From: Myxococcaceae bacterium
GTDB lineage: Bacteria; Myxococcota; Myxococcia; Myxococcales; Myxococcaceae
Assembly: GCA_019694575.1 (NCBI GenBank)
Contig: JAIBBR010000031.1
Span: 1 to 42,654, forward strand
DNA: 42,654 bases
Direction: 5' to 3'
Of this stretch, positions 1 through 42,654 are shown piece after piece. A model generated the notes under the pieces. It was not told the origin of the DNA and searched no databases. It was given only the letters and a program-made list of their open reading frames with translations. Position numbers and translations under genes: made by a program. How positions within the stretch are numbered: the first letter of the stretch is position 1; each line of letters starts with the position of its first letter.

Positions 1-2259
1 GCAGGCGGCACGCTGGTGACGCTCAACGGCACCGGCTTCAGCGACGGCATTCAAGTCTTCTTCGGTGGCCAGGCGGGCACTGAGGTGTTGCTCGCATCGC
101 GTGCCAAGCTGACCGTACGCACGCCTGTCGCGTTCAACGTGGGAACAGTTGAGGTGAAGGTGCAAAACCGCGACGGGCAGAGCGCCAGCTTGCCCAATGC
201 ATTTACTTTCGAAGCCGAAAGCAACGGCGGCATTGACGAGGCGTTGATTCTAAACCCGCTCGAGGGTCACGATACGTCAGGTGCGAACCCGCTCTCAGTC
301 AGCGTGGTGGCCCATGTGTCGGTGCCTGGCCTCACTTCGGGCGCAGGGCGAGCGCCGGGAGTCACCGGCCAAGTGGGTTACGCGACGACACTTTCCAGCC
401 CTCCGTCGGTGACCGACTTCACCTGGGTCAACGCGAGTTACTCAGGCGATGCTGACGGCCCCACCGCGCTCGACAAGCGTTTCGACGTGTACCGGGGTGA
501 CGTGATGCTGCCTGGCGCCATGGGAGCAGAAGAAAAAGTCTTCTATCTCGGAGCCCGCTTCACCACCGACGGCGTGAATTGGACGCTGGCCGACCGCGAC
601 GGCGTCACCAACGGCTTGCAGTCGACGCAAGTGCCCAAGCTCACGGTGAGCCGCCCTACCGTCGACTGGTGCAAGTTGGGTGGTCAAATCGTCGAGGCGC
701 CCCCCAACGTCAACTTGAAGACCGGCCAAGTGGGCCCGGTGATTTACGCGCAGCTTTACAGCGCGGGTGTCACCGACAAAACCGGCATGGGAGCAGGTTT
801 GAAAGCCGAGCTCGGTTATGGCGCGCTGGGCAGCGCGGTCTCAACATGGACGTGGACGAATGCGACGTTCAACGTCGACACCGGCGGCGGCGCGAATGAC
901 GAATTTCAAGCCACGTTGCCCAACCCCGGCTTGGGCACGTATTCGTTTGCTTACCGGGTGACGTTGAACGACGGGCCTGCGCGTTATTGTGACGCGAATG
1001 GGTTGGCTGAAAGCGGCTTCACGGTTGATCAAACCGGCAAGCTCACGGTCACCGGCATGAATATCGACGAATGCAAAGTGCTCGGCCCGGCGCTCGCGGT
1101 GGCGGTGCCTTCGGGCATGACGGTGCCCATTTCTGCGCGGGTGTTGGCGGCAACAGTGACCGATGCCAATGGCCAGGGCGCGAATATCAGCGCTGAAATC
1201 GGTTACGGCCCACAAGGTAGCGCGCCTTCAACGTGGACCACCTGGGCCAGCGCTTCGTACGCGAACGATCAAGGTGCCTATGACGTGTACCAAAAGGTGA
1301 TTACCGCGCCGGCCGCAGCGGGCACGTATGATGTGGCGTTTCGCTTCGGCATGACGGGTCAGCCGCTGGTGTATTGCGACCTCGACGGCAGCGCGAACGG
1401 CTACAGCGCGGCGCAGGCAGCGCATGTGTCGGTGGGCGTGGCGCAAATTCAGTCATGCCGGTTGTTCAGCGTCGACAAGACAACGGTGGCCAGCGGAGCG
1501 CAGGTGGTGGCGCACGGCAGGGTCATTGTGCCGGGCATCACCGAAGCATCAGGGGCTCAAGCCAACGTGCGCGCGCAAGTGGGCGTGGGCACAGCTAACA
1601 CCGACGCGTCGGCGTTGACCGGCTGGGGTTGGAAAGAAGCGAGCTTCGATAGCGACGTGGGCAGCGGCAATGAAGACGATTTCGTGGCCACGTTTCACCC
1701 TGCATACACGGGCGACCGGGCCGTGTCGTTTCGCTTCACCGTCGACAACGGCACCACGTGGACGTATTGCGACTTGAACGGCAGCGACGTGGGCGGCTAT
1801 CAGATTTCGCAACAGCATGCGCTCGCCGTGACACCAGCGGCTGATCCCAGTTTTTGCAACACGCAGTTTCCGTCGAGCTTGAGCTTGGTCGACGGCGGTA
1901 CCGGAGTGGTTTACGGCCGTGTGTACCAAGCGGGAGTGACCGAAGCCGCGGGTGCCCATGCCTCCATGCGCGCGGAATTGGGGTTTGTTCTTTCAGCGCA
2001 GCGCGGTGCTGACCCCGGTGTGTCGGCCGACTGGGCGTGGTTTCCCGCCACTTACAACACCCAAGTCATGAACGATGACGAGTACCAAGCCACCTTCGGG
2101 CCAGCCGACGCGGGTGTTTATAGCTACGCGTTTCGCTTCACCCGTTCTGACGGAGGCTCGTACTGTTTCGGCGACTTAGACGGCGCTGGCTCAGCGGGCG
2201 GGTTCAACGGCGAAAACGGCATGGCGGACAACTTGGGGCGGGCCAACGTAGCGCCATAG
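1..2259 (+). CDS. TIG/IPT-domain repeat surface protein, 3' part (5' end outside window)
   Basis: The reading frame is open from base 1 and codes for about 752 residues before the TAG, so the true start lies upstream. The first ~70 residues form a TIG/IPT Ig-like fold (GGTLVTLNGTGF, then VFFGG, ending NAFTFE). After it come five divergent repeats of about 120-140 residues. Each has a Cys near its start, a phrase like GVTEA.GA..RAELG, a Trp-rich strand (WTWTNATFN, WAWFPATYN), an acidic NDE(Y/F)QATF stretch, and an end like YCDLDG. One Cys opens and one closes most repeats, suggesting a disulfide per module outside the cytoplasm. TIG domains usually occur in secreted or cell-surface proteins. 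No catalytic domain, membrane anchor or MYXO-CTERM tail is visible in this part. The role is probably surface or extracellular, but the ligand is unknown. Confidence 0.85.
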   Translation, partial: AGGTLVTLNGTGFSDGIQVFFGGQAGTEVLLASRAKLTVRTPVAFNVGTVEVKVQNRDGQSASLPNAFTFEAESNGGIDEALILNPLEGHDTSGANPLSVSVVAHVSVPGLTSGAGRAPGVTGQVGYATTLSSPPSVTDFTWVNASYSGDADGPTALDKRFDVYRGDVMLPGAMGAEEKVFYLGARFTTDGVNWTLADRDGVTNGLQSTQVPKLTVSRPTVDWCKLGGQIVEAPPNVNLKTGQVGPVIYAQLYSAGVTDKTGMGAGLKAELGYGALGSAVSTWTWTNATFNVDTGGGANDEFQATLPNPGLGTYSFAYRVTLNDGPARYCDANGLAESGFTVDQTGKLTVTGMNIDECKVLGPALAVAVPSGMTVPISARVLAATVTDANGQGANISAEIGYGPQGSAPSTWTTWASASYANDQGAYDVYQKVITAPAAAGTYDVAFRFGMTGQPLVYCDLDGSANGYSAAQAAHVSVGVAQIQSCRLFSVDKTTVASGAQVVAHGRVIVPGITEASGAQANVRAQVGVGTANTDASALTGWGWKEASFDSDVGSGNEDDFVATFHPAYTGDRAVSFRFTVDNGTTWTYCDLNGSDVGGYQISQQHALAVTPAADPSFCNTQFPSSLSLVDGGTGVVYGRVYQAGVTEAAGAHASMRAELGFVLSAQRGADPGVSADWAWFPATYNTQVMNDDEYQATFGPADAGVYSYAFRFTRSDGGSYCFGDLDGAGSAGGFNGENGMADNLGRANVAP

Positions 2260-2268
2260 TTTTGCTTG

Positions 2269-2292
2269 GTTTTTCCAAGACTTTGGAAAAAC
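2269..2292 (+). terminator. AT-rich hairpin after the TIG-repeat gene
   Basis: Nine paired bases (2269-2277 with 2284-2292) close a 6-nt loop, 10 bases after the stop codon. A smaller GGCG-TTT-CGCC hairpin follows at 2293-2303. No T tract follows either, so this is only a likely transcription end or mRNA-stabilising structure. Confidence 0.4.
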
Positions 2293-2358
2293 GGCGTTTC
2301 GCCAAGATGGCAACGCTTGAGAAACGCGTGAGACAATGAGCCAGGAGGTTTACGACAG

Positions 2359-3420
2359 ATGGGCATCTCGATTCCAATCGACCTGAAGGCCAACTATCGA
2401 ATCGGTTCAACGGCTCCAACCGAGTCAAAGCAAGACGCCTACGTTTCGGCCCGCGTTGCGAACATCGTCACCAAGACCAAAGAGCTGAGCGAGCTCGCCA
2501 ACGCTCTCAAAGAAAAACCTCATGATCAGAACCTCGCCAATCAGGTTTTGGTCACCCGCCAAGACATTGCCGGCATCGTCAACGACATCAGCAAGTACGC
2601 CAATGAGTCGCTCAACAACGCCATTGGCCAAAGCAACTACAGCCAATTGCGTGGCGTGTCGGCGACGTTGAAGCAAATTCAGCCCACGTTGGCGCCGCTC
2701 GCCAAGTTAGAAATCGATGCCGAAGCATTGTTGGGCCTCGCGAGCACCAGCAAGACGTTGGAGCAGACGATCAGCAACGCCGACTTCGTTGCGAAAGCCA
2801 CGCAGCCGCAACCCACCTCAATCACTTACAACAAGAGCACGTCTAAACCTGGCTGGGCCATAAGGAGTGGCGGCGATATCGCCAGGTTGAACCGGGAAAA
2901 TCTAGCGGCCGCGCAAGCGAACCAAGATCCCGCTGCCAAGCTCAGGGATCTCAAGGCTCAGTACGAACAAGACATGGTCCTTGCGGGCAATGACCCCAAA
3001 AGGCAACAGGAAGTCTCCGACAAATTTGTGAAGGAAATCGCTCCCCTATTGAACGCGAACATCAGTTTCGCCCAATTGGAGGCCGTTACAAAAGCCGCCG
3101 AGATGCGGGCCACGGGCGCCGACCCCGCTGCGGTTCACAACATGATCAGAGAAGCAGTACCTCCGCCTACGTCGGGCCCGGCAGAGCCCTTGGAGAGCGG
3201 CGTACTGGAGTCGGCCCAACAGATGGTAAAGCGCGGCCTCAAGCCAAAGTTGGCCGAGCTGCTCTCGAAGATCAAAGACCCTGATGAACGCAGCCGCATC
3301 GAATTCAGCGAGACGCAGAAAGAGCAGGAACGCATCATCGCCTTCTTGACCGAGCTTCTCAACATGCGCCACCAGATGCTGATGAAGATCATTAGCAGCA
3401 TGAGCGGCGGCCGCGGATAA
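2359..3420 (+). CDS. Hypothetical helical protein, 353 aa
   Basis: I do not recognise this family. The ATG is preceded by a strong AGGAGG at about 2342-2347, which fixes the start. The product is hydrophilic and predicted mostly helical: residues ~25-150 are rich in Leu/Ala/Lys heptad-like stretches, a Pro/Ser/Thr-rich linker lies near 145-165, a second helical part follows, and a Pro-rich break near 255-265 leads to a last amphipathic helix rich in Leu and Met (ELLNMRHQMLMKIISS). There is no signal peptide or membrane segment. The gene ends 7 bases before the next one and probably shares its transcript. A structural, scaffold or secretion-related role would fit such a composition, but nothing in the sequence proves one. 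Confidence 0.7.
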   Translation: MGISIPIDLKANYRIGSTAPTESKQDAYVSARVANIVTKTKELSELANALKEKPHDQNLANQVLVTRQDIAGIVNDISKYANESLNNAIGQSNYSQLRGVSATLKQIQPTLAPLAKLEIDAEALLGLASTSKTLEQTISNADFVAKATQPQPTSITYNKSTSKPGWAIRSGGDIARLNRENLAAAQANQDPAAKLRDLKAQYEQDMVLAGNDPKRQQEVSDKFVKEIAPLLNANISFAQLEAVTKAAEMRATGADPAAVHNMIREAVPPPTSGPAEPLESGVLESAQQMVKRGLKPKLAELLSKIKDPDERSRIEFSETQKEQERIIAFLTELLNMRHQMLMKIISSMSGGRG

Positions 3421-3427
3421 CTGAGCC

Positions 3428-4237
3428 ATGGCCAGCTGGGGTGTCGGAGGCCCATCGCAAAGTGGGCGCGAGGGTGGCATTGCCATCAAGGCGCCCATGC
3501 AGGCCATTTCTCTGTCTTTGAACGATGCTGTCCTTGCCGCCCTTAACCGTAACACCTCGGCGCTTGAGAGGGCATTTCGGTCTCTCGCCGACCAGTTGCG
3601 CGAAGTAACGGCCGACATCAAGAACGGGACACTCAAACCTGACTTGGTGCCCAAGGTGCGCGAGCAATTTCGAAATACGTCTATTCAGCTCGGTATGCAG
3701 CAGGTCAGCCTGCCGGCGGCGCTGCTGGACGCTTTAGCTGCGTTGGAGCAGCCAGGCAGTGTTTCGGGTTCTAACACGCATGGGTCTGCAGATAAGTCGT
3801 GGAAGATGCAGAGCCCTCAAGAGCTCGCGAAAACCCGAAGAGCCTTGGGCGCGAAAGCAGCGCTGGAACGTCTAGATCGTGCAGACCCTGGCGATCCTCT
3901 GGTGCACCACGCTCGGTCCTCTGGCATGACCACTGAGCAGATGGCGCTGGTGCAGGGTAATTCAGTTTCCGCTCGGGAATACGTGGCCAAAGGTGACCTC
4001 GACACACTAAAGCAGCTCGTCGAACAACGAGCAGCCAACCCTGACTTTGTAAAGCAACTGGGAGATGAGTTGCGCGCGCTGGCTCAGAAGACCTCCACGC
4101 AAGAAGAAGCGCTCGCGGCCACGAAGGTGCTGCGAGACCTCAACATCACGCAGTTGGTCACCATTGACATCAATGAGTCGTCGCTGACAGTGAGCTTCGG
4201 AGCAGCCGTACAAAAGATGCTTTCCTTGGTCCCTTAA
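3428..4237 (+). CDS. Hypothetical helical protein, 269 aa
   Basis: Unrecognised. The ATG lies 7 bases after the preceding stop, so translation is probably coupled; the ribosome site (GATAACTGAGCC) is weak, and an internal ATG at 3497 is an alternative start. Residues ~25-115 form helical repeats (LNRNTSALERAFRSLADQLR), a Ser/Gly-rich linker lies around 117-128, and the rest is helical with charged heptads. The last ~25 residues alternate in a beta-like pattern (LVTIDINESSLTVSF). No signal peptide or membrane helix is seen. With the genes on either side it forms a three-gene set of unknown function; the first two share a composition of long helices and Pro/Ser breaks, which may mean partners in one complex (inference). 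Confidence 0.7.
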   Translation: MASWGVGGPSQSGREGGIAIKAPMQAISLSLNDAVLAALNRNTSALERAFRSLADQLREVTADIKNGTLKPDLVPKVREQFRNTSIQLGMQQVSLPAALLDALAALEQPGSVSGSNTHGSADKSWKMQSPQELAKTRRALGAKAALERLDRADPGDPLVHHARSSGMTTEQMALVQGNSVSAREYVAKGDLDTLKQLVEQRAANPDFVKQLGDELRALAQKTSTQEEALAATKVLRDLNITQLVTIDINESSLTVSFGAAVQKMLSLVP

Positions 4238-4300
4238 ATTTCCCTCACCGCTTGAGCTCGCCCGCATCGCGTGCTCCAATTCGCTTTGGGGGAGGCGTCG

Positions 4301-4648
4301 ATGGCCACCGGCAACAGCGATAAGCCAAATGAGCTGCATGAGACGACGGCTGAAATGTTTCAGGCGCCGTCACCCGCTGAAATCGTGATGCGCTTGAACT
4401 TGGCGGCCAGCACTTTTCGCAAGGGAGCTTCGAGCAAGGCCGAAGCCGCGCAGTCGCTCGAGGTGTACCTCGAAGACATTCGCGGCATGGTGACCAACAT
4501 CGACCCTGGCACGCACACGCGTTTGCTCGAGACACTTCGGCCCGGCGGCACGCTGCACGAGTTCGCGCTCCGGCTCGACAACCCCGGCGTCGAGAAGGCG
4601 GTTCAACAAACGTTGCATGTCCTCGAAGGTGTCCTTGACAGCAAGTAG
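4301..4648 (+). CDS. Hypothetical small protein, 115 aa
   Basis: Unrecognised. The frame is open from a GTG at 4271, but GGGGGAGG at 4288-4294 sits at the right distance from the ATG at 4301, so I use that start. The product is acidic and helical, with no signal peptide or membrane segment. Its middle (MRLNLAASTFRKGASSKAEA) and end (VEKAVQQTLHVLEGVLD) look like amphipathic helices. It follows the preceding unknown gene by 63 bases on the same strand and is followed by the tRNA genes, so it probably closes the small operon that begins at 2359. Confidence 0.65.
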   Translation: MATGNSDKPNELHETTAEMFQAPSPAEIVMRLNLAASTFRKGASSKAEAAQSLEVYLEDIRGMVTNIDPGTHTRLLETLRPGGTLHEFALRLDNPGVEKAVQQTLHVLEGVLDSK

Positions 4649-4683
4649 TGCCCGACCTAAGAGCCGCCACGTTTCAACGGGCG

Positions 4684-4755
4684 GGGCGGATAGCTCAGCG
4701 GTAGAGCGTCGCCTTTACACGGCGAGCGTCACAGGTTCGATCCCTGTTCCGCCCA
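4684..4755 (+). tRNA. tRNA-Val (anticodon UAC)
   Basis: A full cloverleaf can be drawn. The acceptor stem GGGCGGA (4684-4690) pairs with TCCGCCC (4748-4754), with discriminator A. The D arm is GCTC...GAGC. The anticodon stem TCGCC/GGCGA closes loop TTTACAC with anticodon TAC. The T arm is ACAGG-TTCGATC-CCTGT. The 3' CCA is not encoded. Confidence 0.97.
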
Positions 4756-4813
4756 AGAAGAACGCAGTAGGCAGTCGCAGTTGTTTGCGGTAGCTGCAGT
4801 ACCTGAAGTTGAT

Positions 4814-4887
4814 GGGGAGTTAGTTCAGCTGGTTAGAACGCCGGCCTGTCACGCCGGAGGTCAGGGGTTCAAGTCCCCTACTCCTCG
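4814..4887 (+). tRNA. tRNA-Asp (anticodon GUC)
   Basis: Acceptor stem GGGGAGT (4814-4820) pairs with ACTCCTC (4880-4886), including one G-U pair, with discriminator G. The anticodon stem CCGGC/GCCGG holds loop CTGTCAC (anticodon GTC). The T arm is AGGGG-TTCAAGT-CCCCT. CCA is not encoded. It lies 58 bases after tRNA-Val, probably in one transcript. A degenerate copy of its 3' end occurs at about 5850. Confidence 0.97.
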
Positions 4888-4898
4888 CTGTTGAGAAG

Positions 4899-4930
4899 CC
4901 CCGAGAATCGGCAACGGTTCTCGGGGTTTT
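4899..4930 (+). terminator. Intrinsic terminator of the tRNA-Val/tRNA-Asp transcript
   Basis: CCCCGAGAA (4899-4907) pairs perfectly with TTCTCGGGG (4918-4926), with a 10-nt loop, and TTTT follows directly. It starts 12 bases after tRNA-Asp. Confidence 0.88.
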
Positions 4931-4935
4931 CAATT

Positions 4936-5211
4936 TCAAACGACACCTCGATCAGCTCGCGGTGTTACTTCTCCAGGCGGCGTGGGTGCGTCGAGCAGCG
5001 CAACCCGCTCGATAGACTCGTTGCGCATCAGGGCCATCCCGATGAGCAACGAGATGACGTGTTCAGCCGGAAGCCGTCGTCGGCGAATTGTCGCCGTTCC
5101 GGTAGCAGCGAGGGCATCCTCGACCCACTCCGGGGCGAGATGCCGCGCTACCTGTTCGAAATTACCCGGAAGGAACTCTGGAACTATCTCCAGCGCATCC
5201 TTGAGCCGCAT
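4936..5211 (-). pseudogene. IS4-type transposase, N-terminal remnant
   Basis: The first ~70 residues match the N-terminal domain of IS4-family transposases: EWVEDALAATGTATIRRRR, LPAEHVISLLIGMALMRNES. The frame then runs into unrelated sequence and stops at 91 residues. The whole DDE catalytic domain, normally 300 or more further residues, is missing. The start is intact, with AGGAG just upstream of the ATG. The break lies beside the tRNA-Asp terminator, so the rest of the element seems to have been deleted there. No terminal inverted repeats could be assigned. It cannot be an active transposase and marks an old insertion beside the tRNA genes. Confidence 0.75.
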
Positions 5212-5290
5212 CGGCGAACTCCTGACCTCGAGTTTGCCGCACCATGATCGACTCGCCGGTCCCGCACAAGCTCACGCCAAGTGATCGGCA

Positions 5291-5689
5291 TTGGCGCTAG
5301 CCGTGGGCCCAATTTGGGCAGCGACCCGGCTTTTCGCTAAACCGCCAACGTTCGAGCTGGAACCGGGCGAGGCCATTGTGCGGCAAGTCACCGCGAACCA
5401 TTTCGAAAACGGTGAGGCGCGTGGTGGAGATCTGTTAATTACAAACCGAAGGCTGGGGTTTCGACCACACCGTTTCAACGTTCAGCTCACGACGTGGAAT
5501 GTGCGCCATTCAGAAATTCGGGGCGCGTATTGTGAGGGCGACCGATTCTTGGTCATTCAGGGAATGAAGAGACACGACTGGCTGGTTGTTTGGCACTCAG
5601 GTGATCTCGCCAAAGAGATCGCAGCACTGGCCAAGACCACTCCCTCGCCGCCAAGCCCAACCGCCGCGAGCGAACTGCTCGGCGCCTGA
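5291..5689 (+). CDS. GRAM/PH-like domain protein, 132 aa
   Basis: The core (~residues 20-110) has the layout of bacterial GRAM/PH-like domains: LEPGEAIVRQVTANHF, then GGDLLITNRRLGF, alternating beta strands (TTWNVRHSEIRGAY, DRFLVIQG), and a C-terminal helix (DLAKEIAALAK). The tail is Pro/Ser/Ala-rich. No signal peptide or membrane helix is clear. The start is a TTG at 5291, with an in-frame stop just upstream; GTG at 5303 is the alternative. Such domains often bind lipids or act as adaptors, but the substrate is unknown. It stands alone between the IS4 remnant and the tRNA-like repeat and may be cargo of a small insertion (inference). Confidence 0.6.
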   Translation: MALAVGPIWAATRLFAKPPTFELEPGEAIVRQVTANHFENGEARGGDLLITNRRLGFRPHRFNVQLTTWNVRHSEIRGAYCEGDRFLVIQGMKRHDWLVVWHSGDLAKEIAALAKTTPSPPSPTAASELLGA

Positions 5690-5849
5690 TTCGAATTCTT
5701 CTCCAGTATTTCTCCAAGACAGCTGTCGAAACCGAGGTACTGGTGGTGACTCACAACGACACCAGCGACGTGAAGCTCAACCCATTCTTCGAGGGAAAAC
5801 GTGGAAAGGCGTGTGCCATCGCATGTTTGGGTTGATAATTTTCTACGGC
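5690..5849. other. Gap without an assignable gene
   Basis: One frame ending with TGA at 5835 has protein-like composition (LVVTHNDTSDVKLNPFF) but no start codon with a ribosome site. It may be the 3' fragment of a lost gene; I do not recognise it. Confidence 0.3.
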
Positions 5850-5909
5850 TTCAAGTCTCCTATTCCCCACAAAAAATGAGCCCTCGGAAGCCAAGCAATT
5901 TCCGTGGGC
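5850..5909 (+). repeat. Degenerate copy of tRNA-Asp 3' end plus terminator hairpin (att-like)
   Basis: TTCAAGT at 5850-5856, followed by CTCCTATTCCCCACA, resembles the T loop and acceptor 3' strand of tRNA-Asp (TTCAAGT at 4868-4874). The 5' half of the T stem does not pair, so this is not a tRNA. As with the real tRNA, a hairpin follows: 5880-5889 pairs with 5900-5909, ten positions with one mismatch. Such a partial tRNA repeat is what integration into a tRNA 3' end leaves, but no integrase is present. Confidence 0.4.
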
Positions 5910-5925
5910 GTGTTACTTGAGGGCA

Positions 5926-6651
5926 ATGATGACTCGCCTACCCTTTATTGCCGTATTGCTGTTGGCCGCATGTAGCTCGGCTCCCTGCCCCGTGGGCGCA
6001 TCGGGCTGCCCGTGCACGACCGGCTCTGGCTGCGACGTAGGCCTCACCTGTGACGCTGAGCGGGTGTGCCGGGCCAATGCCTGCGCCTGCAACGTAACCG
6101 CCGCCTGCGACATGGGCTGCGCGTGCGACACCGCATGCAGCGCAAGCACAGTAGACGGTGGAAATGGCGGTGACGGTGGTGCGATGTGCACGCCGGCCTG
6201 CGTTCATCGCGTATGCGGCCCTGACCCCACCTGCGCCATGTCTTGTGGAACCTGCGCAAGCGGCACCTGCAACACCAAAGGCCAATGCGGTCAGACCTTG
6301 TGCGTCGATGGCGACTTCGGCAACTGCGCCAATAGGTCAGACATGATGTGGACCGGTAGCCAATGTTGCGTTCCGGCTATCACCCAATGTGTGGCGGGCA
6401 ACTTCGGTCAATGTGCAAACCGAATCAGCGAAGGCTTTCATTGGACCGGAACCAACTGCTGCATCGAAATGTCAGCCACGTGCGTCGCGGGTGATTTTGG
6501 CAACTGCGCTAACCGCACCAGCCAAGGCATATATTGGACAGGCTCGATGTGCTGCGTGCGCGACGCAACGGTTTGCACCGACGGAACTTTCGGAAGCTGC
6601 GCCAACCAGTCAGGCAAAGTGTGGACCGGAGCAAAATGCTGCTTGCTCTGA
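5926..6651 (+). CDS. Cys-rich lipoprotein with four ~30-residue repeats, 241 aa
   Basis: A lipoprotein signal peptide ends in LAAC with the lipid-modified Cys at residue 16. The mature protein is extremely Cys-rich. Residues ~20-120 form closely spaced Cys clusters with an Asp/Gly linker. Residues ~126-241 hold four repeats starting near 126, 155, 186 and 217, each of the form C(V/T)xGxFGxCAN(R/Q)...WTGxxCC. The four Cys per repeat suggest two disulfides. The start is one of two adjacent ATGs (5926 or 5929), with GAGGG just upstream; a TTG at 5917 is in frame. It is exported and probably anchored in the outer membrane facing the periplasm or the outside. The repeat pattern is not one I can name. 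It directly follows the tRNA-like repeat. Confidence 0.8.
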   Translation: MMTRLPFIAVLLLAACSSAPCPVGASGCPCTTGSGCDVGLTCDAERVCRANACACNVTAACDMGCACDTACSASTVDGGNGGDGGAMCTPACVHRVCGPDPTCAMSCGTCASGTCNTKGQCGQTLCVDGDFGNCANRSDMMWTGSQCCVPAITQCVAGNFGQCANRISEGFHWTGTNCCIEMSATCVAGDFGNCANRTSQGIYWTGSMCCVRDATVCTDGTFGSCANQSGKVWTGAKCCLL

Positions 6652-6665
6652 CCTTCGCCCGCTTG

Positions 6666-6968
6666 TCAGCGCTGCCCCTTTCCAGGGACCTTCTCGACTT
6701 CACCTTTGATGATGGCCTCGTACCGGAGCGCGAGAAGGTGCTTCATGTACTCGCGTCGGTCCATGCCGCGAGCGCGTGCATCAGCGTCGAGCTTGCTGAC
6801 CTGTATGCCGGGCAGGTTGTACATACTGCGCGCGTCTTCTACGCAGCGGCGAACGGCCTCGTTCACAGAGCCGATGTGTTTCGCTTCCTCTCGAAGCCAC
6901 GTCGCCTGCTCCAAACGGAAAGGGATGGTCTGCGGAAACGTTTTCACTTCGCCCATGCTCTTCGGCAT
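6666..6968 (-). CDS. Small putative DNA-binding (ribbon-helix-helix-like) protein, 100 aa
   Basis: The start is well supported: CCTCCTT on the + strand at 6973-6979 is AAGGAGG on this strand, 4-10 bases before the ATG. The product is charged. A beta-strand-like start (TFPQTIPFRLEQ) is followed by helices (WLREEAKHIGSVNEAVRRC), which is compatible with a ribbon-helix-helix fold, and a second helical pair follows (DADARARGMDRREYMKHLL). I cannot place it in a named family. It is divergent from the AbiE operon and shares its ~165-bp upstream region, so it may regulate that operon or be an independent antitoxin-like gene (inference). Confidence 0.55.
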   Translation of the reverse strand: MPKSMGEVKTFPQTIPFRLEQATWLREEAKHIGSVNEAVRRCVEDARSMYNLPGIQVSKLDADARARGMDRREYMKHLLALRYEAIIKGEVEKVPGKGQR

Positions 6969-7048
6969 CGAGCCTCCTTGGCTAACATCATCTATGAACT
7001 ATTAACGAACCACAAGACGTTCGAGGTCTGGACGTAAATCTCGGAACC

Positions 7049-7086
7049 CGCATTTATATATGCGTAACGGGACTAAAATAGTCCCG
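7049..7086. promoter_or_regulatory. Two adjacent inverted repeats, candidate AbiEi operators
   Basis: CGCAT-N6-ATGCG lies at 7049-7064, and CGGGACT-AAAAT-AGTCCCG (perfect 7-bp arms) at 7068-7086. They sit just upstream of the likely abiEi promoter in an AT-rich stretch. A CGGGAC half-site recurs at 7152-7157. AbiEi proteins are known to repress their own promoter by binding inverted repeats, so these are the natural candidates. Confidence 0.6.
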
Positions 7087-7099
7087 ATTAGCTTACTTC

Positions 7100-7128
7100 T
7101 TGCCGCAACAGGACCGTCGGCATACTAT
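7100..7128 (+). promoter_or_regulatory. Candidate sigma-70-type promoter of the abiE operon
   Basis: TTGCCG (7100-7105) and TACTAT (7123-7128) are separated by 17 bases. The expected RNA start falls at about 7134-7136, on or next to the first possible ATGs (7134, 7140), so the message could be leaderless or start translation at the ATG at 7173. Confidence 0.5.
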
Positions 7129-7133
7129 CTTTT

Positions 7134-7985
7134 ATGGTTATGGACTCTAAACGGGACATACAGCGTGCCGTTATGCATACGGAACCGCGCTCCACGCCCG
7201 AGACGCTTTCGGAACTGGTCGACTCGTACCAGGCGACCGGGCGCTACGTCCTGACGCGGGATGAAGCGCTCGAAGAACTCGGCATCTCCGACGAGGCGTT
7301 GAAGAAGGCCGTCCAGCGACTCGTGGTCAAGCGACGACTCTCCGTCCCCCGGCGCGGCTTCTTCGTCATCGTGCCAATGGAGTACCGCGAGGCAGAGGCA
7401 CCGCCACCGGCCTGGTACATTGACGAACTCATGAAGTTTTCCGGCCTGCGCTACTACGTAGGCCTCCTCAGCGCGGCGTCGCTTCACGGGGCGGCGCATC
7501 ACCAACCGCAAGAGTTCCAGGTGGTCACGAACAAGCAGCTCCGACCGACGGTCGCCGGCCGCGCACGGCTAAGGTTCTTCCGAAAGCGTTACATCGAACG
7601 CGTGCCGACGATGGAGATCAAGACGGAAACCGGCACCATGCGCGTGTCGACACCGGAAGCCACCGCACTGGACCTCCTTCGTTATCTCGAGGGTGCGGGG
7701 CATCTTGGGAATGTCGCGACCGTGCTCGCTGATCTCGCGGAGAAGATGGACGGTCACCGACTCGTCGAGGCCGCGAAGCTCGACGGCGAGCTTTCGAATG
7801 CACAGCGACTGGGGCACATTCTGGACCAAGTCGGCGCCAGCAACATCGCAGTCCCACTCGCGGCGTGGGTTGCAGCACAGCGACCCAGGTTCGTGCCTCT
7901 CCGATCTGATCGCTCCACGCGCCGAGCGGCAAAAGATGCTCGCTGGCACGTACTCGTGAACGAGAAGGTCGAGGCTGAAACATGA
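7134..7985 (+). CDS. abiEi: Type IV TA antitoxin / autorepressor, AbiEi family, 283 aa
   Basis: Residues ~20-80 form a winged-helix-like domain (LTRDEALEELGISDEALKKA, then VVKRRLSVPRRGFFVIVP). Residues ~90-190 carry the AbiEi core: WYIDELMKFSGLRYYVGLLS, AASLHGAAHH, EFQVVTNKQLR, RVSTPEATALDLLRY. AbiEi neutralises the AbiEii nucleotidyltransferase and represses its own operon. The gene overlaps abiEii by 4 bp (ATGA), the usual arrangement. ATGs at 7134, 7140 and 7173 are all in frame; the first two have no room for a ribosome site if the predicted promoter is right. TTG codes only about one in thirty leucines here, whereas neighbouring core genes use it often, which suggests acquisition by transfer. 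Confidence 0.85.
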   Translation: MVMDSKRDIQRAVMHTEPRSTPETLSELVDSYQATGRYVLTRDEALEELGISDEALKKAVQRLVVKRRLSVPRRGFFVIVPMEYREAEAPPPAWYIDELMKFSGLRYYVGLLSAASLHGAAHHQPQEFQVVTNKQLRPTVAGRARLRFFRKRYIERVPTMEIKTETGTMRVSTPEATALDLLRYLEGAGHLGNVATVLADLAEKMDGHRLVEAAKLDGELSNAQRLGHILDQVGASNIAVPLAAWVAAQRPRFVPLRSDRSTRRAAKDARWHVLVNEKVEAET

Positions 7986-8818
7986 TCCCGCGTGCGCACA
8001 TCACGGCTTGGCGCTCGCAGGCACCGTGGTCTACGGACGCGCAGGTCGAGCAGGACCTCGTCGTCTGCCGAGCAATCGTTGATCTGTTCTCGGATGAATA
8101 TCTCGCGCGCGAGGTGGCCTTCCGCGGGGGCACGGCCTTGCACAAACTCCACTTCAACCCGCCGGGCCGCTACTCGGAAGACATCGATCTCGTTCAAGTC
8201 AATGCGGGCCCATTCGGACCGGTCATGGATGCGGTGCGCGCCAGGCTCGACCCATGGCTTGGAAAGCCGCAGTGGAAGCAGGGCCAAGGCCGCGTAACCT
8301 TCTTCTACCGTTTCGAATCGGAAACCAGGCCAGTCACCCCCCTCAAACTCAAGGTGGAGACCAACACTCGGGAGCACCTCTGCGTGCTCGGTCCGCGCAA
8401 GGCCCGTTTCCAAGTCGACAGCCCGTGGCACAGCGGAGCTGCGGACGTGCTGACCTACGAGCCCGAGGAGCTGCTTGGCACGAAGCTGCGCGCTCTCTAC
8501 CAGCGCAAGAAGGGGCGAGACCTCTTCGATCTCTCGGAGGCCCTCGCCCGCCTCGACGGCCTGGACCCCGAGAAAGTTGTCACCTGTTTCAACCGCTACC
8601 TAGAGAACGATGGCCACCGCGTCACGCGCGCCGAATTCGAGGCGAATCTCGCCGAAAAGATCGACGACCGGGCCTTCCTCGCAGACATTCCGCCACTGCT
8701 CGCGCTCGGTATTTCGTTCGATCCACTCGCCGCGTTCGAGCGTGTGCGTGAGGCCTTTCTCTCGCGCCTGTCAGAGGGTGGATCGAAGAAGAAGAGGAAG
8801 GAGCGCCGGCAACCATGA
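7982..8818 (+). CDS. abiEii: Type IV TA toxin, AbiEii nucleotidyltransferase, 278 aa
   Basis: This is a DNA polymerase beta-like nucleotidyltransferase of the AbiEii/AbiGii group. Visible motifs are FRGGTALHKLHF (residues ~47-58), the metal-binding RYSEDIDLV (~63-71, Asp67 and Asp69), KLKVETN (~122-128), and the EELLGTKLRALYQRKKGRD block (~162-180) followed by LFDL. All expected catalytic elements look intact. AbiEii toxins are nucleotide-binding transferases that stop growth, in some members by modifying tRNA; the system can abort phage infection. The ATG overlaps the antitoxin stop by 4 bp. The very basic C-terminus (KKKRKERR) is unusual. The stop codon overlaps the ATG of a 27-codon ORF. 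Confidence 0.88.
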   Translation: MIPRAHITAWRSQAPWSTDAQVEQDLVVCRAIVDLFSDEYLAREVAFRGGTALHKLHFNPPGRYSEDIDLVQVNAGPFGPVMDAVRARLDPWLGKPQWKQGQGRVTFFYRFESETRPVTPLKLKVETNTREHLCVLGPRKARFQVDSPWHSGAADVLTYEPEELLGTKLRALYQRKKGRDLFDLSEALARLDGLDPEKVVTCFNRYLENDGHRVTRAEFEANLAEKIDDRAFLADIPPLLALGISFDPLAAFERVREAFLSRLSEGGSKKKRKERRQP

Positions 8819-8898
8819 GGACGCTGAGGCATCGCACGTCTTTTCGGGTCTCAGGGGAATCGCTCCTCGAAATTCGGGTAAGAACTCATTCCAAATGA
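8815..8898 (+). CDS. 27-codon mini-ORF bridging abiEii and the third gene
   Basis: The ATG at 8815 overlaps the abiEii stop (ATGA, 8815-8818). The ORF ends in TGA at 8896-8898, overlapping the ATG of the next gene (ATGA, 8895-8898). The product would be 27 residues and basic (MRTLRHRTSFRVSGESLLEI...). The next gene has no good ribosome site, so reading through this ORF may carry ribosomes to it. This could be a coupling device or the remnant of a frame change; protein function is unlikely. Confidence 0.4.
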   Translation: MRTLRHRTSFRVSGESLLEIRVRTHSK

Positions 8899-9827
8899 CT
8901 GAAGACGAGACCAATTTCCGGTCGGCGGCGCGCAACTTCGCGGAGAACCGCGCACGCGCGTTAGACGGCCCACGGCTCCTTGCGGCATTTCTCGCCGATC
9001 CGAATCGGGTTGCCACGGCGTCACTGTTTGAGCTGCTCGCTGTCGACCGCGCGAACCCGTTCGAAGACGACCCACAGTTCGAGCTCGCTGCGCTGGTATC
9101 GGCCGCGCTCGACGCTCGTTCGCTCGAAGAATGGGACCGTGTTCTCGTCGAGCTTGCGCCGCCGCCCGACTATTTCGACGCACGGAGAGATGAAACGATC
9201 CGCACCGAGGTCGTCTGCCACCCCGTCTATGGCGTTGGCTTCCTGGAGCTGGGTCTGGGACCCGATGCGCGCGTACGATTCCACGACGGCGAGCGAGTGT
9301 TCACCGGCGATGACGCACGTTGGGAACACCCGCGCGTGACCTTCCGCAGGCAAGTCGCGGAACTCCTCACTGCGACGCTTGAGACTCCCTCGGAGGACGA
9401 GCTCTGGCCAATCGTCGATGCGATTGGTTGGGGCACCGGCGCGTCTATGAACGAGCTTGGATCGGCCCTCGCGAAGCGCTTCTCTTATGTCGACTGCCTT
9501 CGCTATCGAGACGCGGTGTTTCAGGTCGCGTGGCCACTTCGCAAGCGCATCGAAGCGTGGGAAGACTCGAGCGGAAACCAGCTGCCGTGCGGCGACGACC
9601 GCTTTGGCGACCTCGTCCACCACATCATCGGACTTGGCCGTGCGACCTATGTCGCGACGATGGAGAACCCAGCGCTCGCCCTCGCCCGCGCCGAGGCGAA
9701 TGACTACCGCGAGTCATTCACGTACGTGTTTCAACATGCGTCGGAGCTCCACTCTCTGGACGAGGTCGAAGCCGCCTTGCGCCGACACGCGCCCAACGCG
9801 TCACTCGTGCGACCACGTTGGCCTTGA
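8895..9827 (+). CDS. Unknown third gene of the AbiE operon, 310 aa
   Basis: I do not recognise the family. Two parts are visible. The N-terminal ~90 residues are helical. A small beta-rich segment near 107-140 (VVCHPVYGVGFLELG ... VRFHDGERVF) looks like an SH3-like barrel of the kind seen as 'YGVG...V.F.DG' modules. A helical C-terminal half is rich in Trp and Arg (WPLRKRIEAWED, FGDLVHHIIGLGRATYVATM). There is no signal peptide or membrane helix. The frame is open further upstream, but ATG 8895 is chosen because it overlaps the mini-ORF stop and the upstream frame overlaps abiEii. Codon use resembles the abiE genes, so it probably moves with them as an accessory or defence-associated gene. 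Confidence 0.7.
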   Translation: MTEDETNFRSAARNFAENRARALDGPRLLAAFLADPNRVATASLFELLAVDRANPFEDDPQFELAALVSAALDARSLEEWDRVLVELAPPPDYFDARRDETIRTEVVCHPVYGVGFLELGLGPDARVRFHDGERVFTGDDARWEHPRVTFRRQVAELLTATLETPSEDELWPIVDAIGWGTGASMNELGSALAKRFSYVDCLRYRDAVFQVAWPLRKRIEAWEDSSGNQLPCGDDRFGDLVHHIIGLGRATYVATMENPALALARAEANDYRESFTYVFQHASELHSLDEVEAALRRHAPNASLVRPRWP

Positions 9828-9848
9828 GACGCGACTGGTTCGTCGAGG

Positions 9849-9880
9849 CCGAGCCCAGCTTTTCAGCGTCTTGGGCTCGG
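9849..9880 (+). terminator. Strong hairpin after the abiE operon
   Basis: CCGAGCCCA (9849-9857) pairs perfectly with TGGGCTCGG (9872-9880) across a 14-nt loop, 21 bases after the last stop codon. No T tract follows, so it is a probable but not classical terminator. Confidence 0.5.
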
Positions 9881-10159
9881 AACAACGGTACACACAACTC
9901 GCTTAGTGGGTCCGTCCGATGGCTATGTCCCCTCTCAAGCTTCCTCGCTCGCTGCAGAACCACCGCCCATGTGCGCGCCTCCACCGGTGCCGACGCCTCC
10001 GCCCGCCGATGAACCCCCCGCGGCAGCGCCGCCAGTCCCCACACCTCCGCCCTCAGACATTCCCGCGCAAGAGGGCGTCAACTCAAGGGGCTTTTGCGCT
10101 TTGACATGAAGACACCCAAGGCGCTGATCCGTCGCAAAAAAAGATGCGCCGCCCAAAAG
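9881..10159. other. Gap with a Pro/Gly-rich coding-like remnant
   Basis: Bases ~9955-10075 encode a Pro/Ala-rich stretch on the + strand or, on the - strand, GGGVGTGGAAAGGSSAGGG-type sequence like the linkers of the lipoproteins at 13.9 and 22.4 kb. No start with signal peptide or full gene is visible on either strand. A T run on the - strand at 10136-10142 may help end the next gene's transcript. This is probably a decayed lipoprotein gene fragment. Confidence 0.35.
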
Positions 10160-11647
10160 TTAGCGCGATCGCCCTCGCAGCATCGCCACCACGTCGCGGG
10201 TCTGCTCTGCCAATGGGCGCGGCATCGCTTCTTTCACCGCCGCAAGTTGCGTGTGCAACGCCTCGACCGAACGGCTCAGCGATTCCATTCGCTCGCCCAT
10301 TGCCATGAGCGCGCGTTGAATCTCGCCCAACTGCGGCGCATTGGCGTTTTGCGCGGTGAGCACCATTTTCTTCACTTCAGCCAGCTCGGCACGAATCGAC
10401 CCATCAATCGACACGCTGAGCTGGTGACTCACGTTCGACAAAAACGGCTCTCCCGGTTGGCGCAGTAAGGTCGACAAACCCACCGCCAAGCTGTGATCAA
10501 CCGCCCACGCCGCGCGGCTCGCGGCGTCACTCCGCCGCATCAACCCGTGAATCTGCAACAGCCGCTCGCGCGCTGACGGCACCGTGCGAGCACTCTCGAG
10601 CATCGCCTCGTACTGAAGACTCACTTTCGCCTCATCATGGCCGGCGGCAATGCGCGCCCTGGTGGCCGTCAACGAAGCTTCGTCGACCGCTTTCATTTCG
10701 GCAGCGAGCTGCGCTTCGGTTACCGCTTCTGCGCCACGGCCTGAAAAATTGCTCCAGGCAAAACCGTCGAAGCGCTCGGCGTTCACCAGGCCGTGCAGCG
10801 CGCCATAGCCCGCGAGAATGCATGGCAACGACATCGCGCCCGCTTCGAGCACCACGCGGCCCATACCCGCCACACCCGCATAACCCTGCGCCAACAACGC
10901 AGCCACGTCGTCATGCCAGTCGATGAACGACACCTTCACTCCGCTTGGCGGCGTGGCCAGCGCACGACGCACTTCACCCTGCTCGTAACCACTGCCCACC
11001 ACGTGCCATTCGCGAATGCCGAGCGCCGAAGCTGTTTGCACCAACGTTTCTAATGCGCGCGCCTTGCCATCTTCGAGCCGGCCGATGAATGCCCACGGCC
11101 CATTCGCGCGGCGCTGCACCGGCCGAAAGTGCGTCAGGTCTACCGCGTTGGGCACCACCGTCAACCGCGGCACCAGCGACGTCGGCACCAACGCGCGCAG
11201 CTCGTCAGACACCGCTTCAATCGCACCGGCCCACGGCAGAATACTGTCGAAGAGGGCAGTGTCGGCGTTGGGCCCTGCGACCAGCGACGAGGGGCCATGC
11301 AGCGTCACCACCAACGGTTTGTCGGCAAGCGCCGAGGCCATCGCCGCGGGCAACAACGACGCAAATGGGTGCGCATGAATGACATCGACGTTCAGCTCGG
11401 AGGCCATACGCGCCAACACTTCGGCCGCGCTCGCACACTGGTGCGCGGTTGCCTGCAAGCTCACCGCCAGCCCGGGAAACACGCCGGCCGACACCTCCAC
11501 CAACGCCTTGGGCACATGTGCACTCGCGGTGGCAAAAAACACGTGATGCCCGCGGGCCCGCAACGCCCGGGCTTGTGTCCACAGCCGGGTTTCTAAACCA
11601 CCTCGCGACAGCGATTCAGACACCACCAGTACGCGCTTGAGGGCCAT
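10160..11647 (-). CDS. GT4-like glycosyltransferase with C-terminal helical extension, 495 aa
   Basis: Residues ~1-345 have the GT-B layout of family 4 glycosyltransferases: GGLETRLWTQARALRARGHH near the start, VDVIHAHPFASLLPAAMA, LVVTLHGPSS, the linker VVPNAVDLTHFRP, and AFIGRLEDGKARALE. The acceptor-side motif is GRVVLEAGAMSLPC, where the usual first Glu of the E-x7-E pair is not obvious. The last ~120 residues form a separate helical region that looks like a coiled coil (MGERMESLSRSVEALHTQLA), unusual for GT4 enzymes and perhaps used for oligomerisation or membrane-side anchoring. It probably transfers a sugar in envelope or exopolysaccharide synthesis; donor and acceptor are unknown. It is transcribed alone, divergent from the Cys-rich lipoprotein gene. 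Confidence 0.8.
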   Translation of the reverse strand: MALKRVLVVSESLSRGGLETRLWTQARALRARGHHVFFATASAHVPKALVEVSAGVFPGLAVSLQATAHQCASAAEVLARMASELNVDVIHAHPFASLLPAAMASALADKPLVVTLHGPSSLVAGPNADTALFDSILPWAGAIEAVSDELRALVPTSLVPRLTVVPNAVDLTHFRPVQRRANGPWAFIGRLEDGKARALETLVQTASALGIREWHVVGSGYEQGEVRRALATPPSGVKVSFIDWHDDVAALLAQGYAGVAGMGRVVLEAGAMSLPCILAGYGALHGLVNAERFDGFAWSNFSGRGAEAVTEAQLAAEMKAVDEASLTATRARIAAGHDEAKVSLQYEAMLESARTVPSARERLLQIHGLMRRSDAASRAAWAVDHSLAVGLSTLLRQPGEPFLSNVSHQLSVSIDGSIRAELAEVKKMVLTAQNANAPQLGEIQRALMAMGERMESLSRSVEALHTQLAAVKEAMPRPLAEQTRDVVAMLRGRSR

Positions 11648-11723
11648 AAACCACTCCTTCTTTCAAACCAGGCGAGACGCGTTTCGCTTAGCCCACTCTC
11701 AGTTCCTGACAAACGCTGTTCAC

Positions 11724-11743
11724 TTCAAGCGCAACGCCTTGAA
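11724..11743. promoter_or_regulatory. Inverted repeat in the divergent promoter region
   Basis: TTCAAG-N8-CTTGAA lies between the divergent glycosyltransferase and Cys-rich lipoprotein genes, 76 bases before one and 48 before the other. It is a possible operator, and nothing else supports it. Confidence 0.25.
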
Positions 11744-11791
11744 ACGAAGGGCCGATACACCAGAAACGTTCACCCTCACGTGCGTCTGCCC

Positions 11792-13741
11792 ATGTCTAAA
11801 CGCTCATATTCACTCGCCTTGCTTGGTTTGACGGCCGCCCTGAGCGCTTGCCGATGCGGGAGCGACCCGCTCGCCTGCGAAAAAGACGCCGAGTGTACCG
11901 ATTCGACCAAGCCTTTCTGCGGGGGCAAAGACGCTCGCTACATGTGCGTCGAATGCCGCGAAGACGTGCAGTGCGCTTCGGGTTTGTGTCTGCCCAACGG
12001 CACGTGCGGCAGCTGTGGCCCGCAGGCCGAATGTCCACATGGGCAAACCTGCTCTGCCGAGGGCCAGTGCGTCATCGGCTGCAGCACCGACCAAGGCTCC
12101 TGTCCGCCAGGCACGTATTGCGTCGCGGGTTCAGACTTCTGCGCCGAGTGCACGCAAGACACGCATTGCGGCCCCGGCCGCGTGTGCAGCCCCGAGCACA
12201 CCTGCTTGCCCGGCTGCTCGCCGCAAAACCCCCACTGCCCCATGGGCCTTTTGTGCGAGCTCACGCAAAAAACGTGCGTCGCCTGCTTGAGCGCCACCGA
12301 CTGTAAAAACCCTGCGCTGCCCGCGTGCGACGTGGCGAGCCAAACATGCGTGGCCTGCGTCGACAGCAGCACCTGCCCTTTTGCGACTCCCACCTGCGAC
12401 ATGGCGACACACACCTGCGTGGCGTGTTTGCAAAACAGCGACTGCCCTGCCGGCAATGTGTGCAGCAACCAAGCCTGCGTGCCGGGCTGCACGGCCACCC
12501 AAGGCTGCGCCAACGGCCAACAGTGCGACGTGGCGCGCGGCGCATGCGTGCTGTGCGTCAACGACGGGCACTGCGGTGCTTCAGCCCCTCGTTGCGACCC
12601 CGGTTCGCGCACCTGCGTCGCGTGTCTGCCGGGCACCACCGACAATTGCACCGGTGGAAATTACTGCCGCGACGATCACGTCTGCGAGCGGGGCTGCAAG
12701 TCGGGAGCTGATTGCCCGAGCGGAGTGTGCCTGGCTGATCATTCATGCCAGAGCTGCACCGACGACGCCCAGTGCGCTGCCGGCAAGGTATGCCAAGGCG
12801 GCAACTGCATGGCGGCCTGTGGCCCAAACAACCCATGTGGCCAAGGCAAAACGTGCTGCGAAGATCGCTGCGTCGATGATCAGAACGAGCCGCTCAACTG
12901 CGGAGCGTGCGGCAACGTGTGCGGCGCCGGCCAAGCGTGCTGCCAAGGCACCTGCAAAGCGCTCGACACGGCGAACGACTGCGGCGCGTGCGGCAATGCA
13001 TGTGGCGCGGGCAACGGGTGCTGCCAAGGCTCGTGTGCAGCCACGAATACACCTGCGCAATGCGGTGCTTGCGGCGTGAGCTGCGCGGCTGACCAATTCT
13101 GCGACGGCAGCCGCTGCGTCGACCTCACCTTTCCCAACTTCTGCGCCAACAAAAAGGTCTATGCCATCTACGACGGCATCGCCATCGACGACGCAGCCAC
13201 CAACGTGCTCGCTTCGACCGTCGCGCAAAACTGTTCGGCCTCGACGGTGATCAGCTACGGGCCGCAGAGCAACCCCAGCTGGGTTGATCAAACGACGGGA
13301 GAACTGCTTCTCGGCACCGGCGCTACCGTGATCACCGCGGGCGGGCCTTTTCCCAACAAGCCGCTCAAGTGGCTCGAGCGCACGCAGCAGCTCACCAAAG
13401 TCTACTTTCACACCAACGGAGTCGACACTTACTCGTTCAAACGGCGCAGCGACGAAGCGACGCTCACCTCGATGACCGTGTCAGAATGCTCGCCGCACCA
13501 CGACCGCTTCTTGATCGAACTCGCGACGGACCCCACCAACGGCACACTGGCACTCATTGGCTACGGCGTCTGCAATGGCGGCTACGGTACGCAAGCCGCG
13601 GCCTACCTATGGGCCAACGTGATGCTGCCCAACCGCATGGCATACCCCGACAGCTGGTACATTTTTGACTGGGTCGACGCCAACAACGACTCCATCGCCA
13701 ACCTGGGTGACACTTTCACGCGCGTAGACAGCGGCTTGTAG
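11792..13741 (+). CDS. Cys-rich multi-repeat lipoprotein, 649 aa
   Basis: The signal peptide ends in LSAC (Cys20), so this is a lipoprotein; the ATG at 11792 fits it better than the GTG at 11780. From ~20 to ~440 there are many short Cys modules: first blocks like C.V.C....CP.....C with acidic spacing, then repeats such as CVACVDSSTCPFATPTCD, and last three GACG-N-CGAGQ-CCQG modules of the kind common in large myxobacterial secreted proteins. The final ~210 residues form a separate domain with few Cys, rich in aromatic residues (KVYAIYDGIAIDD, LWANVMLPNRMAYPDSWYIF), which I do not recognise. Homologues of the Cys modules are sometimes misnamed 'tryptophan synthase alpha chain' in databases; there is no such enzyme here. 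Probably an outer-membrane or exported surface protein. Confidence 0.85.
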   Translation: MSKRSYSLALLGLTAALSACRCGSDPLACEKDAECTDSTKPFCGGKDARYMCVECREDVQCASGLCLPNGTCGSCGPQAECPHGQTCSAEGQCVIGCSTDQGSCPPGTYCVAGSDFCAECTQDTHCGPGRVCSPEHTCLPGCSPQNPHCPMGLLCELTQKTCVACLSATDCKNPALPACDVASQTCVACVDSSTCPFATPTCDMATHTCVACLQNSDCPAGNVCSNQACVPGCTATQGCANGQQCDVARGACVLCVNDGHCGASAPRCDPGSRTCVACLPGTTDNCTGGNYCRDDHVCERGCKSGADCPSGVCLADHSCQSCTDDAQCAAGKVCQGGNCMAACGPNNPCGQGKTCCEDRCVDDQNEPLNCGACGNVCGAGQACCQGTCKALDTANDCGACGNACGAGNGCCQGSCAATNTPAQCGACGVSCAADQFCDGSRCVDLTFPNFCANKKVYAIYDGIAIDDAATNVLASTVAQNCSASTVISYGPQSNPSWVDQTTGELLLGTGATVITAGGPFPNKPLKWLERTQQLTKVYFHTNGVDTYSFKRRSDEATLTSMTVSECSPHHDRFLIELATDPTNGTLALIGYGVCNGGYGTQAAAYLWANVMLPNRMAYPDSWYIFDWVDANNDSIANLGDTFTRVDSGL

Positions 13742-13834
13742 CCAACGCCCTCGAGGGGAAATCGCTTAGTGCTCCCCGCCCCCCGTATTAGACACCCTGC
13801 CCTAGACGATTTTCGACTTAAAGGAGACACCGTG

Positions 13835-14617
13835 ATGAAGAAGCTTTGGTTCTGTGCAGTGGTGAGCGCGGCAATCGTGGCGTTGCCGATGGCGTGCGGC
13901 TCGAGCAACGTCACCAAGAAAGACGGCGGTGCGGGTGGAGGCACCGCAGGCACGGGCGGCGGCACCTCTGGAATGGGCGGTGGCTCGACGGCGACCGGCG
14001 GTGGCTCAACAGCAACGGGCGGGGGCACTTCGGGCACAGGTGGCGGGTCGACTGGCACGGGGGGAGGCGACACGGGTACTGGCGGCGGCTCAACCGGCAC
14101 AGGCGGTGGCGACATGGGCACCGGTGGCGGCTCGAGTGGAACAGGGGGCGGCACCTCAGGCACCGGCGGCGGCTCGGCTGATCTCTGCTTCGATCAGACC
14201 ATGTGCAGCACCTTGGTGCCGGGCGGTGCCTATGTGACGCCGATGTTCTCGTCTGCAACGCCTCCCACGCCAAGCGGCGGCACTTTGATTCCCGGCACGT
14301 ACAATCTAATTGCCATTACCCATTATGCCATCGACGGTGGGAGCGGCGCGGCGGGCGAGCCCCGCAGGTCAACCCTTGTTTCCAATTACCCTGATTTGTC
14401 GTTGGTTGACGAAGCCATGGACAGTGACGGGGGCTGCACATACGTGCGCCAAGTGGGCACCACCGTAGGCAGCGGCACGAACATCACTTTCACGCCCAGC
14501 TGCCCCAGCTGCACCAATTGCGGCGGCAGCATTGAGTACAGCGTCAACGGCAATGAGCTGACACTCTTCGAGGGTTCAGGCCCGGGTTTGCGTACGCAAA
14601 CATTCACCAAGCAATAG
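13835..14617 (+). CDS. Lipoprotein with Gly/Thr-rich linker, 260 aa
   Basis: The ATG at 13835 has AAGGAGA eight bases upstream; a GTG directly before it is the alternative. The signal peptide ends ALPMAC with Cys21, a slightly unusual lipobox. Residues ~30-110 are a low-complexity linker of repeated TGGG/SGTGGG units, typical of myxobacterial surface lipoproteins. The last ~150 residues form a small folded domain with six Cys (CFDQTMCS, CPSCTNCGG) and a lipocalin-like or beta-sandwich pattern (GGSIEYSVNGNELTLFEG). The domain is presumably held away from the membrane by the linker. Function is unknown. It lies 93 bases after the Cys-rich lipoprotein gene on the same strand, and converges on the LysR-type gene with an 8-base gap. 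Confidence 0.82.
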   Translation: MKKLWFCAVVSAAIVALPMACGSSNVTKKDGGAGGGTAGTGGGTSGMGGGSTATGGGSTATGGGTSGTGGGSTGTGGGDTGTGGGSTGTGGGDMGTGGGSSGTGGGTSGTGGGSADLCFDQTMCSTLVPGGAYVTPMFSSATPPTPSGGTLIPGTYNLIAITHYAIDGGSGAAGEPRRSTLVSNYPDLSLVDEAMDSDGGCTYVRQVGTTVGSGTNITFTPSCPSCTNCGGSIEYSVNGNELTLFEGSGPGLRTQTFTKQ

Positions 14618-14625
14618 GCACTTTT

Positions 14626-15531
14626 TCACTGGCCTTTGAAAAGGTCATTGCGGGCCGTGCGCGTCATCGCCAGCACCGCGGGGTGTGTCAATCGCCTCTC
14701 GACTGAAATGGCGAAGAACTGTTCTCTCACCTCTTCGACGCGCGCCACCAGCGCTACGCCGTGCACCTGCATCACTTCACGTTCTACGGCGGCATGACTG
14801 GGAAAAAGGCCCAAGCCGTCTTGGCCGAAGGTGGTCATCAGCGCGCTGTCTTCGAATTCAGCCACCACCCGGGGCCGCACCTGGTGCGCGGCGAACCATT
14901 GCTCCAAAGATCTCCGCAAGGCGGTGTTCTCGGTGGGCAACAGCACCGGTGCCTGGTTCAGCGACTGGGGAAAATTCTCGCGGTAACGCGCCGCGAGCTT
15001 GGGCACGCCAAACCAGCTCACCGCGCATTCGCCGAGTTGGTGGTTGAAGGCCTTTACCGTTGGCTGCGGCCCCACCGGCGAGTCGCTCAAAATCACGTCG
15101 AGCTCGTGCAGGGCGAGCCGCGCCAACAAGCGCTCATTGGTGTCTTCGAAGCACAACAGCCGCACCGGGTCGGCCATTTTCATCGCCGGGTCTAACAGGC
15201 GCCGCGCCACCATTTTCGGCATCACGTCGGCCACGCCCACTTTGAGCCGCACCGGGCGACCGGTGGGGCGGCCGCGCACTGTCTCCATCAGCTCACGGCC
15301 AAGCGAGAAAATTTCGTCGGCGTACTGAAACACCATTTGCCCCGTTTCGGTGAGCACCAGCCGCCGGCCTTGCTTGCGAAACAGCTTTTCGCCCAGCGCG
15401 TCTTCTAAACGGTGAATCTGCGCGCTCACCGTGGGGTGAGACAGGCGAAGAGAAGCCGCCGCCTTGGCCAAGCTACCTTCGCGGGCCACCGACCAGAAGT
15501 ACAAAAGGTGGTGATAATTGAGCCATTCCAT
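14626..15531 (-). CDS. nhaR: LysR-family regulator, NhaR-like, 301 aa
   Basis: A LysR-type helix-turn-helix fills residues ~1-60 (WLNYHHLLYFWSVAREGSLA, LSHPTVSAQIHRLEDALGEK, LVLTETGQMVFQYADEIFSL). The NYHHL.YFW opening is typical of NhaR, which activates the NhaA sodium/proton antiporter in response to Na+. The effector domain (~90-295) also resembles NhaR (KVGVADVMPKMVARRLLDPA). No nhaA gene is in the window, so the target may be elsewhere. It is the last gene of the htpX-terC-nhaR operon, 7 bases after terC, which links it to envelope and ion stress. The symbol is by resemblance. Confidence 0.78.
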   Translation of the reverse strand: MEWLNYHHLLYFWSVAREGSLAKAAASLRLSHPTVSAQIHRLEDALGEKLFRKQGRRLVLTETGQMVFQYADEIFSLGRELMETVRGRPTGRPVRLKVGVADVMPKMVARRLLDPAMKMADPVRLLCFEDTNERLLARLALHELDVILSDSPVGPQPTVKAFNHQLGECAVSWFGVPKLAARYRENFPQSLNQAPVLLPTENTALRRSLEQWFAAHQVRPRVVAEFEDSALMTTFGQDGLGLFPSHAAVEREVMQVHGVALVARVEEVREQFFAISVERRLTHPAVLAMTRTARNDLFKGQ

Positions 15532-15538
15532 TTGGGCG

Positions 15539-16303
15539 CTAACCTTCTTTCGTTTCAGCTTCGAAGCGGTTGTGTAACTTCACCGGCGCGGCTGTTTTCT
15601 TGCGCAGCCGCATGTTGATCAGCTCCACGGCGAGCGAAAAAGCCATCGCGAAGTAAATGGTGCCCTTGGCGATATGGGTGCCCATGCCCTCGGCCACCAA
15701 CATCACGCCGATCAGCAACAAGAAGCTGAGCGCGAGAATCTTCATCGTCGGGTGACGGTTGACGAAGTCACTGATGCTGCCCGCGAAGAAGAGCATCACC
15801 GCTACCGCCACAATCATCGCAATCACCATCACGATGATGTGCTGCGCCATGCCCACCGCGGTAATCACCGAGTCGAGCGAGAAGACCAGGTCGAGGGCCA
15901 ATATCTGCAACAGAATGAGACCGAACGCGCCCTTGCCGCCCGAAGGCGCTTTCTCGTGGTGCGCTGTCTCGAGCTTGTCGTGAATTTCGTGCGTGGCCTT
16001 GCCGAGCAGAAAAAGCCCACCGCCCAGCAAAATGAGATCGCGCCCCGAAAAACCGCGGCCGAACAGCTCGAAGAGCGGCTTCGACAGACCCATCACCCAC
16101 GAAATGGCAAACAGCAAGCCGACACGAAAAACCAGCGCCAGGCTCAGGCCAATGCGCCGGGCATTCTCTTGCTGGTTGGCTGGCAACTTACTCGTCAAAA
16201 TCGAAATGAAGATGACGTTGTCGATGCCGAGCACCACTTCCATCGCGGTCAGGGTGGCGAGGCTCACCCAGGCCGCGGGTTCTGCAAAAATCGTCAAGTC
16301 CAT
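15539..16303 (-). CDS. TerC-family integral membrane protein, 254 aa
   Basis: About seven to eight membrane helices with the TerC signature: a first MEVVLGIDNVIFISI (acidic Asp in the membrane) and the internal counterpart LALDLVFSLDSVITAVGM. Both carry the conserved Asp residues thought to bind metal. TerC-family proteins export metal ions, notably Mn2+, during insertion of metalloproteins, or take part in tellurite resistance. The N-terminus points to the YgjT/YkoY type rather than a CBS-fused form. It lies between htpX and nhaR with 16- and 7-base gaps. The neighbouring membrane protease suggests a role in envelope protein quality control together with metal export (inference). Confidence 0.85.
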   Translation of the reverse strand: MDLTIFAEPAAWVSLATLTAMEVVLGIDNVIFISILTSKLPANQQENARRIGLSLALVFRVGLLFAISWVMGLSKPLFELFGRGFSGRDLILLGGGLFLLGKATHEIHDKLETAHHEKAPSGGKGAFGLILLQILALDLVFSLDSVITAVGMAQHIIVMVIAMIVAVAVMLFFAGSISDFVNRHPTMKILALSFLLLIGVMLVAEGMGTHIAKGTIYFAMAFSLAVELINMRLRKKTAAPVKLHNRFEAETKEG

Positions 16304-16319
16304 TGAGGTGTCGGCGCCC

Positions 16320-17195
16320 TTAGAAGTCGTGCACCAAACGGCGAGGGCCGTTCAGCTCGAGCCCTCGCAACCGCCGAATGCGCTCTTCCATCGGAGGGTG
16401 CGTCGAGAACAACGCCATCACGTTGCGGCCCGCGAGCGGGTTGACGATGAACAAGCTCGCCGTGGCCGGCTCCACATGCGCGGGCACGTGGTGGGCGGTG
16501 CGTTCCATTTTCGATAATGCACTGGCCAGCGCTTCAGGGTCACCCGTCAGCCGCGCGCCCGTTTCGTCGGCGTGAAACTCGCGCGAGCGCGAAATGCCGA
16601 GCTGCACCAGCGTCGCCGCGATGGGAGCGAGCACAATCAACAACAAAGTCTGCAGCCAGCCGCCGTTGCCCTCTTCGTCGTCTTGCCGGCCTCCACCGAA
16701 GAACGCCGCGAATTGCGCCGCGTGTGCCAAGTACGTGACCGCCGCGGCAATGCCCGCCGCGATGGTGGCGATGAGAATGTCGCGGTTCTTGATATGCGCC
16801 AACTCGTGGGCAATCACGCCCTTCAGCTCACGCTCGGTGAGCAAGTCGACGATGCCTTGGGTAACGGCGACGACGCCTTTTTCGGGGTTGCGGCCGGTGG
16901 CAAAAGCATTCGGCTGCGCTTGGGGAATGACAAAGACGCGCGGCTTGGGAATGCCCGCCTTCTGCGCCAGCTCTTCAACCATGCGGTGCAGGCCCGGCGC
17001 GGCGTCAAAAGGCACCTCGTGCGCCCGGTGCATGGCCAGCACAATGCGGTCTGAAAAGAAATACGCGATAAAGTTCATCAGCAGCGCGAAGGCGGTGAAG
17101 CCGTACAAATAGCCGGGCCCCAACGCTCCGCCGATACCGATCAGCAACGCAGAAAGCACGCCCAACAGCAAAAGTGTTTTAATTTGGTTCTTCAT
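16320..17195 (-). CDS. htpX: HtpX membrane zinc metalloprotease, 291 aa
   Basis: The protein begins with two membrane helices (~8-45). It has the zinc protease motif HELAH (His130, Glu131, His134) in GVIAHELAHIKNRD, two further hydrophobic segments (~141-170 and ~180-200), and the distal zinc ligand Glu206 in SREFHADE. Length and layout match bacterial HtpX, which cleaves misfolded inner-membrane proteins alongside FtsH. The start has AGGAG seven bases upstream. It is the first gene of the operon with terC and the nhaR-like gene. A palindrome at 17262-17284 lies ~70 bases upstream and may control it. Confidence 0.93.
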   Translation of the reverse strand: MKNQIKTLLLLGVLSALLIGIGGALGPGYLYGFTAFALLMNFIAYFFSDRIVLAMHRAHEVPFDAAPGLHRMVEELAQKAGIPKPRVFVIPQAQPNAFATGRNPEKGVVAVTQGIVDLLTERELKGVIAHELAHIKNRDILIATIAAGIAAAVTYLAHAAQFAAFFGGGRQDDEEGNGGWLQTLLLIVLAPIAATLVQLGISRSREFHADETGARLTGDPEALASALSKMERTAHHVPAHVEPATASLFIVNPLAGRNVMALFSTHPPMEERIRRLRGLELNGPRRLVHDF

Positions 17196-17261
17196 CGGTC
17201 GCTCCTAGGCAACCAATGTAACCAGGGGGCAATGCTTCGACTATGAGGAAGTATCAGTGAA

Positions 17262-17284
17262 ATATGTCGCTATTTGCGACGTAT
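17262..17284. promoter_or_regulatory. Palindrome upstream of htpX
   Basis: GTCGC-TATTT-GCGAC (17266-17280) is a perfect inverted repeat that extends with one mismatch to ATA...TAT. It lies 67 bases upstream of the htpX start in AT-richer DNA. It does not match the CIRCE heat-shock operator. Candidate repressor site. Confidence 0.4.
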
Positions 17285-17291
17285 TTGCTCT

Positions 17292-17460
17292 CTAGGTGAC
17301 TGGTGTCAAACGATGACCGAGTCCCAAACGCCCGAGTTGCGAGCCGCGCAAGGAAGGAGCCCGCAGGAATGCTTGTCGGCCTTTCAAGGGCTTCTGACGA
17401 TGCCCGGCGACGTCAAATCGGCGTTTCGGCGACCGAGCTCGTTTGACACCAGTCACCTAG
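17292..17460. mobile_element. 169-bp element with perfect 22-bp inverted ends, carrying repeat copy 1
   Basis: Bases 17292-17313 are the exact reverse complement of 17439-17460. Inside, GACCGAG occurs at 17315-17321 and again at 17431-17437. Between them is a 98-bp sequence (17337-17434) found almost unchanged at 35392-35489. One reading is that the repeat inserted into the loop of a palindrome with a 7-bp target duplication. Another is that the whole is a MITE-like non-autonomous element. The right arm holds the stop codon (17457-17459) of the persulfide dioxygenase gene, so the original palindrome may have been its terminator. Confidence 0.6.
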
Positions 17461-18545
17461 GTGGCTGACCTGTCGACTGGGTAACCGAGGGCGGCCCAGG
17501 CCGTCATTCCCCCCGTCATCGAGCGCACGTCTTTGAAGCCCGCGGCGCTCAAGATCATCGCCGCGTTCGACGAGCGGCCACCCGCCTTGCAGACCGTCAC
17601 AATCAAGTCTTCTGGTTGCGGAGCAGCCTTGAGCGGCGCCTTGCTCAACTCACCCAAAGGGAAAAGCCGCGCCCCCGCGATGTGCCCCAACTCGCCAGTC
17701 CACTCCGACAGCTCGCGCACGTCGATGAGGTGCATTGGCTTCTTGGCGTCAACCAGCATGCGCACAGCTTCGGGGGTAATTTGGGTGACCGACTGCATCA
17801 GTGCATCTCCTTTGGTGCCACCGACTTCACAAGCCGGCTTGGTCGAGGGAATGGCCGCCTGCGCCTTGGCCGGAGCGCAGGCGTAGTTGGCCGAAATCAC
17901 GTCTTTCATCCATTCGGCGGGGCCCAAGCTCTGGGCGTTCAGCCACCCTACGTATTCTTCTTCGTTGGCGAACTTGAAGCGGGGGTTTTTTTGCCGCTCC
18001 GCGTCGAGCGTCGACGAAGCACGGCCGTGGTAATCGTGCGCGGGAAATACCTGTAGCGCGCCGGGCAGACCATCGAGCTTGCGCAGGGCATGCCAGTGCG
18101 CGTGCGCGTCACCTCCGGGCAAGTCGGTACGGCCAGCGCCACTGTCGCCGAGAAACAAAAAGTCTCCCGTCAAAATACGGTCTTGTAACAACACGGTGAC
18201 GCTGTCTTGGCTGTGGCCGGGCGTGTGAAGAAATGAAACGGGAACGTCGCCCAATGCAACCTTGTCGCCTTCGTCGATGTGCTGATCAACGCAGCCAGTT
18301 TCTGACGCCTTGTGCATGAGGTACGTCGCTCCGGTGCGCTGTTTGAGCAGCGCGGCGCCTGAGGTGTGGTCGGCATGCACGTGGGTATCGAGCACGTACT
18401 TCAACGTCAGCCCGCGTTTCTTCAGTTCGTCGACGTAGGCCTCGGCGCGTTCGAAGAGAGGGTCAACCAACATCGCCTCTTTCGTTTGCTCCGAAGCGAC
18501 GAGGTAGGTCTTGCAGTCGCTGGCATTGAGCTGTTCGAAGATCAT
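17457..18545 (-). CDS. Persulfide dioxygenase-rhodanese fusion (ETHE1-like), 362 aa
   Basis: Residues 1-~215 are a metallo-beta-lactamase-fold dioxygenase with DTHVHADHTSG (His55, His57, Asp59, His60), His111 in HTPGHSQDS, the GDFLF Asp near 128, and His170 in FPAHDYHG, the metal set of ETHE1 and its bacterial relatives. Residues ~250-362 are a rhodanese domain with active-site Cys319 in VCKAGGRSS. Such fusions oxidise glutathione persulfide to sulfite and move sulfane sulfur in the cytoplasm. The linker holds two further Cys. The frame is open upstream, but ATG 18545 overlaps the previous stop (ATGA), so I use it. The gene ends inside the inverted repeat at 17439-17460. Confidence 0.87.
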   Translation of the reverse strand: MIFEQLNASDCKTYLVASEQTKEAMLVDPLFERAEAYVDELKKRGLTLKYVLDTHVHADHTSGAALLKQRTGATYLMHKASETGCVDQHIDEGDKVALGDVPVSFLHTPGHSQDSVTVLLQDRILTGDFLFLGDSGAGRTDLPGGDAHAHWHALRKLDGLPGALQVFPAHDYHGRASSTLDAERQKNPRFKFANEEEYVGWLNAQSLGPAEWMKDVISANYACAPAKAQAAIPSTKPACEVGGTKGDALMQSVTQITPEAVRMLVDAKKPMHLIDVRELSEWTGELGHIAGARLFPLGELSKAPLKAAPQPEDLIVTVCKAGGRSSNAAMILSAAGFKDVRSMTGGMTAWAALGYPVDRSAT

Positions 18546-19012
18546 GACGGTTTGGGCCCGAAGGTGATTGCGCCGCCCGGCAAGAAATAGAGAATGTCCA
18601 TCACGCCGCCTTGCACCGTGGGCACGTGCCACGATTGCGGAGCGAAGACGGTCCACCCTTCGGGACGGCCGTCGAAGGTGGGGTTGCCTGACACGGTGAA
18701 GCAGAGATCAATTTCGCCCTGCGGGTGCAGGTGGCCCGCGCCCGGGCCCGACATGTGCACCACGTCGATAGAAAAGCCGCCGTCTTTCGCCTTGTGCAAG
18801 CGCGAAAACTTCACGCCTCCATTTTCGCGGTCGCACAGCCAACCCGCACTCACCCCTTCACGCACCAACCCACGCACACGCTGCAGTCGAGCACCTTGAA
18901 GGGGCAGTTGCTCGTTGAGCGCCTGGGCCGCGCCGGGTTGCGTCACATCGACGGTTTTGAGTACCGCCAACACCGGCGCTAGCGCTTCTATCAGTGTCTG
19001 TGCGTCAGCCAT
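18542..19012 (-). CDS. Cupin-like protein of the DUF4863 / hydroxylaminobenzoate-lyase-like type, 156 aa
   Basis: The C-terminal half has a cupin-like metal pattern (PGAGHLHPQGEIDLCF, then WHVPTVQGG and LYFLPGG). The N-terminal half is helical. Length and the block AGWLCDRENGGVKFSRLHK recall the DUF4863 family, some members of which act as p-hydroxylaminobenzoate lyase in nitroaromatic breakdown; that assignment is from memory of the family and only moderately sure. The ATG at 19012 is preferred over an upstream TTG at 19036. It overlaps the persulfide dioxygenase gene by 4 bp, so the two are translated together, which points more to sulfur or small-molecule handling here than to aromatic breakdown (inference). 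Confidence 0.6.
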   Translation of the reverse strand: MADAQTLIEALAPVLAVLKTVDVTQPGAAQALNEQLPLQGARLQRVRGLVREGVSAGWLCDRENGGVKFSRLHKAKDGGFSIDVVHMSGPGAGHLHPQGEIDLCFTVSGNPTFDGRPEGWTVFAPQSWHVPTVQGGVMDILYFLPGGAITFGPKPS

Positions 19013-19048
19013 GGCGAGCCCATTATCACACCCCAAGTGGAAGCACCG

Positions 19049-20032
19049 TTAACCGCCGGCGTCGGCCATGCTGAACGGCACCCGCTCTGCCTGCGTCATC
19101 AGCGGGTGAAAACTGCGCTTCTGACTCTGCGCGACACGCAGCATCGAGAGCAATTCTGCATCGGTCGCCCCCGCTTTCAGCGCAGGGCCTAGCGGTGCTC
19201 CCCCTGACTGATAGAGGCAGCCACGGAGTAACCCTTTCGCCGTCAACCGCAAGCGGTTGCAGTCGGTACAAAACGGCTCGGTGTCTGACGCGATGATGCC
19301 GAATGTCACACCGTCTGCCGTGCGGTAGAGCGCCGCCGGGTCTGATGGGTTGCGACGGGGTAAGCGCGTGACGAGCGTGTGTTGACCAATGCGCTCAACC
19401 ATTTGCTTGCCCGTGAAGAAGACCGAGCGCGTGTAGTCGACCGCGCTGCCCGTGTTCATCAACTCGATGAAGCGCACTTCAATGTGGTGGCGCGCTGAAA
19501 AGGCGAGAAAGTCATGCAGCTCGTCGTCGTTTTTACCGCGTTGCACCACCATGTTCATTTTCACGTGATTGAAGACACCGCGCGCGTTCACCACGGTGTC
19601 TAACACGTCGTCGACGTCGCCCTCGCCCATCAAGTCGCGGTACCGCTCGGGCTTCAAGCTGTCGACATGCACTGTAATGTCGTCGAGACCAGCTTCACGG
19701 AGCGCTTCGATGACTGGGCGTAGTTTTTGGCCGTTGGTGGTGAGCGCCAGGCTCACGCCAGGCATGCCGGCGCGAAAGGCCGCCACCACCCGAGGCACGT
19801 CGGTGCGTAAAAGTGGCTCACCACCGGTCAATCGCACCCGATTCACTCCGGCGCGCAAGAGCAATGGAGCCAACCGAGCATATTCGCTTGAGGACAAACG
19901 CTCTTGGTTGGGGGTGTAACGAGACACCGAGCCAGGCAGACAGTACGGGCAGTCGTACTGGCATTGCTCGAGCAGACTGACACGCAGGGTGTAGCCGGCT
20001 GGGCGAGGGTGCTGAAGAGAAACGGTGGACAC
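19049..20032 (-). CDS. moaA: GTP 3',8-cyclase MoaA (molybdenum cofactor synthesis), 327 aa
   Basis: A radical-SAM protein with CQYDCPYC (Cys24, Cys28, Cys31) binding the first 4Fe-4S cluster and SAM, then RLTGGEPLLR. The second cluster has Cys255, Cys258 and Cys272 (FCTDCNRLRLTAKG...GCLY), which binds GTP. The C-terminus ends in Gly-Gly, the conserved tail that MoaA needs for activity. It catalyses the first step of molybdopterin synthesis, GTP to 3',8-cyclo-7,8-dihydro-GTP. The start is a GTG with only a weak ribosome site. The following genes lie 36 bases downstream on the same strand. No other moa genes are in the window. Confidence 0.93.
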   Translation of the reverse strand: MSTVSLQHPRPAGYTLRVSLLEQCQYDCPYCLPGSVSRYTPNQERLSSSEYARLAPLLLRAGVNRVRLTGGEPLLRTDVPRVVAAFRAGMPGVSLALTTNGQKLRPVIEALREAGLDDITVHVDSLKPERYRDLMGEGDVDDVLDTVVNARGVFNHVKMNMVVQRGKNDDELHDFLAFSARHHIEVRFIELMNTGSAVDYTRSVFFTGKQMVERIGQHTLVTRLPRRNPSDPAALYRTADGVTFGIIASDTEPFCTDCNRLRLTAKGLLRGCLYQSGGAPLGPALKAGATDAELLSMLRVAQSQKRSFHPLMTQAERVPFSMADAGG

Positions 20033-20106
20033 CAGGGTGCTTTAACCTGCTCGAGGGCGCGCGTCACTCTCGTCTGTTGGTGACGGCTCGCGTGCGCGTG
20101 CGGTGA

Positions 20107-20139
20107 CGAGGTACGGGGTACGGGTACGGATACGGGTGA
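20107..20139. repeat. Short imperfect GGGTAC-type tandem repeat
   Basis: Five units of about 6 bp (GAGGTAC, GGGGTAC, GGGTAC, GGATAC, GGGTGA) lie between moaA and the GGQ-factor gene. A simple repeat with no other sign of function. Confidence 0.6.
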
Positions 20140-20532
20140 TTAGTCGAAGTCATTACCCCGTTGGGCCCGGGTGTTGCTGCGGTGCCGTTTGTCAGATAGC
20201 CGCCGCTCTTTCGAACCACGGGTCGGTCGTGTGGCGCGGCGTATTTTGGGCTCGGTGCCCATTTCGGCAAGCAGCTCTCGCAGACGCTCCATGGCCACTC
20301 CCCGGTTTTGCACCTGGCTGCGCCGCTCGGTGGCTGTTACCACCAGGCCGGTGGGGCGGTGAAAGAGCCGAACCCCGCTTTCTGTTTTGTTGCGGTGTTG
20401 GCCACCCGGCCCCGAGGCAATGAAGAATGATTCGTCGCACTCGCCGCGCAACGCTTCAAAAGGCAGCGAGAGTGAACGGCGGGCCTGCGCGCGCATGGCG
20501 GGGAAAGCGGGTGTGGTGGGGGGTGAATTCAT
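20140..20532 (-). CDS. GGQ release-factor-like protein (ArfB-type ribosome rescue), 130 aa
   Basis: Residues ~30-75 hold the catalytic loop of class I release factors, [18 protein letters not shown], with the GGQ at 43-45, which triggers hydrolysis of peptidyl-tRNA. There is no codon-recognition domain. The basic C-terminal tail ([20 protein letters not shown]) resembles the tail by which ArfB/YaeJ enters the empty mRNA channel of stalled ribosomes. The frame is open far upstream, but that part is the antisense of the AlkD-like gene; ATG 20532 gives the usual length. Function in rescue is from family knowledge. It could instead act on another stalled complex. Confidence 0.83.
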
Positions 20533-20619
20533 CGCGGACAATGACCCATAGCTTACCGGCAGACGCGCTTTGAAATGAATCTCACCCCGGTACACGGTAT
20601 GTAGAAACCCGTGTCGACT

Positions 20620-21321
20620 ATGCTTTTGGCAACACAGGTGCGCGCGGCGCTCAAAAAACATGCTGACCCCACCTATTTGAAGCAGCTCGAGCGGTTGGTA
20701 CCGGGTGTTCGCTCGGTGGGTGTGCGGGTGCCGATGTTGAAGAGCATCGCCGCTGATTTGCGCAAGGCGCGTAAAGACCTCGCTGACACTGAGGCACGGG
20801 CGCTGCTTACCCACTTTGCAAACCGCAAGGTGCGCGACGAATTGTTGGTAGGCATCTTTCTCATCGCCCGCCGCCGCCAACTGCTGTCGTCATTGCCGTG
20901 GGCTGACATCGAGCAGTGGCTCGACGCGGTCGACAACTGGGAAACATGCGATCAACTGGCAACAAACGTCATCGCGCCGCGTGTGGCAGCTGACGAAACG
21001 GCGCTGGCCCGTCTGCAGACGTGGGTGACTTCGAAGAATTTTTGGCAACGCCGCGCCGCGGCGGCGTGCGGTGCGTCTCTCAATCAGCGCGGCCGCTCGT
21101 TACCTCGAGCGACGTTGGCGTTGTGCGCGCCCCTGCTCGATGACCCTGAAGTGATGGTCCGCAAAGCGGTGGCGTGGGCGCTGCGCGAAGCGAGCGAAAA
21201 AGACGAGCCCGCCATTTTCGAGCTGCTGCGCCAAAACAAAGCGCGGGTGCACCCCACGGTGCTGCGTGAAGGCAGCGAAAAGCTGACGCCTGCGCACCGG
21301 GCGGCGCTGCTGGCGAAATGA
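20620..21321 (+). CDS. AlkD-like DNA alkylation repair protein (HEAT repeats), 233 aa
   Basis: The protein is all-helical with HEAT-like repeats typical of AlkD DNA glycosylases. DNW-ETCD (Asp105-Asp111) places Trp107 and Asp111 four residues apart, as are the base-excision residues of Alk[15 protein letters not shown] supplies the expected Arg, and [11 protein letters not shown] the late Trp. AlkD removes positively charged alkylated bases such as 7-methylguanine without base flipping. The start is taken as ATG 20620; GTG 20611 in the same frame is possible. The stop codon lies one base from that of the convergent EamA gene. Confidence 0.85.
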
Positions 21322-21322
21322 G

Positions 21323-22222
21323 TTAAGCAGCGGCAGAAATTTCAGCGTGCGGTTCGCGCTTCAAGTACGCGTTGAGCAGCACCAACCCCACCAGCGAACC
21401 CGCACCCCAATAGAACCGCACACTCAACTGTTCACTGCCGGGGAACAAAAAATACGCCAGCACCAAGCTGTACACAGGCTCGAGTGACACCGCGAGCGAC
21501 ACCGTGTACGGGCTCAAGCGCCGCAGCACTTTCAAGCTCCACAGCCACGGCAACACGGTGCAGAAAAAGCTCAGCGCCAAAAGCGACAACCCGTCGCGCA
21601 GGCTCAGCTGCCACGGCGCCACCCATTGGCTGGGAAAGAACAGCAGCGCCACGCTGGTCACCGCCGTCGCCGCGAGCAACTCGTAAAAAGTCACCTGCTC
21701 GGGCACGTCTTCTTGCGCGAAGCGGCCGTTCACCGTGCCGAACGCGGCCGCAAAAAGCGACGAGCCCAGCCCCAACGCCAAGCCGAGCACGTCACTCTGT
21801 GCTTCGTAGCGAACCAAGAGCGCCACGCCGACCACCGCGGCGATGCCAATGGCCAGCTCGTGACCAATGACTGAACGGCGAAACGCCCATGGTTCGAGCA
21901 ACGCGGTGAAAAATGTCATCGTCGACAAACACACCACCGCCACCCCCACCCCCGCGTACTTGATGCAACCGTAAAAGCAGAGCCAGTGAATGGCCACCAC
22001 CACACCCACGCCCCACCAGCGCCCAAGCTTGTGCACCGGTGCCCGAAAACCGCCGCGCCGAAGAAGAACCGCGCCCACCATCAACACCACCAACGCCACG
22101 CGGTACCAAACCAACATCAGCGCCGAGAGCGAAATGCTCTTGCCAAAAATGGCGGTGAAACCCCACAAGACGACGGTGAAGTGAAGCAACGCGTGCGCCG
22201 CGCGCTTGCCCATGGGCTGCAT
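21323..22222 (-). CDS. EamA-family (DMT superfamily) membrane transporter, 299 aa
   Basis: Ten membrane helices in two EamA halves: the first from LLHFTVVLWGFTAIFGKS to about residue 140, the second from about 145 (LGLALGLGSSLFAAAFGTVN) through LEPVYSLVLAYFLFPG. The C-terminus is cytoplasmic and charged. DMT transporters export or import amino acids, nucleotides or drugs; the substrate cannot be told from the sequence. ATG 22222 is preferred over an upstream TTG. It is a single gene, divergent from the PPC-domain lipoprotein. Confidence 0.87.
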   Translation of the reverse strand: MQPMGKRAAHALLHFTVVLWGFTAIFGKSISLSALMLVWYRVALVVLMVGAVLLRRGGFRAPVHKLGRWWGVGVVVAIHWLCFYGCIKYAGVGVAVVCLSTMTFFTALLEPWAFRRSVIGHELAIGIAAVVGVALLVRYEAQSDVLGLALGLGSSLFAAAFGTVNGRFAQEDVPEQVTFYELLAATAVTSVALLFFPSQWVAPWQLSLRDGLSLLALSFFCTVLPWLWSLKVLRRLSPYTVSLAVSLEPVYSLVLAYFLFPGSEQLSVRFYWGAGSLVGLVLLNAYLKREPHAEISAAA

Positions 22223-22362
22223 CGCCAACGGCTCTTACCTGCTCGCGGGCGCGAAGTCCCAACCCGCGAGATAGGGGAATTGACGGTTGACTTTGAAAGG
22301 CCCAAAACCCAGGCGTCGTTCTTGTTGTTTAACCCCCACAACGCAAAGCGAGTTTCCTCACG

Positions 22363-23802
22363 ATGAATCAGCTTCGATTGATGACCGCGGTTGTCTTCGT
22401 TTTCTCTCTGGGCGCAGTCGGCTGTGGCGGAGGCAAGGGCCAGCCCACTGACGGTGGCACCGGCGGCGGTACCGCGGGCACTGGCGGCGGCATGGGTAGC
22501 ACCGGTGGCGGCATGGGCAACACCGGCGGCGGCATGGGCGGCACCGGCGGTGGTATGGGCACTGGAGGCGGCTTGATGGGCGTGCAGGTGTCTGAAGGCG
22601 AGACTCCCACCGAGAAAACCAACAACGAAGAAACCGCGGCTGAAACGCTGGTGGTCGACACGGTGGTCAACGGCACCATCGGCAACTGGGACACCATGGC
22701 GATGAAAGGCGACGTCGACTACTACAAGTTCACCGCCACCGAAGGTGAGGTTTACCGCATCACCGTGCAACCGGCTCCGGGCAGCGCGTTTCAACCCACG
22801 TCGATTGTCGTCAATGACAGCGATTATTATCGTGAAGCAACCCCGAGCGGCGCGGCGACCGACCCGGGCACCCGTCAGTTCTTCATTCCCAAAACGGGCG
22901 TGTATTACGTGGCGGTGGCCGATGCGCGCAACCTTGACGATCAAAACCCCGGCATGCAGGGCGGCCCTGACTTGACGTACCAATTGCAAATCGTGAAAGA
23001 GACTTTGACCCCCAGCGCGGTAACGCTGCCGGTGACGGCTCAGGCGGGCACCCTGTCGGCTGACGGCAAGGTGCAAGCGTTCAGCTTCACCGCGACCGCT
23101 GGCGAAGTGGTGCACGGCGAAGTGGTGGCCGGCGCGTTGATGCCGGCGTCTGACGTCGACCCGGCGATTTACTTGGTCGATAATTCAACCGGCACCCCGA
23201 AAGTGGTGGGCGCGCTCGAAGACAACGACGCTTTGGGCGGCGACTACGACGTGACGTTGAACACCTTGGCGACCAACGGCGGCGCTTACTACTTCGTCGT
23301 CGACTACGGCAGCGTGTTGGGCCCCGCGCGCAACTTCACGATGACCTTCACCAGTGCTCCTCCACCCCCAGGCGCCAGCTGCGCCACCGCAATCGCCATT
23401 GCTTCACCCGGCATGGTCAGCGGCAACTCCAACGGCTTCTTCAACAACGTCGACGTGACCGACATGGGCTCAATGGTTTGCTCAATGGCGTTCTCTGACA
23501 GCGGAGGCACCTACTCATTGCCTGGCCCCGACATGGTGTACTCCATCAGCGTGCCCGCGGGTAAGACGCTGACCGCGACGGTGTTGCCGTCGGGCGGTTG
23601 GGACTCTGCGGTGGCGATTGTGACTGACTGCGCTATGGCAGCGACGAGCTGCGTGGCCGGTGGAGACCAAGGCCTCGACGACGCGGCCGACTCGGCGACT
23701 TACACCAACAGCACGGCGCAAGCGCAGCAGGTGTTCATCATCGTCGACGCATGGGACGGCTCGCAGCACGGCGCCTTCACGCTCACCACCGCTATTCCTT
23801 AA
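22363..23802 (+). CDS. Lipoprotein with Gly-rich linker and PPC-like domains, 479 aa
   Basis: The signal peptide ends GAVGC (Cys21). Residues ~22-70 are a low-complexity linker of TGGGMG units. Three beta-sandwich modules follow. The first (~90-215) is a clear bacterial pre-peptidase C-terminal (PPC) domain (GDVDYYKFTATEGEVYRITV ... GVYYVAVAD). The second (~225-330) is a similar PPC domain (FSFTATAGEVVHGEV). The third (~340-479) is PPC-related with two Cys pairs (SCATAIAIA, GPDMVYSISVPAGKTLTATV, QVFIIVDAWDG). PPC domains usually sit beside secreted proteases, but no protease is present here. It is probably an outer-membrane or surface protein, perhaps a binding scaffold. Confidence 0.85.
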   Translation: MNQLRLMTAVVFVFSLGAVGCGGGKGQPTDGGTGGGTAGTGGGMGSTGGGMGNTGGGMGGTGGGMGTGGGLMGVQVSEGETPTEKTNNEETAAETLVVDTVVNGTIGNWDTMAMKGDVDYYKFTATEGEVYRITVQPAPGSAFQPTSIVVNDSDYYREATPSGAATDPGTRQFFIPKTGVYYVAVADARNLDDQNPGMQGGPDLTYQLQIVKETLTPSAVTLPVTAQAGTLSADGKVQAFSFTATAGEVVHGEVVAGALMPASDVDPAIYLVDNSTGTPKVVGALEDNDALGGDYDVTLNTLATNGGAYYFVVDYGSVLGPARNFTMTFTSAPPPPGASCATAIAIASPGMVSGNSNGFFNNVDVTDMGSMVCSMAFSDSGGTYSLPGPDMVYSISVPAGKTLTATVLPSGGWDSAVAIVTDCAMAATSCVAGGDQGLDDAADSATYTNSTAQAQQVFIIVDAWDGSQHGAFTLTTAIP

Positions 23803-23822
23803 GCACTGCAGTTGTTGAAAAA

Positions 23823-23856
23823 CTCGCCGCGGCTGGCATGCAGCCATCGCGGCGAG
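23823..23856. terminator. Strong hairpin between convergent genes
   Basis: CTCGCCGC (23823-23830) pairs with GCGGCGAG (23849-23856), and an inner GGCTG/CAGCC stem extends it. It starts 20 bases after the lipoprotein stop and lies 17 bases from the methyltransferase stop on the other strand, so it probably ends both transcripts. There is no T tract on the + side. Confidence 0.6.
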
Positions 23857-23872
23857 CGGCGGCGGCAAAGGT

Positions 23873-24622
23873 TCAGGGGCGCAACGAGGCGGCCAACGCA
23901 TAAACGTCGCCCGAGCCCTCATCGATGCGGCGCGTACGCAACCACCGGGTCATTTCTTCGGCATTCAGCCACTGCGGCGTCGCCCAGCGCATGGTTTCAA
24001 CCAGCGAGGAGCGGAAACGATCGTGCCCCAACTGCGCCAACCGTTCGACACATTGCACGGCGCGGTCTTTCGCGACGGGAATGTATTCGAACGAGAGCGC
24101 GGACAAGGGGCGGCTCAACCCAAGCAACACGTCGAGCTCGAAACCTTCGACGTCGATTTTGCAAAACGCGGGCACTCCGTACCGCTCAAGCAAGGTGTCG
24201 AGCGTTTGCACTTCGACTTGCACCTGCTGGTCCCAGTCGATGCTGGCGAACCGACTGTCGCGGGTGACCTCATTTATCCACCCGGGTGACAAAGTTGAAA
24301 CGGTGGGTGTTCGCGAGCTGACGTGCAGCGTGGCCAAGCCCGCGTTTTCACCCAGCGCGACGTCGAGCAGCTCGACACGTGAATCGTGCCCGTACAGCGC
24401 GCGCAGCACCCGCATGCAATCGGCCTGAGGCTCGACGGCAATCACCCGCGCGCCCAAACGGAGCCACGACGAAACACGGTTGCCCACGTGGGCGCCAATG
24501 TCGAAGCAGAGCGCTCCCGGAGCGATAAATTGCGCATAAAACGCGCGCCGCCGCCGCGTTTTCCACGGTTGGCCGTAATACATGGCCATCGAGCGGGCGA
24601 GGCCGAAGACGCGGCTGAGCAT
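23873..24622 (-). CDS. FkbM-family SAM methyltransferase, 249 aa
   Basis: SAM-binding motif I is LCFDIGAHVGN, and the acidic end of strand 2 is VIAVEPQADC. FkbM hallmarks follow: VEVQTLDTLLERYG and FCKIDVEGFELDVLLGL, the IDVEG box. FkbM enzymes methylate hydroxyl groups, often of sugars in glycosides or polysaccharides. The start is ATG 24622, whose A is the last base of the TGA of the glycosyltransferase gene, so translation is coupled and the methyl acceptor is probably the sugar added by that enzyme (inference). It closes the gene set of the pterin-type cluster. Confidence 0.87.
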   Translation of the reverse strand: MLSRVFGLARSMAMYYGQPWKTRRRRAFYAQFIAPGALCFDIGAHVGNRVSSWLRLGARVIAVEPQADCMRVLRALYGHDSRVELLDVALGENAGLATLHVSSRTPTVSTLSPGWINEVTRDSRFASIDWDQQVQVEVQTLDTLLERYGVPAFCKIDVEGFELDVLLGLSRPLSALSFEYIPVAKDRAVQCVERLAQLGHDRFRSSLVETMRWATPQWLNAEEMTRWLRTRRIDEGSGDVYALAASLRP

Positions 24623-25713
24623 CACGCAGGTCCTCGCAGGTGAGCACGGCTGTCGAGCAACCTTTGTAATGCGCACTCGAAGGCCCGGGCCGACGCGTCC
24701 CAGGTGGGCAACGACGCCATGTTGTCGCGAGCGCCCTCGCGAAGCCGCTCGTACAGCGCCTTGTCGACGCGTACCGCATGCAGCGCGTCGACGAATTCAC
24801 TCTTGTCGCCCGGCCACGTTTTGATCGCGTCGCGGTTGTCGTGCAGAAAGTCCCACGGGCCGCCTTCGGTCCACCCGACGACTGGTACGCCCGCTTGGGC
24901 CGCTTCGGCGATGGCGATACCGAATGACTCGTAGCGCGCGCAGGCCATGAATACGTCGGCTTGGGCCAACGCGGCGCTCAATGCGGCACCCGTCAGCTCG
25001 CCGTGACATTCGACGCGCCCATCGAGCCCAAGCGCACTGCAGCGGTGCAGTACTTTTTGGGTGTATGCGGCGTCGAGGTCTGTTCTACCGATGAGCCGGG
25101 CGCGCCACGGGCCTTCAGGCAGCTTGGCGAGCACGTCGAGCAGCTCGAGCTGCCCTTTGTGCGGCAAGAAATGCCCCACATTGACGTAGCCAAAAGGGCG
25201 CTCCTGGCCCGGCTGCGAAGAAGGCGGCGGCGCGGGCAAGTGATCAACCCCCGGAGGAATGATGACGCCTCCGTTGACCGGCCCCAGCAGCCGCTCGGTC
25301 TCTTTCTGAATCGCGTGGCTGACGAAGACGTTCCAATGCACGCTGGTAAGAAACGTGTATTCGGCTTGTTGGGTGCCGCGCTCACGGTGCAACCGCGCAG
25401 TGGGAACGTGCGTGAGCCCAACACGAGAAACCGCATTTCCCCGGCTGTCCAAGCGGTGGTTCAACTTCGCATAGCCCTCGAAGCCGAGCTCGTCTTGCAC
25501 CAGCACGTCGAAGTTGAAGCGATCGACCTGCCGGGCCCACATGTCGAGCTCGCGCGCGGGTATGGCGAGCGGCGTGTCGATGACATTCACCCGGTGGCCA
25601 AGCGCGGTGAGCTTCTCGACCATCTTCAAGTCGTACATCGTGCCGCCCGAAACGACGGCGGGCACTTCGGGCGAGCTGGGCTCAAACCGGGGAATGAAAA
25701 AGCCAATCTTCAT
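24622..25713 (-). CDS. Family 4 glycosyltransferase, 363 aa
   Basis: A GT-B fold with an N-terminal GGTMYDLKMVEKLTALGHRV, a middle linker IIPPGVDHLPAP, and then FGYVNVGHFLPHKGQLELLD. The retaining GT4 signature E-x7-E is present in YESFGIAIAEAAQAG, with the usual PVVGWTEGG after it. It transfers a sugar from a nucleotide donor to an unknown acceptor. The ATG directly follows the stop of the pterin-synthase-like gene (TAG-ATG, no gap), and its TGA shares a base with the next ATG. This tight packing implies that the acceptor belongs to the pathway encoded around it (inference). Confidence 0.85.
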   Translation of the reverse strand: MKIGFFIPRFEPSSPEVPAVVSGGTMYDLKMVEKLTALGHRVNVIDTPLAIPARELDMWARQVDRFNFDVLVQDELGFEGYAKLNHRLDSRGNAVSRVGLTHVPTARLHRERGTQQAEYTFLTSVHWNVFVSHAIQKETERLLGPVNGGVIIPPGVDHLPAPPPSSQPGQERPFGYVNVGHFLPHKGQLELLDVLAKLPEGPWRARLIGRTDLDAAYTQKVLHRCSALGLDGRVECHGELTGAALSAALAQADVFMACARYESFGIAIAEAAQAGVPVVGWTEGGPWDFLHDNRDAIKTWPGDKSEFVDALHAVRVDKALYERLREGARDNMASLPTWDASARAFECALQRLLDSRAHLRGPA

Positions 25714-26091
25714 CTACAGCGCGATGCGAAAAGTGGCCCAGGCGGTCGGGTCTTCCCACAGGGTCAGCTTGAGCGAGTCGATGCCTTTGAGCTCGAGGCC
25801 GGCGCGCAGCCGCTCAGCGAAAAACTGCGCGAAGCGCTCGAGGCTGGGGTTCAAGCCTTTGAACTCTTCGAGGTCATTGAGCGTCTTCTGCTCGTAGCGC
25901 GCGCTGACGTGGTCGACGCGTTCTTTGAGCACGGCGATGTCGAAGAGGTAGCCGTGACGGTCAAGCGCGCGCCCTTCGAGAACGACTTCGATTAAATAGT
26001 CGTGCGAGTGGTGCTCGTTTTCTTTGCCCCAGTCGCCACCGATGAGCTGGTGAAACGAGACCAGGGGGCGACGAATCGCGACTTGGTACAT
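25714..26091 (-). CDS. 6-pyruvoyl-tetrahydropterin synthase/QueD-family protein, Glu-type, 125 aa
   Basis: Small T-fold protein of COG0720. Zinc ligands are His14 in SFHQL and His28 and His30 in HHSHDY, with HSH in place of the usual HGH. The position of the catalytic Cys in QueD (four before the first His of HGH) is Glu24 here. This Glu-for-Cys change is known from the PTPS-III type, which makes 6-hydroxymethyl-dihydropterin from dihydroneopterin. Later family features are DHV...TLND and the LWEDPTAWATF end with its Glu. So it is unlikely to make queuosine precursor and more likely handles a pterin. The ribosome site AAGGAG lies 11 bases upstream. It is translated directly before the glycosyltransferase. 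Confidence 0.8.
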   Translation of the reverse strand: MYQVAIRRPLVSFHQLIGGDWGKENEHHSHDYLIEVVLEGRALDRHGYLFDIAVLKERVDHVSARYEQKTLNDLEEFKGLNPSLERFAQFFAERLRAGLELKGIDSLKLTLWEDPTAWATFRIAL

Positions 26092-26110
26092 GGCTGTGAG
26101 TGCTCCTTTG

Positions 26111-26122
26111 ACGGCCGGCCGT
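26111..26122. promoter_or_regulatory. 12-bp perfect palindrome upstream of the pterin-synthase-like gene
   Basis: ACGGCCGGCCGT lies ~20 bases upstream of the ATG, directly 5' of the ribosome site on the - strand. The 158-base gap that contains it holds no gene and may house a second promoter of the cluster. Possible operator; evidence is the symmetry only. Confidence 0.3.
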
Positions 26123-26249
26123 GAAACAAAAAGCTCTTTAGTTCAACTGACGAGCACACGGCCAATCGCTTCGGGTCACTCTTAAACCACGTGTCTAGCC
26201 GTCTTCGTCACGGCCTTGATGAACCAGAAGTTGGACACGCTGCACACCC

Positions 26250-27245
26250 TCAGTACGTCAGCACCACCTGCAAGCAAGCGTCACTTTGCTTGTCGATCAG
26301 CTCATACGCCCGCGCCGCTTCTGCAAACGGCACGCGCTGCGTAATCAACGCCGGCCCGGGCAGACGCTTGAGCCACGACACCGCCACCGCCATGCGCCGC
26401 GCCTTGTCGAAACGGGCGGCAAGCTTGCTGTCAATGTGGCTCACCTGGCTGAAGAGCACGGTGTTGCGGTTGCGGTGCACCTGCGTGCCCAGCGCGAGGG
26501 ACGCCGTCTTGCTGCCGTACCAACTGCCCACCACCACGCGGCCTTCGCGGCGGCACAAGCCCAACGCCAGCGGCAACGCTTCGGGGTTGCCCGTCAGCTC
26601 GTAAACCAAGTCGAATTCGGCGGGAGGAGCCGCGCCTTTAGGGCTGAAGACGCTTACCTTCGAGGTGTACATCGGCCGCGACAACGCCAAACGTGAGGCC
26701 GATTGCTCCACCACGGCCACGTCACAGAAACCGGCTTGCGCGAGCATGCCCGCCACCCACGTACCCAACACACCCTGCCCGATGATTGCCACCCGTTCAC
26801 CCCACACCGGCGCGCCGTCCATCAGCAGTGAAACCGCGGTCTCGACATTGGCCAGAGGGCACGCGTCTTCGGCGCTAAGGCCTTCTGGCAACACCACCAC
26901 CTGTGACACTGGCGACACGTATTCTTGTTGATGCGGCTGAAAGGCGAACACGCGCTTACCCAAAAGCGTCTTCGCTACCGCGCCACCCAACTGCACCACG
27001 CGCCCCACATTCGAATAGCCGTAGCAAAGCGGGTACGTCAGCGCATGGCGGTGGGCTTCGAAGGTCGCGTCGACGGCGGCGCCCTGTTCAACCAAGCCGC
27101 GGTAAAAAAGCATTTCGGTACCGGCGCTGATGGCCGACAGCTCGGTCTGCACGCGCACGTCGTGCTCGCCGAGCGAAGAAACCGGTACCGGAGCCAACTG
27201 CAAGTCGAAAGGTTTCTGAAAATAAACCCCGAGCACGCCAGTCAC
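26250..27245 (-). CDS. Medium-chain dehydrogenase/reductase, zinc-alcohol-dehydrogenase-like, 331 aa
   Basis: An MDR enzyme. The N-terminal catalytic domain has TELSAISAGTEMLFYRG and YPLCYGYSNVGRVV, then the NAD(P)-binding Rossmann domain with VAIIGQGVLGTWVAGMLAQAG. The usual catalytic zinc Cys of alcohol dehydrogenases is replaced in the SAISAGTE segment, and the structural four-Cys zinc loop is absent, so it is probably zinc-free. That branch includes BchC-like and biosynthetic dehydrogenases acting on ring or sugar hydroxyls. The start is a GTG that overlaps the stop of the RibD-type gene by 4 bp (GTGA). It probably oxidises or reduces an intermediate of the cluster's product. Confidence 0.8.
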   Translation of the reverse strand: MTGVLGVYFQKPFDLQLAPVPVSSLGEHDVRVQTELSAISAGTEMLFYRGLVEQGAAVDATFEAHRHALTYPLCYGYSNVGRVVQLGGAVAKTLLGKRVFAFQPHQQEYVSPVSQVVVLPEGLSAEDACPLANVETAVSLLMDGAPVWGERVAIIGQGVLGTWVAGMLAQAGFCDVAVVEQSASRLALSRPMYTSKVSVFSPKGAAPPAEFDLVYELTGNPEALPLALGLCRREGRVVVGSWYGSKTASLALGTQVHRNRNTVLFSQVSHIDSKLAARFDKARRMAVAVSWLKRLPGPALITQRVPFAEAARAYELIDKQSDACLQVVLTY

Positions 27246-27964
27246 CGCGCGGCCCCTGACGCTTCGCCCGCGTACGGACCAGCGCGAATCAAATCAGGGC
27301 CCATGTGTTCTACCGCCGAGGCCGACCACCGCGCCAAAGTACGAGACAAGCCGTCATCGAGGCGCACCGCGAGTGGGTTGGCGAGCAACAGTGGCGACTC
27401 GGTGATGCACACGAAGTCGACGGCGCGCTCGGCGAAAAACCGCTTCAACACCGTGGCACCCCCTTCGACCATCACCGAGCTCACCCCGAGGCCTTGCAAA
27501 TGCTCGAATAACGCCGCCAGCGAAACGCCCTCGCACGAAGGCTCGAGCAACACCACCTGGGCACCGGCCGCGCGCAACGCCTCGGCGCGTGCGGGGTCTG
27601 CCTGGGTACAGCCGACAATCAACGGGGCTTCACCCGCGGTGGTCACCACGCGGGCGGTGAGCGGCGTACGCAAAGCTGAATCGAGCACCACACGGCGCGG
27701 TGACGGGCCGGGCACCAACCGGGTGGTGAGCAGCGGATCATCGCTCAGCACGGTACCCACGCCGACCAGCACCACGTCATGCACCGCACGCAGCGCGTGG
27801 GTCATACGCAGCGCGGCGTTGGCGCTGATGACGGTCGGTTCGCCCTGGGTGCGCGAAAGGCAACCGTCGCGGCTCATGGCGAACGTCGCGGTAACGAAAG
27901 GTCGCGCGGTGCGCGCCTGGGTCATCGCCTTGGCCTGCTCCCATTCACTTTGCCAGTTGAGCAT
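27242..27964 (-). CDS. RibD C-terminal-type reductase (dihydrofolate-reductase fold), 240 aa
   Basis: The whole protein matches the reductase domain of RibD, without the deaminase domain: TATFAMSRDGCLS, DVVLVGVGTVLSDDPLLTTR, RRVVLDSALRTPL, VSSVMVEGGATVLKRFFA, and a C-terminal DFVCITESP. RibD uses NADPH to reduce the ribosyl group of a pyrimidine made from GTP; stand-alone copies act in riboflavin synthesis or specialised pathways. ATG 27964 is used; GTG 27970 is possible. It begins the - strand gene set, 137 bases from the divergent transferase fusion, and overlaps the dehydrogenase. This placement argues for a GTP-derived pyrimidine or pterin product rather than ordinary riboflavin synthesis. 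Confidence 0.85.
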   Translation of the reverse strand: MLNWQSEWEQAKAMTQARTARPFVTATFAMSRDGCLSRTQGEPTVISANAALRMTHALRAVHDVVLVGVGTVLSDDPLLTTRLVPGPSPRRVVLDSALRTPLTARVVTTAGEAPLIVGCTQADPARAEALRAAGAQVVLLEPSCEGVSLAALFEHLQGLGVSSVMVEGGATVLKRFFAERAVDFVCITESPLLLANPLAVRLDDGLSRTLARWSASAVEHMGPDLIRAGPYAGEASGAAR

Positions 27965-28101
27965 GTGCACTTCAGCCTCTGCGCTTCTGGGAGCCGTCGC
28001 CGGCCTTCACGCCGCACCCGAGCCGTGTCTCGCTTCTAACATCGCTGACCTTAAGGCCGCATCCAAAAGCTCCCCGGGCATGGTAGGCCCCAGCAACAAC
28101 G

Positions 28102-30474
28102 ATGGACGCAGCCGAAGGCATGAGGCGCCGGTGGAGCGAAGCGCACAGCGGCGCGCTGCTTTTGGCCACGGGTGCGTCGGTCGCGGCTGACTCCATTTGG
28201 CCGATGGCGATTACCGGGTTACTCGGGTTGGGGGTGCTGGTGGGCTGGCGGCGTCACTTTGGACAAACCGGCGCCCCCTTCGGCGTGGCGAACACGGTCA
28301 CCGTGGCACGCGTGCTGGTGACATTCGCGCTCGCGGCCTTTTTGTGTCGCAGGCCATGGTGGTCGGCCCTCACGGGTGCGGGGGTGCTGCTCGCCGACGC
28401 CGTCGATGGCGCGTTGGCCCGCAGGCTCAAGCAAGCATCTGACTTTGGCGCTCAGCTCGACATGGAAGCCGACGCCTATTTCATCTTGATGCTCTGCGCG
28501 GTGCTGGTGTTCGGCGTGGGCGTGGGCCCCTGGGGGCTTTTTCCCGGTGTGGTTCGCTACGCCTTCGTGGTGGTGCGTTGGGCTCACCGCCCGGTCGACG
28601 TGCCTGAACGGCGCTCGCCGTGGGGCCGGGTGATTTTTCTTGGGCTGTCGCTGAGCCTGCTGGCGGTGCTCGGTTTTCACAGCGCACGCTGGCCCTGGCC
28701 CGCTTTGTACGCAGCCACCGCGGCGTTGACGCTGTCGTTCGTGCCCGACTTTCAGCTCACCCTGCGGGCCGCACGCGCCCCGGCGACGGCGACGCACCGC
28801 GCGCTGTGGTGGGCGTTGCCCTTAGGTGCCCAAATGCTGCTCTTCGTGCCCGGGTTGGTCTTTCAAGATTCGCCAAGGCATTGGGCGGTGCTGGGTTCAC
28901 TCTCGTTCGAGTTTCTCGTCGCGGCGGGGCTGGTCATGCTTGCCGCCCACACCCGCTTAAAACACCTGGCCCGCGTGGCCGCGCTGGTGCTGTGGGCGTT
29001 ATTCGCGCTTTTTCTCACCTACCACCAAGGCTACGCCTTCTTCTTTTTGCGCCAACCGGCGCTGGGCGAAGACTGGCGCCTGTCGCTCAACTTGGTTCAT
29101 TTCTTGAGCGACGAATGGTCTGCCCATCTCACCGTCTTCGCGCTGGCCGGTGCCACCACCGCGGTGTTGGGTTTGCGTTGGGCGTGGCGCATTTTAGGCC
29201 AACTGCAAGCACGCGCGTTGGAATGGCGACCAGGGCAACTGTTGAAGGGGCTGGCCGTGCTCTTGAGCGTCGCGGCACTGGGCCTGTGGGCGACCGACAC
29301 GAAAGGTTGGGCGTTCGGGGTGAAACTGCTCTCGCGGTTGGCGGCCGACAATTACCTCACCTCGCTCGACTACGCAGGTGACATGGGAGCGCTGGCCCAA
29401 GCGGCGCCCGACTTGAGCTACGAGCGGCTACTCACCGCCAAGCTCAAGCAACGGCCCAACGTTTATTTGTTGATGATCGAAGCCTATGGCGGCGCGCTGG
29501 TGACCTGCGACACCCGGCAGGCCTACGCGTCGCTGATGACGTACGCACAAGAACGGCTGGCCGCCAAGGGCTACCACGCGCGCACCGCGTACAGCCGCGC
29601 TCCGGTGCACAGCGGAGGCTCGTGGAAAAGCATCGCCACGGTTGAAACGGGCATTCACATCGAGCGCAACACCACGTTCGAATTGCTCGAGCGCACGGCC
29701 GCGCGCTTGCCCACCCTTTCTGGCTTTTTTCGCGAGCAGGGCTATCAAACCTTGGCGCTGCAACCCGGCAGCACTGACCGCACCGGGCTGCGCCGTTACG
29801 ACATGTACCGACGGCACGTGAATATCGGAGGGCCCGAGCTTGCGTACAAAGGCCCCACGTATGTCTTCGTGGGCACGCCTGATCAATACAGCGTGGGTTT
29901 CTTTTTGGACAACGCGCTGCCCAAAGTCACCGCGCCGTATTTCGTCTATTACATGAGCGTTTCGACGCATTACGACTGGTGGACGACGCCGCCCTTCGTC
30001 ACCGACTGGCGCGCACTCAATGACCGGCAAGCCAACTTGGCGAGCCTGACCGTGCCGTGGAAACCGCTCGCCGGAGTCGAAAACATTTCTGAGCGGCCGC
30101 AGCGGTTGTACTTCGACACCGTGCAATACGAGTGGCGGGTGCTGCTCGAGATGATTGAGCGCGAGGCGAGCGACGACGCCATTTTTTTCATCTTGGGTGA
30201 TCACCAACCGCGGCTGTCGTGTGCTCCCGCGACGAAATCATTCGAGACGCCGGTGCATGTCATTTCGAAAAGCGAACCCTTTCTTCAACGCTTCGACGCG
30301 CTCGGCTTTGCGCCGGGCCTCTACGCTAAGCCCGCGCAAAACACCCCGCTCTTGCACGAAGGTTTCTTCTCGATGGTGGTGTCGAAAATGACGGAGCAGT
30401 ACGGCGAGATGCCCGCACAAGCGCCTTCGCTCTATTTTCCCAACGGCATCGGGCACGCGGGGCTGCTTCGCTAA
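28102..30474 (+). CDS. CDP-alcohol phosphatidyltransferase fused to sulfatase/LtaS-like domain, 790 aa
   Basis: Residues ~60-215 are a CDP-alcohol phosphatidyltransferase with the complete motif D-x2-DG-x2-AR-x8-G-x3-D-x3-D (from Asp99 in LLADAVDGALARRLKQ to Asp124). About four to six membrane helices follow (~235-400). From ~450 on there is an alkaline-phosphatase-superfamily domain of the sulfatase/LTA-synthase/phosphoethanolamine-transferase type: NVYLLMIEAYGG (Glu459), a probable nucleophile Ser in VHSGGSWKSI, SVSTHYDWW (His622), and FFILGDHQP (Asp and His). The first domain would move a phosphoalcohol from CDP-alcohol onto an acceptor inside; the second acts outside the membrane. It is divergent from the RibD-type gene. 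I know of no standard protein with this order. The product may be a lipid-linked or phosphodiester-bearing compound (inference). Confidence 0.82.
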   Translation: MDAAEGMRRRWSEAHSGALLLATGASVAADSIWPMAITGLLGLGVLVGWRRHFGQTGAPFGVANTVTVARVLVTFALAAFLCRRPWWSALTGAGVLLADAVDGALARRLKQASDFGAQLDMEADAYFILMLCAVLVFGVGVGPWGLFPGVVRYAFVVVRWAHRPVDVPERRSPWGRVIFLGLSLSLLAVLGFHSARWPWPALYAATAALTLSFVPDFQLTLRAARAPATATHRALWWALPLGAQMLLFVPGLVFQDSPRHWAVLGSLSFEFLVAAGLVMLAAHTRLKHLARVAALVLWALFALFLTYHQGYAFFFLRQPALGEDWRLSLNLVHFLSDEWSAHLTVFALAGATTAVLGLRWAWRILGQLQARALEWRPGQLLKGLAVLLSVAALGLWATDTKGWAFGVKLLSRLAADNYLTSLDYAGDMGALAQAAPDLSYERLLTAKLKQRPNVYLLMIEAYGGALVTCDTRQAYASLMTYAQERLAAKGYHARTAYSRAPVHSGGSWKSIATVETGIHIERNTTFELLERTAARLPTLSGFFREQGYQTLALQPGSTDRTGLRRYDMYRRHVNIGGPELAYKGPTYVFVGTPDQYSVGFFLDNALPKVTAPYFVYYMSVSTHYDWWTTPPFVTDWRALNDRQANLASLTVPWKPLAGVENISERPQRLYFDTVQYEWRVLLEMIEREASDDAIFFILGDHQPRLSCAPATKSFETPVHVISKSEPFLQRFDALGFAPGLYAKPAQNTPLLHEGFFSMVVSKMTEQYGEMPAQAPSLYFPNGIGHAGLLR

Positions 30475-30484
30475 GGGCCCGCAC

Positions 30485-30515
30485 CAAAAAAACGAGGCAG
30501 CTGTCACCAGCTGCC
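30485..30515 (-). terminator. Intrinsic terminator of cspA
   Basis: GGCAGCTG (30496-30503) and CAGCTGCC (30508-30515) form a perfect 8-bp stem with a 4-nt loop. On the - strand it is followed by a short spacer and seven or more T (30485-30491). It can also receive transcription from the + strand gene ending at 30474. Confidence 0.88.
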
Positions 30516-30545
30516 CCGCTTCAAACTTCGAATTCGTAAGTGGTA

Positions 30546-30749
30546 TTAGACCGAACGAACGTTCGCGGCCTGGAGACCCTTGGGGCCCTTGGTCACGTCG
30601 AACTCAACCTTCTGACCTTCAGCCAACGTGCGGAAGCCGTCTGCCTGAATCGCGGTGTGGTGGCAGAACACGTCTTCGCCGCCGCCGTCAGGAGAAATGA
30701 AACCAAAGCCCTTCGCATCGTTGAACCACTTCACAGTACCAGTCGCCAT
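30546..30749 (-). CDS. cspA: Cold-shock protein, CspA family, 67 aa
   Basis: The full cold-shock domain: [20 protein letters not shown] with the RNP1-type KGFGFI, then [10 protein letters not shown] with RNP2 (VFCHH), and [18 protein letters not shown]. It binds single-stranded RNA and DNA and melts mRNA structure at low temperature. ATG 30749 gives the standard length; an upstream in-frame ATG at 30770 would add seven residues. A T-rich hairpin lies 22-52 bases upstream. One of possibly many csp genes in such a genome. Confidence 0.95.
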
Positions 30750-30770
30750 GTTCGTATCTTTCACTTTCAC

Positions 30771-30801
30771 AAAAAAAACCGGGCCGAAGAGTTACGACCC
30801 G
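30771..30801 (-). terminator. Hairpin plus T run in the cspA leader (attenuator or upstream terminator)
   Basis: On the - strand, CGGGTC...GGCCCG (30796-30801 with 30780-30785, one G-U pair) is followed by a run of eight T (30778-30771) only 22 bases before the cspA ATG. If it ended the msrBA transcript, cspA would have no room for its own promoter. A possible promoter (TCGACT-N17-CTATGT) lies further upstream, so the hairpin may be a leader attenuator. Confidence 0.5.
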
Positions 30802-30931
30802 TGCTTCGAGCCAAATGCTCTAGCGGCAAGCCACATAGGTGGAAGCGACCCCTAAAGTCGAGGGCTCGCATCACTTTTTGTCTGAGCCTTTAAGAAGGCC
30901 AAAAAAGCCCACGGAAACAAGCTGTTACCCT

Positions 30932-31990
30932 TCAGTCACGCATGAAGTGGCAGGTGTAACCGCCCGGGTTTTTCAGCAGGTAGTCTTGGTGGTAGCTCTC
31001 GGCGGGGTAAAACCGGCCTGCTTTGACGATTTCAGTGACGACCGGGTTTTTCCATTTGCCTGATTTGTTCACCTGATCTTTCACCTTTTGCGCCACTTGG
31101 GCTTGGGTGTCATTCAAGACAAACAGCGCCGAACGGTACTGCGTGCCCACGTCGTTGCCTTGCCGGTTGCGCGTGGTGGGGTCATGCATGCGAAAAAACA
31201 CTCCGAGCAGTTGCTCATAGGTGAGCTTCTGGGGGTCAAACGTCACTTGCAACGCTTCGGCGTGCCCGGTGTTGCCTTGCTTCACGTCTGAATATGTCGG
31301 GTTGTCGAGTGTGCCTCCGGCGTAGCCGACTTCAGTATCAATCACGCCGGGCAGCTTGCGAATGATGTCTTCCATGCCCCAGAAACAGCCACCGGCCAGC
31401 ACCGCCACTTCGGTCTGTGCGGCTTTGCCCGGCGTCGCTGAACCAAAAAGCTTCGCGTACTGGCCGTAGCCCTTCGCTTCTAACTGGGCCAGGGGGACAA
31501 ATTTCAAAGACGCCGAGTTGATGCAGTAACGCAGCCCTCCCTTGTCGCTCGGGCCGTCGTCGAACACGTGCCCCAAGTGAGAATCGGCCTTGCTCGAGCG
31601 CACTTCAACGCGCGTCATGCCCAGCGTCTTGTCTTTCTTCTCAACCACGAAGGCCTTGTCGAGAGGCTTGGTGAAGCTGGGCCAACCCGTGCCCGAGTCG
31701 AACTTGTCGGTCGACGAAAACAGCGGCTCACCTGACACCACGTCGACGTACAGGCCCGGGGCGTGGTTGTCCCAATAGGCATTGCGAAAGGGCGGCTCGG
31801 TGCCACATTCTTGCGTCACTTTGAACTGCTCGGCTGACAGTTGCTTCTTCAGCTCCTCGGTCGAAGGCTTCACGTACTTCTCCTTGGTGAGAGCGCTCGA
31901 AGAGGGGGCTTCGGCGCCAGCGGCAAATAACGGCAGGCATAAAGTCAGCGCAACCGAAAGCAGAGTATTGTGAAGGCGTCGAAATCTCAT
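30932..31990 (-). CDS. msrBA: Exported MsrB-MsrA fusion, methionine sulfoxide reductase, 352 aa
   Basis: A signal peptide (~1-26, ending FAAGAEA) sends it out of the cytoplasm. The MsrB domain (~40-170) has [40 protein letters not shown] and the catalytic [10 protein letters not shown]. The two CxxC zinc sites of other MsrB forms are missing. A Cys in QECGTEPPF could act as the resolving Cys. The MsrA domain (~195-352) begins with GGCFWGMED (catalytic Cys), then [14 protein letters not shown] and AESYHQDYL. The order MsrB-MsrA is the reverse of PilB-type fusions. It repairs both sulfoxide forms in periplasmic proteins. ATG 31990 fits the AAGGA site better than ATG 31996. Confidence 0.92.
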
Positions 31991-32055
31991 GGGCATTCCT
32001 TCGGAGGGTTCGCGGTGCGTTTCTTCTTTTAAGTAAGGTCGCTGACGCTGCTTTT

Positions 32056-33630
32056 ATGCCCCTTTTTGTATTTCTTAGCGCTGCGCTGCTGGCAGCAACG
32101 CCCTTTGCCGACGACACCGACTCTCAGCAAGGGCTGCCTTTTCCCGTTAGGGTGGTGGGCAACCGGGTGCTGCCCGAAGCCGTCTATACCGCGGTGCTGC
32201 GCCTGCCCGCCGACGCGCAGCCCAACGCCGAGACGGCCGAGAAAGTCGCCGCTGAGCTGCGCACGTTTTTGTTTCGTGCTGGCTACCGCATGGCCGAAGT
32301 GAAGGTATCGCGCCGCGACGACGGCCTCGAGGTGCTGGTCGACGAGGGGCAACTGCAACGGGTGCTTTTCAAAGGCGCGCTCACCCTGGCCCGCATTCGC
32401 GTGGCGCTGTCACTCAACGTGCCGTATGGCGTGTTCAACCAAGCTGACTTCGAAAAGCAGGTCGACGCGTTGTCTGAGCAGCTCAACGTGCCCATACTGT
32501 GGCAGCTGGTGCCGGTGCGTGAAGTGCACCACAGCGATTACCAGTTGAAAGAAGTACCGGTGATTCGCGGCGTGGCGTTGATCTCGCCGCAAGAGCGCTA
32601 CGAATTGCACATCAACGTCGGAGAGCCCGAATGGCCGGTGGGCTTGGGCGCTGACGTGCGCACCAGTTGGCTCGACGGGCTGGAAGTGGGCCTGCATTAT
32701 TTAGACACCGACCTGCTCTTTCGCGGCAGCCGCTGGCGCGCGGCGGCGAGCGGCGGGGTGGGTATGCGCGGGCAGATTTTCACTCCCAGCCTCACCCCCG
32801 CTTTCTCGCGCGGCACGCTGGAGTTTACCTGGCTGGGGCCTGCCATCGGCACCGTGGTGCGCCCGGTGTTCTCTCTGAAAGGCGAGCAAGTCAGCCGCCG
32901 CCGTGAAGACCTGCAAATCGACAGCTACCAATACACCGGGGCCGAGGCCACTGTGGCCGCCCAGCTCGAATTAGACAGCCGCATTTCGTTTTCAATTTAC
33001 GCGGGCGCGTACGTGCGCGGGTTATACGCGTTGAGCGGCCCCGGAGCGTCAGCACCGATGTTGGTAGAAGCGGGCGTGGTGCGGCCGTTGATTGGCGGCA
33101 GCGCGCGCATTCTCTTGTCTCCGTCAGACACCCGCACCGACTGGCGGCACGAAATCACCGCCAGCGGCCGCTTCAACTTTCAAATTGGCAACGCCGCTTC
33201 GTGGGGCGAAGCCAAGCTTCGCTACATGAAGACGTTTTTCTTCGGCTGGCACGAAATGCGGGTACGGGCCAATGGCGCCTTCTTGTGGGGCGCGGTGCTG
33301 TTTCACAACGAGCACCCCCTTGCTGACCCGTATTTGCGCGGTGTGTTCGGCGACATTTGGGTGCGGCGCGCCGCCAGTGCGTCAGTCGAGTTTCGCTTCT
33401 CGTTGGTGCGCGACGTGTTTCATGTCGGCCTTTATACCGACACCGCGGTGTACGGCTCGCGGCCTGACGTGGGCACCACCGTCAACCCGCTTTTCGGCAT
33501 TAGCTTTGGGCCGACGGTGAATTTTCTCGCCGAGGGCACCTTTCAATTCGACGCCATGTTGTCGATGGGCTTATTGCAAGACGGCAGGGTGCGCGTAGGC
33601 CCGCTGTTGCTCATCAACAAGGTGTTGTAG
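32056..33630 (+). CDS. Outer-membrane beta-barrel protein with POTRA-like domain (BamA/TamA-like), 524 aa
   Basis: A signal peptide (~1-18) is followed by one or two POTRA-like regions (~28-170): FPVRVVGNRVLPEAVY, AAELRTFLFRAGYRMAEVKV, LEVLVDEGQLQRVLFKG. From ~180 the sequence alternates polar and hydrophobic residues in ~10-residue strands with turns (ELHINVGEP, EVGLHYLDTDLLFRGSRW, SISFGPTVNFL-type), as expected of an outer-membrane barrel. The length, with a short POTRA part, is less than BamA and suits a small Omp85-like or TamA-like protein. It ends LLLINKVL with no aromatic terminal residue, whereas many barrels end in Phe. It is divergent from msrBA by 65 bp and followed by a small unknown gene. 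Confidence 0.75.
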   Translation: MPLFVFLSAALLAATPFADDTDSQQGLPFPVRVVGNRVLPEAVYTAVLRLPADAQPNAETAEKVAAELRTFLFRAGYRMAEVKVSRRDDGLEVLVDEGQLQRVLFKGALTLARIRVALSLNVPYGVFNQADFEKQVDALSEQLNVPILWQLVPVREVHHSDYQLKEVPVIRGVALISPQERYELHINVGEPEWPVGLGADVRTSWLDGLEVGLHYLDTDLLFRGSRWRAAASGGVGMRGQIFTPSLTPAFSRGTLEFTWLGPAIGTVVRPVFSLKGEQVSRRREDLQIDSYQYTGAEATVAAQLELDSRISFSIYAGAYVRGLYALSGPGASAPMLVEAGVVRPLIGGSARILLSPSDTRTDWRHEITASGRFNFQIGNAASWGEAKLRYMKTFFFGWHEMRVRANGAFLWGAVLFHNEHPLADPYLRGVFGDIWVRRAASASVEFRFSLVRDVFHVGLYTDTAVYGSRPDVGTTVNPLFGISFGPTVNFLAEGTFQFDAMLSMGLLQDGRVRVGPLLLINKVL

Positions 33631-33659
33631 GCCTTCGCTGCGTTATCAAAAGGAGCACC

Positions 33660-34097
33660 ATGCGTTTTCCTCCCCGGTTGGGACATTTGGCGACACGTTC
33701 GGTGATGGTGGCGAAGTTGGCTCCCACGTATGCCGCGTCACACGAAATTGACGACGAAGAAGCCGTCACTCGACTAGAGCGTGCAGTACACGGCGCGCTG
33801 CTCGAAGACTTGCTCGCCGCCAGCTGGGACGCGCTGCTCGGCACCACCTCGCGCCTCGACGAAGAAGGCTTGGTCGAAAAAGTAGCGCAAGCGTTGAAGA
33901 ATCGGCCGCAGCGGCCGGGGCGCGTGGCGCAGACGACTGCTGGGTGGAGCGCGTTTCTGGTGCGGGTCGACCTCGACCTGGGCATCGCCAGTGACGCCGC
34001 GCGACGGCTGCTCGAAACCGATGAAGGGCGAAAGCGCTCAGCGGCCGGTTTGGCCGAGGTTGGCAAGTTTCTCGCCGGTGAGCTGACCCGAAAATAG
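33660..34097 (+). CDS. Hypothetical protein, 145 aa
   Basis: Not recognised. The start is firm: AAAAGGAGCACC directly precedes the ATG. Residues ~30-145 are helical and acidic (IDDEEAVTRLERAVHGALLE, SRLDEEGLVEKVAQALK, SDAARRLLETDEG) with no signal peptide or membrane segment. It lies 29 bases after the barrel gene and 86 before the GreA/GreB-like gene. A small cytoplasmic protein of unknown role, perhaps cotranscribed with them. Confidence 0.65.
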   Translation: MRFPPRLGHLATRSVMVAKLAPTYAASHEIDDEEAVTRLERAVHGALLEDLLAASWDALLGTTSRLDEEGLVEKVAQALKNRPQRPGRVAQTTAGWSAFLVRVDLDLGIASDAARRLLETDEGRKRSAAGLAEVGKFLAGELTRK

Positions 34098-34183
34098 CGC
34101 CAGGTAAAAAACGAAAAAAACAGGGAAAGTCCGCCACCCTCCCAGGAAATTGCGCCCGGCTACCAGGCGTTTACCGTTCGGCC

Positions 34184-34639
34184 ATGGACAAGACTTTTCT
34201 CGTCGAGCAACTGCGCGCGAAGTTGAGCACTTTGGCCAACAGCTCGGCACGGGCGGCCGATGATGCGCGCACTGACGCGAAGACAGGCGCCAATCGCGCG
34301 GTGAATTTGGCGAAGGGCATCGTGCAGCGTTCTCACGAAGCATTGGCTGACGTTGAATTGCTCAGCACCTTCACCGTGCGGCCGCTCGCGCGCGGCGAAT
34401 TGATTGGCGTGGGCGCGGTGGTCGAACTCGAGAACGACGAGGGCTTGGGCCGTACCGTATTCATCGCTCCAGCAGGCGCGGGGCAGGAGCTGACTGGGCC
34501 TGGGGGTGACGGTTTTTTTCAGGTGGTGACGCCGCTTTCTCCCATGGGCCGCGCGTTGATGGGTAAGCGCGTGGGCGACACCATTGACTTCACCGTGCAG
34601 GGCGAAGTGACAGAATGGACCATCGTCTACGCGGCGTAG
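34184..34639 (+). CDS. GreA/GreB-family transcription factor-like protein, 151 aa
   Basis: The C-terminal half (~75-150) has the FKBP-like fold of Gre factors (GVGAVVELENDEGLGRTVFI ... VVTPLSPMGRALMGKRVGDT, ending VTEWTIVYA). The N-terminal half is helical with acidic residues (RAADDARTDAK) near the tip of a possible coiled coil, as needed in Gre proteins, which enter the RNA polymerase channel and stimulate transcript cleavage. It is a divergent member; the PLSPMGRALMGK block is the most secure match. The last 13 bases overlap the 3' end of the desaturase gene on the other strand. Confidence 0.75.
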   Translation: MDKTFLVEQLRAKLSTLANSSARAADDARTDAKTGANRAVNLAKGIVQRSHEALADVELLSTFTVRPLARGELIGVGAVVELENDEGLGRTVFIAPAGAGQELTGPGGDGFFQVVTPLSPMGRALMGKRVGDTIDFTVQGEVTEWTIVYAA

Positions 34640-35307
34640 TGAAGCGCTCCGCTCGGCAATTTGGGGTGTTGGTGGTGCTGGTCATGAAAGGCCAGGCTGA
34701 TGAGTACGGCGCTGCGGGTCCACGCCCATTTTTGCAACAGGTGACGCGCACGCGGCGGCAAGCGGTGGCCCAAGTAAGACGCCCAGACTGAAGCAGTCAG
34801 TTGCATGGCAATGGCGGCCAATAACCAGCCAGTACCGGCAACGTTGCGCGTGGCGAGCACCCATGTCACCACCGCCATGGCGGCGAATGTTTCGACCATG
34901 AGCCACCGGCGTTCTCGGCCTTGGGTGGCGAAAAACGCTTCACGTCGGCACGCGGCAGCATTCACCGGCCCGATGCGCAGTGCGCCCCAAAAAGTTTCGC
35001 GGGCTCCCGCACCTTCGACGTCGTCGGCGGCGAGCGGCCGGGCGTGGTGGCGGGCGTGGAGCAAACGCATGCCATGGCTGGGAAAGAGCAGCGGCACCGA
35101 CATCACCGCCAACAACCCGTCGTTGAGCTTTCGCGGCAAGCCCAGTGAGCCATGGGCCAGGTCGTGGTTGAGACCGAAGGCCATAAGGTAGACAAGCACT
35201 CCTGCGATGCAGGCAAGCAGCGGGTGATTCGCGCTCAAAGCCAGCAGCGTGAGTGATGTCACCAACCGCGCCCCGTGGGCAATGAGCAAATGGGTGTTGC
35301 GCGCCAT
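34627..35307 (-). CDS. Fatty acid desaturase family protein, 226 aa
   Basis: Three His boxes are present: NHDLAHGS (~46-53), HARHHARP (~83-90) and HDQHHQHP (~207-214), which hold the two iron atoms. Between them are hydrophobic segments (LLACIAGVLVYLMAFGL, TGWLLAAIAMQLTASVW). It is shorter than classic acyl-lipid desaturases (about 300-350 residues) and may act on another lipid, as do carotenoid hydroxylase- or ketolase-like members. ATG 35307 is chosen because GGAGGCG lies just upstream; a GTG at 35319 is also open. It is convergent with the Gre-like gene. Confidence 0.85.
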   Translation of the reverse strand: MARNTHLLIAHGARLVTSLTLLALSANHPLLACIAGVLVYLMAFGLNHDLAHGSLGLPRKLNDGLLAVMSVPLLFPSHGMRLLHARHHARPLAADDVEGAGARETFWGALRIGPVNAAACRREAFFATQGRERRWLMVETFAAMAVVTWVLATRNVAGTGWLLAAIAMQLTASVWASYLGHRLPPRARHLLQKWAWTRSAVLISLAFHDQHHQHPKLPSGALHYAA

Positions 35308-35391
35308 TTTCGCCTCCACACGCTGATACCGGGGCGGAGGTCGGCGGTTGCGGCGGTAAGGTGTCAGACTTTACATATTGTCGTTCGCGGG

Positions 35392-35489
35392 GGTCGCCGA
35401 AACGCCGATTTGACTTCGCCGGGCATCGGCAGAAGCCCTTGAAAGGCCGACAAGCATTCTTGCGGGCTTCTTCCTTGCGCGGCTCGCAA
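35392..35489 (-). repeat. 98-bp dispersed repeat, copy 2
   Basis: The reverse complement matches copy 1 (17337-17434) at 94 of 98 positions, with no gaps and no homology beyond the ends. The copy 2 flanks lack the 22-bp inverted repeat seen around copy 1. Both copies are open in the same frame (LRAAQGRSPQECLSAFQGLL...). The copy lies 85 bases upstream of the desaturase gene. Confidence 0.85.
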
Positions 35490-35965
35490 CCCACTGGATG
35501 CGGATCCATCAAATCTGCGGCTGAAGCGAGCAATTTTGCAGATGGTTTCGCGACGCGTTAGCGAGGCCACTCGTCGCGACGGCTGTGCAAGAAATCGAAA
35601 TCACTGCTGAATTGATGAATGCGGATTTAGTGGGCTTTGGGCTCAAGTCCTCCCGTGCCTCGCTTCAAGCGTCGGCTCCAATGAGAGGTGCCGGGTCGAA
35701 GTGCGGCGCTTGGTTGCCATTTAGATTTTTTGCTCGGGTGACTGTGTGGCCGCCTCACGCTCAAGCGACTGAACTGTGAGCCAAACGGTGAAATTTTTTC
35801 ACCATTCAGCACCCAGTTCTCGCCCGAAGCCGTTCCACGTCTGTCGACAGCTGAACGAAGGCTTCCAAGCCCCTTTCAGCCATGAGAGCACGTCGGCACC
35901 CAGACGCTGACGAGACATTCAACCCGCCTTGGGTCCCGTTTGAGCCATCGACTCTTTGTGCCTCC
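35490..35965. other. Gene-free stretch with one hairpin
   Basis: No gene is visible. GGTGAAA-TTT-TTTCACC at 35787-35803 is a perfect 7-bp hairpin, 163 bases downstream of the giant gene on its strand; it may end that transcript, though the T run is in the loop and not after it. Confidence 0.35.
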
Positions 35966-38900
35966 TCAGTGCGAGCTGCTCACCCGGGCCGGCTGACGGC
36001 GGCGAATGAAGAGCGCCCACATCAACGCCGCGAGCCCCAAGCCCAACGAGCCCGCGCTGCTGTTACAGCCACAGCCGCCGCCGGCCAGGTACAGCTCATG
36101 CTTTTTGACGGTGATGTTCACGTCTACGCGCGGGCCTGAGCCTTCGCTGACACCAACGGTGTGCTCGCCGTCAGACAGCTTGTCGGGCAAGGTAAAGGTC
36201 CAGTTGCCGTTTTCGTCGACGACTGCGGTGCCGACCGGGTTGCCATCGACATAGACGGTGATGATTGTACCCGGGGTGCCCGTACCCTTGATGACCACCG
36301 GCAACACCGGGTCGACTTCGCTGCCTGGCGTGGGCGACGTAATCGTCGGCCCCACACTCTGGTGCGAAGGCACGTTGAACGCCACTGGGCTGCTTTCGGG
36401 CCCCACGTTGCCCGCCGCGTCGGTCGACTTCGCCGTCACACTGTGCATGCCTTGCGGCAGGGCGACCGTCGAGGTGAATGACCAGTTGCCGTTGCTGTCG
36501 GCCGTCACCGTGCCCACTTGCACGCCGTCGACGAAGACGGCCACCGTGGCACCCGGCTCTGAAGTACCGCTGTAGGTCGGCAACGACGTGGTGTCACTGC
36601 CCGCGGCTGGGGCGGTAATCACCGGCGCCTGGGGAGCCAGCGTGTCTTTGAGCACCTGCTGGGTGGCCATGCCCGTGCCTGCGCCGTTCATCTGCTGCGC
36701 GACGACACTGACCTGCGCCGCGTCGGGCACTTGAGAGACGTCGAGGGTGACAGAGAACATGCCCATGTTGCAGGCCACCATCGCCGTCGCCGAACCCACG
36801 GTGACCGTGACATTGCCCGAGCCCGTGCTGCAGGTACCTGACACCGGGTACATCGCCGCGTTGGCGCCGTTGATGGCGACCAGCGTGCCCAAGGTAACCG
36901 TGGGCGCGGCGGTGACCGTGATGGTGACGGGCGTCGAAGGCGGGCTGACGTTGCCCGCGCCGTCTTCTTGCGTCGCCACCAGCTCGTGCAGGCCGGGAGC
37001 CAACGTGCTGTTGCAGCTCCAGTTGCCCATGGCGTCGACCGTGGCCACGCACACCGTCATGCCCATTTCAGTCACCGTCACCTTGGCCCCTGGCTCACCG
37101 GTGCCCGAAATCACCGGGTTCATGCCTACGGGGCCGGCAGGAGGCGTAATCACCGGCGCCAGCGGCGCCATGGCGTCTTTCGCCGCGGTACCTGTCGCCT
37201 TGCCCGTGCCCGCCGAGTTGGTCTGCGAGGCGCTTACCGTCACCATCGCCGCATCAGGCTCGGCGCTGACGTCGAGTTGCGTGCTGAACAGGTCCATCGT
37301 GCAGGCCACCGTGGTGGTGATGGCGCCCACCGCAATGGTGACCATGCCCTCTGAGCTCTCGCAGGTACCGGCCACCAGGTACATCGCCACGTTGGCCGCG
37401 TTGATGGGTGCCAGCGGAGCCAGCGTCACGTCGGGCAGGTTGGCCACCGTGAAGTCATGCGGAGCCGACTGCGGGCTGCTGTTACCCACCGCGTCAACCT
37501 GCTCAGCGGTGACCGTGTGCGGCCCAACCCCCAACGTGGTGGCGCAGCTGAAGTTGCCCAAACCGTCGGCTTGCACGGTGCAAACGACGTTCATGCCTTC
37601 ACGCACTGTCACCACCGCGCGCGGTTCAGCAGTGCCGGTAATGACTGGGTTTTCGCTCACCGTACCCATGGCGGCCGGCGTCACGAAGACGGGCGGTAAC
37701 ACCGTCGCGTCTTTGGTCGTCTGTTGGGTGTCGCTGCCTGTGCCGTTGGGGTCGGTTTGAGAAGCAGTGACGGCGATATTGGTGCCGTCGGGCAACGCCG
37801 ATACATCGACCGTGGTGGCAAACTGACCCGCGGTGCAGGCCGTCGTCGCCATCACCGAGCCCACCGTGATGCTCACCGTGCCGCTGCCCAAGCTGCACGT
37901 ACCCGCCACCGGGTAGCTCGCGGCATTGGCCAGGGTGATGGTGCCCGGCACGTTGAGCGCCACCGACGGCACCAGGCCCACAGTGAAGTCACGCGGCATC
38001 GAGGGAGGGCTGGGGTTGCCGTAGGTGTCGACCATCGACACGGTGATGCTGTGCGGGCCAACCGGCAAGGTGGTGGCACACGACCAGTTACCGCTGCTGT
38101 TGGCCGTGGCGGTGCACACCGTCATGCCATTTTCGGTGACGGTCACCGTCGCGCCGGGCTCGGTAAGACCGCTGACCGAGGGGTTGGCTCCGGTGGTGCC
38201 TCCTTGCGTCGGGCTGGCCACCGTCGGTGCGACAGCCACCGTGTCTTTGCCCGTGGGCTTGGCGTCGATACCAGTGCCCGAGACGTTGGTCTGCGACGCA
38301 GCCACGGTGATGGGCGCGTTGTCCGCCAGCGCCGACACATTCAACGACGTCGAGAACATGCCCGCGGTGCAGGCCGTGCTCGCGGTGATACTGCCCACCG
38401 AAAGCGTCACGTCGCCCGCGCCCGTGGTGCACGTGCCGCTCACCGGGTAAAGCGAAGCATTGGCCGCGTTAATCAGCGCCGGCGTCGCCACCGTCACCGC
38501 CGGCACGTTGGCCACGGTGAAGCTTACGTTGGCCGGCACGCTGGTGTTGCCCACCACGTCGGTTTGTGTCGCCGTCAAGGCATGCGGCCCCACCGCCAAG
38601 GTGCTCGGGCAGCTGAAGGTGCCGGTATTTGACGCCGTCACCGTGCAGATGACCGTGCTGCCTTCGCGCACCGTGACGCTGGCGCCCGGCTCAGCCGCGC
38701 CGGTGACAGTCGGGTTGACCGCGACACGTTGGCCATTGGCCGGGTTGGTAAAGACGGGCGGGGCCACCAAGGTGTCTTTCACTGTATTCTGGGTGTCGCG
38801 ACTCGAGCCCGCCACGGTGGTTTGCGCAGCGCTCACCGCCAGCGGGTTGACGTCGGCAATCGCGCTCACGTCGACTTGGGTGGTGAAAGCATTCATCGTG

Positions 38901-41900
38901 CAACTCGCTGTCGCCACCACCGAGCCAATGGTGATGAGCACTGAGCCGGCTCCGCTGGTGCAGGTACCGGCCACGGTGTAGGCGGCAGCGTTGGCGGCGC
39001 TCACCGCAGGCGGTGCAGTCAGCACCACCACCGGGGTGGGCGCCACGTCGAAGGTGGTGGGCGCCGAAGCCGCGCTGGTGTTACCCGCCACGTCGACTTG
39101 CGAAACGGTGACCGTGTGGCTGCCCGCGGTCAACGTCGACGCGCAGGTCCACGCGCCCATCATGTCGGCGGTGGCGGTGCAAACCGTATTCATGCCTTCG
39201 CTGACGGTGATCAGCGCGCCTGGTTCAGCCGTGCCCGACATCGCCGGGTTCGGCGCCACCGTGCTGCCGTTGGCCGGCGAGACCAACACCGGAGCTGCGA
39301 CGGTGGTGTCTTTGCGCGTGGTCAACGTCACGGTGCTGGTGCCCGAAGCATTGGTTTGGGTGGCGGTGACGTCGACGCTCGCCGCGTCAGCCAACGCCGA
39401 GACGTCGAGCGTGGCGCTGAAAACACCCGCCGTGCAGGTGGCGGTGCCCATCACGGTACCGACCAAGAGGTTCACGGTGCCGGCTCCCGTCACGCAAGTG
39501 CCCGAAACCGGGTACGCGGTGGCGTTGGCAGCGCTGATGACCGCCGGAGCGTCGAGCGTGACCATCGGCGCCGTGGGAATCGAGAAGGTCACCGCCGCCG
39601 AAGCGCTGCTGGTGTTGCCCGCCGTGTCGACTTGCGTCGCGGTGACGGTGTGCGAGCCGCTCATCAGCGTCGAGTTGCAGGTCCACGCGCCGAGCGCATT
39701 GGCGGTGGTGGAACAAACCACGGTCATGCCCTCGCGCACGGTGACGGTGGCGTTACCTTCAGAGGTACCGGTGAGGGTCGGGCCGGGAGCCACCACGTCG
39801 CCATCGGCGGGGCTGGCGATGGTCGGCGGCGCCGCGACAGTGTCTTTTCGGGTGGTGCCGTTGGCCGAGCCGATACCCGTGATGTTGGCTTGCGACGCCA
39901 GCACGTTGATGCTCGCGTTGTCAGGCACTGCAGAGACGTCGAGCGCGGCGGTGAAGGTGCCCATGTTGCAGGCCACCATCGCAATCACGGTGCTCACCGA
40001 GACCGTGACCGAGCCTTGGCCCGCCGAGCAAGTGCCCGTGACGGGGTACGCGGTGGCGTTCGCTGAAGCAATGACCGCCAGCGTATTCAATGTCACCACC
40101 GGCGCCCCGGGAATGGTGAAGTGGCGATCAGCCGTGGCCACGCTGGTGTTGCCAGCCACGTCGACCTGCGTGGCGGCGACGGTATGCATGCCAATGGCCA
40201 AGGTCGAATTGCATGACCAGTCGCCCGAGGTATCGACGACCGCGGTGCACACCACGGTCATGCCTTCACGCACAGTGACAGTGGCGCCGATTTCACCGGT
40301 ACCCGTAAGCGTCGGGTCGGGAGCGACGACCCCGCCTTCAACCGGCGTGGCAATGACCGGCGCGGCGACCACGGTGTCTTTGCTGGTCACCGCGTTGGCA
40401 GTACCGGTGCCCGCAATGTTGGTCTGCGAAGCGCTGACGGCAATGCCCGCGCCGTCCATCAAGGTTGCGACATTGAGTGTGGTGGTGAAAGCTCCCGCCG
40501 CGCACGCCGTGGTGCCCGTCACCGTCCCAACGCTGACAGAAACGGTGCCCGACGCCGTGGTGCAGGTACCGCTGACGGGGTAACTGGCCGCGTTCGCCGC
40601 GTTGATGACGCCAGGGCTGTTCAACGTCACCGCGGGCACGCCGGTCACCGTAAAGCTTGTGTTGGGCGAAGCCGCGCTGGTGTTGCCAGCCACATCGACT
40701 TGGGTGGCATTCAGGGTGTGCATGCCGATGCCGAGCGACGAGTTGCAGCTAAAGTTGCCCATGCCGTTGGCGGTGGTGGTGCACACCACCGTCATGCCTT
40801 CACGCACCGTTACCGTGGCCCCTGCTTCGGCTGTGCCGCTGATTTGCGGGTTGGGCGCGACGGTCGACGCCATCGCCGGTGAGACAATGGCGGGAGGCGC
40901 CACGGTGGTGTCTTTCGTCGTCGTCGCATTTGCCGTGCCCGTGCCAGTGACGGTGGTTTGCGAAACAGTGACGGCCAACCCGGTGCCGTCCATCAAACCC
41001 GAAACGTTCAGGTTGGCGGTGAAGACGCCCAAGGTGCACAGCGCGGTGCCGTTGACCGTCTCTATTGAAATAGAAACGTTGCCCGCCAACGTGTCGCAGG
41101 TGCCCGACACGGTGTAAGCCGTGGCGTTGGCTGCGTTGATGATGCCTGGCGTGTTGAGGGTCACGTTCGGCACCGCGGGAATGGTGAAGAAGCGGTTCGG
41201 CGACGCCGCGCTGGTGTTGTTCGCCAAGTCAGTTTGGGTGGCGTTGATGGTGTGGTTGCCCGTGCCGAGCGTGGTGGAGCAGCTCCAGTTGCCCATGCCG
41301 TTGACGGTGGCGGTGCAAACCACGGCCATGCCTTCGCGCACGGTGACGGTGGCACCCACTTCGCCGGTGCCGGTGATGGTGGGGTTCGGCGCGACGAACG
41401 ACAGCGCAGCCGGGGTCGAAATGACTGGCGCGACAATGGTGGTGTCTTTCGAGGTGAGGGCGTTGGCGGTATCAGTACCTGTGACGTTGGTCTGCGACGC
41501 GCTGACGGCAATCATCGTACCGTCGGGCACCGCGGTGACGTTCAGGTTGGTGGTGAAGGTGCCGCCTGCACAAGCCGCGGTGCCGTTGACTCCGCCGACA
41601 GAGACTGAGACGTTGCCTTGGCCCGTGCTGCAGGTACCGCTCACCGGGTAGCTGGCCCGGTTCGCCACGTTGATGACCGCGGGCATGTTCAGAGTAACCA
41701 CAGGCGCCGCGGGAACCGAGAAGGTGCGGTTCGCCGAAGCAGCGCTGGTGTTATTCGCCGCGTCTGTCTGCGTGGCGTTGATGGTGTGCGAGCCGACGCC
41801 CAAACTCGAAGCGCAGCTCCAGTTGCCCGCGCCGTTGACGACGCCGCTGCACACCACGGCCATGCCTTCGCGCACCGTAACCGTCGCGCCAACTTCACCC

Positions 41901-42654
41901 GTGCCGGTAATGGTCGGGTTAGGAGCCACCACCGCCGCTGCCGCCGGAGTGGAGATGACCGGCGCGGCAACAGCGGTGTCTTTCGAGGTATTCTTGCTGT
42001 CAGAGCCGGTGCCGGTGACGTTGGTTTGCGAAGCGCTCACCGCCACCACCGCCGCGTCAGCCAAGGCCGAGACGTTCAAGTTGACGGTGAAGGTGCCCCC
42101 GCTGCAAGCCGCGGTGCCATTGACCGTGCCGACTGAGACCGAGACGTTGCCTTGGCCCGTGCTGCAGGTACCACTCACGGGGTACGAAGCCGCGTTCGCC
42201 GCGTTGATGACCGCCGGAGCCGTAACCACCACCACCGGCACCGCAGGCACCGAGAAGGTGCGGCCGCCCGACGCCGCGCCCGAATTACCCGCCGTGTCGA
42301 CTTGGGTGGCAGTGACGGTGTGCGAGCCCACGCCCAACGTCGAAGCGCAGCTCCAATTGCCCGCGCCATTGACGACGCCGCTGCACACCACGGCCATGCC
42401 TTCGCGCACCGTAACCGTCGCCCCTACTTCGCCCGTGCCGGTGATAGTCGGGTTCGGAGCAACGACAGCGGCCGCCGCCGGAGTGGAGATGACCGGAACC
42501 GCGGGGGCCACGGTGTCTTTGCTGGTAGTGGCGTTGGCGGTGGTGGTGCCCGCCCCGTTGGTCTGCGCGGCGCTCACCGCAATCATTGCCCCGTCGGCCA
42601 CGCCACTGACATTCAAGTTGGTGGTGAAAACCCCCGCGGTACAGGCGGTCATAC
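35966..42654 (-). CDS. Giant Ig-like repeat surface protein with MYXO-CTERM-like tail (N-terminus outside window)
   Basis: The frame is open to the window end, so more than 2,228 C-terminal residues are seen. Two Ig-like modules alternate: module A (~80 residues: NPTITGTGEVGATVTVREGM, NWSCASTLGVGSHTVTATQ) and module B (~95 residues: INAANAASYPVSGTCSTGQG, ending SKDT). Eleven A/B pairs, a partial B and two final A-type modules are visible. Each A and each B has two Cys, fitting one disulfide per module. The C-terminus is the sorting tail: GGGCGCNSSAG, a hydrophobic segment (LGLGLAALMWALFI), then RRRQPAR. MYXO-CTERM tails direct proteins to the cell surface through processing by a myxosortase. 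Similar giant proteins in myxobacteria are linked to adhesion or gliding (AgmC-like); the role here is unproven. It is followed by no neighbour on this strand. Confidence 0.88.
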   Translation of the reverse strand, partial: MTACTAGVFTTNLNVSGVADGAMIAVSAAQTNGAGTTTANATTSKDTVAPAVPVISTPAAAAVVAPNPTITGTGEVGATVTVREGMAVVCSGVVNGAGNWSCASTLGVGSHTVTATQVDTAGNSGAASGGRTFSVPAVPVVVVTAPAVINAANAASYPVSGTCSTGQGNVSVSVGTVNGTAACSGGTFTVNLNVSALADAAVVAVSASQTNVTGTGSDSKNTSKDTAVAAPVISTPAAAAVVAPNPTITGTGEVGATVTVREGMAVVCSGVVNGAGNWSCASSLGVGSHTINATQTDAANNTSAASANRTFSVPAAPVVTLNMPAVINVANRASYPVSGTCSTGQGNVSVSVGGVNGTAACAGGTFTTNLNVTAVPDGTMIAVSASQTNVTGTDTANALTSKDTTIVAPVISTPAALSFVAPNPTITGTGEVGATVTVREGMAVVCTATVNGMGNWSCSTTLGTGNHTINATQTDLANNTSAASPNRFFTIPAVPNVTLNTPGIINAANATAYTVSGTCDTLAGNVSISIETVNGTALCTLGVFTANLNVSGLMDGTGLAVTVSQTTVTGTGTANATTTKDTTVAPPAIVSPAMASTVAPNPQISGTAEAGATVTVREGMTVVCTTTANGMGNFSCNSSLGIGMHTLNATQVDVAGNTSAASPNTSFTVTGVPAVTLNSPGVINAANAASYPVSGTCTTASGTVSVSVGTVTGTTACAAGAFTTTLNVATLMDGAGIAVSASQTNIAGTGTANAVTSKDTVVAAPVIATPVEGGVVAPDPTLTGTGEIGATVTVREGMTVVCTAVVDTSGDWSCNSTLAIGMHTVAATQVDVAGNTSVATADRHFTIPGAPVVTLNTLAVIASANATAYPVTGTCSAGQGSVTVSVSTVIAMVACNMGTFTAALDVSAVPDNASINVLASQANITGIGSANGTTRKDTVAAPPTIASPADGDVVAPGPTLTGTSEGNATVTVREGMTVVCSTTANALGAWTCNSTLMSGSHTVTATQVDTAGNTSSASAAVTFSIPTAPMVTLDAPAVISAANATAYPVSGTCVTGAGTVNLLVGTVMGTATCTAGVFSATLDVSALADAASVDVTATQTNASGTSTVTLTTRKDTTVAAPVLVSPANGSTVAPNPAMSGTAEPGALITVSEGMNTVCTATADMMGAWTCASTLTAGSHTVTVSQVDVAGNTSAASAPTTFDVAPTPVVVLTAPPAVSAANAAAYTVAGTCTSGAGSVLITIGSVVATASCTMNAFTTQVDVSAIADVNPLAVSAAQTTVAGSSRDTQNTVKDTLVAPPVFTNPANGQRVAVNPTVTGAAEPGASVTVREGSTVICTVTASNTGTFSCPSTLAVGPHALTATQTDVVGNTSVPANVSFTVANVPAVTVATPALINAANASLYPVSGTCTTGAGDVTLSVGSITASTACTAGMFSTSLNVSALADNAPITVAASQTNVSGTGIDAKPTGKDTVAVAPTVASPTQGGTTGANPSVSGLTEPGATVTVTENGMTVCTATANSSGNWSCATTLPVGPHSITVSMVDTYGNPSPPSMPRDFTVGLVPSVALNVPGTITLANAASYPVAGTCSLGSGTVSITVGSVMATTACTAGQFATTVDVSALPDGTNIAVTASQTDPNGTGSDTQQTTKDATVLPPVFVTPAAMGTVSENPVITGTAEPRAVVTVREGMNVVCTVQADGLGNFSCATTLGVGPHTVTAEQVDAVGNSSPQSAPHDFTVANLPDVTLAPLAPINAANVAMYLVAGTCESSEGMVTIAVGAITTTVACTMDLFSTQLDVSAEPDAAMVTVSASQTNSAGTGKATGTAAKDAMAPLAPVITPPAGPVGMNPVISGTGEPGAKVTVTEMGMTVCVATVDAMGNWSCNSTLAPGLHELVATQEDGAGNVSPPSTPVTITVTAAPTVTLGTLVAINGANAAMYPVSGTCSTGSGNVTVTVGSATAMVACNMGMFSVTLDVSQVPDAAQVSVVAQQMNGAGTGMATQQVLKDTLAPQAPVITAPAAGSDTTSLPTYSGTSEPGATVAVFVDGVQVGTVTADSNGNWSFTSTVALPQGMHSVTAKSTDAAGNVGPESSPVAFNVPSHQSVGPTITSPTPGSEVDPVLPVVIKGTGTPGTIITVYVDGNPVGTAVVDENGNWTFTLPDKLSDGEHTVGVSEGSGPRVDVNITVKKHELYLAGGGCGCNSSAGSLGLGLAALMWALFIRRRQPARVSSSH
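37058..42400 (-). repeat. Tandem 534-bp repeats inside the giant surface-protein gene
   Basis: The landmark coding for VREGM (CATGCC or its equivalent on the + strand) occurs at 42395, 41861, 41327, 40793, 40259, 39725, 39191, 38657, 38123, 37593 and 37058. Eight consecutive intervals are exactly 534 bp, and the last two are 530 and 535. The units nearest the window end are the most alike. Confidence 0.85.

Follow-up and report, generated by a model that had tools for sequence, protein, structure and literature searches.

Six neighbouring genes of a Myxococcaceae bacterium may encode the synthesis of a pterin-type molecule from GTP, its decoration with a sugar and a methyl group and its coupling to a membrane phospholipid, a reading to which a probability of about 45% can be given. 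That the six genes form one functional unit is very probable, a GTP-derived diaminopyrimidine or pterin is the likely product, and the odds that this product is linked to a lipid are about even. The gene set is new in that no characterised pathway with this content was found. The copy described here is a variant of a widespread system, in which the CDP-alcohol phosphatidyltransferase (CDP-OH-PT) and the sulfatase-like protein are fused, an FkbM methyltransferase replaces a class I methyltransferase and the PTPS-family protein is of the GDWGxEN type.

The genes lie in a 42,654-nucleotide stretch of DNA, which as a whole is called the window (Table 1). All six that the original prediction had named are borne out by reading frames, sequence and Pfam. 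The RibD and MDR genes share the 4 bp GTGA at 27242–27245, as read from the sequence, the TAG of the PTPS gene directly abuts the ATG of GT4, and the GT4 TGA and the FkbM ATG share base 24622, all as had been claimed. The five minus-strand genes had been described as joined to one another; the coupling is indeed tight within RibD-MDR and within PTPS-GT4-FkbM, but it makes two groups rather than one of five, since 158 bp part MDR from PTPS. The fusion gene is divergent to these five and 131 bp away from them, and both promoters presumably lie in this intergenic region.

Table 1. Features of the cluster in the window.
Feature	Position	Strand	Basis
FkbM methyltransferase, 249 aa, ATG at 24622	23873-24622	-	PF05050 60 bits, TIGR01444 90 bits
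GT4 glycosyltransferase, 363 aa	24622-25713	-	PF00534 71.9 bits
PTPS-family protein, 125 aa, GDWGxENxHHSHxY type	25714-26091	-	PF01242 87.7 bits
MDR/PTPS spacer, 158 bp	26092-26249		position
Zinc-less MDR dehydrogenase, BchC-like, 331 aa	26250-27245	-	NCBIfam BchC best model
RibD-type reductase domain, 242 aa	27242-27970	-	PF01872 128 bits
Divergent intergenic region, 131 bp	27971-28101		position
CDP-alcohol phosphatidyltransferase::sulfatase-like fusion, 790 aa, divergent	28102-30474	+	PF01066 49.1 bits

The nearest PDB relatives of the RibD protein are RibD and pyrimidinone-phosphate reductases, and in an alignment with them it keeps the DDP and EGG motifs of pyrimidine reductase. It scores 138 bits against TIGR00227 (cut-off 150) and 96 bits against TIGR00326 (cut-off 156). 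It is not a bifunctional RibD, as PF01872 is its only domain and an N-terminal deaminase domain is lacking. The deaminase is absent from all ten cluster RibD proteins examined, that of the window and nine relatives, and the 2-amino group should therefore be kept, as it is in pterin.

Sister loci encode GTP cyclohydrolase II (GCHII) in bacteria or GCHIIa in haloarchaea. In the window genome, a GCHII gene lies apart from the cluster; its product carries the active-site Tyr and may serve riboflavin only. In the Streptomyces cluster, Met replaces the active-site Tyr of other GCHII, and a creatininase gene lies beside the GCHII gene. Work on SCO6655 of S. coelicolor reportedly found that a Tyr-to-Met GCHII gives a formylated product, from which we take the Met-type enzyme of the Streptomyces cluster to be formyl-releasing. 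A creatininase gene is also close by at the Haloarcula locus, and the rhizobial and Palleronia clusters have a GCHII with Tyr and no creatininase. GCHIII/IIa-type enzymes yield a formylated intermediate that needs deformylation by ArfB or by the creatininase-family BrbF (PMC9478397). The creatininase-type deformylase is confined to clusters whose cyclohydrolase should give such an intermediate. Since the deformylase tracks the formyl-type cyclohydrolase and the cluster RibD proteins have no deaminase, homology lends good support to a predicted early route that leads from GTP to 2,5-diamino-6-ribitylamino-pyrimidinone phosphate.

The best NCBIfam model of the MDR protein is BchC (TIGR01202), an oxidiser of a secondary alcohol, at a score (84.7 bits against a cut-off of 291.25) that places it outside that family. 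The sites of the zinc ligands (Cys and His-Glu) read A-GTE and GY-S in the alignment, in agreement with the earlier description of the enzyme as zinc-lacking. Equivalent losses are found in every cluster MDR aligned, which are thereby set apart from the zinc-dependent MDR enzymes. The window protein is 38–41% identical to the haloarchaeal cluster MDRs. PADLOC linked the MDR to E1-E2 models, but only weakly and through the nucleotide-binding fold, and these matches were rejected.

For the PTPS-family protein, the nearest solved structure is PDB 3d7j (SCO6650). Residues H14, H28, H30 and E113 are kept in the alignment; the Glu aligns with the ring-anchoring Glu, and the three zinc-type histidines are kept in the window's clade. 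The reaction is not readable from the sequence, because the catalytic Cys and Asp-His of the known PTPS and QueD enzymes are absent. The protein falls outside QueD (PTPS-I), scoring 47.5 bits against TIGR03367 (cut-off 89.25) and having E for Cys and HSH for HGH in the CxxxHGH motif. Nor does it carry the PTPS-III motif ExxHGH, as it reads E24-N-E-H-H28-S-H30, with the Glu at -4 instead of -3. The PTPS-IV signature FGPAQ, found in the bacterial sister clade, is replaced by WGKEN. The window PTPS is 43% identical to that of the Haladaptatus cluster.

The set recurs far outside Myxococcota. When the window PTPS was used as a tblastn query against plasmid records, 12 records matched, and in all 12 an MDR match lay no more than about 1.5 kb away; a bacterial FGPAQ-type PTPS matched 20, with MDR adjacent in 16. 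For both queries together, MDR adjoins PTPS in 26 of 30 records, and the four without MDR are Streptomyces plasmids, of which the one inspected carries a lone PTPS. A search of genome contigs with PTPS alone gave only three weak matches, in Azospirillum, and most hits of PTPS searches in relatives were different PTPS proteins, about 30% identical, with no other member of the cluster close by. MDR occurs without PTPS at two loci, in Halomicrobium and in Natrarchaeobaculum, where it follows the GCHIIa gene.

Annotated sister loci come from Haladaptatus, Haloarcula, Haloarcula pelagica, Halomicrococcus, Natronorubrum, Halobellus, Natrarchaeobaculum, Streptomyces, Microbacterium, Thiodictyon, Methylosinus, Palleronia, Rhodobacteraceae SC52, Peteryoungia, Neorhizobium, Agrobacterium and Rhizobium SL42. 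Cultured carriers include Methylosinus trichosporium OB3b and Haloarcula. The core of these loci is MDR-PTPS-class I methyltransferase, usually with GT4 in between, and around it recur RibD, GCHII or GCHIIa, CDP-OH-PT, sulfatase and FkbM, along with a PF03706 flippase-like protein, creatininase and cytochrome b561. Nearly all of the recurring members are contiguous in Rhizobium SL42 and SSA_523. Relatives of all six families occur together on rhizobial plasmids, and partial sets are found in haloarchaea, Streptomyces, Microbacterium and a purple sulfur bacterium.

Nine sister loci have a GT4 related to that of the window. Four sister loci lack GT4 in the core, and glycosylation may therefore not be universal. 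The window FkbM is 41–44% identical to that of the Peteryoungia and Palleronia clusters, and five of eight plasmid matches to FkbM lie inside such clusters. The class I methyltransferase of the other clusters has no convincing match in the window genome.

Whether the genes stand apart in close relatives was looked for in 195 Myxococcota genomes with an MDR profile (threshold 1e-40). Four carry the MDR, namely that of the window, G162, G187 and G072, and PTPS adjoins it in all four. In G162, another member of the Myxococcaceae, the order RibD-MDR-PTPS-GT4-FkbM is identical to that in the window; a second contig starts inside RibD and runs to a stand-alone CDP-OH-PT that is divergent from RibD, as in the window. 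Because this contig begins inside RibD, that is probably where the two connect. In G187, RibD-MDR-PTPS-GT4 stand together, and a different contig carries consecutive genes for a sulfatase, CDP-OH-PT and a flippase-like protein. Of the 195 genomes, four gave a match to the sulfatase half, and three of these carry MDR; with the window genome left out the overlap is two of three (hypergeometric p 0.0005, relatedness ignored). In a tree of MDR and PTPS, the window pairs with G162 and G187 joins them next; this group stands beside the haloarchaea, and the FGPAQ-type bacteria and G072 form a separate clade. This position of the window group argues that genes have probably been exchanged between bacterial and archaeal carriers.

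The fusion protein carries the CDP-OH-PT motif D-x2-DG-x2-AR-x8-G-x3-D-x3-D exactly, at residue 99. Its other half scores 23.7 bits against Pfam Sulfatase, below the cut-off of 25, and matches the annotated "sulfatase" of a sister locus at 3.6e-27, with IEAYGG, HSGGSW and GDHQP aligning with the sister sulfatases. Peteryoungia, Rhizobium, G187 and G162 have a gene of its own for each half, and separate CDP-OH-PT and sulfatase neighbours, often with the PF03706 protein, are found in sister loci. In Rhodobacterales, a module of cytochrome b, CDP-OH-PT and sulfatase, which may or may not include the flippase, is present where MDR and PTPS are absent. In three of four loci read, this module is followed by an importer of the NMT1/THI5 type and by a GT4 with 54–62% identity to a Palleronia cluster GT4. 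The nearest solved relative of the importer's binding protein is a formyl-aminopyrimidine-binding protein, a hint that the head group of the lipid module is pyrimidine-like and either made or imported; the hint is weak because NMT1 importers also carry sulfonates.

In the proposed pathway, GCHII, encoded at a separate locus here, would open GTP to 2,5-diamino-6-ribosylamino-pyrimidinone 5'-phosphate, and the deaminase-less RibD would reduce this to the ribityl form with the 2-amino group retained. These two predicted steps are supported by homology and pattern, and we infer those that follow, from MDR oxidation to head-group transfer. The MDR enzyme may oxidise a side-chain hydroxyl, most simply at C2', and the resulting ketone would close on the 5-amino group to give dihydroneopterin phosphate. 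RibD and MDR would then act as a redox pair that makes the ribose-to-ketose change, in place of the Amadori rearrangement of GTP cyclohydrolase I; such a bypass to dihydroneopterin is a tentative proposal, more doubtful than not. The PTPS-fold protein would work on the pterin ring and its side chain, the sugar would come from GT4 and the methyl group from FkbM (elsewhere also from the class I methyltransferase). CDP-OH-PT could couple the molecule to a phosphatidyl group, and the fused alkaline-phosphatase (AP)-superfamily domain, outside the membrane, could transfer or trim the head group. The flippase-like PF03706 genes of sister loci would fit an exported product. A fuller scheme, in which a membrane-anchored pterin is a redox carrier or an exported redox head group working with cytochrome b561, is made by a route through GCHII, RibD and MDR that replaces GTP cyclohydrolase I, and has been shared horizontally between haloarchaea and bacteria, is unlikely to hold in all its parts.

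That the genes are chance neighbours from unrelated known pathways is scarcely credible: each family is common by itself and the 158-bp gap splits two gene groups, but the conservation of the set across domains, with the fusion halves separate elsewhere, leads us to reject it. A more serious competitor, though still an improbable one, is a soluble pterin or pyrimidine glycoside made by RibD, MDR, PTPS, GT4 and methyltransferase, with CDP-OH-PT, sulfatase and flippase serving a separate lipid pathway. The stand-alone lipid module of Rhodobacterales fits this, as do the Haladaptatus, Methylosinus, Neorhizobium and Halomicrococcus clusters, which have no CDP-OH-PT in the stretch read. However, haloarchaea, Streptomyces, Thiodictyon, Microbacterium and rhizobia have CDP-OH-PT next to the core, and its divergence from RibD is common to G162 and the window.

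Less probable again is a non-pterin lipid or surface-glycan head group, for which RibD and PTPS would have been co-opted to a sugar or polyol acted upon by MDR, GT4, FkbM and CDP-OH-PT. The loss of known catalytic residues from PTPS is in keeping with this, and GT4, FkbM, MdoH, PfkB/ribokinase and sugar genes are seen near some clusters. Against it stand the GCHII or GCHIIa and deformylase genes within sister clusters, the pyrimidine-reductase motifs of RibD and the pyrimidine-type importer found with the lipid module at loci that lack the biosynthesis genes. A side branch of flavin or deazaflavin (F420) synthesis has little to commend it: RibD and GCHII relatives share the flavin/F420 entry, and a role of PTPS-IV in F420 synthesis has been cited as unpublished, with no data given (PMC5041015), but the sister loci read have no annotated F420 or riboflavin genes beyond RibD and GCHII, and F420 synthesis has no role for GT4, CDP-OH-PT, FkbM or sulfatase. 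The prediction of one GTP-derived, perhaps lipid-linked system thus gains from a set conserved in Archaea and Bacteria and from fusion halves that are separate in sister loci; the product itself is still a proposal.

Several known systems resemble parts of the glycosylated, lipid-coupled pterin system preferred here. In archaeal-type riboflavin entry (GCHIII/ArfA, ArfB or BrbF, pyrimidinone reductase) the first steps are expected to be identical, but the clusters have no deaminase, lumazine synthase or riboflavin synthase, and MDR and PTPS follow instead. Phosphatidylglycerol with LtaS and phosphatidylethanolamine with EptA likewise pair a membrane CDP-OH-PT with an extracytoplasmic AP-superfamily domain, a pair to which sister loci here add the flippase-like protein; unlike in those systems, the two are fused in one chain in the window and linked to pterin-type genes. 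The pterin glycosides of cyanobacteria are, to our knowledge, soluble, and we know of none tied to CDP-OH-PT, sulfatase or flippase. These compounds (cyanopterin, biopterin glucosides) are similarly sugar-bearing pterins that arise through a glycosyltransferase (PMC13259868).

The PTPS-IV neighbourhood has a PTPS-fold protein near RibD_C and GCHII; RibD_C is also a neighbour of the window PTPS, and GCHII lies elsewhere in this genome and inside the cluster in sister loci. A 2017 network analysis (AGeNNT cluster-node 62, COG0720) found PF00925 and RibD_C as PTPS-IV neighbours and called PF00925 GTP cyclohydrolase I including FolE2 (PMC5445326); contrary to that description, PF00925 is GCHII. 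The window PTPS differs in having GDWGKEN and HSH where PTPS-IV has FGPAQ and HGA, and it falls in the haloarchaeal sister clade. The PTPS-IV account of that study is without MDR, GT4, methyltransferase, CDP-OH-PT or sulfatase partners, and no description of these members or of the product was found in the literature outside subscription journals. The original prediction of a candidate new system therefore stands for the six-gene set, for which no characterised counterpart was found, but other genomes have the system too, and part of the neighbourhood was reported in 2017.

Carriers span Archaea, Pseudomonadota, Actinomycetota and Myxococcota. If the proposal is true, it would give a function to PTPS genes that are labelled "6-carboxytetrahydropterin synthase" and assigned to queuosine in databases, and to MDR genes whose label is "zinc-binding" although the ligands for zinc are missing. 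It would also mean a new class of lipids, linked to pterin, and a second route from GTP to dihydropterin.

The lipid module also occurs apart from the MDR dehydrogenase and the PTPS-family protein. Four Rhodobacterales plasmids (L137, L138, L139 and L140) carry cytochrome b561, a CDP-alcohol phosphatidyltransferase and a sulfatase without MDR or PTPS. Two of these four loci include the flippase, and in three of them an NMT1/THI5-type importer and a GT4 glycosyltransferase take the place of MDR and PTPS. A relative of the sulfatase half of the fusion is encoded in G160 (contig C1, locus L135, 9274-11166), a myxococcotal genome of the same genus as G162, and MDR and PTPS of the cluster type were not found in this genome, which is 85% complete. 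In three alphaproteobacteria (L043, L047 and L139), either the cassette or the lipid module has genes for MdoH-type glucan glucosyltransferases nearby.

The genome that contains the window encodes two more PTPS-family proteins (G000:C27:28401-28736 and G000:C195:9072-9512), the former of which is its top match to the Pfam PTPS model. A solitary FGPAQ-type PTPS is found on a Streptomyces linear plasmid (L141, 7001-7399), where the locus as read lacks the cluster partners.

Other genes in the window
Feature	Position	Strand	Remark
MoaA-type radical SAM enzyme	19049-20032	-	~4 kb from cluster
MsrB/MsrA fusion (methionine sulfoxide reductase)	30932-31996	-	shortly past CDP/sulfatase gene
2228-aa protein, ~13 bacterial Ig-like repeats	35966-42652	-	
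Protein matching Pfam Stig1 (stigma-specific protein)	11780-13741	+	

MoaA-type enzymes serve the molybdenum cofactor and convert GTP to a pterin, as is proposed for the cluster; there is no sign that this gene is part of the six-gene cluster. Stig1 is a cysteine-rich family whose name derives from plants. The Ig-like repeat protein is probably a surface protein.
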